From: Bacteroidetes bacterium SW_9_63_38
GTDB lineage: Bacteria; Bacteroidota; Rhodothermia; Rhodothermales; Salinibacteraceae
Assembly (NCBI GenBank): GCA_003022435.1
Contig: PXUA01000014.1
Span: forward strand, 1 to 64,000
Direction: 5' to 3'
Length of the DNA stretch: 64,000 nucleotides
In this document: piece by piece, positions 1 through 64,000 of the stretch
How positions within the stretch are numbered: the stretch's first letter is position 1
Layout: each line of letters starts with the position of its first letter
Notes under the pieces: model-generated
What the model was told of the DNA's origin: nothing
The model's input: only the letters and a program-made list of their open reading frames with translations
Databases searched by the model: none
Translations under genes and position numbers: made by a program

Positions 1-700
1 GTGCGACTCTTTGTGTCGGTCCGACTCTTCGCGTCGGTCCGGCGGCCCGACGCTACTTCGGGGACGGTTCCGTCCTGCGGATAATCCCATACCCCTACAG
101 AGATCTCCTCGCCCGGCACCGAAGGCCTTCGTGTGCAGGGACTCACTTGAGCGCCTTTCTGGCACTTCGCCCACTGCGTCTCGGTTCCGAATCCATCCAC
201 CAAACAGCTTCTAAGTTTACTACTACCTGGGGGCGAATTTATTATACTCGTAGTGGTACGGTGCATGGAAAAGGGCCCGCCGGCCAAACGTGGCCGAGGC
301 GAGCGCTTCTTTTTTGTCTATTCTGGCGTTTTGCGACTCGATCTCACGTCGCCTCTACCGCGGCGCCGGCATTGTTCGTACCCGTTCGAGTGTCTACAGC
401 GCCATCAGCACGCGCAGGCGGTCCTCCACGTCCCGCATCACCTCGGAGGAGGCTGTGCCCGCCCGGTCGTTGAGTCGCGTCGTTGACGCGCTGTGTACCT
501 GCTCGCACATCACGAACGAGCAGATTGAAACGGGCGCGATCCGATGAGGTCGGGATACTGAAGAAGGCACTTTCGGGCATAGTGTCCGCAGAACGTTTCA
601 ACGTAGAACGTTGAACGTGACGTCATTATGCGGAGAAGCATCGACCGTACAAATCCGCATTCGTCGGTCGGCGTTGGGGAGGTCGGAAGACAGTGATTGA
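1..700. other. Unassigned left edge, no convincing gene
   Basis: Short open frames exist on both strands but none has a protein-like composition, a ribosome binding site or a recognisable domain. The first 50 bases hold two imperfect copies of a CGACTCTT-CG-GTCGGTCCG type motif. Around 593-622 there is AACGTAGAACGTTGAACGT, a low-complexity motif that recurs in other intergenic gaps of this window. The stretch is probably the intergenic end of something lying off the left edge. Confidence 0.4.
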
Positions 701-1405
701 TCAGACCGCCCAGTCCTGCCCGGTCCACGCCTGCTCCCAGAACATCCACTCGTAGCGGGTGCTGGTCACGAAGGCTTCGGCGGCACGGTCGCGCGCATCC
801 TCGCCGACCTCCTGGGCCCAGCGGTCGAGCCGGGCCACGAGGGCGCCGATGTCCATTCGCTCCTCCAGGTCCGGATCGGCGTAGCGGCGAATCCAGTCGG
901 CGTAGGGGTGGTCGTCGTCCACCGATTCGCCCAGTTCGTCCCAGATGCGGTGGCCGAGGGTGCGGTAGAGCCACGGGCAGGGGGCGACGGCGGCGAGAGC
1001 GGCCAGGCGCGTGCCCCGCTCCGCGCGTTCCAGCATATGGTTCTGGTAGGCGCGATTATTGGGCGTGAGCGTCAGTTCGCGCAGGTCCTCCGGGCCGTAG
1101 CCGAGTTGGTCGCCGTAGTGGAGGTGGAGGGAGCGTTCCGTCTGCAGGGCGCGCTCGGCGGCCTGTGCAAACCAGAGCTTATCGTCCGGGTCCGGGCAGC
1201 GGGTGCCGATCAGTACGAACGCGTCGGCGATGGCCTCCAGGTAGCGGGCGTCCTGCATCTGGTAGAATTTGAAGCGCTCCGGATCGAGGGTGCCGTCGAC
1301 CAGGGCCTGCACGAACGGGTGGGTGTCGGAGGCCGCCCAGGCGTCGGCAGCCTGCTCGCGGCAGCGTCGGGGAAAAGGCGGCAGGGAGTCGGTGTCGTCA
1401 AACAT
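701..1405 (-). CDS. tenA: TenA/THI-4 family aminopyrimidine aminohydrolase (thiaminase II)
   Basis: The 234-residue protein matches the TenA helical family in length and pattern. It carries the active-site cysteine in APCPW (Cys143), an early acidic residue in YQMQD and the C-terminal aromatic/acidic stretch. TenA proteins hydrolyse amino-HMP from degraded thiamin so that the pyrimidine can be salvaged. The gene is third in a minus-strand series after a TonB receptor and an SSS symporter that begins with a TPP riboswitch, which supports a role in thiamin salvage. The ATG at 1405 fits the family N-terminus. Whether it also acts as a thiaminase cannot be told from sequence. Confidence 0.9.
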   Translation of the reverse strand: MFDDTDSLPPFPRRCREQAADAWAASDTHPFVQALVDGTLDPERFKFYQMQDARYLEAIADAFVLIGTRCPDPDDKLWFAQAAERALQTERSLHLHYGDQLGYGPEDLRELTLTPNNRAYQNHMLERAERGTRLAALAAVAPCPWLYRTLGHRIWDELGESVDDDHPYADWIRRYADPDLEERMDIGALVARLDRWAQEVGEDARDRAAEAFVTSTRYEWMFWEQAWTGQDWAV

Positions 1406-1496
1406 TGGACGATTGTGGGATTGAAGATGAGAATGGAGAAGTCACGTCTCACGCATCACGTGTCACGCATCACAGCTCACGCGTCACGCTTCAGAG

Positions 1497-2924
1497 TCAG
1501 TCGTCGAGGGTTGTCACCGTGGTGCGGAGCGTTTTCGGGTCAAAGTCGGCGTTGGCCCCGAGGAGTGTGATGGGGACAGCGACGATAGCGGGGACGAGCA
1601 GAGCGGCGGCGAAGGCAGGCAGCAGGGCCGGGGTGGCGGCGTCGGGGGCGGGGAAGAGCCAGATCCCGGCGACGAGGCCGGCGGTAAGGCCGCACAGCGC
1701 CGCGGGGTTCGTCAGCCGGTCGGACAGAAGACCGCCGAAGACGGGCACGACGGCGGCGGCGCACACAAGGTCGGCCACCAGGAAGAGGTAGAGCACGCTG
1801 AGGCCCTGCGACGCGATGGCGAAGACGGGCACGGCGAGGGCGGCAGTCGTCCAGCGGGCGACGCGGAGGAGAGTCGAGGAGGGCAGGGAGGGACGGAGCT
1901 CTCGGAGGTCGACGGCGACGAGGCTCGCCAGGGCGTTGAGGACGGTGTCGGCACTGCTCATCACGAGCGTCAGGCCCAGCAGCACGAGCCCAAGGCCGAC
2001 GCCGGTGGGGACGCGGTCGAGCAGGAAGGTGAAGAGGGCCGTCGACGGCGGGGAGGCCGCTCCGGCCCCCACGGCCGCCAGTCCGAGGAGGCCGGTACCC
2101 GCCACGGTCACGGCCATTGCCGCGGACACCGTCACGAAGCCGGTGCGGAGGGCCGCTGTGTTTTTCGCCGCGTAGACCCGCTGCCACGTGCCCTGGTTGA
2201 AGAGGCTCGCCGCCCCGATGCCGATGAACAGCGCGAGGCCGCCCTGCACACCGGGGCCGTGGGTCCACCGCAGAAGGGCGGGCGCCCGGTCGGCCACGCC
2301 TGTCGCCAGCGCCTCCACATTTCCCAGGCTCAGCACCGCCAGCAGGGCCCCCGCCGCCAGCAGCGGCAGGAGCAAGAGCGACTGCACCCCGTCGGTCACG
2401 ACCGACGTGCGCAGGCCGCCGAGCGCCGTGTACGCGACCGTGGCGACCAGCACCGCGCCCGCCGTGAGCGCCATCGGCACGTCCGCCACCAGCCGCATGA
2501 GGAATGCCATCCCCGTCACCTGCGCGCACAGCGCAGTGAAGAGGTAGAAGATCATGATGGTGAGCACATAGACGTGCATTGCCCGCCCGTAGCGGTGCCG
2601 CACGAACTCGGTGAGGGCGTGGCCGTCGGGCATGAGACGCCGCAGGCGACGGCCCAGTGGGATGTAGAGCAGCGACGGCAGGGCCGCGCCGAGTGTGTAC
2701 CCGGCCACGGCGGGCAGCCCGCCCCAGGTCGCGGCCTCCGGAGGTCCGAACAGGATCCACGACCCCATGGCGGAGGCAAAGAGCGTCGCCGTGGTGGCGC
2801 CCGTCCCGAATCGTCCCCGCGCCGCCACGTAATCCTCCACCGTCTGATCCCCGCGGGTCCACAGGGCGTAGGCAAGACCGCCCACGGCGAACAGTCCGGC
2901 ACAAAGGAGGAGGGCGACGATCAT
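1497..2924 (-). CDS. Sodium:solute symporter (SSS family), probable thiamin or precursor transporter
   Basis: The 475-residue protein is almost entirely hydrophobic, with about 13 membrane segments and an SSS pattern: a first helix followed by VEDYVAARGRFGTG, then an AxWxGLPAVAGYTLG-like segment. It would import a solute with sodium across the inner membrane. The family does not fix the substrate. Its position between a TPP-riboswitch-led TonB receptor and tenA points to thiamin or its pyrimidine, like the SSS-type ThiV transporters predicted elsewhere. A 291-bp gap separates it from the receptor, so co-transcription is an inference. The ATG at 2924 begins a normal first helix. A short run of TCACGCATCACG-like tandem motifs follows the gene at 1441-1490. 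Confidence 0.85.
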   Translation of the reverse strand: MIVALLLCAGLFAVGGLAYALWTRGDQTVEDYVAARGRFGTGATTATLFASAMGSWILFGPPEAATWGGLPAVAGYTLGAALPSLLYIPLGRRLRRLMPDGHALTEFVRHRYGRAMHVYVLTIMIFYLFTALCAQVTGMAFLMRLVADVPMALTAGAVLVATVAYTALGGLRTSVVTDGVQSLLLLPLLAAGALLAVLSLGNVEALATGVADRAPALLRWTHGPGVQGGLALFIGIGAASLFNQGTWQRVYAAKNTAALRTGFVTVSAAMAVTVAGTGLLGLAAVGAGAASPPSTALFTFLLDRVPTGVGLGLVLLGLTLVMSSADTVLNALASLVAVDLRELRPSLPSSTLLRVARWTTAALAVPVFAIASQGLSVLYLFLVADLVCAAAVVPVFGGLLSDRLTNPAALCGLTAGLVAGIWLFPAPDAATPALLPAFAAALLVPAIVAVPITLLGANADFDPKTLRTTVTTLDD

Positions 2925-3215
2925 GGTTGAGTATGGGGGTATGAGGGTGTGGGAGTGTGGACGACTCCCGGGTCAATGGTCATTTCGAATAGCGAACGTC
3001 AAGCCCCTTTCGGAGTGGTCTTGCCGGTGTGCAAAAGGTATATTGCGTGAGACGACCCGCATCGATATTCGCGGATCCCGCAGCCGGGTGTGTTCGACAC
3101 AAGCTAATCTGTGCGCTCACGATGTTGGACTGCGAATGGAGAATGTCGTCACGGGTGGGAGAAGGCACGGCGTCACCATCCCCACACGCCCATCCCCACA
3201 CACCCACGCACCGAG

Positions 3216-5786
3216 CTAAAGGGTGTAGCGCAGTTCGACGAAGACGGAGCGCGTGGCGGCCGGGTAGAACCGCGGTCCCCCGGCGCCCTGGAAGCCGTGC
3301 TGCAGGACCGTCTGGTCGAGTAGGTTGTCGACAGTCAGCTGAAACTGGAATCCGTTGGAGGGGGCGTCGTAGTTCAGGGAGGCCCCGAGGAGCGTGTACG
3401 GGTCGACCTCAAGGGCGTCGGTATCCTCAAAAACGAGCGTCCCGTCTTGGACCGAGGCCCGAGTGCCCTCCGAGTTGTCGATGTACTGACGGCCCACGGC
3501 CTTGATGTTCAACGATGTCGTAAGGCCGCGCCACTCGTAGGCCGTGCGAAGGGTGGCCAGTTGCTCGGGGGAGGCGGCGATGGGATTTCCGTCGCGCTCC
3601 AGCGCGCGCACTTCTTTGCCCCCTTCGAATTCGAACTCCTTGAACTCGGTGAAGTCGACAAATCGGGTGCGGGCCAGCGTCGCGTTCCCGGAGACGGTCC
3701 AGCGGTCCGTCAGGCGCGCGGTGCCCTCCAGTTCCAGGCCCACGTGGCGGGTGCGGTCGGCGTTGCCAGTCCGCGGCTGGCCGATCTCGTTGACCGCGCC
3801 GCTGGGGACGATCTCGTCCCAGAACTCCATCCAGAAGAGGTTGGCCGAGAGGCGGTAGCCGGACTGCTCCCATGAACTGCCCAGCTCGACGTCGACCAGA
3901 TGCTCCGGCTCGATGAGCGGCTCGTCCTCGATCACAGAGCCGTCCCGGAGCTCAAACTGGGGCGTAGCGCCCGCCGGGCCGTTGCTGATATCATACAGCT
4001 GGGTGCGACGCGGCTCTCGGTTCGCAAAGGCTACGCTTGCATACGCACTGAACGGCTGGTCGGGATAGAGGGTCGCCCCGAGGCGGGGGTTGGCAAAGAA
4101 ATACGGCACGTCGAAGCTGTGGGCCTGCATCCCCGAGCGACCGAACGTCTCCTCGTCGTAGAGCCGATAGCGACGCCAAGTGAGTTGCAGATCGGCCTGG
4201 ACGGACAGCTGCTCCATCGGCCGAAACTGGTGAGAAGCAAACGCCGAGGTAATGATTTTCTCCGCACGGGCGTCCCAGAGCCGTCGATCTTTCCCAACTT
4301 CTGCATTATCGATCGCCGCTCCAACCTCCTCCACGTACCCCCACCGCCGGGAGCGGTGGAGCCGTGCCTCGACCCCGAAGGTGGTTTCCGTAGCGCCGTC
4401 CTCGTACACCGCCGTCGGGATCCAGCCGAATTGATCCTGGTCGAGCCAGCCGCGCTGAATGACATCGTCGGAATCGGCTCCGAGACGGGAGATCGATTCC
4501 TGTCGCAGACTGTCGGTCGTGATGGCGGTGCCGCCGATTGTGAGCATATTGTCCCCCTCCAGGCGGAGGAAATCAGCCGACCGGAAGGTCGCGCCGGTGT
4601 CGAAGTAGCCCTTGCCCTTGATCCAGAAGGCCGTCTGGTCGAGGGTCCAGGTTGGTGACATCTCCCACTTATGGGTCAGATGGACCTGCGGCGGGTTGAA
4701 CCATTCCTGGTCGTCGGAATCCGCGCTCGGGTTCCGGCGGCGGGCATCTTCGCCGTCGTTATCGCTTTTGGAAATGCCCCTAAACGCGAGGCCGTCCTGC
4801 TGGATGCCGCCGAAGGCCTGGAGCTTGAGGGTCGAGTGGTCGCCGTAGCGGGCAATGCCGCCGAAGAAGCGGTTGAACTCGGTCCACGCGTTGCGGCGGT
4901 AGCCGTCCGAGGTGACACGACTGACCCGGGCGTTGAGGACGTAGCGGTCGCCGAGCAGGCCGCTGTTGGCGGTGAGCGAGTAGCGCTGCGTGTCGAAGGT
5001 GCCGGCGCCGGTGCGCACCCGCAGGTAGGGCTTGGGCTCGAACGGATCGGTGACGATGTTGATGGCGCCGCCAATGCCGACGGAGCCGTACTGCGAGGAG
5101 CCGGCCCCACGCTGAACCTGGATGTCCTCAATCGACGACTGCATTCCGTAGAGGTTGACCCAGAAGACGTTGAAGTCCTCGGGGTCGTTCTGGGGCACGC
5201 CGTTAATGGAGACGGCCAGGCGCCGCTGGTCGAAGCCCCGAATGCGGAGGGTCGAGTAGCCGATGCCGTTGCCGTTTTGGGAGTGGAACGTCGTCGACGG
5301 CGTTCCCTCCAGGAGGGACGGCACGTCCTTCACGCCGAGACGCCGATCGATCTCTTCGGTCGTCAGGTTGGTTGCCGTCACGGGGTCTACGCGTTGTTCG
5401 GCCCGTCGGGTGGTGACGACCACCTCATTCTGGGCCAGGGAGCGGGGGCGTAGCGCAATCGTATCGCGAACAGTGTCGCCCGCCCGGAGCGTCAGGGTGT
5501 CGGTGTGGGACGTGTAGCCCACAAAGCTCGCCGTGAGGCGGTAGCGACCCGGTTCTACATCGCGCAGGACGAATCGACCGGTCGAGTCCGTCGAGGTGCC
5601 GTATCGACGCTCATCGGTCCCGGAGTCGCGGAGGAGGACGTTGGCGCCGGGCAGGGGCGAGGCGGGCGGTTCCACAACCCGGCCTTCGACAGTCGCGGTC
5701 GACGACTGCGCATGGAGTCCGCCGGACGGGGAGCAGAGGAAGAGGAGAGCGAGGCCGAGGGCACAGCGAAAAGAAGGGGAGATCAT
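3216..5786 (-). CDS. TonB-dependent outer-membrane receptor, TPP-riboswitch controlled
   Basis: I place the start at the ATG at 5786, which gives a clean signal peptide (MISPSFRCALGLALLFL then HAQS). The in-frame ATG 51 bases upstream would add a non-signal extension. The mature protein has a carboxypeptidase-regulatory-like domain (VEGRVVEPPASPLPGANVLL), then a plug (VVVTTRRAEQ, TPSTTFHSQNGNG, RIRGFDQRRLAVSINGVPQ, a QRGAGSSQYG motif), then a 22-strand-type barrel ending in FVELRYTL with a terminal aromatic/hydrophobic residue. It would bring a scarce solute into the periplasm using TonB energy. The riboswitch about 130 bases upstream makes thiamin or a thiamin derivative the likely cargo. 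Length (856 aa) is normal for the family. Confidence 0.9.
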   Translation of the reverse strand: MISPSFRCALGLALLFLCSPSGGLHAQSSTATVEGRVVEPPASPLPGANVLLRDSGTDERRYGTSTDSTGRFVLRDVEPGRYRLTASFVGYTSHTDTLTLRAGDTVRDTIALRPRSLAQNEVVVTTRRAEQRVDPVTATNLTTEEIDRRLGVKDVPSLLEGTPSTTFHSQNGNGIGYSTLRIRGFDQRRLAVSINGVPQNDPEDFNVFWVNLYGMQSSIEDIQVQRGAGSSQYGSVGIGGAINIVTDPFEPKPYLRVRTGAGTFDTQRYSLTANSGLLGDRYVLNARVSRVTSDGYRRNAWTEFNRFFGGIARYGDHSTLKLQAFGGIQQDGLAFRGISKSDNDGEDARRRNPSADSDDQEWFNPPQVHLTHKWEMSPTWTLDQTAFWIKGKGYFDTGATFRSADFLRLEGDNMLTIGGTAITTDSLRQESISRLGADSDDVIQRGWLDQDQFGWIPTAVYEDGATETTFGVEARLHRSRRWGYVEEVGAAIDNAEVGKDRRLWDARAEKIITSAFASHQFRPMEQLSVQADLQLTWRRYRLYDEETFGRSGMQAHSFDVPYFFANPRLGATLYPDQPFSAYASVAFANREPRRTQLYDISNGPAGATPQFELRDGSVIEDEPLIEPEHLVDVELGSSWEQSGYRLSANLFWMEFWDEIVPSGAVNEIGQPRTGNADRTRHVGLELEGTARLTDRWTVSGNATLARTRFVDFTEFKEFEFEGGKEVRALERDGNPIAASPEQLATLRTAYEWRGLTTSLNIKAVGRQYIDNSEGTRASVQDGTLVFEDTDALEVDPYTLLGASLNYDAPSNGFQFQLTVDNLLDQTVLQHGFQGAGGPRFYPAATRSVFVELRYTL

Positions 5787-5921
5787 CGGAGCGCCGGTTG
5801 GGATGCAGAGTGCCGGGACGCGCCGATGGCACAACAAAAAAACGCCGCATCCGTCCAGGTAGACGGGAAGCGGTGTAGGCCCTGGGGGTCGGGGACGATC
5901 CGGTGCGGATCGCCGGTTGTG

Positions 5922-6018
5922 CGTTCGTTCCTACGCCGGTGTGAACCGGGTCAGGTTCAAAGGGTGCAGTCTCAGCCCCGAGGGCAGCGGTGCCGCAGTC
6001 GGGACGCCCCTGGCAAGC
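5922..6018 (-). promoter_or_regulatory. TPP (THI-box) riboswitch
   Basis: Read on the minus strand, the segment contains the two conserved thiamin-box blocks: GGGGCTGAGACTGCACCC, then TTTGAACCTGACCCGGTTC followed by ACACCGGCGTAGGAA. They occur in the correct order and spacing, preceded by the P2/P3 strands GGGGCGTCCC and CGGCACCGCTGCC. It lies between a strong promoter and the TonB receptor, so thiamin pyrophosphate should repress the receptor and probably the symporter and tenA. No clear intrinsic terminator was found before the start codon, so the switch may act on translation. Confidence 0.95.
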
Positions 6019-6090
6019 AGTAAGTACAACTCTGCCTTGCCTACGGGGGGGAGATTTCGGTGTTTCGGCGAGGACTACACTCGTTTGTGG

Positions 6091-6119
6091 GTAATAACCA
6101 CCCATTGTGCAATATTCAA
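6091..6119 (-). promoter_or_regulatory. Promoter of the TPP-riboswitch transcript
   Basis: On the minus strand the boxes are TTGAAT (6114-6119) and TATTAC (6091-6096), separated by exactly 17 bases. Transcription would start near 6084, about 65 bases before the riboswitch. A small GTGG/CCAC dyad overlaps the -10 side. Confidence 0.6.
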
Positions 6120-6425
6120 GGCGGACGCGGTTCCCAAAGTGAGGGATCGTTGGACGAGTAGAGCGTGAACATCGGGTTTTTCCCGGTTCCGTAGAGAGAT
6201 TCTACGAATCCATGCAAAAGGGCGGAGCGGGCACCATGTTTGTAGTTTGAATGCATAAATGCGTAGTTGTACGCGTTCTGAGTGGGGCGGCGGAGGGAAG
6301 GCTCGCCCCTGTGTGCCGGTGTCGGAGATTGGAGAGGAAGAGTCACCACCAGCGCTGCCGGGGGCATCCGGAGCGGACAAACGCAGGGTTCAAGAGGGCT
6401 GTACTGCCCATTGAGAAGAGTTACT

Positions 6426-8324
6426 ATGTCGTTTCAGACACATTTCCATTTGTGGGGGGCCGGTCTCGTCGCCGCGGTTGCGGCGGTAGTGGGACCGGAG
6501 CGGTCGATGGCAGCGCAGGGGATTGTCGCGGCGCACGGAGAGGCGGGACTTCTTCCGTTCGGGGGAACGGTCTGGTTCTACGTACTCTGCGTGCTGGTCC
6601 TTCTTGGTCTCGTCGTCGGGGGCATTCGGTGGTGGACCTGGAGCCTTCAGCAGCGGCAGCAGCTGGAGGAGGAGGTGGCCCAGCGCACCGAAGAGCTGGA
6701 GGAGGCGCGGGAAGAGGCCCTGGCAGCCGCCAAGACCAAGAGCGAGTTCCTTGCGAACATGAGTCACGAAATCCGGACTCCGATGAACGGCATCATCGGG
6801 TTCGCCGATCTGCTGTCCGACACAGACCTCACGCCCGAGCAGGAGCAGTTCGTACAGTCCATCCAGAACAGCGGCGAGACGCTGCTTTCCATCATCGACG
6901 ACATCCTCAACTTCTCGAAGCTGGAGGCGGGGAAGACGGAGTTCAAGGAAGAGCCGGTGATGGTGCAGGAGATCGTCGAAAATGCACTGGCGCCGCTTGC
7001 CACGGAAGCGGGCGAGAAGGGGGTTGAGATGACATATCTGATTGAGCCGGAGGTGCCTCCGATGATCGTAGCGGACGAGACGCGGCTCCATCAAGTACTG
7101 CTCAACCTGCTCTCGAACGCGGTGAAGTTTACCGACGACGGGACGGTGACGCTGTGCATACGGTTGGCGTCCGGAGGGGGAGAGGTCGGGGCGAACGGGA
7201 CGATCGGGGACGGCGGCGAGCACAGCATGGGCCTGCTCCAGTCCTGCGAGTTGCACTTCAGCGTGCGAGATACCGGCATCGGCATTCCGCAGGACGAGCA
7301 GGAGCAGCTTTTCACGTCGTTCAACCAAGTCGATTCGTCGCGGCAGCGGCAGTATGGCGGCACGGGGCTGGGGCTCTCCATCTCCAAACAGATTGTGGAG
7401 GCGATGGGAGGCGAGATGTGGGTAGAGAGCGAGGTGGGGGAAGGGTCGACGTTTCACTTCTCGTTTCGGGTGCGAAAGCCGGACGACGAGCCGGATGAAC
7501 TCCGTCTCGAAGGGGCCCAGCCGCCGCTCGTGGGTCGGCAGGTGTTCATCGTGGTAGAGAATGAGACGACGCGCACCTTGCTTCGTCAGCAGGCCGAAGA
7601 CTGGGGCATGACGGCGACTGTCGTCGGCTCGAAGGACGCGGCCCTCGCGCGCATCGATCCGACGGCCGGGTACGACGCTCTCCTCGTGGATCGTCGGCTG
7701 CCGGATGCCGACGGGCAGGCGCTGGCCGAGGCTTTGCGGGAGCAGGTGCGGATGTCCGATCTGCCGGCTGTTCTCTTCAGCCTAACGCACCGGCACGAGT
7801 CGCCGGACCTGCCGGCGCCGTCGTCCTGGCTCCACAAGCCGATCAAGCGAGCGAGCCTCTACGACGTGCTGCTCCGGCTGCTTCGGGGACGGCGACTGCC
7901 GGAAGGCGAGCGGGACAAGGGAACTTTGGACGGCGATCCGGACCGGTATCGAGTGCTGCTGGTGGAGGATGATGCCGTCAATCGGCAGATGACGACGCGC
8001 CTGCTGGAGAAGATGGGCCACGAAACGCACATTGCCGTGAACGGGCGCGAGGCGCTGGACGCCATTCAAGACGCGGCCTTCGACGTGGTGCTTATGGACG
8101 TGCAGATGCCGGAGATGGACGGACTGGAGGCGACGCGCCGGCTTCGGGACGGGGAGCCGGATGAGCGGCCCCACATCATTGCCCTGACCGCGTCGGTGAT
8201 GGAGAAGGACCGGCGCCGCTGCCGGGAGGCGGGCATGGACGGCTTCCTTAGCAAGCCGGTCCGGAAGGATGAGCTTGCACGGGTGCTGGAGGACGGGGCC
8301 GCCGAGCAGGTGCAATCGGAATGA
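6426..8324 (+). CDS. Hybrid sensor histidine kinase with two receiver domains
   Basis: I start at the ATG at 6426 ([13 protein letters not shown]), which opens directly into a membrane segment. A longer frame to 6282 adds unlikely sequence. Of 632 residues, about 9-25 and 46-65 are hydrophobic, so the short sensor region is between or in the membrane. A coiled coil (about 70-105) leads to a HisKA domain with the phosphorylated His in [14 protein letters not shown] (about His114). The ATPase domain has [18 protein letters not shown] and GGTGLGLSI. The first receiver is degenerate in its N-terminal acidic pocket (VVENETT in place of a DD pair) but keeps [12 protein letters not shown]. The second is complete ([32 protein letters not shown]). 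No Hpt domain or partner regulator lies nearby, so output probably goes through a phosphorelay elsewhere. Confidence 0.92.
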
Positions 8325-8375
8325 GACCGGCACGATGGTTCAACGAATCGGCTGTGGGTCGACACGAAGGGTTCT

Positions 8376-8426
8376 GTGTCGTTTTACGTTGAGCGTTTTA
8401 CGTTGAACGTTTTACGTTGAACGTTT
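8376..8426. repeat. Tandem (GTTTTACGTTGAACG)n low-complexity repeat
   Basis: Three near-identical copies of a 15-base unit, TTTTACGTTGAACG-like, sit between the kinase and the convergent aspartokinase gene. Related single units occur at 593-622, 19099-19135, 20003-20034 and 55650-55700, always between genes. The function is unknown. Confidence 0.7.
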
Positions 8427-8473
8427 TGGGGCGGACAGTGAACGTTGAGGCTGATCCGTCCGTCGGCGTCGGG

Positions 8474-9430
8474 CTATCGGGCGGGCACGGCGGGGATGAT
8501 GCGGGTCCCGGGGGCGTCGGGGTGGTACGTACAGCGCACGTGAACGGGGATGTCGGCAGAGGCCAGGGGGTCGAGAGTGCTTGGATGCATCCCCAGGCGG
8601 CCTGCTTTCGTCCAGGTGCGGGCCTGTTCAAAATCGAGCTCATCGAGTTGTTGCGCATCCGGATGGGTGGCTGGATCGCGCGTGTAGAGGCCTTCGACAT
8701 CCGTCCAGCGTTCCAGTCGTTCCGCGTCCATCGCCCGGGCGATGACGGCTGCCGAGAGGTCGCTGCCGCCGCGCCCGATGGTGGTCGTGGTGCCGTCGGT
8801 CGTGCTGCCGATGAAGCCCGTGATGACGGGGACGACGAGGCTTGAGGGATCGGTCGAAAACTCCGCGAACCACTCCTGGATGCGGGTCTTCGTCTCGGTC
8901 CACTGCACAGTTGCGTCTCCGTGCGTGTCGTCGGTGCGGAGGAGCGCAGTGGCGTCTACGGGCTGGGCGGGACAGCCCTCCGTATTGAGCACCGCGGCAA
9001 AGAGGGGGGCCATCAGGCGTTCGCCCGAGGCCAGCACAGCGTCGCGGGCCGCCCCGTCGATCGACCGGGCCGTTTGCAGGGCGCGTCGCAGCTCCGACAA
9101 CTCGGCCTTCAGAACGGTCTCGTACTGTGTACACGCCGGTGCGTCGCCAAGGACGTCCTGGGCAAGCGTGCGGTAGTGCCGCCCGATATCGCGTACCCAG
9201 GCGTTGGCGGTGGCCCGGTCGCCGCGCGAGTCGGCGGCGGCGCGCACGAGATCGTCCGTCACGCCGGCGGCTGCCGAGACGACGACCACGGGTTGACAGT
9301 CTACCACGGCGTCCTGCAGGATGCCGGCGGCGTTTTGGAGGGGCTCGGCCTCGCCCACGGAGGTGCCGCCGAACTTGAAGACGCGCACCGGGGGGTTATC
9401 GTCGGCCGACGAAGCAAACCAATCGTGCAT
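8474..9430 (-). CDS. Aspartate kinase without ACT domain
   Basis: The protein shows the amino-acid kinase fold markers: VFKFGGTSVGEAE at the N-terminus, VVVVSAAAGVTDDL, and GRGGSDLSAAV followed by WTDVEGLYTRDPA. It ends at IPVHVRCTYHPDAPGTRI, so it has only the catalytic domain (about 318 aa). The tandem ACT regulatory domains found in most LysC enzymes are absent. It phosphorylates aspartate, the first step towards methionine, threonine and lysine. It is the last gene of the metY-metX cluster behind a SAM riboswitch, which suggests control by SAM rather than by allosteric feedback. I chose the ATG at 9430 because it sits just ahead of the kinase domain; the frame is open to 9529. Confidence 0.88.
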   Translation of the reverse strand: MHDWFASSADDNPPVRVFKFGGTSVGEAEPLQNAAGILQDAVVDCQPVVVVSAAAGVTDDLVRAAADSRGDRATANAWVRDIGRHYRTLAQDVLGDAPACTQYETVLKAELSELRRALQTARSIDGAARDAVLASGERLMAPLFAAVLNTEGCPAQPVDATALLRTDDTHGDATVQWTETKTRIQEWFAEFSTDPSSLVVPVITGFIGSTTDGTTTTIGRGGSDLSAAVIARAMDAERLERWTDVEGLYTRDPATHPDAQQLDELDFEQARTWTKAGRLGMHPSTLDPLASADIPVHVRCTYHPDAPGTRIIPAVPAR

Positions 9431-9544
9431 GAAGAGGGGGGAGCGGATGGGACGGCGAAAGCGAACGGAGACGCCGGAGAAAGGCGTGAGGAGGAACGAC
9501 GACGTTCGAGTTCGTCTGTGAGTCTGCATCCACAGGGCGCACGC

Positions 9545-10612
9545 TTAGGCCGTCACCGACGAGCGGGTCACGTCCTGCTTCGCACGCCACCCTGTCACCA
9601 TCTCACTAAGTTCGTCGAACTCAATGAGAAACGAGTCGTGGCCGTGCGGAGCGGAGAGCACCTCCAGCGTCGCGCTGGGGAGGTGCTCGGCCAGTTCGCG
9701 TTGCTCACGAATCGGATAGAGCACGTCGGAGTCGATGCCGACGACGAGAGTGGGCTGCTCGATGGAGGCCAGCACGGATTCGTACTCGCCGCGCTCCCGG
9801 GCCACGTCGTGCGTGTTCATCTGCTTCGTGAGGTGGACGTAGCACTGGGCATCGAATCGGTCCACGAGCTTGTTGCCCTGGTAGCGCAGGTAGCTCTCCA
9901 CGGCGAACGGCGTATCGTCCCGGTCGTTCATTTCTTCCCGTCCGAAGCGCCCCTCGAATGAGCGCTCGGAGCGGTAGGACATCATCGCCATCATGCGGGC
10001 CGTGGCGAGACCGTCGGTGGGCGGATCATCGAGCGAGTAGTTGCCGCCCTGCCACTGCGGGTCGTTGTAGATGGCCTGCCGCTGCGCCTCGCTCCATCCG
10101 ATCTGCCAGGCCGTGTGGCGCCCCCCCACGGCGACGGGGATCAGGGACTGCACGAAAGGAGCGCCGTCCTCGGTGGTTTCGAAGGCCCACTCCAGCACGT
10201 GCATGCCGCCCATCGAGCCGCCGATGACACAGGCCACCTGTCGCACGCCCATCTTCTTTAGGGCTCGGTGGTGGAGGCGCACCGTGTCGCGGGTTGTGAC
10301 CGCCGGAAACTCCGTTCCGTACCGGGTGCCCGTGTCCGGATTCTCCGTGAGGGGCGATACGGTTCCGTACGGGGAGCCCGGCACGTTGAGGCACACCACG
10401 AAGTCGCGCGTGGGGTCAAGGGCGCGGTCGGCACCCAGCATGCCCTCCCACCAATCGGCGACGTCGGGGTCGCCGGTGAGGGCGTGGCAGGCCAGGACGA
10501 CATTGTCGCCCGCGGCGTTAAGGGTGCCCCACGTCTGGTAGGCCACCGGGACGTCCCGAAGCGTCGTTCCGTCCTCAAACGTAAATTGCGGAAGCGTGAG
10601 GGTTTGCGGCAT
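9545..10612 (-). CDS. metX: Homoserine O-acetyltransferase
   Basis: An alpha/beta-hydrolase-fold acyltransferase of 355 residues, the usual MetX length. The nucleophile serine lies in GGSMGGMHVLEW, the acid in LVVGIDSDVLYP and the histidine in SAPHGHDSFLIE. The N-terminal FTFEDGTTLRDVPVAYQTWG is typical. It transfers an acetyl (or possibly succinyl) group to homoserine, giving the substrate for MetY. The ATG at 10612 gives the family N-terminus; longer frames only add unrelated residues. It lies 128 bp downstream of metY and probably shares the SAM-riboswitch transcript. Confidence 0.95.
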   Translation of the reverse strand: MPQTLTLPQFTFEDGTTLRDVPVAYQTWGTLNAAGDNVVLACHALTGDPDVADWWEGMLGADRALDPTRDFVVCLNVPGSPYGTVSPLTENPDTGTRYGTEFPAVTTRDTVRLHHRALKKMGVRQVACVIGGSMGGMHVLEWAFETTEDGAPFVQSLIPVAVGGRHTAWQIGWSEAQRQAIYNDPQWQGGNYSLDDPPTDGLATARMMAMMSYRSERSFEGRFGREEMNDRDDTPFAVESYLRYQGNKLVDRFDAQCYVHLTKQMNTHDVARERGEYESVLASIEQPTLVVGIDSDVLYPIREQRELAEHLPSATLEVLSAPHGHDSFLIEFDELSEMVTGWRAKQDVTRSSVTA

Positions 10613-10740
10613 GGGCGCGAAGGAAGCGAGTTCGGAAAGGGAGGAGGGTGCCGATGCGGGTTCGTCGGTTCCTGTGCGTATTTCGTATTTCGTTGAGGGA
10701 GAGGCCCCGGTTTGATGCAACACGCAATACGCAACCCAAA

Positions 10741-12340
<1,600 letters not shown>

Positions 12341-12371
12341 TGTGTCTAGCAACGTGGTCTAGACGTTCATA

Positions 12372-12400
12372 AGAATACGCCCACGCCGGATCAATGTCAA
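12372..12400 (-). promoter_or_regulatory. Promoter of the SAM-riboswitch operon
   Basis: The minus strand reads TTGACA (12395-12400), a 17-base spacer, then TATTCT (12372-12377). These are near-consensus sigma-70 boxes about 30 bases upstream of the S-box aptamer. Confidence 0.75.
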
Positions 12401-12412
12401 CGACGGGGAGCT

Positions 12413-12441
12413 GCACTCTCTTGAAGAAGTGGTAAGAGAGT
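12413..12441. terminator. Inverted repeat after lysAC
   Basis: CACTCTCTT and AAGAGAGTG form a 9-bp stem around an 11-base loop between the lysAC stop and the metY promoter. It lacks a T tract, so a role as terminator of lysAC is only plausible. Confidence 0.4.
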
Positions 12442-12593
12442 GGGCCGTCGGAGGTTCCGAGGAGATGCTATGTACGACGACGTATGTCGGCAGCCCCGCA
12501 ACGCGTAAATTCCATCGAGAGTCGTGAGGGGAGTCACGAGGGATGAGTCGTGAGGGATGGGGGCATGAGGGAATCGGGAGGGGTCGAAGGGGC

Positions 12594-15188
12594 TCAGGCG
12601 GAAGAGGAAGAGAGGAGGATTTCCTCGGCGGGGGGGCGGAGGTTGTATTCGTTGGCCATACTGGCCCCGTACGCGCCAGTCGTGCTCACGAGCAGAACGT
12701 CGCCGGGCTCGGTAGGGGGGAGGTGCCGGTTATGCCCCAACACGTCGCCGGTCTCGCAGATAGGACCCACCACGTCGGCGATGGTCGACGGCGACTCATC
12801 GAGGCGACTCAGATTGGCGATGTCGTGATAGGCCCCGTAGAGCGCCGGCCGGATGAGGCTGTTCATGCCGGTGTCGAGGCCTACGTAGCGGACCTCGCCC
12901 TTCTCTTTCGTCTGCGTGACGCGGGCCAGCAAGACGCCGGCCTGTGCCACCAGATAGCGGCCCGGCTCCATCCAAAGGGTGTACTGCGGGTGCTGCTGTG
13001 CAGCCTCGGAGAGCACGTCGTTGAGTTCATCGACGTCGACCGGCGGGGTGCCGGAACGATCCGGGACGCCGAGCCCACCGCCGACGTTGAGTGTCTGCAC
13101 GTTCGGGAACTCGTCCGCGAGCGAGGCCAGGAAGTGTACCAGCTCGGCCCAGGTCTCCTCGTCGCTGATGCCGCTGCCGACGTGTACGTGCAGGCCCACG
13201 ACGGTGGTATCGGCCCGGTCGGCGGCGGTCCGGAGGCGCTCCAGCTCGCTGGGTACGATGCCGAACTTGGACTGGGCCCCCGCGGTGCGGACGTGGCGGT
13301 GATGGCCGTGGCCCTGCCCCGGGTCCATGCGGACGAAAATCTCCTCCCCAGAAAACACCTCGGGGCGCTCGGCGAGGGGCTGCACGTTGTCGAGCGTCAC
13401 GTGCACGCCACGGTCGAAGGCGTCGGCGTACTCCGCGGGCGCCGCGAAGTTGGGCTGGAAGAGGACGTGCGACGGATCGAGGTCGGGCAGAGCGTCGAAG
13501 ACGCGGTCCAGTTCGCCCGGCGAGACGCACTCGAAGCCCAGACCCTCGTCGTTCAATAGGCGTAGCACCTCGGGGTGCGGATTGGCCTTGACGGCGTAGA
13601 AGGCCCGGTCCAGCGTGTCGAGCGACTGGACCTCCTGGCTCTTGGTTCGGATGGTCGCTTTGTCGTACACGTAGCGGGGCGACTGCGCCTCGGCCAGGGC
13701 CAGCAGATCCTCGCGGCGGTCGTGCCACCAGGCGTGGGGGCGGCCGTCCGAGGTCGCTGCGTCGGTCAGTTCTTGCCAGCGGGGGCCGAAGAGGGCATCC
13801 GGTGCCTTGGCCCCAAAGAACTGGGCGTGGAGTTCGCGCACGAGGCGGGGGGCTTGCTCCTCGTCGGCCACAAAGCTCATGTTGAGGTCGCTGGCGGCCT
13901 GGGTGACGAGGTGGACCTTTTTCTCGTCGAACACCTCGAAGGCGGGGCCGAGGTCGCTGAGGAGGGATCGAATGTTGCGGCCCACAAGGCTTACCACCGC
14001 GCACGAGCGGATGACCTCGGCGTCGCAGTACCGGTTGAGGTCGTGAAGCAGGCGGTCGAGCACGTCGCCGTCGAGCGGATTAGCCTGCGGGTCGAGCGTG
14101 ACGGTGACGTTGGCCTCGGAGGTGGCGACGAGGTCGATCGACAGGCCGTGGTGCTTGAAGATCTGGAAGACATCGGCCAGGAAGCCGACCTCCTGCCACA
14201 TGCCGAGCGTGTCCATGCTTATGGCCGTGATGTCGGTCTTGGCGGAGATCGCCTTCACCTGAGGTCCTGCGTTCGGACCGTCGTGGTCGACCACGGTGCC
14301 GTCGAGGGTGGGATCGTCGGTACTGCGAACGTGGAGGGGGATCTGATGGCGCTTGGCGGGACCGAGGGAGCGGGGATGCAGCACCCTGGCGCCCATCGTG
14401 GCCAACTCCTGGGCCTCATCGTAGTCGAGGTGGCGCAGGAGGCGGGCGCTCGGCACTTCGGCGGGATTGGCGGTGAACATGCCGGGCACGTCGGTCCAGA
14501 CCTCCAGCCGCGCGGCGCCGAGCTTGGCCGCAAAGTGGGCGGCGGAGGTATCCGAGCCGCCGCGGCCCAGCAGCACCGTGTCGCCGAGCGCGTTGCTCGC
14601 GATAAAGCCCTGTGTGAGGTAGATCGTATCCGGTCGGTCGGTGAGGAGCGACTGCAGCACCGGGTCGGTGTGGGAGACGCATTCGGCCGACAGGTACTGG
14701 CGCTCCGGGGGCACGTGCGGGGCGTCCTTGGCCCGCAGAAATTCACGGGCGTCGAGCCACTCCACGGGCAGGCCCTGGCTGGAGAGATAGGCGACCCCGA
14801 GGCGCGTGGACAGCAGCTCGCCGGAGACCATGACGGCAGCCCGTTGCTGGGGGGACGGCGTTTGCCCCGTCAATTCGGTCGCGAGGCTCTCCAGTCGCTC
14901 GAAGCCGTCGGCCAGCACGGTGTCGGCATCCACCCCGAGGTCCTGGGCCAGAGCGCGGTGGCGGTCGAAGATGGTTTCGAGCGTGCCGCTCGGGTCGCCG
15001 TGCTCGGCGTTCTGCAATAAGACCTCCAACTGGTCCGAGATGCCCTGCAGGGCCGAGCAGACAAGGAACGGCAGACGGCCCTCGTTCCGATGATTCCGAA
15101 TGACCTCAGCAATGGTGTCCCAGCGCGATCGGCTGGAGACGCTCGATCCGCCAAACTTACAGACGACCCACGGGGTGGACTCCGACAT
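12594..15188 (-). CDS. lysAC: Bifunctional aspartate kinase / diaminopimelate decarboxylase
   Basis: The 864-residue protein fuses the first and last enzymes of lysine synthesis. Residues 1-300 are an aspartokinase (VVCKFGGSSVSS, GRGGSDTSAAHFAAKLG, WTDVPGMFTANPAEVP). About 315-460 holds two ACT domains (TAISMDTLGMWQEVGFLADV, NVTVTLDP, VVSLVGRN). About 510-864 is a PLP-dependent DAP decarboxylase (YAVKANPHPEVLRLL with the PLP lysine, GLHVHVGSGI, NVGGGLGVPD, WMEPGRYLVAQAG, CETGDVLG). The ACT pair should make the kinase lysine-sensitive. Such fusions are known in some bacteria. No lysine riboswitch was seen upstream. The ATG at 15188 begins directly at the kinase domain. Confidence 0.95.
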   Translation of the reverse strand: MSESTPWVVCKFGGSSVSSRSRWDTIAEVIRNHRNEGRLPFLVCSALQGISDQLEVLLQNAEHGDPSGTLETIFDRHRALAQDLGVDADTVLADGFERLESLATELTGQTPSPQQRAAVMVSGELLSTRLGVAYLSSQGLPVEWLDAREFLRAKDAPHVPPERQYLSAECVSHTDPVLQSLLTDRPDTIYLTQGFIASNALGDTVLLGRGGSDTSAAHFAAKLGAARLEVWTDVPGMFTANPAEVPSARLLRHLDYDEAQELATMGARVLHPRSLGPAKRHQIPLHVRSTDDPTLDGTVVDHDGPNAGPQVKAISAKTDITAISMDTLGMWQEVGFLADVFQIFKHHGLSIDLVATSEANVTVTLDPQANPLDGDVLDRLLHDLNRYCDAEVIRSCAVVSLVGRNIRSLLSDLGPAFEVFDEKKVHLVTQAASDLNMSFVADEEQAPRLVRELHAQFFGAKAPDALFGPRWQELTDAATSDGRPHAWWHDRREDLLALAEAQSPRYVYDKATIRTKSQEVQSLDTLDRAFYAVKANPHPEVLRLLNDEGLGFECVSPGELDRVFDALPDLDPSHVLFQPNFAAPAEYADAFDRGVHVTLDNVQPLAERPEVFSGEEIFVRMDPGQGHGHHRHVRTAGAQSKFGIVPSELERLRTAADRADTTVVGLHVHVGSGISDEETWAELVHFLASLADEFPNVQTLNVGGGLGVPDRSGTPPVDVDELNDVLSEAAQQHPQYTLWMEPGRYLVAQAGVLLARVTQTKEKGEVRYVGLDTGMNSLIRPALYGAYHDIANLSRLDESPSTIADVVGPICETGDVLGHNRHLPPTEPGDVLLVSTTGAYGASMANEYNLRPPAEEILLSSSSA

Positions 15189-15399
15189 GACGCGTGCTGC
15201 TCCTACAGAGTGACTGGTACGATCCGATACAACATGAGGAGGGCGGCGGGCAGTGGCAAGGGGGGCGTGTGCCTCTCACGACAAAAGCACATTGACTGTT
15301 GGACGATTGGCAGACTGGCAGGTTGAAGATGGGAAGATTGAAAGTGAAAAAGTTGAAGGGCGCGCGGGCTGGAGGAGGAATGGGAAGCTTTGCCGAAAA

Positions 15400-15412
15400 T
15401 ATGTAAGACATA
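15400..15412. promoter_or_regulatory. Possible operator of the VapBC-like pair
   Basis: TATGT-AAG-ACATA is a short perfect inverted repeat 28 bases before the antitoxin ATG, followed by ACATAC. Ribbon-helix-helix antitoxins usually autoregulate through such dyads. Confidence 0.35.
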
Positions 15413-15439
15413 CATACTTTGAATAATCGTCCAGTCACA

Positions 15440-15661
15440 ATGCGCATTTCAGCAACGATCCCGGATGAAGTCGGCGAGGCCGTGAAGGCAGAGACGGATA
15501 ATGTGTCGGCATTCGTCGCCGACGCTCTTGAAGAAAAGTTGGCTCGGATTCGTCGGCGGCAGGCCCGGGAAGACATTTTAGAGGCGGCAGGTACCGGCGG
15601 AGGGGGGACAGACTTCAACGATACACTCAGGCAAATGCGTCGGCACAGTGATCGAGGATAG
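15440..15661 (+). CDS. Small antitoxin, ribbon-helix-helix type (VapB-like)
   Basis: This 73-residue protein begins MRISATIPDEVGEAVKAE, a short beta strand and helix typical of ribbon-helix-helix antitoxins. It goes on with a charged helix (LEEKLARIRRRQAREDILEA) and a flexible tail. The ATG at 15440 is preferred to the TTG at 15419. Its last 14 bases overlap the start of the PIN-domain gene, the usual arrangement of an antitoxin before its toxin. A dyad just upstream may be its operator. Confidence 0.7.
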   Translation: MRISATIPDEVGEAVKAETDNVSAFVADALEEKLARIRRRQAREDILEAAGTGGGGTDFNDTLRQMRRHSDRG

Positions 15662-16058
15662 TGCGGTTGGGTCAGACACCGGAATCTTCGAGCGGGTGCT
15701 CCGTGGGCAGGACCGAGCCGTTTCGCTGTTTCGGCGGCTCACGGAGGAGGACTATCTCGGATATGTATCCTGCATTTGTCTCTACGAACTCAAGAAGCTT
15801 CGCCATCGCGGGGTTGTTGAGCATCGACAGGCGGATTTTCTTCTCGATCGGATTCCACGGGCCTTTGAGGTCATGTGGCTGGACCGAGTGTCTGTTCTGG
15901 AGCGGGCCGCCGGCCTGTCTCACGGAAACAACGTCCCGATGGCCGATGCTCTGATTCTCGCCTCTTGTCTGCAGGGCCGGTGCGATTACCTCTACACGAC
16001 CAACGCGGATCTCATCCAGTATCCGGGGGACGACATTGACGTTGTCGTATTCGAGTAG
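15648..16058 (+). CDS. PIN-domain protein, probable VapC-type toxin
   Basis: 136 residues starting with GTG inside the antitoxin gene. The PIN acidic residues appear as SDTGIFERVL near the N-terminus, CLYELKKL in the middle, MADALILASC, and a final YTTNADLIQYP. PIN toxins cleave RNA, often tRNA, when the antitoxin is degraded. The first acidic motif is GSDTG rather than the usual VDT, so the start or activity is less certain. The overlap with the upstream RHH gene supports a type II toxin-antitoxin module. Confidence 0.7.
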   Translation: MIEDSAVGSDTGIFERVLRGQDRAVSLFRRLTEEDYLGYVSCICLYELKKLRHRGVVEHRQADFLLDRIPRAFEVMWLDRVSVLERAAGLSHGNNVPMADALILASCLQGRCDYLYTTNADLIQYPGDDIDVVVFE

Positions 16059-16199
16059 AAATGGGCGGGGGCGCTTTTCGCGCGGTCGATTTCAAAATGT
16101 CCTCAGCGTCTGCAAACCCCGACTCAACTCAACCCCTGATTCGCATTATTCACGTATCGGCAAAGTTGTCTGCGTGAGAAGGAAAATACGCCGGAGCGG

Positions 16200-17033
16200 C
16201 TACGGGGTGATGCCGTAGATGGGATCGTCGAGGTCAAGCTGATAGGCGTTCTGGCCCCGGTCCAACTCATCCATGCGGCGCACGTCTGCCTCATCCATCT
16301 CCCACCCGAAGATGTCGAGGTTGGCGTGGATGTGGTCGGGGTTCGTGGACTGCGGGAGGACCACGATGTTCTTCTGCAGCTCCCACCGCAGGCAGACCTG
16401 CGCGGGCATTACGTCGTATTTGCCGGCGAGGTCCTGCACGACCGGGTCGTTTAGCACCACGGCCCGGCCCAGCGGCGCGGCGGCCTGGACGACAATATCG
16501 TGCTCCTGGCAGTAGTCCACCAGTTCGTGCCGCGCGTACCAGGGGTTGAACTCGATCTGGTTGACCGCGATGGGCACGTCGGCCATGTACTGGGCGAAGC
16601 GGAGGTAATGGACGCTGAAGTTGCTGACCCCGACGTTTTTGATGAGCCCGTCCGCGTGGGCCTTTTCGAGGGCCGAGAGGGTTTCGCGCAGCGAAATCGC
16701 CGGGTTGGGCCAGTGGATAAGGTAGAGGTCCAGGGCCTCAATGCCGAGTCGGGTCAGGGCACGGTCCAGCGCTTCGAAGACCGACTCGTAGTGCAGGTGG
16801 GGCGGCAGCACCTTGGAGGTGATGAAGAGGTCGTCGCGGTCGTGGTTGGCCAGCACCTCGCCCACGGCCGCCTGGTTCTGATAGCCCTCGGCACAGTCGA
16901 CGTGCGTGTAGCCGGCGTCGAGAGCCGTAGGCACGGCGTGGTGCACGTCGTCGTCGCTCATGTCCCAGGTGCCGAAGCCGACGGCGGGCAGGGCGTCGCC
17001 GCTCGGGAGGGTGTGGGTGGGAATCGAGGGCAT
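16200..17033 (-). CDS. Aldo/keto reductase
   Basis: 277 residues with the complete AKR signature: VGFGTWDMSDD, the catalytic Asp in HVDCAEGYQN with Tyr, the lysine in FITSKVLPP, the histidine in LYLIHWPNP, and the NADPH-binding GVSNFSVHYL and IVVLPQSTNP. It would reduce aldehydes or ketones with NADPH in the cytoplasm. The substrate cannot be inferred. It stands alone between a toxin-antitoxin pair and an IS remnant. The ATG at 17033 fits the family start. Confidence 0.92.
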   Translation of the reverse strand: MPSIPTHTLPSGDALPAVGFGTWDMSDDDVHHAVPTALDAGYTHVDCAEGYQNQAAVGEVLANHDRDDLFITSKVLPPHLHYESVFEALDRALTRLGIEALDLYLIHWPNPAISLRETLSALEKAHADGLIKNVGVSNFSVHYLRFAQYMADVPIAVNQIEFNPWYARHELVDYCQEHDIVVQAAAPLGRAVVLNDPVVQDLAGKYDVMPAQVCLRWELQKNIVVLPQSTNPDHIHANLDIFGWEMDEADVRRMDELDRGQNAYQLDLDDPIYGITP

Positions 17034-17231
17034 TTTCGTACGGAGGGGCGGTGGAAAAAGTAGAGACGAACCGGTTCCAAAATGCTTTCCGCGGGCGACA
17101 AATGCCAGCGGGGCAGGCCGGGCCAGGGCGATTGCATGTTAAAAACTCGGGGCAGGCGAGGGGAACTCTGCTGTCCATATCATCCAATTGTGCCGAAAAG
17201 CACGTGGGTATGGGGGCAACGGTCTTGATTA

Positions 17232-18711
<1,480 letters not shown>

Positions 18712-19131
18712 ATGCGTGCGCTCGCTTCTTTCGTTACTCCCGTCGTTCTTCTCATCACAGTGGCTGCCCCCTTGGCTGCGCAGCCGCAAACGTCCCGGCA
18801 CATCGATCTTGAGGTTGAACCCCTGGCTTACGCTCTCGGGGGCGCGGGCGGCCACATCGGGCTTCAGGTGGGCCACTAGAAATATGAGGTTGAGGCCTTC
18901 GGCCTTGAGATCCCGGCCGCCCTTCACGGCAATGATCGCTTCACGGCTCAGACGCGCGGGGCCGAATTCCACGCCGAGTACCGATTCGGGGACGGCCCGA
19001 GTGGCTTCTACGCCGGGCCGGAGGCCGGACTGGTGCGGCTTGCATTGACCTACGACAGCGGCGTCCGGGCGCGCCGCACGACGAGGAGGAAAGACGGCGT
19101 TGAGGGTTGTGCGTTGGGGGTTTTGCGTTGA
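18712..19131 (+). pseudogene. Broken outer-membrane beta-barrel-like gene
   Basis: The frame begins MRALASFVTPVVLLITVAAP-LAAQ, a good signal peptide, and continues into HIDLEVEPLAYALGGAGGHI. A TAG at 18877 interrupts it at GLQVGH. The same frame then goes on as YEVEAFGLEIPAALHGNDRF, GAEFHAEYRFGDG and FYAGPEAGLVRLALTYDSGV, alternating strands typical of a small barrel. It loses its C-terminal strands in a low-complexity GTTGAGGGTTGTGCGTT stretch. The gene lies next to a dead IS110 copy and is probably non-functional. Confidence 0.6.
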
Positions 19132-19257
19132 TTCGGTGTCGGTTGGGCGTTTGTCGATCCGCTTTCAGGGAGGCATGGAAGCGTGGACGCGTGGATGGCC
19201 CGGCGGGGTGCTCTGAATATAGGGGCCCCAATCTTCTGAGGAGAAGGGGCTGGGCGT

Positions 19258-19986
19258 TTAATCGGCCAGTCGGTGCTTGAGGCGCTGGGCGTCGTGGGGC
19301 GCGTGGCCCTCGCCGGCGGTGTTGTTGAAGTAGACGTACACGTCGCGGCCGTCGGCCTGCCAGTCGCGGATCGCCGCGGCCCAGTCGTCGAGGGCGGCGT
19401 CGGTGTAGCGCCCCCGGTAGGCCTCGCCCGCCCCGTGCAGCCGCACGTACACCCAGTCGGTGGTCACGGTGCGGAGGGTAGAGCGGTCCCCGTAGTCGTA
19501 GATGCAGAAGGCGGCGTCGTGGGCGGCGAGCGCGTCGGCGGTGGCGTCGTTGAGCCACGTCGGGTCCCGAAACTCGAAGACGTGGTCGTGGTCGTCGGAC
19601 AGCGTCTCCAAAAAATTCCTCAGGCGGTCCAGATTTTGATGCCAGTTGGGCGGGCACTGGAAGAGGATCGGCCCGAGGGCGTCGCCGAGCGGCTCCACGT
19701 TGCGGTAGAGATTGGCCACCGGCTCGGCCGGGTCCTTGAGTTTCTTGAAGTGGGTGATGTACTGGTTGGCCTTGATGGTGAACGTAAAGCCGTCCGGCGT
19801 CTGGGCGCGCCAGGCGCGGAGGGTGTCGGCGTCGGGGCTCTGGTAGAAGGTGTTGTTGACCTCGACGGTGTCGAACGTCTCGGCGTAGACGGACAGCCGA
19901 TCGTCCTGCGCGAGATCCGGGGGGTAGAAGCTGTTGGCAAACGTGTCGTGTTGCCAGCCCGATGTTCCGACGTGGAGGGTGGGCAT
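19258..19986 (-). CDS. DUF72 (YecE-like) TIM-barrel protein
   Basis: 242 residues starting LHVGTSGWQHDTFANSFYPP, then YAETFDTVEVNNTFYQSP, FTIKANQYITH and FEFRDPTWL, with a C-terminal YVYFNNTAGEGHAPHDAQ. These are the conserved blocks of the DUF72/YecE family, whose biochemical role is unknown. The gene is complete and stands alone. The GTTGAGCGTTATGCG low-complexity sequence lies directly upstream. Confidence 0.9.
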   Translation of the reverse strand: MPTLHVGTSGWQHDTFANSFYPPDLAQDDRLSVYAETFDTVEVNNTFYQSPDADTLRAWRAQTPDGFTFTIKANQYITHFKKLKDPAEPVANLYRNVEPLGDALGPILFQCPPNWHQNLDRLRNFLETLSDDHDHVFEFRDPTWLNDATADALAAHDAAFCIYDYGDRSTLRTVTTDWVYVRLHGAGEAYRGRYTDAALDDWAAAIRDWQADGRDVYVYFNNTAGEGHAPHDAQRLKHRLAD

Positions 19987-20116
19987 GGAGTTGCGGGTTG
20001 AGCGTTATGCGTTTGCGCGTTGGACGTTGGAACGTGTTCGGGGCGTGGGATCGACCACATCGGGTTCTGCCATGCATTCCGCACTCCTGACTCCCCACTC
20101 CACGTTCCGCACTCGA

Positions 20117-20905
20117 TCACCGCGACTGGCGGGCCGGGGAGAGGTAGGCGGTGCGGCCGGAGACCTGTTCGGTTTGGAGCGGGACGCCGGTGGCCGGGCA
20201 CGCTTCGTCGCCGTAGCGGTGGGGCAGCATGAAGCGGTCCGGGTCCAGGGCCTCGGGGTCGGAGTCGACCGCGATGGCGGCGTCGAGGACGACCTGGATG
20301 GTGTCGTAGAGGTCGCGGAGGGTGTCCCCGGAGAGTTCGGGGACCGTTGTAGCCGGGTGGATGCCTTCCTGGTAGAGCGCCTCGTCGGCGTAGATATTCC
20401 CGAGCCCGGCGATCACCTTCTGATCCAATAGGCGGCCCTTGATGCTGCCGCGGCGGCCGTCGAACTGCTGGAGGAACGTCTCCACGTCGGTGCTGCGGGC
20501 GTCGGGGCCGAGGTCTTTTTCGGCGACAAATGCCTCAGGGGTGTCGATGAGGCGGACGCGGGCAAACTTCCGGGGGCAGCAGAACGCCAGGAGGCCGCCG
20601 TCGGCGAAGTGGAACTGCACGTAGGCGTACTCGGACGGGTCGCCGTCCGGCACGTCCTTGATGCTGCCGGTCATGCCGAAGTGGAGGGCGAGCCAGCCGG
20701 TGCCGTCCCCGTAGCGCGCGAAGACGTGCTTGCCGTGGCGGGCGGTTTCCGTCAGCGTCCGCCCGCTCAGGACCTCGTCGAGGCGAGGCGGCTCCAGGCC
20801 CTCCAGGATGCGCGGGTCGACGACGGTGGTGCCGCGGATGGGGCGGTCGAGGGCGGTGTCGGCGAGGCGGCGCCGGTAGGTGACGGCGTCGGGCAGTTCG
20901 GGCAT
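20117..20905 (-). CDS. Fpg/Nei-family DNA glycosylase lacking the zinc finger
   Basis: I start at the ATG at 20905 because it gives MPELPDAV, the N-terminal catalytic proline and glutamate of the family. The longer frame to 21094 is not needed. The beta-elimination lysine lies in ARHGKHVFARYG, and the H2TH DNA-binding motif reads KVIAGLGNIYADEALYQEG. The usual four-cysteine zinc finger at the C-terminus is reduced to DEACPATGVPLQTEQVSGRT with one Cys, as in zincless relatives. It would excise oxidised bases and nick abasic sites. At 262 residues it is near normal length. The substrate (8-oxoG or pyrimidines) cannot be fixed. Confidence 0.88.
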   Translation of the reverse strand: MPELPDAVTYRRRLADTALDRPIRGTTVVDPRILEGLEPPRLDEVLSGRTLTETARHGKHVFARYGDGTGWLALHFGMTGSIKDVPDGDPSEYAYVQFHFADGGLLAFCCPRKFARVRLIDTPEAFVAEKDLGPDARSTDVETFLQQFDGRRGSIKGRLLDQKVIAGLGNIYADEALYQEGIHPATTVPELSGDTLRDLYDTIQVVLDAAIAVDSDPEALDPDRFMLPHRYGDEACPATGVPLQTEQVSGRTAYLSPARQSR

Positions 20906-21105
20906 ACGGGGAGCGGGAGCGTGTGGGATTGGGAGCGTGGGGGCAGAGGAGTGTGGGAGAACGGGAGCGGGGAAGAATGAGAGCGAGGGGAGATGGCGGC
21001 TCGGGGCGGCCTGCCTTCGGGGACGCTGCGCTGGGGACCAACGATGCACGAGGGGGGCGATTCGCCGGGGCGGAGGACGAGCGTTCCCCGGCACTCGCCG
21101 AAGGG

Positions 21106-21306
21106 CTATTCTTTTCGCGCCTCGCGAATCTGGAGAAGGATGCGGAGGGCGGTTCAGCCCACGAGGCTGGCCATGACGAAGGCCAGCGTGAGTTCGATGG
21201 AGCCTTTCGTGAGTTCAGACCCTGCGCCGGCGAGGCCGACCAGAAGCGTCTCCCACATGATGAGTTGGGGGAAGTCGAAGGAGGAAGAATCGGACGAGTT
21301 CGGCAT
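21106..21306 (-). pseudogene. Small membrane-protein ORF, apparently cut by TGA
   Basis: From the ATG at 21306 the frame reads MPNSSDSSSFDFPQLIMWE, then LLVGLAGAGSELTKGSIELT and LAFVMASLVG, and meets a TGA at 21154. The same frame stays open after it as TALRILLQIREARKE to a TAG at 21106. A Trp codon mutated to TGA would explain this. If the TGA is real, the product is a 50-residue peptide with one or two hydrophobic segments. No family was recognised. Confidence 0.35.
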
Positions 21307-21676
21307 AGCGGCGCGCTGAGTTTAGAAAGGAGCGCACGGGGGAGGGGGACTGAATGGTCAGTGAAGATATCGGATGGACAAGACGGGCTCAAGTGGCAAG
21401 ACGCTTATGCGCAGGGCGCTTCATGCTAACGGCCTTCCGGAGGCGTAGTACACGACGTTGCCGTTGAGCGCTCCATCTGCCTCGAATGAACGGAAGTGTG
21501 GATGCATGAAGGCAGTACCGCCGTGCTCCAACGATCCTCTTGCGGATTGCGAAGAGGAGGATGCGATTGCCGGGGCGTTTACACGTCCATCTGAAGGCAA
21601 GACCCGCTTCGCGCCTCTCCCCTCCCCGCGGAGATGGAGCGAACATTTCAGGACGAAAACAGGGGAGGAGCACGGA
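21307..21676. other. Gap before array 1, no clear gene
   Basis: Open frames here lack convincing coding character. One minus-strand frame ends HGGTAFMHPHFRSFEADGAL-NGNVVYYASGRPLA (stop at 21421) and could be the tail of a lost protein. An inverted repeat ATCCTCTT...AAGAGGAT lies near 21534-21562. Confidence 0.3.
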
Positions 21677-21782
21677 AGATGCCTTCCGGATGCCGCACGT
21701 GCTCGGCGCCGCGGGATTGCCACCGACATATCTGCCGTGTTGGACGAGACGGTGGATCCATCCCCGTGTGTACGGGGTCACC
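21677..21782 (-). repeat. Degenerate CRISPR repeats beyond the old end of array 1
   Basis: 21755-21782 matches the array 1 repeat except at two positions, and lies 434 bp from the array. Exactly 33 bases further left (spacer 21722-21754), 21677-21721 ends in GCGGGATTGCC. It can fold like the long-loop repeats beyond array 2 (outer TTCCG/CGGGA-type stem, inner GCCG/CGGC). The single repeat is secure. The second is a tentative reading based on spacing and fold. Confidence 0.6.
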
Positions 21783-22137
21783 AAGATTCTCCTTCTTCAC
21801 CAACCCAATCAATAATTCGGGCAATAATCCCAACCGCCACCCCCACGCCCAACCCCATCCAGAAGGAATGCGGGGCATGCCATTGAAGCAGGTACCACCA
21901 CGCTGTATAGAGCACCAGGACCCCGCCAATGGCCATTCGCCAGCCATTCAACGCCGTCATCGCCACCCCTGCCACCACGGCATGCATCGAAAAGGGAATG
22001 GCCTGCTCAATCACCCGGGCCCAGACCGCTCCCACCAACACAGCACCCAGCACAGGTCGGCGCCAGAGGAGGTAGGCCAACACGAGAAGAGCCGGCAGAT
22101 TGTACAAAATGCCATCCAGCGAGTAAGCAAAAGTCAT
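21778..22137 (-). CDS. Hypothetical four-helix membrane protein inside the distal end of array 1
   Basis: 119 residues with about four hydrophobic helices: LYNLPALLVLAYLLW, VLGAVLVGAVWARVIEQ, MAIGGVLVLYTAWWYLL, and FWMGLGVGVAVGIIARIIDW. No family was recognised. It could be a holin-like or accessory membrane protein, but nothing proves it. The ATG at 22137 gives a good N-terminus. Its stop codon lies inside a degenerate CRISPR repeat (21755-21782) and its start is 80 bp from the first ordinary repeat. The gene therefore occupies the interval between an old stranded repeat and the array, on the same strand as array transcription. Confidence 0.6.
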   Translation of the reverse strand: MTFAYSLDGILYNLPALLVLAYLLWRRPVLGAVLVGAVWARVIEQAIPFSMHAVVAGVAMTALNGWRMAIGGVLVLYTAWWYLLQWHAPHSFWMGLGVGVAVGIIARIIDWVGEEGESW

Positions 22138-22216
22138 CTCTGTTTGTATTTGCCGTATTTGTAGTGGGCGCGCTCATCGACCCCCCGGGGCTTTCGGCCC
22201 GTTACGGCATCCATCG

Positions 22217-24745
22217 GGTCTATCCTCGTGTGTACGGGGTCACCGCCGGCGGCGATAGGGTTCGCCTAACGCATTGGGGTCTATCCCCGTGTGTACGGGG
22301 TCACCCGAGTAGGTCTTCCTCAACCGCGTCGATGATCGGGTCTATCCCCGTGTGTACGGGGTCACCTCAACATGAGGTCATGGAAGGGGCCAAATCTATG
22401 GTCTATCCCCGTGTGTACGGGGTCACCGGCTTCAGCTTTTGGTTGATCTGCTGGTAGATGGGTCTATCCCCGTGTGTACGGGGTCACCACATGGCCGCCC
22501 CGGAGTCGCTTCTCCAGAAGAGGTCTATCCCCGTGTGTACGGGGTCACCGTGTGCCAGTCGCCCTCGACGACACACATGCAGGGTCTATCCCCGTGTGTA
22601 CGGGGTCACCGCGATGGGTGCATGGACGAGGTGCAGATGCTGGGGTCTATCCCCGTGTGTACGGGGTCACCTATTGAGGACATCCGAAGCGCGTTTGGGT
22701 CTAAGGTCTATCCCCGTGTGTACGGGGTCACCTATTTCCGACTCCACCATCCCTAGTTCCTCGACGGTCTATCCCCGTGTGTACGGGGTCACCCACGTCC
22801 AGCTCGCTTTACGCAGTCGCGTGGGAGGTCTATCCCCGTGTGTACGGGGTCACCGGACCCTGCCCGCTTCGGGGACGACGATACTGCGGTCTATCCCCGT
22901 GTGTACGGGGTCACCTACCGAGCTTGCTGAACTTAACTCGAAAACACAGGTCTATCCCCGTGTGTACGGGGTCACCCGACTCTTGTCTCTATCGCCCCGT
23001 CAAGCGCAAGGTCTATCCCCGTGTGTACGGGGTCACCCGTCGCGGAAGGAGCAGAGCGGGGCGCGAACCGGGTCTATCCCCGTGTGTACGGGGTCACCCG
23101 GCTGCAGCCCAGCGCGTCGGCCACCGCCGCCGGTCTATCCCCGTGTGTACGGGGTCACCAGGCCGGGGTGTCAAAAATCATCGATGCTTCTGGGTCTATC
23201 CCCGTGTGTACGGGGTCACCACGCTAGAAATGGCGAATACAACGTGACGGTGAGGTCTATCCCCGTGTGTACGGGGTCACCCTCTGGACAGACGGTCGTA
23301 GAGGTTGAGCAGAAGGTCTATCCCCGTGTGTACGGGGTCACCCGGTGACCGACCTGGTCAAGAGCTTCAGCTTCAGGTCTATCCCCGTGTGTACGGGGTC
23401 ACCCTCTGCGGCGTCGCGCTTGGCGTAGAGGGTGAGGGTCTATCCCCGTGTGTACGGGGTCACCACGAGGTAAGCGACCCCACGCCTGTGCTTTGTCGGT
23501 CTATCCCCGTGTGTACGGGGTCACCGAGTACACGCTTCACGCCGCCGACCCGATCGGCGGTCTATCCCCGTGTGTACGGGGTCACCGTGCCCGATCCGGC
23601 GAAGCCTGGGCTGGTGACGGGTCTATCCCCGTGTGTACGGGGTCACCAAGATCATTCTGCAAGCAAGTGGGAGGGCGATAGGTCTATCCCCGTGTGTACG
23701 GGGTCACCTGGCTGATGAGGCTCCCGACCGGGTGGACCGACGGTCTATCCCCGTGTGTACGGGGTCACCCCCGGCCCCACGTCGGAAAATGCGCAGTACC
23801 GGGGTCTATCCCCGTGTGTACGGGGTCACCACGGCGCCTGCGTCGTAGTAATACTGCTTCGACGGTCTATCCCCGTGTGTACGGGGTCACCGTCCCAGGC
23901 TTGTCGACGAGCATCGACTCCATAGGTCTATCCCCGTGTGTACGGGGTCACCGGATCCGCAAGGGCGCGCCTCTCTGCAACCGAGGGTCTATCCCCGTGT
24001 GTACGGGGTCACCGGACCCGCAGTCAAAGACAGAGATTTATACACAGGTCTATCCCCGTGTGTACGGGGTCACCGGATACTTTACTTTAGACACTCAACT
24101 GGTCCACGGTCTATCCCCGTGTGTACGGGGTCACCGGTCACCTCGTCGGGCCACTCTACCGGTTCGGAGGTCTATCCCCGTGTGTACGGGGTCACCACCC
24201 GAACCTCCACCTTCCGGGTCCTGCGGCACGGTCTATCCCCGTGTGTACGGGGTCACCAAGAACTGGCTGACGTAGACGATGTGCCGGCGCGGTCTATCCC
24301 CGTGTGTACGGGGTCACCGGCACCAAACGCCACCGCGGATACAATTTGCCAGGTCTATCCCCGTGTGTACGGGGTCACCGCGACCAGGAGGGGCAGGACG
24401 CGAATGAGAGCAGGTCTATCCCCGTGTGTACGGGGTCACCGGTTGAACGCCCTACATCGAGGAATCGGGCCAAGGTCTATCCCCGTGTGTACGGGGTCAC
24501 CATTGCCAGTACATGGTAGCGGGGGTAGTAAGACGGTCTATCCCCGTGTGTACGGGGTCACCTTTCTCCTGCTCATCGAGGGGAGGAAGGGGCCGGGTCT
24601 ATCCCCGTGTGTACGGGGTCACCTCCAAGTGGTATTTCTACCGTATCGGTGCCTGAGGTCTATCCCCGTGTGTACGGGGTCACCATACGAATGTTGTAGT
24701 CCGCGCTTCCGCACAGGGGTCTATCCCCGTGTGTACGGGGTCACC
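22217..24745 (-). CRISPR. Type I-E CRISPR array 1: 42 repeats, 41 spacers
   Basis: The 28-base repeat on the plus strand reads GGTCTATCCCCG-TGTGTA-CGGGGTCACC, and the period is a constant 61, so spacers are 33 nt. 42 repeats of 28 plus 41 spacers of 33 fill the interval exactly. The reverse complement, GGTGACCCCG...CGGGGATAGACC, aligns with the E. coli I-E repeat and its ATAAACC handle, so the array is transcribed leftwards and the leader is at the right. In agreement, the only altered repeat is the leftmost (CCTCG for CCCCG at 22217-22244). The hairpin CCCCG/CGGGG is the expected Cas6e substrate. No two spacers looked alike. Confidence 0.98.
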
Positions 24746-24952
24746 ACTGCTCCAAAATGGCAGACTGACTCCAAATGCACCGAAAAGGCCGACATTTTGT
24801 CGCAGGAGTACGTCGCAGTTCTCTAATATGCGGCCCAAGTGGTGCAAATGCAATCCCCGCTGCCCAGTGTCGGTAGGGCCGTCGAACGGACCCTCCGTTC
24901 TGCTCGTTGGACTGTTGTGGCTTGTATTCTCCTCACAGAATGTATCGCCTTC
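24746..24952 (-). promoter_or_regulatory. Leader region of array 1
   Basis: The 207 bases upstream (in the minus sense) of the newest repeat are relatively AT-rich for this genome and gene-free. They include the dyad CGACA-AAA-TGTCG near 24799-24811 and CATATTAGAG. New spacers would be added at 24745. A promoter could not be drawn with confidence. Confidence 0.5.
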
Positions 24953-25558
24953 ATGACCGAGCTCGCCCCCGCCCTGACGCCCGAGGTGCAGCCCCGCCGG
25001 TTTACGGCCGACGAGGTGCAGGCCATGCTGGAGGCCGGCATCCTGCACGAGGACGATCCCCTCGAACTCATCGACGGCCAACTCGTCGTCATGTCCCCGA
25101 CTAACGATCCGCACATCGTCTGCATCAATCGTCTCAACCGTCTCTTCGTTGAGCGCACGGATCCGGAAATTGCGGTGAGCGTCCAGAATCCGGTGCGCAT
25201 CGACGAGCACAACGAGCCGGAGCCGGATGCGGTGCTCTCGACGAATCTCCGCGGCGCCCCGCGCCCCGACGACGTGCTGTTGCTTGTCGAGGTTGCCGAC
25301 AGCACGCTGGCCTACGACCGCGACGTGAAGCGTCCCTTGTACGCTCGCGCCGGCATTCCGGAGGTGTGGATCGTGAATCTGGAGGCGCAGCAGATCGAGG
25401 TACACCGTGATCCCGACGGCGACGTGTACCGTACGCGCCACCTGGTGGGTCTCGACGACACGGTGACGCCGGAACAGCCCGCCTCCGTGAGCGAGATTCC
25501 GGTGAACGCGGTTCTTGGGGATCTTCCGGCGCCCGAAGACGAGGGAGCAGCCGACTGA
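24953..25558 (+). CDS. Uma2-family (DUF820) PD-(D/E)XK nuclease-like protein
   Basis: 201 residues from the ATG at 24953 (MTELAPALTPEVQPRRFTAD). Typical Uma2 blocks are LELIDGQLVVMSPTNDPH, VRIDEHNEPEPDAVL with the active-site Asp, LLLVEVADSTLAYDR where the Glu-x-x of the nuclease core lies, and LYARAGIPEVWIVNLE. The lysine of the PD-(D/E)XK site is not obvious (EVAD), as in many Uma2 proteins. The family expands in mobile and accessory DNA and its function is uncertain. It lies between the array 1 leader and convergent cas2, ending 12 bases from the cas2 stop. Confidence 0.88.
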   Translation: MTELAPALTPEVQPRRFTADEVQAMLEAGILHEDDPLELIDGQLVVMSPTNDPHIVCINRLNRLFVERTDPEIAVSVQNPVRIDEHNEPEPDAVLSTNLRGAPRPDDVLLLVEVADSTLAYDRDVKRPLYARAGIPEVWIVNLEAQQIEVHRDPDGDVYRTRHLVGLDDTVTPEQPASVSEIPVNAVLGDLPAPEDEGAAD

Positions 25559-25569
25559 GCACCTGTTCC

Positions 25570-25968
25570 TCAAGACGCTTCGTCCTCCAGATCGAGAAGC
25601 GTGGGGTCTTCGTCGTCAATCGGCGGCTCTTCCACCTCGACCTGCTCCAGCAGTTCTTCCACGTCGTGGGCGTCGGTGAGGTCGCGCAGCGTGAGCCACA
25701 ATCCTTCGTGCTCGACGAACTCCTTCTTGGGCCAGCCCACCATGCGGATGCGGAGGCCGGAGGGGGCGTCGTCGTCCTTCCAGAAGAGCACCACGCCGCC
25801 GTCGTCGTCCAGCAGTTCGGCCCAGTCCATCATCACGCGCCACACCCGCTCGCGGACGGCAGCGTTCATGACCGGGGCCACGTAGACGCCCGGGGCAATT
25901 TCCTGCATGCACGAGCACAGGAAGCCGTTGAAGCGGTTCGGCGTGTTGCGGGTGACGGCAATGATCAT
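25570..25968 (-). CDS. cas2: Cas2, type I-E
   Basis: The N-terminus MIIAVTRNTPNRFNGFLCSC is the I-E type, followed by QEIAPGVYVAPVMNAAVRERVW and LRIRMVGWPKKEFVEHEGLWL. Cas2 dimerises and bridges two Cas1 dimers in the spacer integrase. At 132 residues it is longer than the ~95-residue core because of an acidic tail (VEVEEPPIDDEDPTLLDLED), perhaps a halophilic adaptation. No DnaQ domain is fused to it; a separate DnaQ-like gene lies beside array 2. It follows cas1 with a 129-bp gap that holds a dispersed repeat. Confidence 0.95.
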   Translation of the reverse strand: MIIAVTRNTPNRFNGFLCSCMQEIAPGVYVAPVMNAAVRERVWRVMMDWAELLDDDGGVVLFWKDDDAPSGLRIRMVGWPKKEFVEHEGLWLTLRDLTDAHDVEELLEQVEVEEPPIDDEDPTLLDLEDEAS

Positions 25969-25971
25969 GGC

Positions 25972-26050
25972 GTGTTGCGTATTGCGTGATGCACCCCAAG
26001 GGCACTTCCTCGCTCCCTCAAATCAGTCGCTCAGGGCGCGTGAGGCGTGA
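25972..26050 (+). repeat. Dispersed intergenic repeat, copy 1
   Basis: The segment between cas1 and cas2 reads TTGCGTATTGCGTGATGCAC, then AGGGCACTTCCTC, then GCTCAGGGCGCGTGAGGCG. The same skeleton appears at 53551-53648 (opposite strand) and 55171-55239. It is not coding. Confidence 0.6.
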
Positions 26051-26097
26051 GGCGAATGGTGGAAGGTGAGACGGGACGACGATCACGGATGACGCAT

Positions 26098-26976
26098 TCA
26101 CGCGTCACGATCAATCAGTTCCTTGACGGCGTCGATCATGTCGGGGATCACTCTGTCGTCCTTGAGGGTGCTGCCGGCCATCTTGCGGGCGGTGGGCTCG
26201 ATGTCGCGGCCGGGCTGCTGCTGGACCTTCTTGGCGGCGCGGAAGGCGACGGGCAGGGCGACGGAGCTGCGGAAGAGGTCGGCGATGTCCAGGGCGAAGG
26301 CGTGGCCGGAGGACTCGTGGATAAAGCCGAGCTCGGGCACGGCGCCGGTGACGGCCACGGCAATGCGCGCGGCCCCGTACAGCGCCGTCACGGCGTGGTT
26401 GATCCCGTGATTGACGGTGTCGTTCGAGTCGGGGTTATTGCGGTCGTAGCGGCGTCCGTTCCACTCGACCCCGTACTGATCGGCCAGGTTCTGATAGACC
26501 TTTTTGACGCGCCGCCCCTCGATGCCGCGGAGGGAGTCGAGGTCGCGCTGGTGGGCGGGCAGCTCGCCCCCGAGGCGTCGCCGATACATGTCGCGGGCTA
26601 CATCGACGCGGGCGTCCTCGTCGGCCCACAGCGTGGCGTGGCGGCGCGCCCGGTCGGCACTGTCGGGGCCGAAGGGCATGCTCACGGCGTAGAGGCGCAC
26701 GCCCTTAGAGCCGACGGCCAGCAATCCCGTGTCGCGGCGGGCCAGGATGCGGAGGGCGTCGTGGCTCACCACGCCGCCGGGGCCGAGCAGGAGGGTGGAG
26801 ACCTGCTGGTAGGGGATGTCGTAGGCCCCAGGCTCCAGGTCGTCAAAGCCGGCGGTGGTGAAGACGAGGTTGCCGTCCTCGACGGCGAGGCGGCCACGCT
26901 CTAACCACATGAGCCCGTGGCGGTCGGCGTGCGGCACGCGGGCGCTTTCGAGGCCGAGGCGTCCTTTGAGCGGCAT
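26098..26976 (-). CDS. cas1: Cas1, type I-E integrase
   Basis: The start at the ATG at 26976 gives MPLKGRLGLESARVPHADRH, the normal I-E N-terminus; the frame is open further upstream. It is 292 residues long. The metal-binding site has the His in GFIHESSGHAFALDIADLF and the Asp pair in that motif. The position of the first acidic ligand (Glu in E. coli) falls at Asp in RYDRNNPDSNDTVN. Cas1 inserts new spacers at the leader end. It lies between cas6e and cas2, separated from cas6e by about 1.2 kb of broken toxin-antitoxin genes, so it may no longer share the effector transcript. Confidence 0.95.
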   Translation of the reverse strand: MPLKGRLGLESARVPHADRHGLMWLERGRLAVEDGNLVFTTAGFDDLEPGAYDIPYQQVSTLLLGPGGVVSHDALRILARRDTGLLAVGSKGVRLYAVSMPFGPDSADRARRHATLWADEDARVDVARDMYRRRLGGELPAHQRDLDSLRGIEGRRVKKVYQNLADQYGVEWNGRRYDRNNPDSNDTVNHGINHAVTALYGAARIAVAVTGAVPELGFIHESSGHAFALDIADLFRSSVALPVAFRAAKKVQQQPGRDIEPTARKMAGSTLKDDRVIPDMIDAVKELIDRDA

Positions 26977-27234
26977 CGGTTCAGTGTCGAATTTCGAAGG
27001 GCGAGTTGCGAATGACGGACGGTCGGACGCCGAGTGTGCCCTTGGGGTTGGACGCCTCTTTTGCTGTTGGTCGATCTTCCTGCAGAAAATGAGCGGAGGC
27101 CTGGATGCGTGGAGGCACCGGTGCTCGATATTGAATCGGCCCCCGTCCATGCCACAGCCGAATCGCGACTGCTAGAGAATTGAGTTTAGATGTGAGATGA
27201 CCCAGGAGGTGGACACATTGGAAGGAGAAAATCA

Positions 27235-27584
27235 TCAAGTATAGAGCAGGGGCCCGTCGCGCTTCTCTGGAAGCGATCTGGAAGACGGAATATTTCCACG
27301 TCGGTGCTTTTGCACATTCTGGTCCACGAGCAGCCGCATTACGACGTCGATTCCGTGGTTCGCGGATAGACGCGCCCAGACTGGAGTCGCCCGTGCGCGT
27401 AGCGCAGAGCAGGCCTGGATGTCCTCCCGAGAGAGGGCGGAATACTGATCGAGGATGTCCTCGGTCGACCAGTCCTCGGCCAGCAGTTCAACGACCCGTT
27501 CAACGGCGATTCGGGTCCCGGCCACGACCGGCTCTTTCCGGTGAGTACGTCCGAATCGGTCTCGATGCGATTGCGCCAAGCCAT
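27235..27584 (-). pseudogene. DUF433 antitoxin joined to a DUF5615-like toxin stub, frameshifted
   Basis: The true start is the ATG at 27584 (MAWRNRIETDSDVLTGK). One base is missing from an A run near 27537, and the frame resumes as KEPVVAGTRIAVERVVELLA, then EDWSTEDILDQYSALSREDI, a DUF433 antitoxin. Near its end a second change runs it into MRLLVDQNVQKHRRG, which looks like the first residues of the PIN-like DUF5615 toxin that normally follows. Nothing remains of the rest of the toxin. The module is dead. Confidence 0.65.
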
Positions 27585-27627
27585 AATGACAAACGGGTTT
27601 GCGAGGTTCTTGCCTACCAACGTGTGC

Positions 27628-27895
27628 TCACGTTGCTGCTTTCTTGGAACTGTACTCTTGCACGATGGTGCCCCCGGCCGCTTCTGCCACCTCCATGGCG
27701 TCGTCAAGCCCCTTTGAGATCTCTTCCCCCGAGAATCGCATCCCTACAGTGCAGGCAGACGTACGCCGGAACGTGCTTCACTACGAGCGTGGTCTCGTCC
27801 CGCTCAAGAGTCATCGTGGTCGTGTCTTCCCGATAGGTTCCGGTTGGACAGTACATGCACTGCGTTCCTTCGGGGGTAGGCTCGCTGTCATTCAT
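27628..27895 (-). pseudogene. YgiT-type zinc-finger antitoxin with a 1-nt insertion
   Basis: From the ATG at 27895 the protein has two CxxC zinc motifs (CMYCPTGTYRED and VCLHCRDAILG) as in YgiT/MqsA-type antitoxins. An extra G in a G run near 27732 shifts the frame to an early stop at 27704. Removing it gives EEISKGLDDAMEVAEAAGG then TIVQEYSSKKAAT to a stop at 27628, a normal family ending. The start codon overlaps the stop of the upstream DUF4258 gene by ATGA, the usual toxin-antitoxin arrangement. Confidence 0.75.
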
Positions 27896-28175
27896 AATCG
27901 CTGGCTGTAATCACTTGTCCATTCATCCGGCTCGGTGCGCGGGTCGTAGACCGTTATGATCAGAGTACATCCCTCCTTGTCTGCTGCTACAACGTGAAGG
28001 GGGCCTCGCCGGTCCCGTGGAGGAGCAAATAGCTGGGACCGCGGCCCGTGTCCGGGTAGGGCTCGATCATCGTGCCCTCTCGAAGAGCCTCCTCGATCTC
28101 CGGTTCTCGAACGCCGAGTTGGCGCCGTCGGTGCTCTCCGTGATCGGAGAAGAACACGTTTTCTGGGTGGGGCAT
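27892..28175 (-). pseudogene. DUF4258 toxin-like gene with a 1-nt deletion
   Basis: From the ATG at 28175 the frame reads VFFSDHGEHRRRQLGVREPE, then IEEALREGTMIEPYPDTGRG and PSYLLLHGTGEAP. It then stops prematurely because one C is missing from a C run near 28005. Adding it back gives LHVVAADKEGCTLIITVYDP and RTEPDEWTSDYSQRL, the characteristic DUF4258 ending. Its stop overlaps the YgiT-type antitoxin start. Both genes of this pair are therefore inactivated by single-base homopolymer changes. Confidence 0.75.
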
Positions 28176-28193
28176 GGTACAGAAAAGAGACTG

Positions 28194-28973
28194 TTACGCG
28201 CGGCGCACCTTGAGCATGCCGTACCCGAAGCTCTTGTGGCGCCCGAGGCCGGAGCGGAGGAGGTCGACAAAGGCACTACTGTCGGTGACTGTCAGGGTGC
28301 CGGTCAGGGTGACGTCGGGCCGCTTGATCGTGTCGGCTTTTCGTTCGCCGTTGTCGGTTTTCGGCACGCGGCGCGTCATGCGCTCGATGGAGAAGCGGTC
28401 CATGCCGATGGAGTGGGGCTCGGCGCCGCCGCGGAGGTCAAACTGTCGCCGGAGCCAGTCGCGGTACACCTGTTCGCGGCTCACGTCGTCTTCGGGCCGC
28501 GTCCAGGCCTCGGCGAGGAAGACGTCCAGCTCGTCGCCCTCGTCCCAGGTGCGGGTGTCCCCGTTTTGGTTCACACCCTCCCCCGCGGAGGCCTTGCGGA
28601 CGACGGGGCAGGCGCGGAGCTCGAACTGGAGGGTTATGCCGTCGGGGAAGGTGTCCGGCATCGGCTTGGCGGCAAGGCCGTCCCAGTCGCAGATTTCGTA
28701 GACCGTGGGGCTGGCGTCGAGCTGCGCGTTTGCCTGGAGCGTGTCGGCATCCGCTGCTGTGTAGCCGAGCACGCGCGCTCGCCGTCCGTTCTGGGCGTCG
28801 GTTTCAATGGCGAACGGCTGCGGGGCGTCGTCGCCGAAAAGCTCGCCGAGTGCGCAGTGCACGAGGTAGCCGGTGTCCGTGCGGTCGAGGGGGAGGTGCA
28901 GCATCTTCCCGAGCGTGGTCAGGCCCTTGGCGTCGAGGCCGAGCTGCACCATGTGGAAGTCCGAGTCGGACAT
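28194..28973 (-). CDS. cas6e: Cas6e, crRNA-processing endoribonuclease
   Basis: 259 residues from the ATG at 28973 (MSDSDFHMVQLGLDAKGL). The tail LLRSGLGRHKSFGYGMLKVR is the glycine-rich RNA-binding loop of Cas6e (CasE/Cse3). Cas6e cuts at the base of the CCCCG/CGGGG repeat hairpin and stays bound to the 3' end of the crRNA in Cascade. Both arrays share the 3' handle CGGGGATAGACC, so one Cas6e could serve both. It starts 27 bases after cas5 in a tight operon. Confidence 0.93.
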   Translation of the reverse strand: MSDSDFHMVQLGLDAKGLTTLGKMLHLPLDRTDTGYLVHCALGELFGDDAPQPFAIETDAQNGRRARVLGYTAADADTLQANAQLDASPTVYEICDWDGLAAKPMPDTFPDGITLQFELRACPVVRKASAGEGVNQNGDTRTWDEGDELDVFLAEAWTRPEDDVSREQVYRDWLRRQFDLRGGAEPHSIGMDRFSIERMTRRVPKTDNGERKADTIKRPDVTLTGTLTVTDSSAFVDLLRSGLGRHKSFGYGMLKVRRA

Positions 28974-28999
28974 GAAGAGACAGGCAGCAGTGAGAAAGG

Positions 29000-29740
29000 T
29001 TACGTTTGGGGCCGAACGGTGCCGTTTACGATCCACCGCTCGCCGACGTGGATCTGATTGTGCCAGTCGCGCCGGTCGGTGACGGGCTCCCGCAAATCCA
29101 CGTCCAGCGCCTCGTCGGAGGGATTGTCGGCGTCCGGGCGGGTAGGCCACCAGGCTGCGTACGAGGGATTGCCATCGGCACGGTCGTGGAGCGGGGCCTG
29201 GACGAGAGCATCCGGCAGTGTGTTGACCTGCATCCGACCGGTGAACAGCGATCCTGCGGGGAGGCACGGCTTGCGCCCGAGGAAGAGAGGGCGCGCCGGA
29301 TGTGTAAGGGCCGTTTCGAGGTCGTCGAGCGTTGGGGACTCGTCCGGCGCGTTCAGCGTGACGGCCACAGTGTGGACGGCGTCCGCCCAGTAGTCGCGAT
29401 GCCGAATGTGCGTGCCGCCGCTGGCGGAGCCGCCCGCTCGGCTCTCTGTATGGCCGTAGGTGGTCCAGGCCCGATCGTCGTCCATGTACGGTTTAGACAG
29501 GTCCACGGTCTGATAGTCCTCAATCAGGCGGCCCCGCCGGTCCTGGCGCGAGGCGTAGCGGAGCCGCTCCTGCAGGCGTTCGAGGCGGCCGAACTCGCTG
29601 TGGTCGAATCCAAGCGCGTTGCCCAGCAGCCCCGTCATCATCGATAGCGCCGGGTAGGGCTGAATTTCGCCCTGATTGTCAACAATGGGGGCGCCGAAGC
29701 TCATGAGCGGCGCGTCGAAGCGCAAAAGAAGAATGTCCAT
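29000..29740 (-). CDS. cas5: Cas5e, Cascade subunit
   Basis: 246 residues beginning MDILLLRFDAPLMSFGAPIV, the Cas5e (CasD) N-terminus. They go on through YPALSMMTGLLGNALGFDHS, IEDYQTVDLSKPYM and LFLGRKPCLPAGSLF. Cas5e caps the 5' handle of the crRNA in Cascade. It lies between cas7 (48-bp gap) and cas6e on the minus strand. Confidence 0.95.
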   Translation of the reverse strand: MDILLLRFDAPLMSFGAPIVDNQGEIQPYPALSMMTGLLGNALGFDHSEFGRLERLQERLRYASRQDRRGRLIEDYQTVDLSKPYMDDDRAWTTYGHTESRAGGSASGGTHIRHRDYWADAVHTVAVTLNAPDESPTLDDLETALTHPARPLFLGRKPCLPAGSLFTGRMQVNTLPDALVQAPLHDRADGNPSYAAWWPTRPDADNPSDEALDVDLREPVTDRRDWHNQIHVGERWIVNGTVRPQT

Positions 29741-29788
29741 TTCGGACTTCTCATTCGTTATGGGACACGTGCGATCAAAGAATCGGGG

Positions 29789-31072
29789 TCATCCAGCCTC
29801 GGTGACCGTATCGGCGGCCCACTTGGCAATCTCGGGCACCGGCGTCGTATCGTCGAGGCCAAGTGCGTCTTGCAGGGCACTCGAATCGTTCGTTGCGGAG
29901 AGCTTCGCCTCTGCGGTGCGTCCGTACATGCCGTTGAGGTCGTCGACGTACGACGCAAGGGCGTCATAGCTGTTTTCGAGCACGTTCCCCTCCTTCGACA
30001 CGGGCTCCTGGAAGGCATTGGCCATGGTGCGGGGCTGGGCCGTGCCCGCTTCTGCGATCAGGCACTGGGCGTAGGCGTACGGCGCCGTCGATCCCAGCTT
30101 CGCCCCCGGGGAAACGCGCGTCATAAGGTGGACGAAGCGGTGCACGACTTCCGAGGCCAGCGTCCGGTCGGCGTCGGACCAGTCGTCACGCTCGCATCCT
30201 TCGAGGTTAGAGACGAGGAGAGGCACGTCGATGACGACGTAGCTGTAGAAGAGACCACTCGTGAGTTCCTGGCTGTTGATGTGCCCGGCCCCCATTTCGC
30301 CGCTTTCCTCAGGCTGATCGCGGCGCAACTCGTCGACGGCGGAGAAATAGTCGCTTTCGCTTTCCTCTTTATGCGTCGTAAACGCGTGAGCCACGTGAAT
30401 AGCAGCGTCCCCTCGGGCCAGCACGTCGCTCGTGGCCATGCGGCCGAAGAGAGCGGCATCGAGGCCGGACGCCAGATTCAGCCCCTTCAGGTTCTTCTTG
30501 ACCTTGCGACTCTTGATCAGGTCGGACTTTCGAATCGCGTCGGCCACGTCGCCGACGGCATCACTGTCAGGCACGCCATCGCTCTCCCAGAAGACCGGAA
30601 AGTCATCCCTGACGCTCTCGATGACCTCCTTGGCGAGCGATCGCAGATATCGCATCTCCGGGGCACCGAAGATGGTGACCTGATTGGTATCTAGCGCATC
30701 ACTGATTTCGTCGTCCGATTCCGCCGTGATGGCGTCTTTGACGGTCGACTTGTTCGCGGTGCTGCCAGAGACGATGAGTTCTTTTAAAGAGGTCGTTGCG
30801 GCGCGGACGAGAGGCGCCGGGGGTCCGTCGTTCACCAGTGGTTGGGCAACCCTGCGGCGGAAGGTTTCCCGCGAGCGGAGCGATTCCTCCACGTCGTCGA
30901 TTCCGTAGAGTGCGTGCTCCCCGTCGAAGTTGCGCCAGTGGTACTTGAGGCACTGCGACGAGACGCGTGTCCGGGTAGCCCCGCCGAAGGGCAATCTCTT
31001 TGCGAACCCGGCATCGTCGCGGTTCAAGAGCGTTCCGGGGTAGGAGGTGAGGGTGTGAAACTGTAGAAACAT
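29789..31072 (-). CDS. cas7: Cas7e, Cascade backbone subunit
   Basis: From the ATG at 31072 the protein starts MFLQFHTLTSYPGTLLNRDD, the I-E Cas7 (CasC/Cse4) signature. It includes RTRVSSQCLKYHWRNF and VAHAFTTHKEESESDYFSAV. The frame extends to a TTG at 31105 but the ATG fits the family. Six copies of Cas7 would coat the crRNA spacer. Length, 427 residues, is somewhat above that of E. coli Cas7. It lies 55 bp after cse2. Confidence 0.95.
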   Translation of the reverse strand: MFLQFHTLTSYPGTLLNRDDAGFAKRLPFGGATRTRVSSQCLKYHWRNFDGEHALYGIDDVEESLRSRETFRRRVAQPLVNDGPPAPLVRAATTSLKELIVSGSTANKSTVKDAITAESDDEISDALDTNQVTIFGAPEMRYLRSLAKEVIESVRDDFPVFWESDGVPDSDAVGDVADAIRKSDLIKSRKVKKNLKGLNLASGLDAALFGRMATSDVLARGDAAIHVAHAFTTHKEESESDYFSAVDELRRDQPEESGEMGAGHINSQELTSGLFYSYVVIDVPLLVSNLEGCERDDWSDADRTLASEVVHRFVHLMTRVSPGAKLGSTAPYAYAQCLIAEAGTAQPRTMANAFQEPVSKEGNVLENSYDALASYVDDLNGMYGRTAEAKLSATNDSSALQDALGLDDTTPVPEIAKWAADTVTEAG

Positions 31073-31127
31073 GATCGGCTGGAAAGTGAATGGTTGAGAA
31101 GTCAAGCATACGTGTGTCCGAGGGCGG

Positions 31128-31754
31128 CTACTCCTGCTCCTGCGCGTGGAGGGTGCCGTAGTAGCTGCGAGAAATGCGCAGGCGGGTTTCTTCGGCGGTG
31201 GTCCAATCCTGGCCGATGAGGAGCCAGCCCACGTCTACCCAGTTGGCCGCCTGCGATTTACTGGCAAGATACTGCGCCATGCGGCGGACGTGCTTCTCAA
31301 GCGTTTCGCCGCGGGCTTCCATGAGGCGCACGAACCGGAGCTTCGACCAGCCCGCTTCGGCAAGAGCCCGTCCGAGCGGCTCCCGATAGTTGTGGAGACC
31401 GGCACAAATGGCCATTCCCATTGCCAGCGTGGCCATGCGCCGCTCATACACGTCGTGATCCAGCCCGCCCCACGGCTCTGCCTCGTCGAGGTCTAGCAGC
31501 AAATTCCAGAGGGCGGGGGTGAACGGCTTTTCGGGGGAAATGCGCCGGAGCTCGGCGAGCGTGCCCGTGCCGAGGGCCCCCTCCGTCGCCATCATCTTCG
31601 CGATCTTGCCGATGGAACTGGCAAATTGCTTCGGACGATCGTCGTCCGCCACGTCCTCAGTGAGTGCGATCCGTTCGGGGGAAGGCGACTCGGAAGGTTC
31701 GTCCGAATCGTCGGGACCCGATTCAGACAGATCGAATTCGAGTTGGTCATTCAT
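31128..31754 (-). CDS. cse2: Cse2 (CasB), Cascade small subunit
   Basis: I start at the ATG at 31754 (MNDQLEFDLSESGPDDSDEP), 22 bp after cse1. After an acidic N-terminal stretch of about 55 residues, the helical Cse2 core appears: IGKIAKMMATEGALGTGTLA, FTPALWNLLLD, RMATLAMGMAICAGLH, and LMEARGETLEKHVRRMAQYL. Two Cse2 copies line the R-loop in Cascade. The acidic extension is unusual compared with E. coli and may reflect a salt-adapted proteome. Confidence 0.92.
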   Translation of the reverse strand: MNDQLEFDLSESGPDDSDEPSESPSPERIALTEDVADDDRPKQFASSIGKIAKMMATEGALGTGTLAELRRISPEKPFTPALWNLLLDLDEAEPWGGLDHDVYERRMATLAMGMAICAGLHNYREPLGRALAEAGWSKLRFVRLMEARGETLEKHVRRMAQYLASKSQAANWVDVGWLLIGQDWTTAEETRLRISRSYYGTLHAQEQE

Positions 31755-31776
31755 GAGTGCACACCTCTGAGTTGAT

Positions 31777-33315
31777 TCAAGCAATTGGAGCAGTGGATGG
31801 AGCAGTGGAGGAGGCTCCGTCCAAAACATCGTCGATGCGGGAGTGGAAGACGGACCGGGCGGCGCTCAGTGCTTCCCAGCGGCGGATGTTGGGGAGAGGA
31901 ACGCTGTCCTGGGCCTCGTCGAACTGCTGTTCCGCCTCGTTTCGGAGGAACGCTTCCCATTCATGTTCGGCCTCCGCTTCGTCCTCGGCCTCAACCGACG
32001 CCCACAGGTAGTCAAAGAAGTGATCGTCCACCGTGTCGTCGAACGCGTCAATCCAGGGCTGGACCTGCTCCCAGTCCACGTCCTCGTCTTCTCCAGCGCT
32101 GAGAAGAGCGGCTACGGCGGGGCGAAGCACATTGGACTCGACCTTCGAGACCAGTTTCACGCGCTGCTTCGCGCGGTCAGCAAGCTCATCCATCGTCTCT
32201 TTGTCCGGAAACAAGCCATACACCTCTTCTGGAATGGGGATGATGCGATGGTGAAGCCCTTCTGTTTTTCCCTGACCGCGCACCATTGCCCGGGCAGTCA
32301 GATACATCGCACCATCATCCCCGTTGTGTCTCTGCAGGGAAGCCGGGCGGACGTATTCGCCAAATACAATTTCCTGTAGCTTTTCGTAGGTAAACCCCTC
32401 CCCGCTAAGGGTCAGCGACTTTTCCTCCTCGGAGTCGACCGGGGTCCAGGGATCTTCCGTGCGCCCGTTGAGCGAGGAGGGGGCATCAATGCGCTGGCCT
32501 TTCGAGGTGGCGCGCCAGCAGACGATGTCTCCCCCTTCTTCTGTGAATCGGATTCGACGACAGACCTCAACGAAATACGGGTCGCACTTGCGGAGCGGGA
32601 GTGCGCTCGACTTTTCACCATTCCACGGCACCGTCCAGATCAGCGTGTGCCCGTCCTCGATGTCGTAAAGCGTAGTGAGGTCATCGTGCTGGTCAACGAG
32701 AACGTTCAGGTCGCGGAGAAAGCGAGCCCCAAACGAGAGTTCTGGAGATAAGCCTAGAAATGGTCTCGAACCGTAGCCGGAATTGATTCTCACAATTCCA
32801 TAATTCCCACGTCCCATGTAGCCCTCCATCGTCTGCAGCGTGACAAGGGCATAGATCCAGTGCTCCGGATCCGGATGTGAAATGCGCTGCTGTTTTACGT
32901 CGTGGTTCTTTGAGGTCACCAGCACGTCGAGATTGGACGGCGACGGGATGTCGCTTTTGAAGTTGGCGTCGTCAAGTGATCCTTCGGGCACTGGGGGCTG
33001 GAGGAACGCAGGTTCTTCTAGGTCCGGAACGACGAGACGCCACGCATTCTCGTTGCCGTCGGCCAGGGTGAGCAGAGCGCCGCGCCACTCTTCGGCGGTG
33101 TCTGGAATGGTCCCGTCGTTCGCACGGACCACAGCCATCGCTGCCAGCTGCACCAGAAACGAGTACCAGGCCTGCTCCTGATGGGCCTGCAATGCATCAA
33201 AACTGATTATCTCGTCCTCGTACAGTGCACTCAGTACTTCCGGAAGTGCCATCGAGGACGATCCTTGTCGGGTCTGAACCTGAAAAAGTCGGTCTTCCAG
33301 AAGGGAATTTTTCAT
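31777..33315 (-). CDS. cse1: Cse1 (CasA/Cas8e), PAM-recognising large subunit
   Basis: 512 residues from the ATG at 33315 (MKNSLLEDRLFQVQTRQGSS). Family blocks are ALPEVLSALYEDEIISFDAL, AWYSFLVQLAAMAVV, WIYALVTLQTMEGYMGRGNY and GIVRINSGYGSRPFLGLSP. Cse1 binds the PAM, recruits Cas3 and opens the target. It heads the operon cse1-cse2-cas7-cas5-cas6e. An 830-bp gap with an unknown ORF and hairpins separates it from cas3. Confidence 0.95.
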   Translation of the reverse strand: MKNSLLEDRLFQVQTRQGSSSMALPEVLSALYEDEIISFDALQAHQEQAWYSFLVQLAAMAVVRANDGTIPDTAEEWRGALLTLADGNENAWRLVVPDLEEPAFLQPPVPEGSLDDANFKSDIPSPSNLDVLVTSKNHDVKQQRISHPDPEHWIYALVTLQTMEGYMGRGNYGIVRINSGYGSRPFLGLSPELSFGARFLRDLNVLVDQHDDLTTLYDIEDGHTLIWTVPWNGEKSSALPLRKCDPYFVEVCRRIRFTEEGGDIVCWRATSKGQRIDAPSSLNGRTEDPWTPVDSEEEKSLTLSGEGFTYEKLQEIVFGEYVRPASLQRHNGDDGAMYLTARAMVRGQGKTEGLHHRIIPIPEEVYGLFPDKETMDELADRAKQRVKLVSKVESNVLRPAVAALLSAGEDEDVDWEQVQPWIDAFDDTVDDHFFDYLWASVEAEDEAEAEHEWEAFLRNEAEQQFDEAQDSVPLPNIRRWEALSAARSVFHSRIDDVLDGASSTAPSTAPIA

Positions 33316-33338
33316 AGGATCGGATTTTTCTTGTTGAG

Positions 33339-33800
33339 CTATGCTGGCACAGCGAGAGAAGGAAATCGCCTCCGGGGAACGGTGTGCGAAAGTTTGCCAG
33401 CAGAACCGCGCACGCGAAACGAGCAATTCGGCGGGAGTTCTAGGTGAATTGCCTGCTCCGTTGAGTTGTCGTCCAACTCAATGATCTGCTTCCATTCTTG
33501 AGACCGCAACTCGCAGCATTCAGAGCCGCACGCAATCCAGAAGTAGATGCGCCTGAAAAGATCTCTCTGGGCATCGTCCTTTCTATTAAGCTCGGCCAAC
33601 TTTTGGAGTAGAGGCCGACCGAGAGTTGCACACCATCCTGATCTGCTCGATCGAGCAGCTATCAGGAAGAGTTGCTTCCCATGATCGACCTCAAAGTGGC
33701 CGATCTTCCTCTCTCGGACGAGAAACTTTTGAATTGCTCCGGTGTCAATGGCTTCGATAAGGAATGAACCGGCGTTGTGGTTGCTTCTGAGGATTGACAT
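33339..33800 (-). CDS. Hypothetical protein between cas3 and cse1
   Basis: 153 residues from the ATG at 33800: SFLIEAIDTGAIQKFLVRER, HFEVDHGKQLFLIAARSSRS, LQKLAELNRKDDAQRDLF, and CSFRVRGSAGKLSHTVPRRR. The composition is protein-like but less GC-rich than its neighbours. No domain was recognised. It ends 24 bases before the cse1 start on the same strand, so it may be co-transcribed with the Cascade operon. The longer frame to 34142 runs through hairpins and is unlikely. Confidence 0.45.
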   Translation of the reverse strand: MSILRSNHNAGSFLIEAIDTGAIQKFLVRERKIGHFEVDHGKQLFLIAARSSRSGWCATLGRPLLQKLAELNRKDDAQRDLFRRIYFWIACGSECCELRSQEWKQIIELDDNSTEQAIHLELPPNCSFRVRGSAGKLSHTVPRRRFPSLAVPA

Positions 33801-33865
33801 AACTATGGTAAAGCGCTGGGCGTAAGTAATCGGGCAAGGTGAAAACGTCTCGGCACAAGTCCTGG

Positions 33866-33944
33866 TGAGTTGCAACTCATCAGAACCGAGGAGCCCCGTC
33901 GATTCTCGTCGACGGGGCTTCTGCATTTCCCTGCGTTTGCAGGG
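33866..33944. promoter_or_regulatory. Palindrome and two hairpins upstream of the Cascade operon
   Basis: TGAGTTGCAACTCA (33866-33879) is a perfect 14-bp palindrome, a good operator candidate. 33893-33920 is an 11-bp perfect hairpin (AGCCCCGTCGA with TCGACGGGGCT, loop TTCTCG). CCCTGC-GTTT-GCAGGG follows at 33930-33945. The middle hairpin resembles the repeat stems but lacks the repeat flanks. No T tract follows on either strand, so an attenuator, RNA stabiliser or orphan repeat-like RNA are all possible. Confidence 0.5.
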
Positions 33945-34104
33945 ATACCTCTGGTTTTTCTGACAGCATGATCTCAACTGTCGGGCTATTGCCGAATTTA
34001 TCGGCATCACGCTTGCCCCAATGAAGCCGGAGACGCTTTGTTCCAATACGGTCGAGTACATGTCCAAAAGGCAATAGCAGCGAGCATTTGCCCCATGTGG
34101 CCAT
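33880..34104 (-). CDS. Possible small ORF after cas3
   Basis: A 74-codon frame starting 48 bases after the cas3 stop: MATWGKCSLLLPFGHVLDRI, LRLHWGKRDADKFGNS, VEIMLSEKPEVSLQTQG. Its last third coincides with the hairpins described at 33888-33944, so it may be a shadow of an RNA element. No family was recognised. Confidence 0.25.
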   Translation of the reverse strand: MATWGKCSLLLPFGHVLDRIGTKRLRLHWGKRDADKFGNSPTVEIMLSEKPEVSLQTQGNAEAPSTRIDGAPRF

Positions 34105-34151
34105 CGTACCGCTGCCATTTGCGGACAGGCGGTCTTCCTCAAAAAAACAGT

Positions 34152-36770
34152 CTATTCGGTATCATCGCGGGTCAACCCCAACCTGCCGTAGCGAAAGCGT
34201 TTCTCATTGGCGGTGAAGAAAAACCCTTCATCAGTCTCCTGCACGTCGCTGGCCTCAAGATCTTCGAGAGAAACAGCTTCTTCTCCTACGTCCCGAATAA
34301 GGTGTTCGGGAATCGAGAGCGCAGAAATTGACGGTGTCTCGTTGGTGGGGGCGAGGGGGCTCGGCATAGGATCCGAAAATTCCACGCGCACGTCGTCCTG
34401 ACCGAGCCGCGTCTTCACTTTTTCCAGGTCTTCCCGGAATTGCTGATAGCCGAACGCTTCATGGCGCTGGAGCAGGACGTGCTTGGCAGTCACGGCGTCG
34501 GCGGTTCGTTCGCCCACCACCCAGTTCTGATGCCGGTCCCACGCCTCAGCGACCTCGTTCGGCACGCTTTCCATTTTCTCCGCCACGAGATCGCGAAGCA
34601 CATGGGGATGGGTTCCCCGCTCCACCAGCTGCCGGTTGTCGCCCGGGATGGTCCACGTTGCCAGATCCTCGTCCTCCAGCAGATGCCACGTCGCGTCAAT
34701 AACGCGGAGATCCGAGTACACCGTCCCGAGCCCATGGTCGCCTTTCAAGCCCTGGCCGTCTTTCTCGCCGCCCCGAACGATGGCTGAACTCAGATCGCGC
34801 TCTCCCGGCGTCAGAACCATGCATTCCGGATCCTCAAATCCAGCCGGATGTGCTCGATCATGCCGGTGCAGGCGCCCGATCCGTTGCAGCAAAACATCCA
34901 CGGGGCAGAGATCCGTCATCATCAGGGAGGCCGAAATGTCGAGGGACATCTGCACCGTCTGCGTGGTCACGGCGATGACGCCGCGAATGGGAATCTCGTT
35001 GCCGTCTTCGTCCTCTTCTCCAAAGGCATGCTCGATGGCGGCGTCGAGCCGTTTTCGGTCGTCGTCGGCGTAGCGGGAGTGATGGGGGACCGGCGTATTC
35101 CCTACGGTTAAGAGGAACTCCGACGCCTCGTCGCCCAATCGCCTCTCAATCGCCTCCTGAACGCGCCGACAATCCTCTACCAAGTTGCGAATGACCAGCA
35201 CGCGTGCTCCCGCTCGTGCCGCTTCGATGGCGCGGCGGGCAATCGCATTGGGATCATCCGCCATGCGTTTGGCCGTCATCGACACCTCTTTGCAGTAACC
35301 GGACGGTTTCGTCACCTCCGGCGTCGGGTCGTCGCGGTCGGCACTGACGTGGGTGACGAGCGGGTATCCGATCTTTTGAGCGTCTTCCGGCTGAGGCAAA
35401 TCGTCGTCTCGGAACGGGGTTTTCGTTAATCGAAGCCGCGATTCCGTCCCGAGCGTCGCCGACATCAGCATCGCGTGCCCGCCCGCCGCAAGGTGATGAT
35501 CGAGTACCGCTGAGAGGAGGCGTGTCATGTAAACGTCGGAGGCATGAACTTCATCGACGACCAGGAAATGGCGCAGGAGTGCAGCGCCTCGCATGTGTGC
35601 GTGACGTACCTGCAGGGCTGACAGCAACACCTGATCGATGGTCCCGACGACAATTGCCCCAGCCAGATACCGCTTCGGCCCCTCGGCGGCCCACCGTCGC
35701 TCACGTGCCTCATTCTCTTCCATCTCGTCGTGCCACTGCACAGTGAAGGGCTCGACGGGGGTACCCTCCACCCCGTCGATTTTGTAGTAGCCCGGCACGG
35801 CCTGCACGACGGGCGGGGGCCCGGCCTCGTGTTGCTCGTAGACTCGCTGGACGGTGTCATACACCCGCGTGTAGAGTTGCTTGGCCGCCGTGCGGGTGGG
35901 AACAGCAAAGTACATCCCATCGACCATTTTCTGCTGGTACAGGCGGAAAAATCGGGCAATCGCCGCTTCGGTCTTTCCGGATCCCGTGTCGGACTCTAGC
36001 ACCGTCAGGCCGCCATTCTCGTAGACGGGATGCGAGAGGCCGACCTCCTGAACCGGATGGGGAGTCCAGGCTTCTTTCTTAAGAATACCCGAAAAGCCGA
36101 CGGGTGTCTCCAGCGATTCCTGGTACGACTCGGCCAGCATCGCTTGCTTTGTCAGTCGCTTCTCGGTGATCTTGTGAGCCCGTTTCAAAAAATTCTGCTC
36201 CTGATTCTCAGCATATGGGAAGCCCGACCCGATCCAGTCTGCAAGGGTGAGTACGCCGTTGAATGCATGCTGGAACTCAGACCGGCCTGCGGGAAAGGGA
36301 GCCCCGTCACGAAAGGCCTTCGGAAACCAGTCCTGTACGTGATTGGCGAGACGTTCGAGTGCTTGCACTGGATCACGGGAATTCGTCTCCCAGAGAGACG
36401 TGTCCTGATCGTGAGTGCTATCTACGGGTTCTCCGTGATGGGCCCAGGTTGCGCGGAGAAAATGATCGGGGTCCTTTCGGCCTTCGAACCACTCCATCAT
36501 TACCTCCAGTCCAAGCGGCAAAAGAAGCTGTTCTTGCAGAGACGGGGCGCTGAGAACGTCAACAATCGGTTTGACGTGTCCTGGGCTGCGTCCGCTTCCA
36601 GAGAACGCTTGATTCTGGAATCCATGATTCACCTTCCCAGCGTCGTGGATGGCCGCCAGCGCCGAGAGGCGAGCGACGTGCACGTCCGACAGGTCGTTCC
36701 AGTCGGCGAGTGACGCGAGACGGTCCCTGAGAATCGTCCGCTGCAAGAGGGCTTCCGTCACGGCCGCCAC
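34152..36770 (-). CDS. cas3: Cas3 helicase-nuclease, type I-E, N-terminus uncertain
   Basis: HD nuclease markers are LAAIHDAGKVNHGFQ, TWAHHGEP and LTLADWIGSG. Helicase motifs are complete: ESDTGSGKTEAA (Walker A), FLVVDEVHASD (DEVH box), MLMSATLG, and TQTVQMSLD with LLQRIGRLHRHDR. Cas3 unwinds and degrades the target DNA. The first usable start is a GTG at 36770, but the same frame stays homologous upstream (NQFWAKLHPDYPEKKDWHPL then LAHSADVAAVTEALLQ) to a stop at 36855 without any ATG, GTG or TTG. The first conserved histidine (HPLLAHSADV) is therefore coded but not obviously translated. Either a rare start is used or the start codon is lost. Confidence 0.9.
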   Translation of the reverse strand: MAAVTEALLQRTILRDRLASLADWNDLSDVHVARLSALAAIHDAGKVNHGFQNQAFSGSGRSPGHVKPIVDVLSAPSLQEQLLLPLGLEVMMEWFEGRKDPDHFLRATWAHHGEPVDSTHDQDTSLWETNSRDPVQALERLANHVQDWFPKAFRDGAPFPAGRSEFQHAFNGVLTLADWIGSGFPYAENQEQNFLKRAHKITEKRLTKQAMLAESYQESLETPVGFSGILKKEAWTPHPVQEVGLSHPVYENGGLTVLESDTGSGKTEAAIARFFRLYQQKMVDGMYFAVPTRTAAKQLYTRVYDTVQRVYEQHEAGPPPVVQAVPGYYKIDGVEGTPVEPFTVQWHDEMEENEARERRWAAEGPKRYLAGAIVVGTIDQVLLSALQVRHAHMRGAALLRHFLVVDEVHASDVYMTRLLSAVLDHHLAAGGHAMLMSATLGTESRLRLTKTPFRDDDLPQPEDAQKIGYPLVTHVSADRDDPTPEVTKPSGYCKEVSMTAKRMADDPNAIARRAIEAARAGARVLVIRNLVEDCRRVQEAIERRLGDEASEFLLTVGNTPVPHHSRYADDDRKRLDAAIEHAFGEEDEDGNEIPIRGVIAVTTQTVQMSLDISASLMMTDLCPVDVLLQRIGRLHRHDRAHPAGFEDPECMVLTPGERDLSSAIVRGGEKDGQGLKGDHGLGTVYSDLRVIDATWHLLEDEDLATWTIPGDNRQLVERGTHPHVLRDLVAEKMESVPNEVAEAWDRHQNWVVGERTADAVTAKHVLLQRHEAFGYQQFREDLEKVKTRLGQDDVRVEFSDPMPSPLAPTNETPSISALSIPEHLIRDVGEEAVSLEDLEASDVQETDEGFFFTANEKRFRYGRLGLTRDDTE

Positions 36771-36939
36771 GTCGGCCGAGTGGGCGAGAAGGGGATGCCA
36801 GTCTTTCTTCTCGGGGTAGTCCGGATGGAGCTTGGCCCAAAACTGATTTTCTCTTCAGAGCGTCGTACCGAGGGGCTGCGCCGGGACGCGCAAAGATACA
36901 AAGCCGCTGCGACGGGGCGGACACCTCGTGTCTGGGGTG

Positions 36940-37353
36940 CTATTGCTCTATCATCTGTACCAGATCGAGTGGGTGATACGGCGTCAGCGACGTGTTTTCG
37001 AAGTCGGCTTCGTTCCTTGTGGCTACGACGGACGCTCCCGCCGCGGCCCCGGCAGCGGCAAGATAGCCGTCTTCAAAGTCGTCGGTGCCGGGATTCTGGA
37101 GTGCCGTCCGGAGCGCCGAGCGGCCCACGAGGGCAATGCGCATCACGTCCGCCAGCAGGTTGAAGAGTGGACGCGGATCGGTGTCTTCCCGTTCGTACGC
37201 TACGTACCAGCAGGTCGCGATTGACGCGGGGGCGACGAGGCCGTCGAGTATATCGCGCTCGGCCGCCGCGATCAGGCGGACGGCCGCGCCATGATGCGAA
37301 CGGGACGCGACGGCGGCATCAATGAGCACGTTGGTGTCGAAGAGAACCGTCAT
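36940..37353 (-). CDS. vapC: PIN-domain ribonuclease toxin (VapC-type)
   Basis: 137 residues with an intact PIN site: VLFDTNVLIDAAV, the middle acidic region (AYEREDTD), DDFEDGYLAAAGAA and ATRNEADF. It would cleave RNA when freed from its antitoxin. It follows the antitoxin gene with a 39-bp gap and sits between the two cas3 copies. Unlike most other toxin genes in this island it shows no frameshift. Confidence 0.88.
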   Translation of the reverse strand: MTVLFDTNVLIDAAVASRSHHGAAVRLIAAAERDILDGLVAPASIATCWYVAYEREDTDPRPLFNLLADVMRIALVGRSALRTALQNPGTDDFEDGYLAAAGAAAGASVVATRNEADFENTSLTPYHPLDLVQMIEQ

Positions 37354-37392
37354 GCCGACAGCGTGGACATCCGTGGCGAGGTGCCGTTCGAT

Positions 37393-37698
37393 CTACCTGT
37401 GCTTCTCGTGCATCGCGTCGACCCAGGCCTCCGTATCCGCGTCGAGTTCCAGATCCGTTGTCGCCGGCCCGAGCGCGTCTACCATTTCTCGAGTGCGCGG
37501 CGGAAGATCGTCGGGGACGGTGTTCGTATCGGACGCCGGTTCCGGGCTGGGATCATCCCCGTTCGGCTCACGGAGCAGAAGGCGAAAGTACTCTTCCACG
37601 ATTTTGGAGACGGAAGTGCCCCGTTCCTCGGCCAGCCGCTTGGCGCGTTCCTTCAGGCGGTCGTCGAGGCGAAGGGTGAGCTTTGATTTCGTGGCCAT
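37393..37698 (-). CDS. vapB: Ribbon-helix-helix antitoxin (VapB-type)
   Basis: From the ATG at 37698: MATKSKLTLRLDDRLKERAK then RLAEERGTSVSKIVEEYFRL, a clear ribbon-helix-helix DNA-binding domain. It is followed by a proline/acid-rich linker and a C-terminal helix (EAWVDAMHEKHR) that would bind the toxin. It pairs with the PIN gene directly downstream. Repression of its own promoter is expected. Confidence 0.85.
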   Translation of the reverse strand: MATKSKLTLRLDDRLKERAKRLAEERGTSVSKIVEEYFRLLLREPNGDDPSPEPASDTNTVPDDLPPRTREMVDALGPATTDLELDADTEAWVDAMHEKHR

Positions 37699-37798
37699 TT
37701 TTCTGATGTACGTCAATGTGGGTACCCTAGTGACGTATACCGGAGCCCTTGGTTCGTCGTTCCTTCATTTAGGGGCTGCCCAACGCCTGACGTGACTC

Positions 37799-39677
37799 TC
37801 ATTCTTGGGACAGTCCCAGGCGGTCGTACTGAAACGAGTGGCCGCTAAACTGAAACGAAAATCCGCCGTCGCCCCCCTTCACATCGGTCGCTGCCTCCGT
37901 CTCCGGCGGCTTGTCCAGTTGCCACTCGCTGACGGAGAGCTCGTCGATGATGGTGCCGAACGGGCCGTTCACCGGCGTGGGCAGTTCGACGCGGTAGTCC
38001 TCCTGCCCGAGCCGCGTCTTGGCGTGTCGGGGCCGAAGGTGGCCTCGATGGCGTCGTCGAGCTGTTGGCGGTCGTCGGGCGCGAAGCGGGAGTGGTGCGG
38101 GGCGGGCGTGCCGTTGACGCCGAAGAGAAGATCGTCGTTGTCGGTTCGGGACTCCAGAGCGTGCTGGGTCTCGATGCATCCCGACGGCTGTCGGGACAGG
38201 TTTCGGATGACGAGCACGCGGGCACCGTTTTGGGCGTGGCGAAGGGCACGCTGAGCCACGGATTTCGGATCGTCCGCGTTGTCGGAGAGGGTCGGGTCGA
38301 CGGTCTTGTGTGTGTCCGACGACGCCGCGTGGACCGATGCCGGGTCGGTGCGATCGGCGTCGACGTGCGTGACGAGCGGGTAATCCTCGGTCTCTGCCTC
38401 GTCCTGAGAAGGGAGGTTCCCGCTGTCCGTAGTCAAGTGTACACGGGCCGAGGCGCCGAGGGTGGCGGACATGAGCAGGGCGTGCCCGCCGGCGGCGAGA
38501 TGCTGGTCGAGCACCCGGTCCATGAGCCGCGTCATGTAGGTGTCGGAGGCGTGCACCTCGTCGACCACCAGAAAGTGTCGGAGCAGGGCCGTCGCCCGCA
38601 TGTGGGCATGGCTCGCCTGGAGGGTGGACAGCAACACCTGGTCCACCGTGCCCACGGCGATGGGCGCGGCGAGGTATCGCTTCGAGCTCTCGGCGGCCCA
38701 TCCGCGATGTTGGACCTGCTCGTCCCACCGCACGGCAAAGCCGTCCGGCAGCCGCGTGGCCGTGGCGTCGTCGGCCTTGATGTAGCCGGGGACGGCCTGC
38801 ACGACGGGCGGGCGCAGATCTTCAGGAAACAGCCGCTTGACAGCGTCGGTCACCCGATCGTGCAATTGGGTAGCGGCAGTGCGGGTGGGGACGGCAAAGT
38901 AGAGGCCGTCCACGAGTCCCTCCCGGAAGAGGCGGACATAGCGGGCGAGGGCCGCTTCGGTTTTTCCGGAGCCGGTATCCGATTCGAGGACGGCGAGGCC
39001 GCCGGTTTCGTGCAGGGGGACATCGCGCACCGCTTCCTGGATGGGGTACGGATCCCAGTCCGGGTGCTCTAGAATCTGGTCGAATCCATTGTCGGCGGGG
39101 CGTCGCTCTCGTACGCCGCCGGAAACCACTGCCGAGTATGGCGATCCAGCCGGGCGAGGCCTGCTTCCGGGTCGCGGTGTTCAGAGGCATCCCAGAGCAT
39201 TGGGTCGTGCGTGCCCGGCGTGACCGGCGCCCCGTGGTGGCCGAACGTCGCCAGCAGCAGGTGGCCGAGCACGTCGAGATCGTCTGCCCAGTCCTGCAGG
39301 TCCGCGATGCCGAGGGGGGCGAGGTAGGCCAGCGGGTCCGACGCCCGATACACGTTCACCATTGGAGTCACGTGGTCGGAGGTTGGTTTTTCGTCGAACG
39401 CCCGGTTCTGGAAGCCCTGCGTCACCTTCCCCGCGTCGTGCAGCGCAGCAAGGGCCGACAGGCGAGCGACATGCACGTCGGACAGGTCGTCCCCCCCGAT
39501 CAGCGCCGCCAGGCGGTCGCGCAAAATCATTTGTTGAAGGAGGGCCTCGGTGACGGCCGCCACGTCGGCGGCGTGGGCGAGGAGCGGGTGCCAGTCGACG
39601 ATCTCGCCGGTCGAGCGGTCGTCGTCTTCGTAGTTGAGCTTGGCCCAGAAATCGGAGGGGGAGAGGGGGTGGTCCAC
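37799..39677 (-). pseudogene. cas3: Second cas3, decayed by two deletions
   Basis: An N-terminal piece from 39677 has the full start missing in the first copy (MDHPLSPSDFWAKL, DWHPLLAHAADVAAVTEAL, LAALHDAGKVTQGFQ, FGHHGAP) and ends at SDAPP near 39100. About 80 residues, including the last HD aspartate, are then gone. The helicase half (ILEHPDWDPYPIQEAV, ESDTGSGKTEAA, FLVVDEVHASD, LMSATLG) runs to ATFGPDTPR near 38030. Some 180 residues with motifs V and VI are then missing. Out of frame follows the true C-terminus (KTRLGQEDYRVELPTPVNG to QYDRLGLSQE, stop at 37799). It is inactive but shows that two type I-E nucleases once coexisted here. Confidence 0.88.
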
Positions 39678-39795
39678 GGACGAGAGGCGTCGGGCGAGAG
39701 GCGTGAAAGAGGGGCGAAGGGAGAGGGGCGATTGGAGGGTTTGTTGTTGTCGGTCCGATCCGGCTCAGGATGGGGCGACGACCTCGTAGCGCGAG

Positions 39796-40203
39796 GTGAT
39801 TGTCCGACAGGAATTTGTGGGGAATAGGAAAGCAAAAACTGTGCAGATGTGCTCCCGGGGCCGAGACGGCTATTCGACGTCCGCGTTGAAGGACTGGACG
39901 AGGGTGGTTCGGTCCGCCTCCACCGCTGCGTCCAGCAAGGCGTCGAGCCGGGGGCAGGTGGTGCTTCCGAAAGCCGTTCGGGACGATCATCATTGGCGAC
40001 CTGGGCAGGAGGTCGAAATTGTGAATACGGACGACGGTATTCTGCCTCGGCCCCAATCGCCGTTTCCGGACACGACGGTCGAGGAGGTCAAAGGGGTGAC
40101 CGGATACGACGGTCCGTCCGTATCCACCGATCGCATGACAGGCACCGTTGCCCTGCGCAACCAGAGGGGGGCGAACGACCGTTCTCGACACCAATATTTT
40201 TAG
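39796..40203 (+). CDS. AbrB/SpoVT-type antitoxin, N-terminus uncertain
   Basis: The core ASSRGQVVLPKAVRDDHHWR then PGQEVEIVNTDDGILPRPQS and SPFPDTTVEEVKGVTGYDG is a swapped-hairpin AbrB domain with the usual tail. The first 45 codons look random, so the true start may lie near 39900 or be lost. It is followed at once by a damaged PIN gene, as in VapBC pairs of this type. The antitoxin domain itself is complete and might still be made. Confidence 0.5.
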   Translation: MIVRQEFVGNRKAKTVQMCSRGRDGYSTSALKDWTRVVRSASTAASSKASSRGQVVLPKAVRDDHHWRPGQEVEIVNTDDGILPRPQSPFPDTTVEEVKGVTGYDGPSVSTDRMTGTVALRNQRGANDRSRHQYF

Positions 40204-40664
40204 TACTCAGTCATGATAAGCGTGTCGAGGTCGGGCTGATCGGACGATCGAATCGGGCGACCCGTCAGGATGATTGGGCCGCAGCACTCGTTCGGGGGCT
40301 GACCGATGACGATCCCGAACAGGTGGCGGCGGCTCGGCGTCTGCTTGCGTCCGACGACACGTTTCGCGTGCCGATCACAGTGCTTCTGGAAACCGGTTGG
40401 GGTCTGGAGGCCATCTATGAGCTGGAGCGTTCGGGGGTAGCGGAGGGCCTCCGTCATTTTCTGGGGCTTCCGAAGGTTGAGGTCGACCGTCCTCGGCGTG
40501 TCGCGGCGGCGCTGCAGTGGTACGAGGAGGGGCTGGACTTCGCTGACGCTGTGCATCTTGCGCTCTCACAAGAGGCGGATCAACTGGCGACGTTTGATCA
40601 ATCGTTTGCTCGCGACGCAGACGGCATGGGCGCTTGTCCCGTTGTTGAGATCGGGGCAGACTGA
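40175..40664 (+). pseudogene. PIN-domain toxin with disrupted 5' end
   Basis: ACG ACC GTT CTC GAC ACC AAT ATT at 40175 looks like the start MTVLDTNI with its ATG changed to ACG. The frame stops after ten codons. Beyond about 80 bases of unrelated sequence, homology resumes near 40284 as ALVRGLTDDDPEQVAAARRL, then ITVLLETGWGLEAIYELER and YEEGLDFADAVHLALSQEAD to the end at 40664. The first metal-binding aspartate is therefore separated from the rest, and the toxin should be dead. Confidence 0.6.
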
Positions 40665-40714
40665 GACGAGCCCCTGCAATTCCACACGCCGAATGTCCCC
40701 ATTCCGCACGTGGT

Positions 40715-41278
40715 TCACCCGTGCCAGCGCAGCCGCTTGACGCCGACGTCGGCCAGTGTGGTGAGGCCGCCGGTGTCGACGAGGTGCCAGAAGAGGGTGC
40801 GGGTGGCGAGGGCGTCGCCCACGGCCGTGTGCAGCGCCTCGTCGGGGGCGGCGTCGAACTGGGCGAGCAGGGGACCGAGCGAATAGTCGTCTGGGGCGTC
40901 CAGGAGCGCCCGGGCCAGGCCGAGGGTGTCGACGTAGCGGAGGTCGAGGCCAGGGTGTCCGAGTCGTTCGGCCTCGTAGGTGACGAAGCGAAAGTCGAAC
41001 GACAGGTTGTGCCCGACGACTACGCGGTCCTCAAGGACATCGAGCAGGCGAGGCAACCGGCGGGCAACCGCTTGATCGGACGGCGCGTCGTGGTCGCTTT
41101 TCCAGTCGAAGCGGATGCCGTTCTGGTCGACGACGGCGATCTCGCGGATGCGGCCGCCGCGGTCGGGACGTAGTGCCGTCGTTTCCAGGTCGAAGAAGAT
41201 CAGCGGGACGGTGCGGAGGGGACGGTCGGGCTGCACGGGGGCAATGCCCACATGAGAGGGAGACGCCAAGCAGGTCAT
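40715..41278 (-). CDS. DnaQ-like 3'-5' exonuclease (DEDDh)
   Basis: 187 residues with the three exonuclease motifs: LIFFDLETTAL (Exo I, Asp and Glu), VVVGHNLSFDFRFV (Exo II), and HTAVGDALATRTLFWH (Exo III with the catalytic His and Asp). No polymerase, helicase or GIY-YIG domain is attached. Stand-alone DnaQ-type enzymes proofread or trim 3' ends. In some I-E systems such a domain is fused to Cas2 or acts in trans to trim prespacers. Its place against the old end of array 2 makes that role worth testing. The first 25 residues before RTVPLIFFDLE are poorly conserved, so the start could be internal. Confidence 0.85.
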   Translation of the reverse strand: MTCLASPSHVGIAPVQPDRPLRTVPLIFFDLETTALRPDRGGRIREIAVVDQNGIRFDWKSDHDAPSDQAVARRLPRLLDVLEDRVVVGHNLSFDFRFVTYEAERLGHPGLDLRYVDTLGLARALLDAPDDYSLGPLLAQFDAAPDEALHTAVGDALATRTLFWHLVDTGGLTTLADVGVKRLRWHG

Positions 41279-41417
41279 AGTGCAGCTTCAACTGGTCCGT
41301 TGTGCAATCGAGATACCTCAAGCTGGAGCTTGGAGCAATAGCAAACTGCTTTCCCCAAAAGATCGTTTGAAGCTGCGGCCCACCTCGACGGCTACTGTTG
41401 CGCCGATCTTCGGCCTT

Positions 41418-41776
41418 GGGGAAATCCATTCTCACTTCCGAAGGGGAGCGGTATTGCGAGGCGATCAGAATGCATGATTCTTCGATCACGTCGGGGAGGG
41501 GGCGTCCCCGCTGCCGAACCGGCTCGACGTTGCGGCACCTACCCCGTGTCTCTTGGGCGACCTCAAAGCCTAATCGGGGCGATTTCCGCCATCGGCGCTC
41601 GTCCGGCTCTGGAGAGCTAACGAATGGAGGCTGCCCTCCCATGCGCTCACGGAGGGGCGATCCCGGCTGTCGAACGAGTTCGGCTCTGCGGAGCCACCGA
41701 TCATAAAGCCTCAAGAGACCTTGCGCTCTCGGGTCTATCCCCGCTGTCGGACCTCGTCCGACTCTGCGGGGCTACC
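41418..41776 (-). CRISPR. Degenerate long-hairpin repeat ladder beyond array 2
   Basis: Five repeat-like units at 41418-41466, 41500-41543, 41577-41621, 41655-41698 and 41732-41776 are separated by four gaps of exactly 33 bases. The last unit begins GGTCTATCCCCGC and ends TGCGGGGCTACC, the two ends of the array 2 repeat. It has 20 bases (TGTCGGACCTCGTCCGACTC) in place of the 3-base loop. The insert makes an inner stem GTCGGAC/GTCCGAC. In other units this is GCCGAAC/GTTCGAC or GTCGAGC/GTTCGGC, so pairing is largely kept while bases change. Degeneracy increases leftwards. A sixth unit may end at 41384, again 33 bases before the fifth. Confidence 0.85.
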
Positions 41777-41779
41777 GCA

Positions 41780-42409
41780 ATGGACCGGGTTATTGCCGAG
41801 CAGGAGGACGTTCCAGAGGCGATGAGTCGGCCGGACGTGGGCCCAATTAGCTTCTTATGGGGAGAGCCCGGGGATTCGAGTCAGGAATTTTCCGACGGAC
41901 ATGGTGTTTCCCACATCATTGCCAGACGAAACTGGGAGGGTAATGATGGTGAGCAGGTCGCCCGAAAAATGGTGGAGGTTCTGGCCTATGGAACTGTCGA
42001 TCGAGAGTATGGCCCTGAGAAAGCCCGGCGAGTGGATATAAAATATGACGGCCGCAAGGCTGTTTTATCGCTATTCCGTCATGGGAGCCGAGAGACGTGG
42101 CTTCTGACTGGATATGAGCTGTCAGACAATGAAAAGGCCTCCGATGGAGCCGGCGAAGCTTACGATTCGTCCGGCCCTACGCGCACCGGGCCTACACGTT
42201 ATCGTCCCGATGCGGGTGCGGAGGCTGGTGATAGTACGACGGGGGCCGATGGTAGTTCAGACTCGCAAGGGCCAGAAGCTAAGTTCAGCCGGGAGCCGAC
42301 AGACGGTTCTCAGGAAGAAGACAAATCCCAGGATGGAGGACAGGGCGCTGAGAGCCAGGGTCTATCCCCGCGGATGCGGGGCTACCAATCTTTCCGCCTT
42401 CGACCATGA
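41780..42409 (+). CDS. BECR-type (barnase/colicin E5-like) nuclease ORF inside the CRISPR array
   Basis: The ATG at 41780 is 3 bases after a degenerate repeat. The first 120 residues carry the phage polyvalent-protein nuclease pattern: MSRPDVGPISFLWGEPG, then HGVSHIIARRNWEG, MVEVLAYGTV, RRVDIKYDGRKAVLSLF, and ETWLLTGYEL. A low-complexity tail follows (TGADGSSDSQGPEAKFSREP) that also resembles the ends of such proteins. The frame reads into the first intact repeat and stops in spacer 1. The N-terminal parts of the parent phage protein are absent, so it may be a captured fragment. Catalytic His and Arg candidates (SHII, ARR) are present. It lies on the strand opposite to array transcription. 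Confidence 0.65.
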   Translation: MDRVIAEQEDVPEAMSRPDVGPISFLWGEPGDSSQEFSDGHGVSHIIARRNWEGNDGEQVARKMVEVLAYGTVDREYGPEKARRVDIKYDGRKAVLSLFRHGSRETWLLTGYELSDNEKASDGAGEAYDSSGPTRTGPTRYRPDAGAEAGDSTTGADGSSDSQGPEAKFSREPTDGSQEEDKSQDGGQGAESQGLSPRMRGYQSFRLRP

Positions 42410-43118
42410 ACCTGTGCTGGGTCTATCCCCGCGGATGCGGGGCTACCTGGAGCGAGAGTACACGATCGACCTCATCGCGAGGTCTATCCCCGCGGATGCG
42501 GGGCTACCAGCGTCCCGCCCCGTCCGCTACGATCAGTAAAAGGTCTATCCCCGCGGATGCGGGGCTACCAGATCCAACGCCTCGGCGATATACTTTACCT
42601 GAGGTCTATCCCCGCGGATGCGGGGCTACCAGTAAAGTATCTGATCAAGGAAGGAGAGGCCCAGGTCTATCCCCGCGGATGCGGGGCTACCCGCCCCTAC
42701 ATGAAGGCGCACCCTGTCGGTACGGGTCTATCCCCGCGGATGCGGGGCTACCGGGGAGCTGGGTACCATGAAGGCACAGCGCGAGGGTCTATCCCCGCGG
42801 ATGCGGGGCTACCTCGGCCGAACACGTATCCGTCCCCATCGGCGTCGGTCTATCCCCGCGGATGCGGGGCTACCCGCGGAATGATAGAGGAGCTGTCAAG
42901 CGCTTGCGGTCTATCCCCGCGGATGCGGGGCTACCAGCCCCTGCTCGTAGAGCCACCCAAAAAACCGGGGTCTATCCCCGCGGATGCGGGGCTACCAAAT
43001 CCGGGGACGGCTTTTATTGCTATTGGCTAGGTCTATCCCCGCGGATGCGGGGCTACCCCGAAGACGAGGCGGTAATCGTCGAGGTGCCCAGGTCTATCCC
43101 CGCGGATGCGGGGCTACC
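42359..43118 (-). CRISPR. Type I-E CRISPR array 2: 13 repeats, 12 spacers
   Basis: The 28-base repeat reads GGTCTATCCCCGC-GGA-TGCGGGGCTACC on the plus strand with a constant 61-base period, so spacers are 33 nt. 13 x 28 plus 12 x 33 gives exactly 760 bases. The repeat shares its first 12 bases and the CCCCG/CGGGG stem with array 1 but differs in the loop and last bases. Transcription is leftward with the same handle, CGGGGATAGACC, as array 1. All 13 repeats look identical. The old (left) end is broken off by the nuclease ORF, beyond which the long-hairpin ladder continues. Confidence 0.97.
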
Positions 43119-43297
43119 CTGCTACAAGTTGTCGTATCAGGGGCGAGAACACGCAAGCTGAGGTGTATCGACCGCCACTCTGTCACCTTCATCAGTGCTC
43201 TCGCCTCCACGCTTCAATTCCAGGCGAGTTCCATAGGAGGAGGGACAAATCTGTCGTCCCGCCGCCTTGCGCACGATGCGGCAGCACCACAAGGAGG
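43119..43297 (-). promoter_or_regulatory. Leader region of array 2
   Basis: Gene-free DNA upstream (minus sense) of the newest repeat. It ends CTTGTAGCAG next to the repeat, and array 1 also has AGCAG at this junction. CTCGCCT/AGGCGAG dyads lie near 43199-43227. No promoter boxes could be assigned. Confidence 0.4.
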
Positions 43298-43787
43298 TTA
43301 TTCAAACACGCATTTCCCCCGGTTGAACGTCACGGAGATCTCGGGCGGCTTGAAGTTGCTGGGCCAGTGGTCGGGCATCTCCTGGTCGGTGTCGGAGCGC
43401 TTTACAAACCCACATACCTGAGGGTCAAGGATTAGGTCTCCTGTAGAAATAGTCGGTCTTGTTCTTCGAAAGAAAGAATGTGGAACGAAGCTCCAGGGTC
43501 ACAGTGCTCGGCAAGACGGAGCTCTCGGGGGCGTGCGTCTGAACGACGAATCGATCGCCGGCGGAGGCGGCGAACTGATTCAGATGATACGCCCAGTCTC
43601 CGTGACGCTCAGTGGTCGTTTCCTCCTCGTTCCACCCCTCCACAACCAGAACGATGAATGTTCCCGAATCCCAGGCATCGCACAGCGGCGAGTCGGCCTC
43701 TTGAGTATGAGATGGAGAGTCCCAGACAAACAGGAGCCGAAGGCCAATCCGAACACGACCTTCGTGATCGACATCATCCTATTCGAG
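43298..43787 (-). pseudogene. Frameshifted remnant of an unidentified protein
   Basis: A minus-strand frame reads LRLLFVWDSPSHTQEADSPL, then TFIVLVVEGWNEEETTTERH, NQFAASAGDRFVVQTHAPES and VTLELRSTFFLSKNKTDYFY before stopping at 43425. The neighbouring frame then continues TGDLILDPQVCGFVKRSDTD and QEMPDHWPSNFKPPEISVTF to a stop at 43298. The two together look like one protein with a shift near 43450. No start codon or family was found. Confidence 0.35.
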
Positions 43788-43966
43788 AGCAATCTTTCTT
43801 CGTTGGGAAGAGCGGAGGGCGCGTCGGCATCGTGTTGGAACCGAAAATGTCGAGGAGGGAAGCTATTCCGGGACGAGGGGCAGCCGGGGACCGGTGGAAG
43901 GACGTGTACGACGGGGGCGATGGCGAAACCGGGTCGAAATGCGGGCCGCGCTCATGCGATCATCGG

Positions 43967-44040
43967 TGGGCCCGGGGGGACTTGAACCCCCGACCGATCG
44001 ATTATGAGTCGACTGCTCTAACCAACTGAGCTACGGGCCC
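43967..44040 (-). tRNA. tRNA with CAU anticodon (probably tRNA-Ile2, else Met)
   Basis: The minus strand folds as a full cloverleaf: acceptor GGGCCCG with CGGGCCC, D arm GCTC-AGTTGGTTA-GAGC, anticodon arm GTCGA-CTCATAA-TCGAT, and T arm GGGGG-TTCAAGT-CCCCC. CCA is not encoded. The anticodon CAU with G1-C72 excludes the initiator. The arm ACTCATAATCG and the T loop TTCAAGT resemble the TilS-modified isoleucine tRNA more than the elongator methionine tRNA, but the identity is not certain. Confidence 0.92.
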
Positions 44041-44614
44041 AACAGGGGCACCGCTCATTGCCTGCGGTGCACGCGACATGGACGCACGACCCCGCGCGCC
44101 GACAGTTCCGCGGACGTCTGCCGGGCTTTTCAGGAAAGATGACGGTGGAGCCTCCGCGTACGTCGAGGGGGCGGTGGCTGGAACCATCGAGTGGTTGGCC
44201 ATCGACAGGTCCGGCGCCGCCCGTTCGTTCTCAAGTTGGCCGGCCGCACCCGTTTCCAGCGTGCACGACATGGGCAGAGGGAGAGAAGGAAATCGGTGCC
44301 AGCGTTTCTCCATAAGTGTCGGTGTCAGTCCCGTCCGAGGTGGGGACCCTGGAGGGCATGGCCCTACGGCTGCTCCTGTGGTCATGAGCAAACGAACAAC
44401 CGGCCAAGAGCCAATTGTTTGGGGAAGACCACCGGGCCGAATGAGCGAAAGGGAAAGAATAATTGAGCCAAAAAAGTGAAAAATTGGCAAATATTCGCAC
44501 ATGTAATCGGTTACAAAAAGGAACTGGGTTGAGGAAGGCTTCCGTCTCACTGTAGAATATGTGTTGTTAATCCAAATACAGATCATCTTTTCGTTGCTTC
44601 AGACCGCCATTTCT
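44041..44614 (+). promoter_or_regulatory. Gap with probable amt promoter
   Basis: No gene is supported in this 574-bp gap. The last 150 bases are AT-rich. TTGAGG (44529-44534), an 18-base spacer and TAGAAT (44553-44558) form a reasonable promoter 57 bases before the amt ATG. Confidence 0.5.
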
Positions 44615-45964
44615 ATGCAGATCCGATCGCTTCTCATTCTCGTTGGGACCATCGCTGTGCTCACGCCCTCCGTCGCGGTCGCTGCCCCGGGCGGGGAGAG
44701 CGCCGCTGCGTCCGTGCAGACGAACCTCGACTTCGTCTGGATGACCGTGGCGGCGGCGCTCGTCTTCTTCATGCAGGCTGGGTTTGCGCTGCTGGAGACC
44801 GGCTTTACGCAGGCGAAGAACGCCATCAACATCATCATGAAGAATGTGGTGGACGCCTCGGCCGGGGGGCTCGTGTTTTTCGCCGTGGGGTTTGCGCTGA
44901 TGTTCGGGCCGTCCTGGAACGGGCTTGTCGGGACCGGTGGGTTTTTCCTGACCGGCATTGAGGGGCAGTCGACGGCCTGGACGTACGGATTCTTTTTCTT
45001 CCAGGCGGTCTTTGCGGCCACGGCGGCCACGATCGTCTCCGGGGCCGTAGCTGGGCGGGTCAAGTTCATTGGGTACCTTCTCTTTTCGGTGACCATCACC
45101 GGGCTCATCTATCCGGTCTTCGGGGCCTGGGCCTGGGGCGGCCTGTTCAACGGAGGCGGATGGCTGGAGCAGCTCGGGTTCATCGACTTTGCGGGCTCGA
45201 CCGTCGTGCACTCCATCGGCGGCTGGGCGGCCCTGGCCGGGGCGCTCGTGTTGGGGCCGCGGCTGGGCAAGTACGACGACGATGGGGCGCCGCAGGACCT
45301 CCCGGCGCACAACCTCCCGCTCGCGGCGCTTGGGGTTTTCATTCTGTGGCTCGGGTGGTTCGGCTTCAATGCCGGCTCGACGACCGCAGGGACCACGAGC
45401 ATCGCGCTGATTGCCACGAACACATTCTTGGCGGCGGGCGCTGGGGCCGTGGGGGCGACGATAACGACCTCGCTCCGCACCGGGGTGGCCCGAGCACGCA
45501 TGGCCCTGAACGGGGTGCTCGGCGGACTGGTGAGCATCACGGCCGGATGTGCTACGCTCATGCCGGGCTTTGCGGTCCTGGCAGGATTGATCGCGGGGGT
45601 TCTCGTGGTATACGGAACGTACGCCATCGAACGCATCGCCGACGATCCGGTCGGGGCCGTGGCTGTGCATGGCATCTGCGGGGCGTGGGGCACCCTCGCG
45701 GCGGGGCTGTTCAACGTGGGGGCGTTCAGCTTCTCGCAGGTCGCCGTGCAGCTCATCGGGATTGGGGTGGCCTTTTCCTGGGCCTTTCCCACCAGCTACG
45801 CGGCCTTCATGCTCGCGGACGCTGTGGTCGGGATCACGCTCACGGAGGAGGTTGAAGAGAAGGGGCTGGACGTCCACGAGCACGATGCCGCGGCGTATCC
45901 CGACTTCGAAGACATTCAGTCCGACTTTGAGCAGGCGCACCAGGAGGCGCTCGAACAGGCGTAG
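44615..45964 (+). CDS. amt: Ammonium transporter (Amt/Rh family)
   Basis: 449 residues from the ATG at 44615, with a signal-like segment (MQIRSLLILVGTIAVLTPSV) and then eleven membrane helices. Amt blocks are ALVFFMQAGFALLETGFTQA, the pore-histidine segment STVVHSIGGWAALAGALVLG, LWLGWFGFNAGS, and the second histidine in VHGICGAWGTLAAG. It passes ammonium across the inner membrane. The short acidic C-terminus (YPDFEDIQSDFEQAHQEALE) would contact a PII protein if there is one; no glnB/glnK is adjacent. An Lrp-type regulator and glnA follow. Confidence 0.96.
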   Translation: MQIRSLLILVGTIAVLTPSVAVAAPGGESAAASVQTNLDFVWMTVAAALVFFMQAGFALLETGFTQAKNAINIIMKNVVDASAGGLVFFAVGFALMFGPSWNGLVGTGGFFLTGIEGQSTAWTYGFFFFQAVFAATAATIVSGAVAGRVKFIGYLLFSVTITGLIYPVFGAWAWGGLFNGGGWLEQLGFIDFAGSTVVHSIGGWAALAGALVLGPRLGKYDDDGAPQDLPAHNLPLAALGVFILWLGWFGFNAGSTTAGTTSIALIATNTFLAAGAGAVGATITTSLRTGVARARMALNGVLGGLVSITAGCATLMPGFAVLAGLIAGVLVVYGTYAIERIADDPVGAVAVHGICGAWGTLAAGLFNVGAFSFSQVAVQLIGIGVAFSWAFPTSYAAFMLADAVVGITLTEEVEEKGLDVHEHDAAAYPDFEDIQSDFEQAHQEALEQA

Positions 45965-46203
45965 CCGGTGGACGAACGGGACGCAGCCCGATCCGTGCGG
46001 CCCGCCTGTGACTGTCCACCGGGCGGAGGCAGCGGGGGACCGTCGCTCTTCGTCGCCGCACCGGTCGGGGCGGGCCCGTTCCGGGCTGGAGGAGTCGCGA
46101 GTGTCCCATCCCAGTGTAGAAGCGTGAGCAAGCAGGAATGTGAAGAAAATGAAGCGCTTCCGGAAAAATCTTTACGCGTTCTACAAAAATATTTTCAGTA
46201 TTG

Positions 46204-46234
46204 ACTTGACAAACCAAAGAAAGTCAAGTAAGAT
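46204..46234 (+). promoter_or_regulatory. Promoter and overlapping operator of the Lrp-type gene
   Basis: TTGACA (46206-46211), a 17-base spacer and TAAGAT (46229-46234) form a near-consensus promoter. The inverted repeat ACTTGAC-N12-GTCAAGT overlaps both boxes, which suits autoregulation by the Lrp/AsnC protein encoded 36 bases downstream. Confidence 0.75.
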
Positions 46235-46269
46235 AGCGACGAGTCAAAAAGAAATAGCAAGCGGAGCCG

Positions 46270-46776
46270 GTGGCACGCAGCATTGACGAGATCGACGCGA
46301 AGATCCTTGAGCTTCTGCAGGAAGAGGGTCGCATGAAGCGGAGCGACGTTGCAGACGAGGTCGATCTATCGATTTCCGCTGTGAGCGAGCGCATGCGTAA
46401 GCTTGAGGAACGCGGCGTGATTCAGGGATACAAGGCGATTGTGGATCCGAAGCGATTACATCTGGACATCACGGCATTCATCCGGGTGTCCGTCGACGGA
46501 TCGGAGCAGTATCCGGCCTTCGTGGACGAGGTCATCGACATGGAACCGGTGCTGGAGGTGCACTCCATTACCGGAGCGGGGTCGCATGTGCTGAAGGTAC
46601 GCACCAAAAACACGACGACCCTGGAGCGTTTTCTGTCGAAGATCCAGGCCGTGCCGGGCGTGACGCAAACGACCACGAGCATTGTGCTCAGCACCTTCGA
46701 GGAGTCGCGTGCGGTGCCGGCCGAGCCGATGGAACTCTACGATTACGACGAGGACAACGTCTCGTCGGCCCCGTGA
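46270..46776 (+). CDS. Lrp/AsnC-family transcriptional regulator
   Basis: 168 residues starting with [23 protein letters not shown], then the helix-turn-helix [20 protein letters not shown] and [19 protein letters not shown]. The RAM effector domain follows ([46 protein letters not shown]). Such proteins sense amino acids. Lying between amt and glnA, it probably responds to nitrogen or glutamine status and may control glnA 85 bp downstream. The upstream dyad is a likely own binding site. Confidence 0.93.
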
Positions 46777-46861
46777 GGGGAACGAGGAAAGGCATCGCTC
46801 GCTCTGGGCGATGCATTTTCTGTTTGAGCGTACCCACTCAATTAATCACACACCCAAACAC

Positions 46862-48202
46862 ATGGCAACTGAACAAGACGTTCTCAATAAAATCGAGTCG
46901 GAGGACGTGGACTTCCTCCGTCTGCAATTCACCGACATTCTGGGTCGGGTCAAGAATGTATCGATTCCGGCCAGCCAAGCCGAGAAATCCTTCGACGAAG
47001 GGATTTACTTCGACGGGTCCTCCATTGAGGGCTTCGTTCGGATTCAGGAGTCGGACATGCGGCTGGAGCCGGATCCCGATACGTTCGCGATTCTTCCGTG
47101 GCGAAGCGAGCGGGGCGATGAGACGACCACCGCGCGCCTCATCTGCGATGTCTACAACACGTCGACGGGGGAGCCCTTCATCGGCGACCCGCGGTATGTG
47201 TTGCAGCAAGCCATTGATCGAGCCAACGATCTCGGCTACGAGCTCAACGCCGGTCCGGAGCCCGAATTCTTCATCTTCGAGAATCACGAAGACGGAACGG
47301 CCTCGATCATCACGCACGACAAGGGTGGCTACTTCGACCTGGCGCCGAAGGACACGGCCCAGGAGATCCGGGCGGAGATTATCTATACGCTTGAGTCGAT
47401 GGGCTTCGAGGTCGAGGCCAGCCACCACGAGGTGGCCCCCGGCCAGCACGAGATCGACTTCAAGTACGCCGACGCGCTGACGACGGCGGACAACATTGCG
47501 ACGTTCCGGTCGGTTGTGCGGGCCACTGCGCAGCTTCACGATGTGCACGCCACGTTCATGCCGAAGCCCATTTCCGGCATCAACGGCTCGGGCATGCACA
47601 CGCACCTCTCGCTGTTCGAGGACGGCGACAACGCCTTCCACGACGGCAGCGACGAGTTCAACCTGAGCGACACCGCCTACAGCTTCCTCGGCGGCATTCT
47701 GGAGCACGCGCCGGCCATTACGGCGATCTGCAATCCGACCGTCAACTCGTACAAGCGGCTCGTGCCGGGCTACGAGGCGCCGATTTACGTCGCCTGGAGC
47801 GACGTGAACCGGTCGGCCCTCGTGCGGAAGCCGGCGGCCCGCGTCCCGGCGGCCTCGCGGATTGAGCTCCGCTCGCCGGACCCGTCCAGCAACCCGTACC
47901 TCGCCCTCGCGGTGATGCTGAGCGCTGGACTCGACGGCATCGAGAAGGATCTCGATGCGCCGGATCCGGTGCGCGAAAACATCTACGAGTTCACCGAGGA
48001 GGATCGGGAGGAGCGCGGCATCGAGACGCTGCCCTCCACCCTTGGACAGGCCGTCGACGCGCTTCAGGAGGACGAGGTCATCATGGACGCGCTCGGCCCG
48101 CACGTGAGCGAGAAGTTCGTGCAGGCGAAGACGGAGGAGTACACCGACTTCCTCGCCTCGGTCTCCGAGTGGGAGCACGAGCAGTACCTGGAGACGTTTT
48201 AG
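46862..48202 (+). CDS. glnA: Glutamine synthetase, type I
   Basis: 446 residues from the ATG at 46862. Signatures are [29 protein letters not shown], the ATP-binding region [20 protein letters not shown], and [20 protein letters not shown] followed by [10 protein letters not shown] and the [20 protein letters not shown] block. It is close to the short GSI-alpha form, and I do not see the tyrosine adenylylation motif of GSI-beta. It makes glutamine from glutamate and the ammonium brought in by Amt. A strong terminator follows. Confidence 0.97.
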
Positions 48203-48211
48203 CACGGGCAT

Positions 48212-48251
48212 CTCAGTGAAGAATCCTCCTGAATGAGGAGTCCTCACTGAG
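48212..48251 (+). other. Long hairpin after glnA
   Basis: CTCAGTGA and TCACTGAG form a perfect outer stem and TCCTC/GAGGA an inner one. It has no T tract and lies 22 bases before the true terminator, so it may stabilise the glnA mRNA end. Confidence 0.5.
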
Positions 48252-48273
48252 GCACGTACCGCACGCAAAGAAG

Positions 48274-48306
48274 CGGCCGGCTTCCCTCGGGGGCCGGTCG
48301 TTTTTT
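48274..48306 (+). terminator. Intrinsic terminator of glnA
   Basis: CGGCCGG pairs with CCGGTCG around TTCCCTCGGGGG-like loop bases and is followed at once by TTTTTTG. Confidence 0.85.
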
Positions 48307-48455
48307 GTTGGAAGGGGGGGAGGGCTCGTCCGGGTGGGGCCAGCCCGGTCCGAGTCGCCCACCGGTCGCGTTGAGCGGAAACTGGGGACCGAGACGGGGA
48401 GGCCGTCCGTGCAACTGCACCGGTCGTCATGTGTCTCGTCTGTGCGAGAGGCCCA

Positions 48456-48821
48456 ATGAACGTGCTATCGATCTATACCATCGCCGCCCTATTTGTGGGG
48501 GCCGGTCTCTCTCATTTCTTGTGGCCGGGCGTCTTCGTGCGGATCATGCCGCCGTACCTGCCTCGTCCCCTTCTGCTCGTCTACATCAGCGGCGTCGCCG
48601 AAGTCCTGGGCGGGATCGGTGTTCTGATTCCCGGGCTTCGTGGGTACGCCGGGTGGGGGCTTATTCTGCTGCTGTGCGCCGTTTTCCCGGTACACATCTA
48701 CATGGTGCGGCATCCCGAGACGTTTTCGATGGTTCCGCTGTGGGCGCTCTATGCGCGGCTGTCCCTCCAATTCGGCCTCATGGCCTGGGTGTACGGGGCG
48801 GCCTGTCGGTCGGGCGGGTAG
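48456..48821 (+). CDS. DoxX-like small membrane protein
   Basis: 121 residues from the ATG at 48456 (MNVLSIYTIAALFVGAGLSH), preferred to the ATG at 48429. There are four hydrophobic helices, with FLWPGVFVRIMPPYLPRP, VYISGVAEVLGGIGVLIPGL and AVFPVHIYMVRHPETF, as in DoxX/DoxD-like membrane proteins. The cellular role of this subgroup is poorly known. It stands alone after glnA. Confidence 0.82.
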   Translation: MNVLSIYTIAALFVGAGLSHFLWPGVFVRIMPPYLPRPLLLVYISGVAEVLGGIGVLIPGLRGYAGWGLILLLCAVFPVHIYMVRHPETFSMVPLWALYARLSLQFGLMAWVYGAACRSGG

Positions 48822-49036
48822 TCGCATCGACGGCCCCGAACGGATCCGAGACGCGGTGTCCGGCAGACATGACCATCTGGTAACCAATGCGCCTGTGGCG
48901 TCCGCGGGACGGAAACGCATGGGCCCGTGCTCGTCAAACACAATCCGTAATAATTGTTGCTTGTGGCGGACCAACTTCAGGGATTGACGGCCGCCGCCGA
49001 CAGTTCGCTCCGTTTTTGGACGACGCCCCACGCCCA

Positions 49037-49969
49037 ATGTCTGCACGCCCCGAAGTGCTTGCTCGCGTTACTGACGCCGACTGTACGGGCAAGACGGCCC
49101 TGGTGACCGGCTCTACGAACGGCATCGGCCGCCTTGCCGCCCTGGCCCTGGGGCGTCTCGGGGCGACTGTCATCGTGCACGGCCGAGATGACGCAGCGGG
49201 CCGGGCCGTGGTGGCAGAGCTGGATGAGATGGGCGCCGACGCGACGCTCATCAGCGCCGACTTTACGGATCCGGACGCGGTGCGCCGACTGGCCGAGACG
49301 GTGCGTGATCGCACCGATGGGCTCGACCTCCTGCTCAACAACGCCGGGGGGCTGTTTTCGGAGGGACGCCTCGTGGGAGTGGGCGTCGAGCAGACGTTCC
49401 ACGTCAACCACTTGGCCCCCTACCTCCTCACGGCCGAGCTACTGAACCACCTGCGCCCCGGCGGGCGGGTTGTCACGACCGCCTCGGAGGCGCATCGGGG
49501 CGCGACCCTCGCCCTGGACGCCGTGCAGGAGGTCGACGATTACTCCAGCATGGGCGCCTACAGCCGATCGAAGCTCGCCAACATCTTGTTTGCCGCGGAG
49601 CTGGCCCGTCGGTTGGAGGCGAGGGGACGCGACATCACGTCCAGCAGCGTCCATCCCGGCTTTATTCCCGGCAGTCAGTTCTGGCGGTTTATGCCGGGGC
49701 CGCTCGCCTCTCTCTTTGGGCTGATCGGGTGGATGCCGGGAACGGCGTCGGTGGCCGATGGGGCGGCCGCGCTCCTGTACGCGGCCGTGTCCGACGGGGC
49801 GGAGGCGACGGGCCGGTACTTCTCGAGACAGCAGCCCACGACGCCGTCGACGGCGGCCCAGGACCCGGATGCCGCGAACCGTCTCTGGGGCCGCAGCGCC
49901 GAACTTCTGGGCATGGAGGTGCCCCTCCCGCTTGACTCCGCCGATACCGGGACGACACCTGCGAACTGA
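49037..49969 (+). CDS. Short-chain dehydrogenase/reductase
   Basis: 310 residues from the ATG at 49037. The Rossmann motif is ALVTGSTNGIG, LLLNNAGG marks the NNAG block, and the active-site Tyr and Lys lie in YSRSKLANI after the serine region VVTTASEAHR. The fold and the long C-terminus resemble retinol-dehydrogenase-like SDRs. It should reduce or oxidise a carbonyl/alcohol with NAD(P). The substrate is unknown. The AAA+ gene begins 32 bp further on. Confidence 0.9.
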   Translation: MSARPEVLARVTDADCTGKTALVTGSTNGIGRLAALALGRLGATVIVHGRDDAAGRAVVAELDEMGADATLISADFTDPDAVRRLAETVRDRTDGLDLLLNNAGGLFSEGRLVGVGVEQTFHVNHLAPYLLTAELLNHLRPGGRVVTTASEAHRGATLALDAVQEVDDYSSMGAYSRSKLANILFAAELARRLEARGRDITSSSVHPGFIPGSQFWRFMPGPLASLFGLIGWMPGTASVADGAAALLYAAVSDGAEATGRYFSRQQPTTPSTAAQDPDAANRLWGRSAELLGMEVPLPLDSADTGTTPAN

Positions 49970-50001
49970 ACGTATTTCTTCCCATCGAGGAGCCCCCACC
50001 T

Positions 50002-52086
50002 ATGCCCGACGCCCACTCCTCCTCTCAGGCGGACACCGCGTCCCCCGACCCGGTCGAGGCACTGACCGTGGACGCCCTGCACACCGCCCTCAACGATGCC
50101 GGGTACATCTGCTCGTGCCAACGGGCACGCAGTGTGCTGGCCGCCCTCATGACCGATCCCCTCGGCGGCTTCTTCGCGTTCGGCCCTCCCGGCACCGGCA
50201 AAACGTGGCTCCTGGAGGTGCTGGGTGAGATCCTGGACATGGACACCTTTTTCAAGCAGGTGAGCCCCGGCAGCCGCGAGGAAGACCTGATCCTCGACCT
50301 GCTGCCCGACGAGGAGGCTCCCTCCGGCATCAAGAAGCAGTGGGGCGAGCTGCCGAAGGCGGTGCAGGCGAGCCACAAGGGCAACACGCTCCTCATCCTC
50401 GACGAGTGGGACAAGACGCGTCCCACGGCCGATGCCTTCCTCCTGGACTTTCTGCAAAACGGCCGGGTCAACTACGGCGACATTCAGGTGCAGGCCGACA
50501 TGGACAACCTCTACGTTGGCATCACGCTCAACGACGAGCGCGACCTGTCCGGGCCGGCCCACCGCCGGATGCCGTACCTCCACTTCGACCCCCTGCATCC
50601 GTCCCTCGTCCGCGAGGCGCTCCGCCGCTCCCACGGCGATCATCCCTACCGGGAGGCCGCCGTCAATCTCTACGTGCGGTGCGAGCGGTCGATGATGGAG
50701 AAAAGCTGTACGATCCAGGAGCTACAGCAGCTGCTCGACGCCATCACCGTCCTCGGCCCCGACGATGCCGACTGGAATCAGCTCGTGCTCGACTACGTGA
50801 CGAAGGACCGCGACAACCACCGGCTCCTGAAAAAGGCCGAAGACATCGACCCCACCGACTGGTCGGACACGCGCTGGGAGGATCAAGACGCGGATCCGCT
50901 CGACCCGTCTGCCTACGGACGCGTCGAGGAGACGACGGGCGGCCCCGAGCTGGATCCGGCCGACGAGACGGCCCTGCCACCGATGGCGGACGTGAAGGGC
51001 TACACCGGCCCGACGAACGACGAGACGCCGGACCTCGCCGCGGCCTTCGCCGCCCTGGAACGGAGCGAGTCGGTGTACGACGCGCTCACACGCCGCGAAC
51101 TGCCCGCCGAGGCCCCCGACCGCTTCGGGCGGGTCCGGGTGCAGGGCGACACCATCACGTTTGACACGCCGGTTCCCCTGCTCGAACATGACGGCTACGC
51201 GGCCGGCCTGTGGGGGCACGCCGGCGAGGTCGTATTCGCGGAGGACACCGCTTCACGCACCGACCTGCGCCTGTTGCAGGCGGAGCGGGACCTCGAATTC
51301 ATCTCGTACGCCGAGGACGAACTCATTGCCCGGTACGAGGGCATTCACCTCCGCTGGACGCCCGACGACGGGGCGCACATCATCGTCCCCACCGCCCGCC
51401 GCGACACGTTCGACGCCCTGTTTGCGGGCACGTGGCTCAACGCGGAAACGGTGCCGAGCCCCGTCGATCCGCTGCCGACGCCCGTCCTGGCGCGTCTGGG
51501 AGCGAGCGAGGTCGGCACCATCGAGGCCCGACACGCAGGCGAACCGGTAGCCACCCCCTACTTCTCGGGGGTCTTTGACTTCTGGACGGGCAACGAGCAC
51601 GACACGGTCGATGTCGACGACATCCCCGGGTACGACGACTTTATGAGGCACGCCGAGACGCATGCCGACACGATCATCGCCGAGGGGACGTCCGTATACG
51701 TCCTATTCGAAAACCTCATGATGGGGGTGCTGGGGGAGGACAATGATTATCTCACCGTGGCGGTGACGGGAGCGTTCGACCCGGCTCTCAACTCGTACCT
51801 GCAGCACTGGCTCCCGAACGCGAAGCTGTCGTTAAGCCGGCGCGGGCCGGCCCGGCACGACGGCACGATGCTCGCGCGGGAGGAAGGGTTCGAGGTGACC
51901 CGCCCGTCCGACGACCGGCCCAACCCGAGCAAGACGCTCGTACGCACCCGAAACAATGTGCGCTGCATCTACCGCGACGGCCGCCTCACCGTGGGAAGCC
52001 AGCTGCGGGGACGGCAGATCACGGCCGCCCATACCGAACGACTCATTGAGGAAATCGACCGTCAATTTCAGGCCCTGACTGAATAG
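50002..52086 (+). CDS. MoxR-like AAA+ ATPase with large C-terminal extension
   Basis: 694 residues. Walker A is FFAFGPPGTGKTWLLEVLGE (about residues 55-74), Walker B is LLILDEWDKTRP, and a sensor region lies in ITLNDERDLSGPAHRRMPYL. The AAA+ part ends near residue 270. An acidic linker follows, then about 400 residues of a beta-rich region (LLEHDGYAAGLWGHAGEVVF, IHLRWTPDDGAHIIVPTARR, VFDFWTGNEHDTVDVDD) that I do not recognise. The gene ends 20 bp before a VWA-like gene on the same strand. Such MoxR/VWA pairs act as chaperones, metal inserters or parts of defence systems; here the target is unknown. Confidence 0.8.
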   Translation: MPDAHSSSQADTASPDPVEALTVDALHTALNDAGYICSCQRARSVLAALMTDPLGGFFAFGPPGTGKTWLLEVLGEILDMDTFFKQVSPGSREEDLILDLLPDEEAPSGIKKQWGELPKAVQASHKGNTLLILDEWDKTRPTADAFLLDFLQNGRVNYGDIQVQADMDNLYVGITLNDERDLSGPAHRRMPYLHFDPLHPSLVREALRRSHGDHPYREAAVNLYVRCERSMMEKSCTIQELQQLLDAITVLGPDDADWNQLVLDYVTKDRDNHRLLKKAEDIDPTDWSDTRWEDQDADPLDPSAYGRVEETTGGPELDPADETALPPMADVKGYTGPTNDETPDLAAAFAALERSESVYDALTRRELPAEAPDRFGRVRVQGDTITFDTPVPLLEHDGYAAGLWGHAGEVVFAEDTASRTDLRLLQAERDLEFISYAEDELIARYEGIHLRWTPDDGAHIIVPTARRDTFDALFAGTWLNAETVPSPVDPLPTPVLARLGASEVGTIEARHAGEPVATPYFSGVFDFWTGNEHDTVDVDDIPGYDDFMRHAETHADTIIAEGTSVYVLFENLMMGVLGEDNDYLTVAVTGAFDPALNSYLQHWLPNAKLSLSRRGPARHDGTMLAREEGFEVTRPSDDRPNPSKTLVRTRNNVRCIYRDGRLTVGSQLRGRQITAAHTERLIEEIDRQFQALTE

Positions 52087-52106
52087 CTCGTACCGTCGTC
52101 TTCCCC

Positions 52107-53387
52107 ATGGCTGATTCAACCGACGATCCATCAGCGTCGTCCGAGCGCAAGGCGGCCCCCGAACCCAAGGTGGAGCGGATCTGGCGTCCGGATTCGACGG
52201 CGTCCGCTGTGTCCCCGCCCGAGACGGACGCCGCGTCGGCCTCGGAGGCCGACAGGGACGCTCCCGCCCACGACCCGGTTGCCCCGGCGGAACCGGCGTC
52301 GGACGGCGAGTCCGGCGTTTCCCTGGGTCCGGAAGACCCGCAGCTCGATCTCGATGTCCCCGGTCCCAGGCCGTCCGGCGCAGAGTCCTCGTCGCAGAAC
52401 TCCGGGGGGCAGGAAGAATCCGGGGGGCAGGAGGAAGACGAGAGCCCCTCGTTGAGGACGGGCCCCGGCGATCAGGGCGCGACGGCCGGTACATCGTCCA
52501 CAGGGGGCGACCCCGAGGGGGCGGCCGACACGTCCACGTCGCCCGACGCACAGGACCTTGGTGAGGCTCATGAGGAGGCGAAGCGGATCAACGACGGGGC
52601 CTTTGCCGACCCCGACGGGACCGATCAGACGGCCCAGTCGTCCCCCGCACCCCCTGATGCCGACCCGCATGCCGACACCGACTTCGTGACCGACGAGACG
52701 CGCCGCGGCAGCCCCGCCGACCGGGTGGAAGAGGCGATCCAGGACGCTGCGTACCGGCAAAACGAGGGCGAGGCGAAGAGCAACTGGACGCCCCGCGAAC
52801 GCAGGGACCATAGGATTGCGACCACCTTCGCCCTCCTGGTCAGCAAGGTGGCCGAGGACATGAGCTACCAGCAGCGGTCGGGCGACGAGTTCTGGGACCC
52901 GCGCAAGATCATGCGTCGCCAGATCGACCACCGGCCGCTCCGCCACTGCAAGATGGAGTATACGAAGCGTCGCCTCGCCCTGCTGGTGGACACCTCGCCG
53001 TCCTGCCGGGACGAGGCCGTGTTCTACTCGAAGATTGCGTCCGGTGCCCTGCTCCGCGACGACATCGACATCTTCCTGTGTCCCAACGGCCGGATCGAGG
53101 CGAAATTCGATCCGGAGCCGATGCGCTTCGTGACCGATGAGCGCGGCGAAGACTGGGCCCTGGAGGGGCGCACCGTGCTCTACTTTACCGACTGGGACGG
53201 CAGCGCGCAACTGGTGCGGCATGCCCGAACCTGCAATCTCTACTGGTTTGACAACTGCGACCCCGAGCAGTACTGGGAGAGCCGCCGGGAGCGTCCCCAG
53301 CGCGTGCGGTTGCGCTACCGGGGCCGTCACTTCCACTGCCCCGACCCCGACACCTTCCGGCGCCTCGTCCGAAAAATCCGACCGTAG
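52107..53387 (+). CDS. VWA-like protein partnered with the AAA+ gene
   Basis: 426 residues. The first 215 are low-complexity, acidic and serine/glycine-rich. A basic segment (WTPRERRDHRIATTFALLVS) follows. The C-terminal third looks like a von Willebrand A fold with a MIDAS-type DTSPS in RRLALLVDTSPSCRDEAVF, then DDIDIFLCPNGRIEAKF and VLYFTDWDGSAQLVRHA. The domain ends at LVRKIRP. The disordered acidic half may be an adaptation to salt or a flexible linker. Spacing to the AAA+ gene shows a two-gene operon. No database family could be named with certainty. Confidence 0.7.
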   Translation: MADSTDDPSASSERKAAPEPKVERIWRPDSTASAVSPPETDAASASEADRDAPAHDPVAPAEPASDGESGVSLGPEDPQLDLDVPGPRPSGAESSSQNSGGQEESGGQEEDESPSLRTGPGDQGATAGTSSTGGDPEGAADTSTSPDAQDLGEAHEEAKRINDGAFADPDGTDQTAQSSPAPPDADPHADTDFVTDETRRGSPADRVEEAIQDAAYRQNEGEAKSNWTPRERRDHRIATTFALLVSKVAEDMSYQQRSGDEFWDPRKIMRRQIDHRPLRHCKMEYTKRRLALLVDTSPSCRDEAVFYSKIASGALLRDDIDIFLCPNGRIEAKFDPEPMRFVTDERGEDWALEGRTVLYFTDWDGSAQLVRHARTCNLYWFDNCDPEQYWESRRERPQRVRLRYRGRHFHCPDPDTFRRLVRKIRP

Positions 53388-53727
53388 CCCCCCCGGCATC
53401 GAGCGGCTCTCCGCTCGGTTTTAACACATGATCGCCCCCGTGGCGCCGTCGGGCACTGGCATTCGCGGCGGCGGGGCGGTTATCTTTGAGATGCCTGCTC
53501 ACGTTTCGGATTGCCGGGAGAAGAGGGCGTGCGCTTCGCCGGACGAGTTCGTATTGCGTATTTCGTATCGGGCTCGGTGCCACTCTTTACGCAATACGCG
53601 CCCTGAGTGCAACGAGGAGGTACCCTCGCGGTGAAATACGCAATAACGCCCCTTTTGCGATGGCGTCCCCGATGCCGGCGGGCACACCCTTTCGTCCCTC
53701 ACTCCGAACGTCCCAACCTGAACCCGC
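53388..53727. repeat. Gap with dispersed intergenic repeat, copy 2
   Basis: No gene lies here. On the minus strand 53551-53648 reads TTATTGCGTATTTCACCGCG, then AGGGTACCTCCTCG, then CACTCAGGGCGCGTATTGCG. This is the same skeleton as at 25972-26050 and 55171-55239. Inverted ATTGCGTATTTC arms flank it at both ends. Confidence 0.6.
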
Positions 53728-55026
53728 ATGATCGACCGCTATACCCGCCCGCCGATGGCGGACCTCTGGAGCGAAGAACAGAAGTTTCAATCCTGGCTCG
53801 ACGTAGAGCTGGCCGCCTGCGCGGCGTGGAGCGAGATCGGCGCCATCCCGCCCGAGGACGTCGAGACGCTCTATGATGAGGCCGACTTCAAGGTCGACCG
53901 CATCAAAGAGATCGAGAAGGAAACGAAGCACGACGTGGTGGCCTTTACGCGGGCGGTCAGCGAGACGCTGGACGAGGAGAAGAAATGGGTCCACTATGGC
54001 CTCACCTCCACCGACGTCGTGGACACCGCCTACATGGTGCGTCTCAAGAAGGCCAACAGCCTCATCCGCACTCAGCTCGATCGCATGATCGACGTGCTGG
54101 CGGACAAGGCCCACGAGCACAAGCACACGCTCACGATGGGCCGCACGCACGGGGTCCACGCCGAGCCCACCACCTTTGGCCTCAAGATGGCCCGCTTCTA
54201 CGACGAGATGAATCGCCACAAGGAGCGGTTTGAGCGGGCCGCCGAGGAGATGCGCGTGGGCAAGCTTTCCGGAGCGGTGGGCACGTTCGCCCACATTCCG
54301 CCCGAGGTGGAGCGTCACACCTGCGAGCGCCTGGGCCTCAAGCCGGCCACGATCTCCACGCAGGTGCTCTCCCGCGATCGTCACGCCAACTACCTGAGCG
54401 TCATTGCCGGCATCGGGGCCACCCTCGAAAAGATGGCCGTGGAAGTACGCCACCTGCAGCGCAGCGAGGTGCGAGAGGCCGAAGAGGCGTTTAGCACGGG
54501 GCAAAAGGGCTCCTCGGCGATGCCGCACAAGCGCAATCCGGTGGGCTCCGAGAACATCACTGGGTGCGCCCGACTGCTACGTGGGTACATGAACAGCGAG
54601 TTCGACAACGTGGCACTCTGGCACGAGCGCGACATCAGCCACTCGTCGGTCGAGCGCATTGTGCTGCCGGACGCGACGACGCTCCTCCACTACGCCCTCC
54701 GCCGCTTCAGCGGCATCATCGACGGCCTCGTCGTCTACGAGGACACGATGCGCGAGAACATGGAGGAGACCTACGGCCTCTACAACAGCCAGCGCCTCAT
54801 GCTGAAGCTGATCGACAAGGGCCTCAACCGCGAGGATGCCTATGACCGTGTGCAGCCCCTGGCCATGACGGCGTGGGAGGAGGAGCGGCCGTTCCAAGAA
54901 GTGGTGGCCGAGTCCGACGACATCACGGAAATACTGTCGGACGACGAGATCGAGGAAGCGTTCGATCCGAGCTACCACGTCCGCAACGTGGACCGCCTCT
55001 TCCGGCGGGTGGGGCTGGAAGAGTAG
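53728..55026 (+). CDS. purB: Adenylosuccinate lyase
   Basis: 432 residues starting MIDRYTRPPMADLWSEEQKF. Family signatures are HYGLTSTDVVDTA, TLTMGRTHGVHAEPTTFGLK with the catalytic histidine, and the fumarase/lyase signature GSSAMPHKRNPVGSENITG with the flexible-loop serine. It splits SAICAR and adenylosuccinate in purine synthesis. It is complete and apparently monocistronic, with a dispersed repeat on either side. Confidence 0.97.
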   Translation: MIDRYTRPPMADLWSEEQKFQSWLDVELAACAAWSEIGAIPPEDVETLYDEADFKVDRIKEIEKETKHDVVAFTRAVSETLDEEKKWVHYGLTSTDVVDTAYMVRLKKANSLIRTQLDRMIDVLADKAHEHKHTLTMGRTHGVHAEPTTFGLKMARFYDEMNRHKERFERAAEEMRVGKLSGAVGTFAHIPPEVERHTCERLGLKPATISTQVLSRDRHANYLSVIAGIGATLEKMAVEVRHLQRSEVREAEEAFSTGQKGSSAMPHKRNPVGSENITGCARLLRGYMNSEFDNVALWHERDISHSSVERIVLPDATTLLHYALRRFSGIIDGLVVYEDTMRENMEETYGLYNSQRLMLKLIDKGLNREDAYDRVQPLAMTAWEEERPFQEVVAESDDITEILSDDEIEEAFDPSYHVRNVDRLFRRVGLEE

Positions 55027-55534
55027 CGTTGAGCGTCTTCACTCTCCGCAAAAATCCAGTTGAGACAAAAAAAGAAGGCGTCCGCTTGGGCTAATCTGCT
55101 GCAGTGTCAAGGCTCATTCTGTGCCCTCGAAGTCCTCGGTTCCGCCTCACAGAAGTGCCCGTTTTCAGACGACGTATTGCACCCCGAAGGCACTTCCTCA
55201 TTTCCACTCAGGGCGCGGAATTCGTGTTGCGTGAGGCGGCCTGTGCGTCGCACGGGCTGCCGGATCAGCAGTCACGAATCACGTCTTCCCGAATTGGGCC
55301 GAGGATGCGCAGGGCATTCGCCACCATGTAGACTGATGGTCAACGCTGCACCAAGCCGGGCGGTGCTTTTTCCTCGTATCATCCTACCAGTAGTATAATA
55401 AAATGACTCCCCGGGTTGGAATAAACATAGGATAACAGACGTGCAACGAATTGTCCGGTCGGGGCGGGTGGACGGGACAGGCCCGAGCACGACGACGGGG
55501 GCGGGGGCACCTGACGCCGCGCGGGGTCATCGAA
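55027..55534. repeat. Gap with dispersed intergenic repeat, copy 3
   Basis: No gene is supported. 55171-55239 reads ACGTATTGCACCCCGAAGG, CACTTCCTC and CACTCAGGGCGCGGAATTCG, matching the repeats at 25972 and 53551. An AT-rich stretch with TAGTATAATAAAATG near 55392-55406 may contain a promoter. Confidence 0.5.
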
Positions 55535-55678
55535 ATGACGGACGACGGCGTGCGGTACCGGCCCGTGTTCGGCTATGCCCTGTTCGTTGCTGGCGGGGCC
55601 TTTCTCGCGTGGCTGCTCTACCGGGTTATGTCTCGGCAAAGCGTTTGTACGTTCCACGTTGATGGGCTGGTACGTTGA
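55535..55678 (+). CDS. Possible 47-residue single-helix membrane protein
   Basis: From the ATG at 55535: MTDDGVRYRPVFGYALFVAG then GAFLAWLLYRVMSRQSVC, one membrane helix. The last residues run into low-complexity ACGTTGATGGG sequence. No family was recognised and it could be a chance frame. Confidence 0.3.
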   Translation: MTDDGVRYRPVFGYALFVAGGAFLAWLLYRVMSRQSVCTFHVDGLVR

Positions 55679-55725
55679 CCGAGCACGCGCAAATGTACAA
55701 CGTGCAAACGCATCAGCGCATGCGT

Positions 55726-58700
55726 TCAGAACCCTGGGGCAATGCGGAAGCCGAAGGTCCAGTCGGTGTCGGGACGCTGGAAGGGGCGGGCCACGTAGGT
55801 TTCCAGTAGCAGACGGCCCAGCACGTTGAACCGAAGCGTGGCGCCGGTGCTCACGACGGGGATGTTCGTTTTCGGACTGCGCTCCTCGAACGTCAGGAAC
55901 TCTGGGGCCTGATTTTCGGTCCAGGCGATGCCGGCGTCGGTAAAGAGGCCGAGGGTGGTGGGGAGGTAGCGGAAGGGAATGAGGCTAATTTCCTTCGGTC
56001 CCAGAAGCGGTACGCGTACCTCGGCCCGCGTGACGAGGGAGCGCGTGCCGAAGAGGCGGTCAATCTCCGCGCACTGCGAGTCCGTGAGATCATCTGCGAC
56101 CGGGGTGCAGTTCCGCCCACCTCGGCCGCCGCTCTCGCGGATGCCCTCCGAGATCGCCTGCGTGTTGTACCCCCGCACGAAACCTTGCCGGTACGGCTCG
56201 CCGATGTACTCGTTGCCGATGCCGAGGCGGGTATTCCGGAACTCGGCGCCGTAGTTGCCTACGTGCAGCCCTTGAAGGGCCAGCGTGAACGGCTCAGCGT
56301 AGAGGTAGCGACGCACGTCGGCCCGGGCCGTAATGAAGTTCTGTGTGCCCGCCGACGGGGTCACCTCCAGCCGCCAGCGCCCGCCCCGGATGGGGCCGGT
56401 GAGGGCACTCGTGGAGAAGTCGCGCACGTAGGCGAGGCCTGCTGTGGCGAGGTACGCCGGATCCTGCGCGTCATCGAACTGAAACCCCGCGTTGTCGTCG
56501 CGGAGGGCCCTGTTCACGTCGTCGAGCGAGAGGTTCTGGTTGAGGCCCTGCTCGTTTACGTTGACGCCGAACCCGTAGCGTGTGCCCCCGAGCGACAGCT
56601 CGAAGCGCCGCGTTGGGTCGAGTGGGTAGGTGGTGATGCCGCGGGCGGACGTGATGAACGCCCGGCGGAGTACGCTCACGATGCCGGTGTTGCCCTCGGC
56701 TGTTTCCAGCCGGAAGCTACTGGCCCCGAACACGAGCGGCGTGTGGCTCAGAGAGCCGCCCCAGTTGACCTGGCCGCGCTTATTGAGGTAGGCCACGCCG
56801 CCGCCGATGTCCCGGAAGGAGCCGCGCGCCTGTACCGAGACAGAGAGCGTCTGGTGGCCCAGCAGGTCGCCGAACCGGAAGCCAACACCGCCCGTTGCGG
56901 TCGCGCCCAGGGGGCCACCGATAGAGCCACCGAGGCGAGGCGGGGCAATAGCCTCTAATGAGAGCGACGGCTCGAAGTCGTCAGCGGCGTACGAAGTGGA
57001 CGGCAGCGGCAGGCCGCTCCGCGGATCACTGAGGTTGGAGGCCACGAGGTCCGTCCCGTCCGCGGAGTACGGGGGAAGCACTCCCGCCGAGGCGACGGAG
57101 TCCCCCACGGCGGAGCCCGGTCGGGCCGTTTCGGTCGAGTCGGGCGTTTGCATCGGGGCGGCGGCCACCGAACTGGGAGCGGTGGCCGACGTGTCGGGAG
57201 CCGTTGTGTCGGAGGTCGTTGTGTCGGGCGCTGGGGGCACAGGGGACGCCGCGGCGGTGGTGGGAGAGAGCGGGCTCCCCTGCACCGTGTCGCCGTCAAG
57301 CCGGATCCCCGTGTACCGGTCGCCCTGATATACCGACATTATCATCTCGCCGCTCTGCCTGGCGACCGACATGGCGGGCGACATCGCAGTGATGCCGCTC
57401 ACACCCGTCTTGAGGTGGGTGGTGCGGAACCGCTCGCCGCTTTCCAGATCCAGGCGATACACGTCCTTGAAGCCGTACTGGTCGCTGATGAAGTAGAGGC
57501 TTTCGCCGTCCGGTGCGAACTGCGGGTTGTGGTGCAGGGCGTCGCCGAAGGGCTCGCGGACCGTCACCTCGCGGCTGCCAACATCGATGAGCCCGAGGTC
57601 CATCTTCGAGGAGGGGGCCAGCAGACGCAGGTTTGTCTCGGCGCGGTCGGTGGCAAAGGCCAACGTCTCCCCGTCCGGGGCCCACGTGGGCTGGAGGTCG
57701 GCGTAGCGGTCGTTGGTAAGCTGGCGCACCTCGTCGGTCTTGAGCTCCAGCACGTAAAGGTCGCTCTTGCCGCCCTCGGTCCCGGAGAAGGCAATGCGAT
57801 CTCCGCCCGGGGCCCACGTCGGGTTTTTGAGGGCCGGAACGCTTTTCACCTGAATGGTCCGTTCGATCTCCTCCGTCCGCACATTCCAGATTGTGAGCTG
57901 ATTGTCGCCGTTGTCGGCACTCACGAAGGCCAGCCGCCGTCCGTCGGGCGACCACGTGCCCGCGGAGCTAATGAAGCGCAGTGCATTGAAATGCGAGGTT
58001 GTGTTCGCCCGATCCAGTTCCGCGACAATCTCGCCCGTTTCCGCGTCGGCCACAAACAGATTGAAATTGAAGATATTGCGCCGCGAGATGAACGCCACGT
58101 AGCGCCCGTTGGGGCTCAGGGTGGGCGAAATGTTCATCTTGGTGGCGCTCGTCTCAGGCGATAGCACCGGGGTCCCGAGGGAATCGGGCGAGGTGCGATC
58201 CGCCATGAGCGGCAGGTAGGCGTCGCGAGTGGCCTCGCCCCACTCCTGGACGAGAGAGTCGGCCGTCACGCCGAACATCTGCACGTGCGCTGAGTCCAGG
58301 CCCACAGTGCCTCCGCGTTTGTAGAGTTTCGTCACCGATTGGTCGCCGTACTTCCCGGCCACGTAGGCCAGGTACGCCTGCCCGTAGCGGTACGGAAAAT
58401 AGGCCCGCGGATTCGACAGCTCCTCAAACGACGGCATCGTGTCGCGGCGCACGGCGTCGCGCATCCACATGGCCGTGTGCGAGCTGCGGCGGCCTACCGA
58501 CAGGTACTCGGCCATGCCCTCCACCATCCAGAGCGGGAGATTCCGGAGCCGAATCTGCAGGCTGTCGGCGTTGAGCGCCAGGTCGTACTGAAAGGAGTGG
58601 ACCAGCTCGTGGCCCAGGACGTGGCTTGTCTCCCCGTAGGAGGCAGACAGGGGCATCACGACCCGCTCGCGCAGGCCCTCCGTGAAGCCCCCCGTGCCCG

Positions 58701-59028
58701 GCCCAATGGGCTGCTGGGCGATATTGGTCTGCTGGAAATCCGCGTCGTTGGCGTAGAAGATGATCGGCTTCCGGTCGTCGAAGTGGTGCAGAAAGACCTC
58801 CGTGTGCCGCTCGTACCAGCGCTCGGCCATCCGGGCGGCATCGCGCGCAGCCGTCTCTTCTACGGGATAGTAGTGGATCTTGAAGTGCTCAGTTTCCAGC
58901 ACCTTGAAGTCGAAGATGTCGTACTGCACCCGGTTTTTGCCGAAGTACTGCCCGGCGGCGTCGGGGACGGCGAGCACTCCGGTCAGGAGGGCGAGGACAG
59001 CGACTGCGATCGAAAGCCGATAGCGCAT
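55726..59028 (-). CDS. Gluzincin-like / PD40 propeller / outer-membrane barrel protein
   Basis: From the ATG at 59028 there is a signal peptide (MRYRLSIAVAVLALLTGVLA, VPDAAGQ). Residues 30-290 resemble peptidase-MA domains with a zinc motif HELVHSFQYD and the downstream WMVEGMAEYLSVG. About 310-620 is a PD40/TolB-type beta propeller (NPTWAPGGDRIAFSGTEGGK, LQPTWAPDGETLAFATDRAE, NPQFAPDGESLYFISDQYGF). A proline/threonine linker leads to a C-terminal barrel of the BamA/surface-antigen type ending in TDWTFGFRIAPGF with terminal Phe. Of 1100 residues in total, most would be periplasmic and anchored in the outer membrane. The role is unknown; protease or secretion/assembly functions are possible. 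Confidence 0.85.
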   Translation of the reverse strand: MRYRLSIAVAVLALLTGVLAVPDAAGQYFGKNRVQYDIFDFKVLETEHFKIHYYPVEETAARDAARMAERWYERHTEVFLHHFDDRKPIIFYANDADFQQTNIAQQPIGPGTGGFTEGLRERVVMPLSASYGETSHVLGHELVHSFQYDLALNADSLQIRLRNLPLWMVEGMAEYLSVGRRSSHTAMWMRDAVRRDTMPSFEELSNPRAYFPYRYGQAYLAYVAGKYGDQSVTKLYKRGGTVGLDSAHVQMFGVTADSLVQEWGEATRDAYLPLMADRTSPDSLGTPVLSPETSATKMNISPTLSPNGRYVAFISRRNIFNFNLFVADAETGEIVAELDRANTTSHFNALRFISSAGTWSPDGRRLAFVSADNGDNQLTIWNVRTEEIERTIQVKSVPALKNPTWAPGGDRIAFSGTEGGKSDLYVLELKTDEVRQLTNDRYADLQPTWAPDGETLAFATDRAETNLRLLAPSSKMDLGLIDVGSREVTVREPFGDALHHNPQFAPDGESLYFISDQYGFKDVYRLDLESGERFRTTHLKTGVSGITAMSPAMSVARQSGEMIMSVYQGDRYTGIRLDGDTVQGSPLSPTTAAASPVPPAPDTTTSDTTAPDTSATAPSSVAAAPMQTPDSTETARPGSAVGDSVASAGVLPPYSADGTDLVASNLSDPRSGLPLPSTSYAADDFEPSLSLEAIAPPRLGGSIGGPLGATATGGVGFRFGDLLGHQTLSVSVQARGSFRDIGGGVAYLNKRGQVNWGGSLSHTPLVFGASSFRLETAEGNTGIVSVLRRAFITSARGITTYPLDPTRRFELSLGGTRYGFGVNVNEQGLNQNLSLDDVNRALRDDNAGFQFDDAQDPAYLATAGLAYVRDFSTSALTGPIRGGRWRLEVTPSAGTQNFITARADVRRYLYAEPFTLALQGLHVGNYGAEFRNTRLGIGNEYIGEPYRQGFVRGYNTQAISEGIRESGGRGGRNCTPVADDLTDSQCAEIDRLFGTRSLVTRAEVRVPLLGPKEISLIPFRYLPTTLGLFTDAGIAWTENQAPEFLTFEERSPKTNIPVVSTGATLRFNVLGRLLLETYVARPFQRPDTDWTFGFRIAPGF

Positions 59029-59258
59029 GAGAGGAGACAGCCGTTCGGGGAAACCGTCGAGTCGGCGGGGGGCGTGACCGGGAGAGAGGCCGAACGCCGT
59101 TGGAGGGGAGCGGCACCTCATGTGCTCAACGGAGGACGGAGAGCATTATTCTGGTCTGGTTCTGAAAATTGGGCAAACGAAAGAGGGCAGTCACGATCAC
59201 GACCGATCAGGGAAATTATTGGAGGGGGGACGGAAGAGATCGACGAGGAGGACGTTGC

Positions 59259-59525
59259 TGTCCGCTTCGGAGGCAATATCCAGGTGAGGACGGGCCGTCA
59301 CGGCAACGCCATCGCCGGCCCGCAATCGGCGCTCGGCCTCGCCGGGTTTTTGCTAACGGTAACGCTCATCTTCCACACCAATCTCGCGAAGCAGTAACAG
59401 CCGCTGCACTTCCTGAAGAACATCGCCGTCATGGGCGGACTGTTGCTCGTGATGGCGCAGAGCGCGGGGGGAGGGACGACTGACGGGGGAAATGATGGCG
59501 AGCCGGTCGCCGCACGTGCCGGGTA
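59259..59525 (+). pseudogene. DoxX-family membrane protein remnant
   Basis: The frame reads VRTGRHGNAIAGPQSALGLA, then GFLLTVTLIFHTNLAKQ, and stops with TAA at 59395. It continues in frame as QPLHFLKNIAVMGGLLLVMA to a TAG at 59523. The FHTN and HFLKNIAVMGGLLL blocks are typical of the last two helices of DoxX proteins. The first two helices and the start are missing. Confidence 0.6.
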
Positions 59526-59555
59526 GAACGCTAGGCCGTACCCTCACTGTGGAAT

Positions 59556-59595
59556 GGGCAAAGCGCTCGCTCTCGTCTGAGGGGGCGCTTTGCCC
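59556..59595. terminator. Strong 11-bp hairpin
   Basis: GGGCAAAGCGC and GCGCTTTGCCC form a perfect stem, followed by GTTTGGGC. It sits between the DoxX remnant and the next gene and may terminate transcription, although the T tract is short. Confidence 0.5.
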
Positions 59596-59757
59596 GTTTG
59601 GGCATTCACGGACGAAGTCCACTCTGCGCTACGCTTCTAATAGCTCCTTGTAGTTCAATATTGAACAAAATGGTTCCCATCGTTCATCTTGGCGATCGGA
59701 GTGCTCTACAGAGTTCCCGACCGTGTTTTCTTGTGGTGTTTTCTTGTGGTCGCGCGC

Positions 59758-60620
59758 ATGCTTCTCCTTCCGTTGTTCGTCGCTCTGATGGTGCCCGTGT
59801 GTTCGGGGGCCGTTTGGGCGCAGTCGGCGGCCGATACGACTCGCATCGAGTACCGACTGCTTCGTCAGCAGGAGAACTGGCGGTCGCTCAAGGATGACGA
59901 CCGTGGATGGGCTGCTCTCAAGGCCGTCCCGGTCGGGGGCGGTGCATCGACAGTCCTGACAGTCGGGGGAGAAGCCCGCACCTATGTTCACAACTGGCGG
60001 CACGAGCAGTGGGGGCGGTTGTCCGCCCACGATACCTATACCCTCCAGCGCCTGATGCTGCACGGCGACGTATCCAGCAGGCTGATTGGAAAACAGCTGG
60101 GCCTTCGGGCCTTCGTTCAACTCAAGAGTGGATTTGTAGCCGGACGGGATGGGCCGGTATTTTCTACGAGCAAAGACCGGCTCGGAATCAATCAGTCCTT
60201 CCTGGAAGAACAATGGTCATCCGGGCCCGAGCGCGCCGTGACGCTTCGGGCGGGGCGGGTCGACGCGTTTCTTGCTCAGGCGAGTACCACGCGGCCCGGG
60301 GTATTCGACAACGATCGGAAGACGGGACGCACGCTCTGGGGCATGCACATGACCCGTCAGGGGGCGGACGGACAGATTTCGCCCTATTATTTTGGCACGA
60401 CGCGGGACATCGCCCCGACTGATCCCACGCTCCGGAGTACGCGACACACGTTTGGGATGCGCGGTTCGTCGGGGCAATGCCGGAGGTGACGTTCACCTGG
60501 CGGGCCAATCGACACCTCACGGCGGCGGTAGAGGCGAGTCACTTCCTCACCGGGTCTGTTTTGGACCGGTCGGGACGCGCCATGACGCATCTGGGGCTGC
60601 GGGTGAAATATCGGTTCTGA
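59758..60620 (+). pseudogene. Outer-membrane porin of the alginate-export type, deleted and frameshifted
   Basis: From the ATG at 59758 there is a signal peptide (MLLLPLFVALMVPVCSGAVW) and the N-terminal barrel (YRLLRQQENWRSLKDDD, VLTVGGEARTYVHNWRHEQW, FVQLKSGFVAGRDGP, ERAVTLRAGRVDAFL). After TDPTLRSTRHTFGMR the sequence jumps, in another frame, to the normal C-terminus PEVTFTWRANRHLTAAVEAS and THLGLRVKYRF (stop at 60620). About 130-150 residues of the barrel are gone, so no pore can form. Confidence 0.7.
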
Positions 60621-60741
60621 GTGCGACAGGGCGACGCGGCGCCGATAGGGGGCGTAACGCGTCTACGCATCCAGGCGAGAACTCATCTGTTAGGATCCAG
60701 GACAGGTTGGCTGCTCCGTCCGATTCTGCTTCTCTGCCTCA

Positions 60742-61923
60742 ATGCCATTCATGGTTCGCTTTTTCCTCTACGCCCTCGCCGCTCTGCTGACCCTCGCCGT
60801 CGTCGGCTACTTCACTGTCGCCGCTCCCATCGCCGACGGCCGCTTCAACCAGGTGGGCGGCACGGTCGAGGGCCCCGTGTCGGAACGGGCCCGGGCCGTG
60901 CACGACACCCTGATGGTGGCGGACCTGCACAACGACCTGCTCCTCTGGCCGCGCGATCCGCTGGCGCGGTACGACCGCGGTCACACCGACGTGCCGCGGC
61001 TCCGCGAGGGCGGGGTGGGCCTGCAGGTGTTCGCTGCCGTCACGCAGGTGCCGACGGGGCGCAGCTACCAGGGCACCGACGCCGACGCGCTCGACCAGAT
61101 TCCCTTTCTCGTCGCCGCGCAGCGGTGGCCCCCGCGCACCTGGACGAGTCGGCTCCACCGGGCGCTCTACCAGGCTCAGAAGCTCCGCCGCGCGGTCGAC
61201 CGGGACGATCAGCTTTCGATCATCCGCACCCGGGACGATCTCGCCCGCGTCCGGGAGCGCCGACGGGCACAGCCCGACGTGATGGGCACGCTCCTCGCCG
61301 TGGAGGGGCTGCACGCCCTGGAGGGCGACGCGGCCAACGTCGACCGGCTTGTGGACGCCGGCTACCGGATGATGAGCCTCACGCACCTGCACGACAACGC
61401 CCTCGGCGGGTCGAGCACGGGCCTGGAGAAGGGCGGCCTCACCGAGTTCGGCGCCGACGTGCTGACTCGGCTGCAGAAGCACAACGTGACGATTGGTCTG
61501 GCCCACGCCTCCGAGGCGCTCATCGACGACGTGCTGGCCCGCACGACCGAGCCGGTCGTCGTCTCCCACACCGGCGTCCGCGCCACCTGTGACAGTCCGC
61601 GCAACCTGAGTGATCGGCACATTGAAGCGATTGCCGAGCAGGGAGGAGTCATCGGCATCGGGATCTGGGAGAGTGCCCTGTGTGGAGACACCCCGGCGGC
61701 TACGGCCCACGCCATGCGCCACGTGGCCGATCTGGTAGGCGTTGAGCACGTAGCGCTCGGCACCGACTTCGACGGCACCGTCTCGGTCCCGTTCGACGCC
61801 ACCGGCCTGCCGCACCTCACCGACGCGCTGCTGGACGCGGGGTTCTCGCCGGACGAGGTGCGACAGATCATGAGTGGGAACGTGCGTCGGGTGCTGGGAC
61901 GGACACTACCGGACGAGTCCTGA
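60742..61923 (+). CDS. Membrane dipeptidase, peptidase family M19
   Basis: 393 residues with an N-terminal membrane anchor (FFLYALAALLTLAVVGYFTV). Metal ligands are visible in VADLHNDLLLWP, LLAVEGLHALEG, LTHLHDNALGGSS, IGLAHAS, VVVSHTGVRA and LGTDFDGTV, the full M19 (renal dipeptidase) pattern. It would hydrolyse dipeptides, possibly with D-residues, in the periplasm. The ATG at 60742 is used; an internal ATG 9 bases on is equally possible. The nuoA gene begins about 220 bp downstream. Confidence 0.93.
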   Translation: MPFMVRFFLYALAALLTLAVVGYFTVAAPIADGRFNQVGGTVEGPVSERARAVHDTLMVADLHNDLLLWPRDPLARYDRGHTDVPRLREGGVGLQVFAAVTQVPTGRSYQGTDADALDQIPFLVAAQRWPPRTWTSRLHRALYQAQKLRRAVDRDDQLSIIRTRDDLARVRERRRAQPDVMGTLLAVEGLHALEGDAANVDRLVDAGYRMMSLTHLHDNALGGSSTGLEKGGLTEFGADVLTRLQKHNVTIGLAHASEALIDDVLARTTEPVVVSHTGVRATCDSPRNLSDRHIEAIAEQGGVIGIGIWESALCGDTPAATAHAMRHVADLVGVEHVALGTDFDGTVSVPFDATGLPHLTDALLDAGFSPDEVRQIMSGNVRRVLGRTLPDES

Positions 61924-62144
61924 GCGGTCCGGAATTGGGAAACTGTAGGATGCGAGAGGGACTCATTTCGGGGCGGGAGCTCAGATCGTCGCTCGCCCTG
62001 ATGGTTTCACCCGCTCTTTGGGGTCAAACGGCAGGGGAGCGTTGCATCCGCCGCCCCCGATTTGTACCGTATCTGACACCTACCTTCCCATCGTTGTGGA
62101 ACGGCTCATTCGCTGGCCTCGCATTTTCTAATCCCGACCCGGTC

Positions 62145-62519
62145 ATGTTTGGAGAGTTTGTGCCCCTGTTTGTCATGATTGCGCTGGCCACCGGACTGGC
62201 GCTCACCTTGCTGGCGGCGGCCGCGTACGTGGGGCCGAGTCGACCGAGTGATTCGAAGACGATGCCCTACGAGAGCGGCATGGACCCGGTCGGGAGTGCC
62301 CACGAGCGGTACTCGGTCAAGTTTTACCTCGTGGCCATGATCTTCATCGTCTTCGACATCGAAGTCGTCTTTATGTGGCCGTGGGCGGCCAGCTTTCACA
62401 GCTTCATCGACAGTGGGGCCGGACTCGGCGTGATTGCCGTGGTTACTCTCTTTGCCCTCATTCTACTGGTGGGGCTGCTCTACGACATCAAGAAGGGCGG
62501 CCTCGACTTCGAGCAGTAG
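62145..62519 (+). CDS. nuoA: NADH-quinone oxidoreductase subunit A
   Basis: 124 residues from the ATG at 62145 (MFGEFVPLFVMIALATGLAL); the frame upstream has no NuoA homology. Three membrane helices and the conserved loop SDSKTMPYESGMDPVGSAHE then RYSVKFYLVAMIFIVFDIEV are diagnostic. NuoA is part of the membrane arm of complex I, next to the quinone site. It opens a nuoA-nuoB-nuoC series. Confidence 0.96.
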   Translation: MFGEFVPLFVMIALATGLALTLLAAAAYVGPSRPSDSKTMPYESGMDPVGSAHERYSVKFYLVAMIFIVFDIEVVFMWPWAASFHSFIDSGAGLGVIAVVTLFALILLVGLLYDIKKGGLDFEQ

Positions 62520-62704
62520 TGACCGGCGAGATTCGAGGTTCGAGTGGGAGGCGGACGCGTCGAGGGCGATAGCTGTGAGTTCGACGGACGCGTGCGTTCT
62601 GGGGGACAGGGTGAAACAGGGGCGCGACCCTGGGATTTAACGCAGTGCCGTCAAAGGGTGGGGTTTCCTGTAAATCTGCATTCCTTCAATAGCCCGCAAA
62701 ACTT

Positions 62705-63352
62705 ATGGCTGGATCGAGTGGAAGCAATGGACAGAGCTTTTTTACGACCCGGGTGGACGCCGTCTTAAACTGGGCGCGATCCAACTCGCTGATGCCGATG
62801 CCGATGGGCTTGGCCTGCTGTGCCATTGAGATGATGGGTTTTGCGGGGCCGAAGTACGACTCCGCCCGCTTCGGAAGTGAAGCAATGCGGTTTTCGCCGC
62901 GCCAGGCCGACCTCATGATCGTCGCCGGCTGGTGCTCCTACAAGATGAGCCACGCGATCCGTCGTGTCTGGGACCAGATGGCGGACCCGAAGTGGTGCAT
63001 CGCGATGGGCGCCTGTGCCTCTACCGGCGGCATGCACCGCTGCTACGGGGTGGTGCAGGGCGTGGACAACTTTCTGCCGGTGGACGTTTACATCTCCGGC
63101 TGCCCGCCGCGCCCGGAAGCGGTGCTGCACGCGCTGATGGACATCCAAGAGAAGATCCGCAACGAGTACTCGGTGGTTAAGGACTACAGCCACGGCGAGG
63201 CCGCTCAGGAGACGCCCCTCGTGCCGGAGAACTCCAAGAAGTTTCCCGGACAGCTCGAAAAGCCGAAGACGCCGAGCATGGAATTTGACATGCCCAGCGA
63301 AACGGCCGGCGACGGGGCGGACGACGAGTCGGTCGAGCCGGCACTCGCGTAG
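62705..63352 (+). CDS. nuoB: NADH-quinone oxidoreductase subunit B
   Basis: 215 residues. Ligands of iron-sulfur cluster N2 are the paired cysteines in [11 protein letters not shown], the cysteine in [11 protein letters not shown] and that in [12 protein letters not shown]. NuoB carries the last cluster before quinone. The C-terminal 50 residues (acidic, proline-rich) extend beyond the usual NuoB core. The position after nuoA with a 185-bp gap and before nuoC is canonical. Confidence 0.97.
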
Positions 63353-63418
63353 CTGTTTCGGCGTGCCCGTCCGGCGGCCCGCCCTTCTTCGCATTGACTG
63401 TGACGACCCGACGCGCCT

Positions 63419-64000
63419 ATGCCCGATCCCAGCGACCCGCGTGCCTCGGAGCCCAACGATCCCGAGGAGCTTCGCTTCCAGTACACCCCTTCCGACGAGC
63501 CGACGCCTGAGCAGGAGATCGACAATCCGCACGCGAAGGACACGACGCGGGTGCCGGCGGTCATTGACGCCCTGCGGACGGAGTTCGGCGACGACATCCA
63601 CGACGTGGAGCGCTACGCCAATGAGGACACGGTCTACGTCGCCAAGCAGCGGATTCAGGACATCTGCCGCTTCCTGAAGGAGGACGAGGAGTTCGACTAC
63701 TTTGTCGACCTCGGTGGGATCGACAACTTTACCGACGAGGATCGCTACGAGGTCTTCTACAACATCGTGAGCACCGAGCGGCAGAAGCGCATCCGCCTGA
63801 AGGTGCGGGTGGACGAGGCTGACATGCGCGTGCCCAGCGTGACCGACATCTACCGGGCCGCCAACTGGAACGAGCGGGAGGCCTACGACATGTTCGGGTT
63901 CGAGTTTGTCGACCATCCGGACCCGCGACGGATGTACATGCCCGAGGACTTTGAGTATCATCCGCTGCGCAAGGAATTTCCCCAGTTGGGCGTGCCGGGG
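63419..64000 (+). CDS. nuoC: NADH-quinone oxidoreductase subunit C, cut by the window end
   Basis: The ATG at 63419 begins MPDPSDPRASEPNDPEELRF, an acidic N-terminal extension. The NuoC core follows (FDYFVDLGGIDNFTDEDRYE, VFYNIVSTERQKRIRLKV, VPSVTDIYRAANWNEREAYD then MFGFEFVDHPDPRRMYMPED). About 194 codons are present and the frame is still open at base 64000. NuoC lies in the peripheral arm of complex I. Confidence 0.95.
   Translation, partial: MPDPSDPRASEPNDPEELRFQYTPSDEPTPEQEIDNPHAKDTTRVPAVIDALRTEFGDDIHDVERYANEDTVYVAKQRIQDICRFLKEDEEFDYFVDLGGIDNFTDEDRYEVFYNIVSTERQKRIRLKVRVDEADMRVPSVTDIYRAANWNEREAYDMFGFEFVDHPDPRRMYMPEDFEYHPLRKEFPQLGVPG

Follow-up and report, generated by a model that had tools for sequence, protein, structure and literature searches.

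The window analysed here, the whole stretch of 64,000 nucleotides, carries on its minus strand at 41423-41776 five units of 44-45 nt, four strong and one weak, which are probably the fossils of a lineage-limited, stem-extended form of the type I-E CRISPR repeat that once worked in arrays. Each unit is built as a 28-nt I-E repeat whose 4-nt loop has been swapped for 20-21 nt forming a second stem of 7 bp. I-E repeats are usually 28-29 nt long, so that units of this size lie outside the ordinary range and constitute a variant of the repeat. In type I-E, the length of the repeat and its small hairpin are generally regarded as invariant; a loop extension that occurs naturally and conserves pairing would point to a far longer repeat being tolerated by Cas6e and by the Cas1-Cas2 ruler, and would provide a natural test of the ruler model. 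A search of the open-licence literature found no I-E repeat of this extended-stem kind.

The window lies on a contig of 139,777 bases (C14) in a genome of 2.84 Mb that is 83.8% complete (G000). Its relevant features are listed below, with bit scores from R2, a covariance model built from U1-U4 and one unit of a related genome (G017) found by BLAST.

22217..24745, minus strand: array 1, 42 type I-E repeats of 28 nt, 41 of them identical, with 33-nt spacers
26098..36770, minus strand: type I-E cas operon (cas1, cas6e, cas5, cas7, cse2, cse1, cas3), from NCBIfam and Pfam matches
40715..41278, minus strand: 3'-5' exonuclease-like gene, a neighbour of the I-E locus in several members of the genus
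41423..41466, minus strand: U0, very degenerate fifth unit in the 33-nt register, 12.2 bits
41500..41543, minus strand: U1, degenerate stem-extended repeat, 44 nt, 48.9 bits
41577..41621, minus strand: U2, degenerate stem-extended repeat, 45 nt, 47.9 bits
41655..41698, minus strand: U3, degenerate stem-extended repeat, 44 nt, 60.9 bits
41732..41776, minus strand: U4, intact stem-extended repeat, 45 nt, 63.6 bits
Within 41467..41731, minus strand: four spacers of 33 nt, each separating two units (41467-41499, 41544-41576, 41622-41654, 41699-41731)
41777..42358, plus strand: 582-nt insert reaching from U4 to the last 28-nt repeat of array 2; PBECR1 (PF18809, 3.7e-7)
42359..43118, minus strand: array 2, 13 identical type I-E repeats of 28 nt, with 33-nt spacers
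43119..43180, minus strand: leader end of array 2, ...ACAACTTGTAGCAG adjoining the first repeat

All five units stand on the strand on which both arrays show their ...GATAGACC repeat end, and from this handle and the leader motif we infer that the leaders of arrays 1 and 2 are on the high-coordinate side; the leader in the window is that of array 2's 28-nt part. U4-U0 sit beyond the trailer end of that array, between the 582-nt insert and the exonuclease-like gene. The first-pass annotation had reported four units exactly where U4, U3, U2 and U1 are found, together with a weaker fifth, which is indeed present in register and fits best at 41423-41466 rather than at 41418-41466. It had also given their separation as the spacer size of the arrays, and all four gaps between U4, U3, U2, U1 and U0 are precisely 33 nt, the spacer length in both type I-E arrays. 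The arms of U4 are identical to those of the array 2 repeat at all 25 positions (12 + 13), with 20 nt in place of 3, as first described, and the repeat of a G011 array matches them equally well. With an outer stem of CCCCGC/GCGGGG and an inner stem of GTCGGAC/GTCCGAC, U4 RNA is predicted to fold into one long interrupted hairpin of -26.1 kcal/mol, against -12.4 in shuffles.

The other units are less well preserved. U3 pairs at 6/7 inner and 5/6 outer positions, U2 at 4/7 and 4/6, and U1 at 7/7 and 5/6; the inner stems quoted in the first-pass annotation are correct. Genome-wide, U1-U4 score 47.9-63.6 bits (E 9.1e-10 to 2.0e-14), all four having helped to build the model; independent support is provided by the units outside the window. 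U0 scores weakly (E 0.018 over 1,701 bases, 1.4 over 131,506 bases); counting both strands, 0.022% of window positions reach its level of ungapped similarity, and its in-register place is therefore unlikely to be chance. Ungapped identity of the arms to the current repeat falls from U4 to U1 through 25, 20, 17 and 12 of 25, the last figure being too low because of gaps near the ends of U1, with U0 at 16; this loss of likeness with distance from the array corresponds roughly to ageing toward the trailer end.

The insert that parts U4 from array 2 encodes a phage-type PBECR1 nuclease domain in an open frame that continues into the array, and is ~30% identical to stretches of Agrobacterium and Sinorhizobium phages, one of them annotated as DarB-like antirestriction. 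Array 1 has a detached distal 28-nt repeat of its own at 21755-21782, 434 nt from the 42nd repeat; the 434-nt stretch looks by eye like phage coding DNA and had no match in the phage collection. The inserts of the two arrays occupy the same relative place, and their edges fall at repeat edges, like gene-sized spacers.

Related units were sought with R2 in 27 genomes of the family and 114 of the order, of which the best 150 and the best 55 candidates per genome, respectively, were scored, so that weak units can be missed. Below E 1e-4 the family search yielded ten units among those 150 candidates per genome, namely five in the window's own genome (four in the window and one, C15, on contig 15), four in G017 (G17a-d) and one in G020 (G20). 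Among the best 55 candidates per genome, the order search returned the same ten and one match in G014 (E 8.6e-4), with convincing units in 3 of the 114 genomes. When the region was compared by BLAST with the 27 family genomes, the window matched itself and there was a single short further match, from which the G017 units were traced; blastn, which uses no structure model, links G17a to G17b, G17c, G17d, G20, C15 and U4. The presence of relatives in neighbouring genomes, a point on which the first-pass annotation had asked to be judged, is thus established, and one of the units found terminates an I-E array: C15 is the last repeat of a third array, whose 70 other repeats are identical, 28 nt long and read GGTACCTCCGCACACGCGGAGATAGACC, and it has the arms of those repeats and lies 33 nt from the last of them. 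The 28-nt repeat of the family is mostly GGTNNCYCCGC-NNNN-GCGGRGATAGACC.

The G017 units have array surroundings of another kind. G17a, G17c and G17d lie directly behind an array-type leader and have no spacers; the sequences immediately before them end TTGTAGCAGG, TTGTAGTAG and CTGTAGCAGG, ends common among leaders of the genus, and the three leaders close with TGTAGCAGG or TGTAGTAG, as is often the case in the genus's active arrays. G17b is near a broken exonuclease gene, at the place that the cas locus holds in relatives, and is probably the trailer-end repeat left when a deletion removed that locus; it is 80% identical to G17a over 85 nt running from the repeat into the trailer. No leader was seen at G17b or at the G020 unit. 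The handle ATAGACC follows the stem exactly in U4, C15 and G17c and is one base off in G17a and G17b, while stem or handle is altered in G20, G17d and U1-U3.

Further candidates were set aside. Weaker R2 matches of the family search were inspected down to E 0.0151 (8.6e-4 to 0.015): the G014 match (27.9 bits) is without repeat ends, leader or array and was judged chance, those at G000:C9 and G020:C66 are SAM riboswitches, and those at G000:C4:46058 and G014:C2 are without repeat arms. A first pattern scan of the genome_contigs collection, which may omit records very near the window's genome, returned 0 stretches; a second pattern returned 19, read one by one and none of them an extended repeat, those in L150, L157 and L159 being ordinary 28-nt arrays in which a spacer mimics an arm and the remainder looking like chance matches. 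Neither pattern matched anything in viral_contigs (0 matches), and among plasmids the unit region had 4 short matches, unrelated judging by the organisms.

The first-pass annotation had proposed covariance analysis, and in the six units outside the window changes on both sides of a pair with pairing kept are indeed seen. Across all ten units 87.5% of 160 cells pair, and both-side changes affect 7 pairs and 13 cells, where shuffles average 3.7 and 5.0. In the outside six, 91.7% of 96 cells pair and both-side changes occur at 7 pairs and 9 cells, against shuffled values of 2.9 and 3.0 (1/500 shuffles each), counts that lean toward pairing in that five of the six were chosen by a pairing-rewarding model, and that come from few sequences of shared descent. 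Four of the seven inner-stem pairs have changed on both sides in these six and still pair; between G17a and G17b, for instance, two inner pairs are exchanged on both sides (GGAC/GTCC against AAAC/GTTT). When partners were slid out of register, pairing dropped to 26-42%. The number of further pair types was in line with shuffles (106/500 for the ten units, 28/500 for the outside six). Single-sequence folding was clearly better than in shuffles (z below -2) for four of the ten, U4 (-5.5), C15 (-4.2), G17b (-3.5) and G17a (-2.3); G17d (-1.4), U2 (-1.0) and G17c (-0.5) do not stand out, G20, U1 and U3 are above 0, and U1-U3 fold no better than shuffles.

If such repeats were in use, their transcript would have been a single long interrupted hairpin, which Cas6e would have cut at the unchanged base of the outer stem, leaving the usual AUAGACC handle. 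Cas6e uses the outer stem and the handle; since both are kept in the intact units, the cut is predicted to fall as in 28-nt repeats. Since the two repeat ends flank the insert, Cas1-Cas2 would have copied all 44-45 nt. In the type I ruler studies as outlined in PMC6895254, a change of length upstream of the ruler motif shifts the second integration site equally, and on that outline copying of a longer repeat is to be expected; four or five consecutive long repeats with 33-nt spacers suggest that it happened. Pairing of the inner stem would have been under selection while the repeats were active. Repeats added later would have been of the 28-nt kind, so that the long form would be left only at trailer ends, the oldest parts, and in arrays collapsed to a leader plus one repeat.

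On the best reading, then, 28-nt repeats have superseded the long form, which persists at the trailer ends of arrays and where arrays have collapsed. Collapsed arrays do occur in the family: a spacer-less remnant in G016 (L086 2513-2540), a genome in which no I-E Cas7 was found, consists of a leader and a single 28-nt repeat, and its trailer opens like that of a G015 array. As array 2 and the C15 array each share their arms with their own long unit, the form must have changed within arrays on at least two occasions. The loops of the 28-nt repeats, ATCC and ACAC, occur in other species as well and, by eye, are not simple deletions of the long loops, a plain 45-to-28 deletion reproducing neither, so that replacement or repeated gain of the insert is possible.

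How far the long form marks array ends in general can be read from the family's 28-nt arrays. Of 25 counted, five run off the locus or contig, and the trailer end is readable in 20, a count that leaves out an irregular G012 array and further repeats of G018, G021 and G022. Long units stand at or beyond the trailer in 2 of the 20, both in the window's genome, and 18 have none. Most readable arrays end in 28-nt repeats, and the notion that a long repeat closes every array was therefore rejected. Both arrays of plasmid pSR118 of Salinibacter ruber SP73 likewise have 28-nt repeats only (0/2 with a long terminal repeat), and the available part of the report on this plasmid, which describes an I-E system with 105 spacers, names no unusual repeat (PMC6060240). 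One array, in G003 (L127 5451-7734), ends in long tandem units of ~231 nt, which contain a repeat together with trailer-like sequence.

These counts bear on the possibility, unlikely in our judgement, that the units are specialised terminal or anchor repeats whose long hairpin is kept at the trailer end for a role there, for example to stabilise or end the pre-crRNA or to prevent the last repeat from yielding a stray crRNA. In the C15 array only the last repeat is of the long form, G17b seems to be a trailer-end repeat that outlasted its cas locus, and four units (U4, C15, G17a, G17b) retain intact hairpins, two of them in a genome in which no I-E Cas7 or Cas6e was found; selection on terminal repeats is, moreover, reported in the available part of a study of Cas12a arrays (PMC6610086). 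But the 18 readable trailer ends without a long unit, the 28-nt arrays of pSR118, the run of four or five units in the window in place of a single terminal one, and the three G017 units directly behind a leader all speak against such a role. A fuller version seems rather improbable: in a clade of Salinibacter relatives the founder or anchor repeat would be a structurally selected 45-nt double-stem element, an empty array would consist of the leader and this element, acquisition would lay shortened 28-nt repeats before it, and array ends would keep an RNA structure with a role of its own.

A functionless palindrome that entered the repeat loop and was copied along, its pairing differences reflecting the variety of inserts and their decay, would account for insert cores that are alike across arrays with different arms, for the decay of U1-U3, and for a free 40-nt copy at G000:C4:38060-38099 (L194 361-400), whose core nearly equals that of G17a and which is without repeat arms. 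It is nonetheless improbable, in view of the both-side changes at 4/7 inner pairs outside the window and of the need for entry exactly at the loop in several repeats with different arms; of the other weak R2 matches examined, two are SAM riboswitches and the rest have no repeat arms. Decoys have also to be considered, for solitary repeat units have been proposed as viral decoys in the text available of PMC8616872, and G017 and G020, the two genomes with solitary units, yielded neither I-E Cas7 nor Cas6e. As to setting, U4 has a phage-type gene fragment next to it, one G017 unit lies beside pyrF, and viral_contigs contained no pattern match. That the units are solitary elements or small regulatory RNAs of this sort (Cas6e or Cascade decoys, or regulators) and store no spacers is very improbable given that the 33-nt register, the terminal place of C15 and the leaders at three G017 units are features of arrays. 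Degenerate sequence that lies beside the array by coincidence, which the poor conservation of U0-U3 might suggest, can scarcely be credited: it is refuted by the homologues, and the model scores and the spacing speak against it as well, the exact 33-nt register answering the objection of chance that the first-pass annotation had raised against itself.

The reading as fossils of a stem-extended repeat draws on the exact gaps, the ten strong units, the covariation, the terminal unit of C15, the leaders of G017, one of them at the pyrF site where G013 and G014 have 28-nt arrays, the collapsed array of G016, the supported pyrF branch around the carriers and G019, and the ruler studies. Counted against it are the failure to find, among the genomes searched, any array made mainly of 45-nt repeats, the two or more changes of form within arrays, the short loops that do not derive from the long ones by simple deletion, the good folding of only 4 of the 10 units, a Cas6e of ordinary type, the pairing-biased choice of units, and a pyrF tree that places G019 among the carriers. 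The first-pass annotation had inferred an older I-E array of 44-46-nt double-hairpin repeats; this idea is the best of the readings considered, in a lineage-limited form, for covariation, relatives and exact 33-nt spacing support it, but arrays dominated by 45-nt repeats were not found and the matches come from three genomes of one genus. Should it be right, it suggests that the form of a repeat may change in the life of an array, with a record kept at the trailer end, and CRISPR finders that require several alike repeats are expected to miss arrays of a leader plus one repeat.

Compared with known systems, the units share with 28-nt I-E repeats their arms, outer stem, 3' handle, leader motif and 33-nt spacers, and differ from them in a loop of 20-21 nt with its own 7-bp stem and a total of 44-45 nt. 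Like the terminal repeats of type V-A, as far as the available text of PMC6610086 describes them, the last repeat of C15 departs from the array consensus; there the terminal changes are expected to break processing, whereas the present units retain the outer stem, gain a further stem and are found at positions other than the last as well. Single repeats outside arrays recall the viral and proviral solitary units presented in the available part of PMC8616872, yet some of those found here follow array leaders and one is the last repeat of an array. Type VI likewise has additional RNA structure at the end of an array, where, in the brief description given of PMC13187072, a leader-repeat hairpin blocks stray crRNA; that hairpin sits at the leader end and belongs to type VI.

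The relationship of the carriers was judged from pyrF (orotidine decarboxylase), a 1131-aa protein having been dropped as a kinship marker for its many paralogues. The G017 protein is 88% identical to that of G020, 85% to that of G000, 81% to that of G019 and 74-79% to the others. On the DNA tree a branch supported at 91/95 separates G000, G017, G020 and G019 from the other genomes, and G019, which is 62% complete and gave no unit match, falls beside G020, so that the three carriers alone do not form one group; their label shows no clustering beyond chance on this tree (84/500 shuffles). A grouping that includes G019 is strengthened and a clean clade of three is weakened. Beside pyrF itself, G013 and G014 have 28-nt arrays and G017 a leader with one long unit, and no such repeat was seen by eye in 560 nt in the other ten genomes.

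The I-E operon of the window has matches for Cse1, Cse2, Cas7, Cas5e, Cas6e, Cas1e and Cas3, and its closest named counterpart in the plasmid collection is that of S. ruber SP73 pSR118 (71.9% identity over 78% of the query). By best local match of each gene to G011 (L105), DNA identity is 92-93% for cse1, cse2 and cas7, 72% for cas6e, 77% for cas5, 81% for cas3, 85% for cas1 and 77% for the exonuclease gene. By these comparisons the operon is a mosaic, which makes exchange of I-E parts between species likely, and such exchange could have brought the change of repeat form. Its Cas6e is of ordinary type and shares 85% identity with the Cas6e of G013 and of G015, where the arrays seen are of 28-nt repeats, and a Cas6e specialised for long repeats is accordingly unsupported. 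I-E Cas7 is present in 14 of the 27 family genomes and was not found in G017 or G020; Cas6e is present in 8 of the 13 genus genomes and again was not found in these two. The sole Cas1 match of G017 lies on another contig and, with the general Cas1 profile, scores far above the I-E Cas1 matches. The 3'-5' exonuclease-like gene is possibly an accessory gene of the I-E locus; it is also seen beside the I-E locus of pSR118. Elsewhere in the window, TPP and SAM riboswitches lie on the minus strand at 5911-6021 and 12215-12340.
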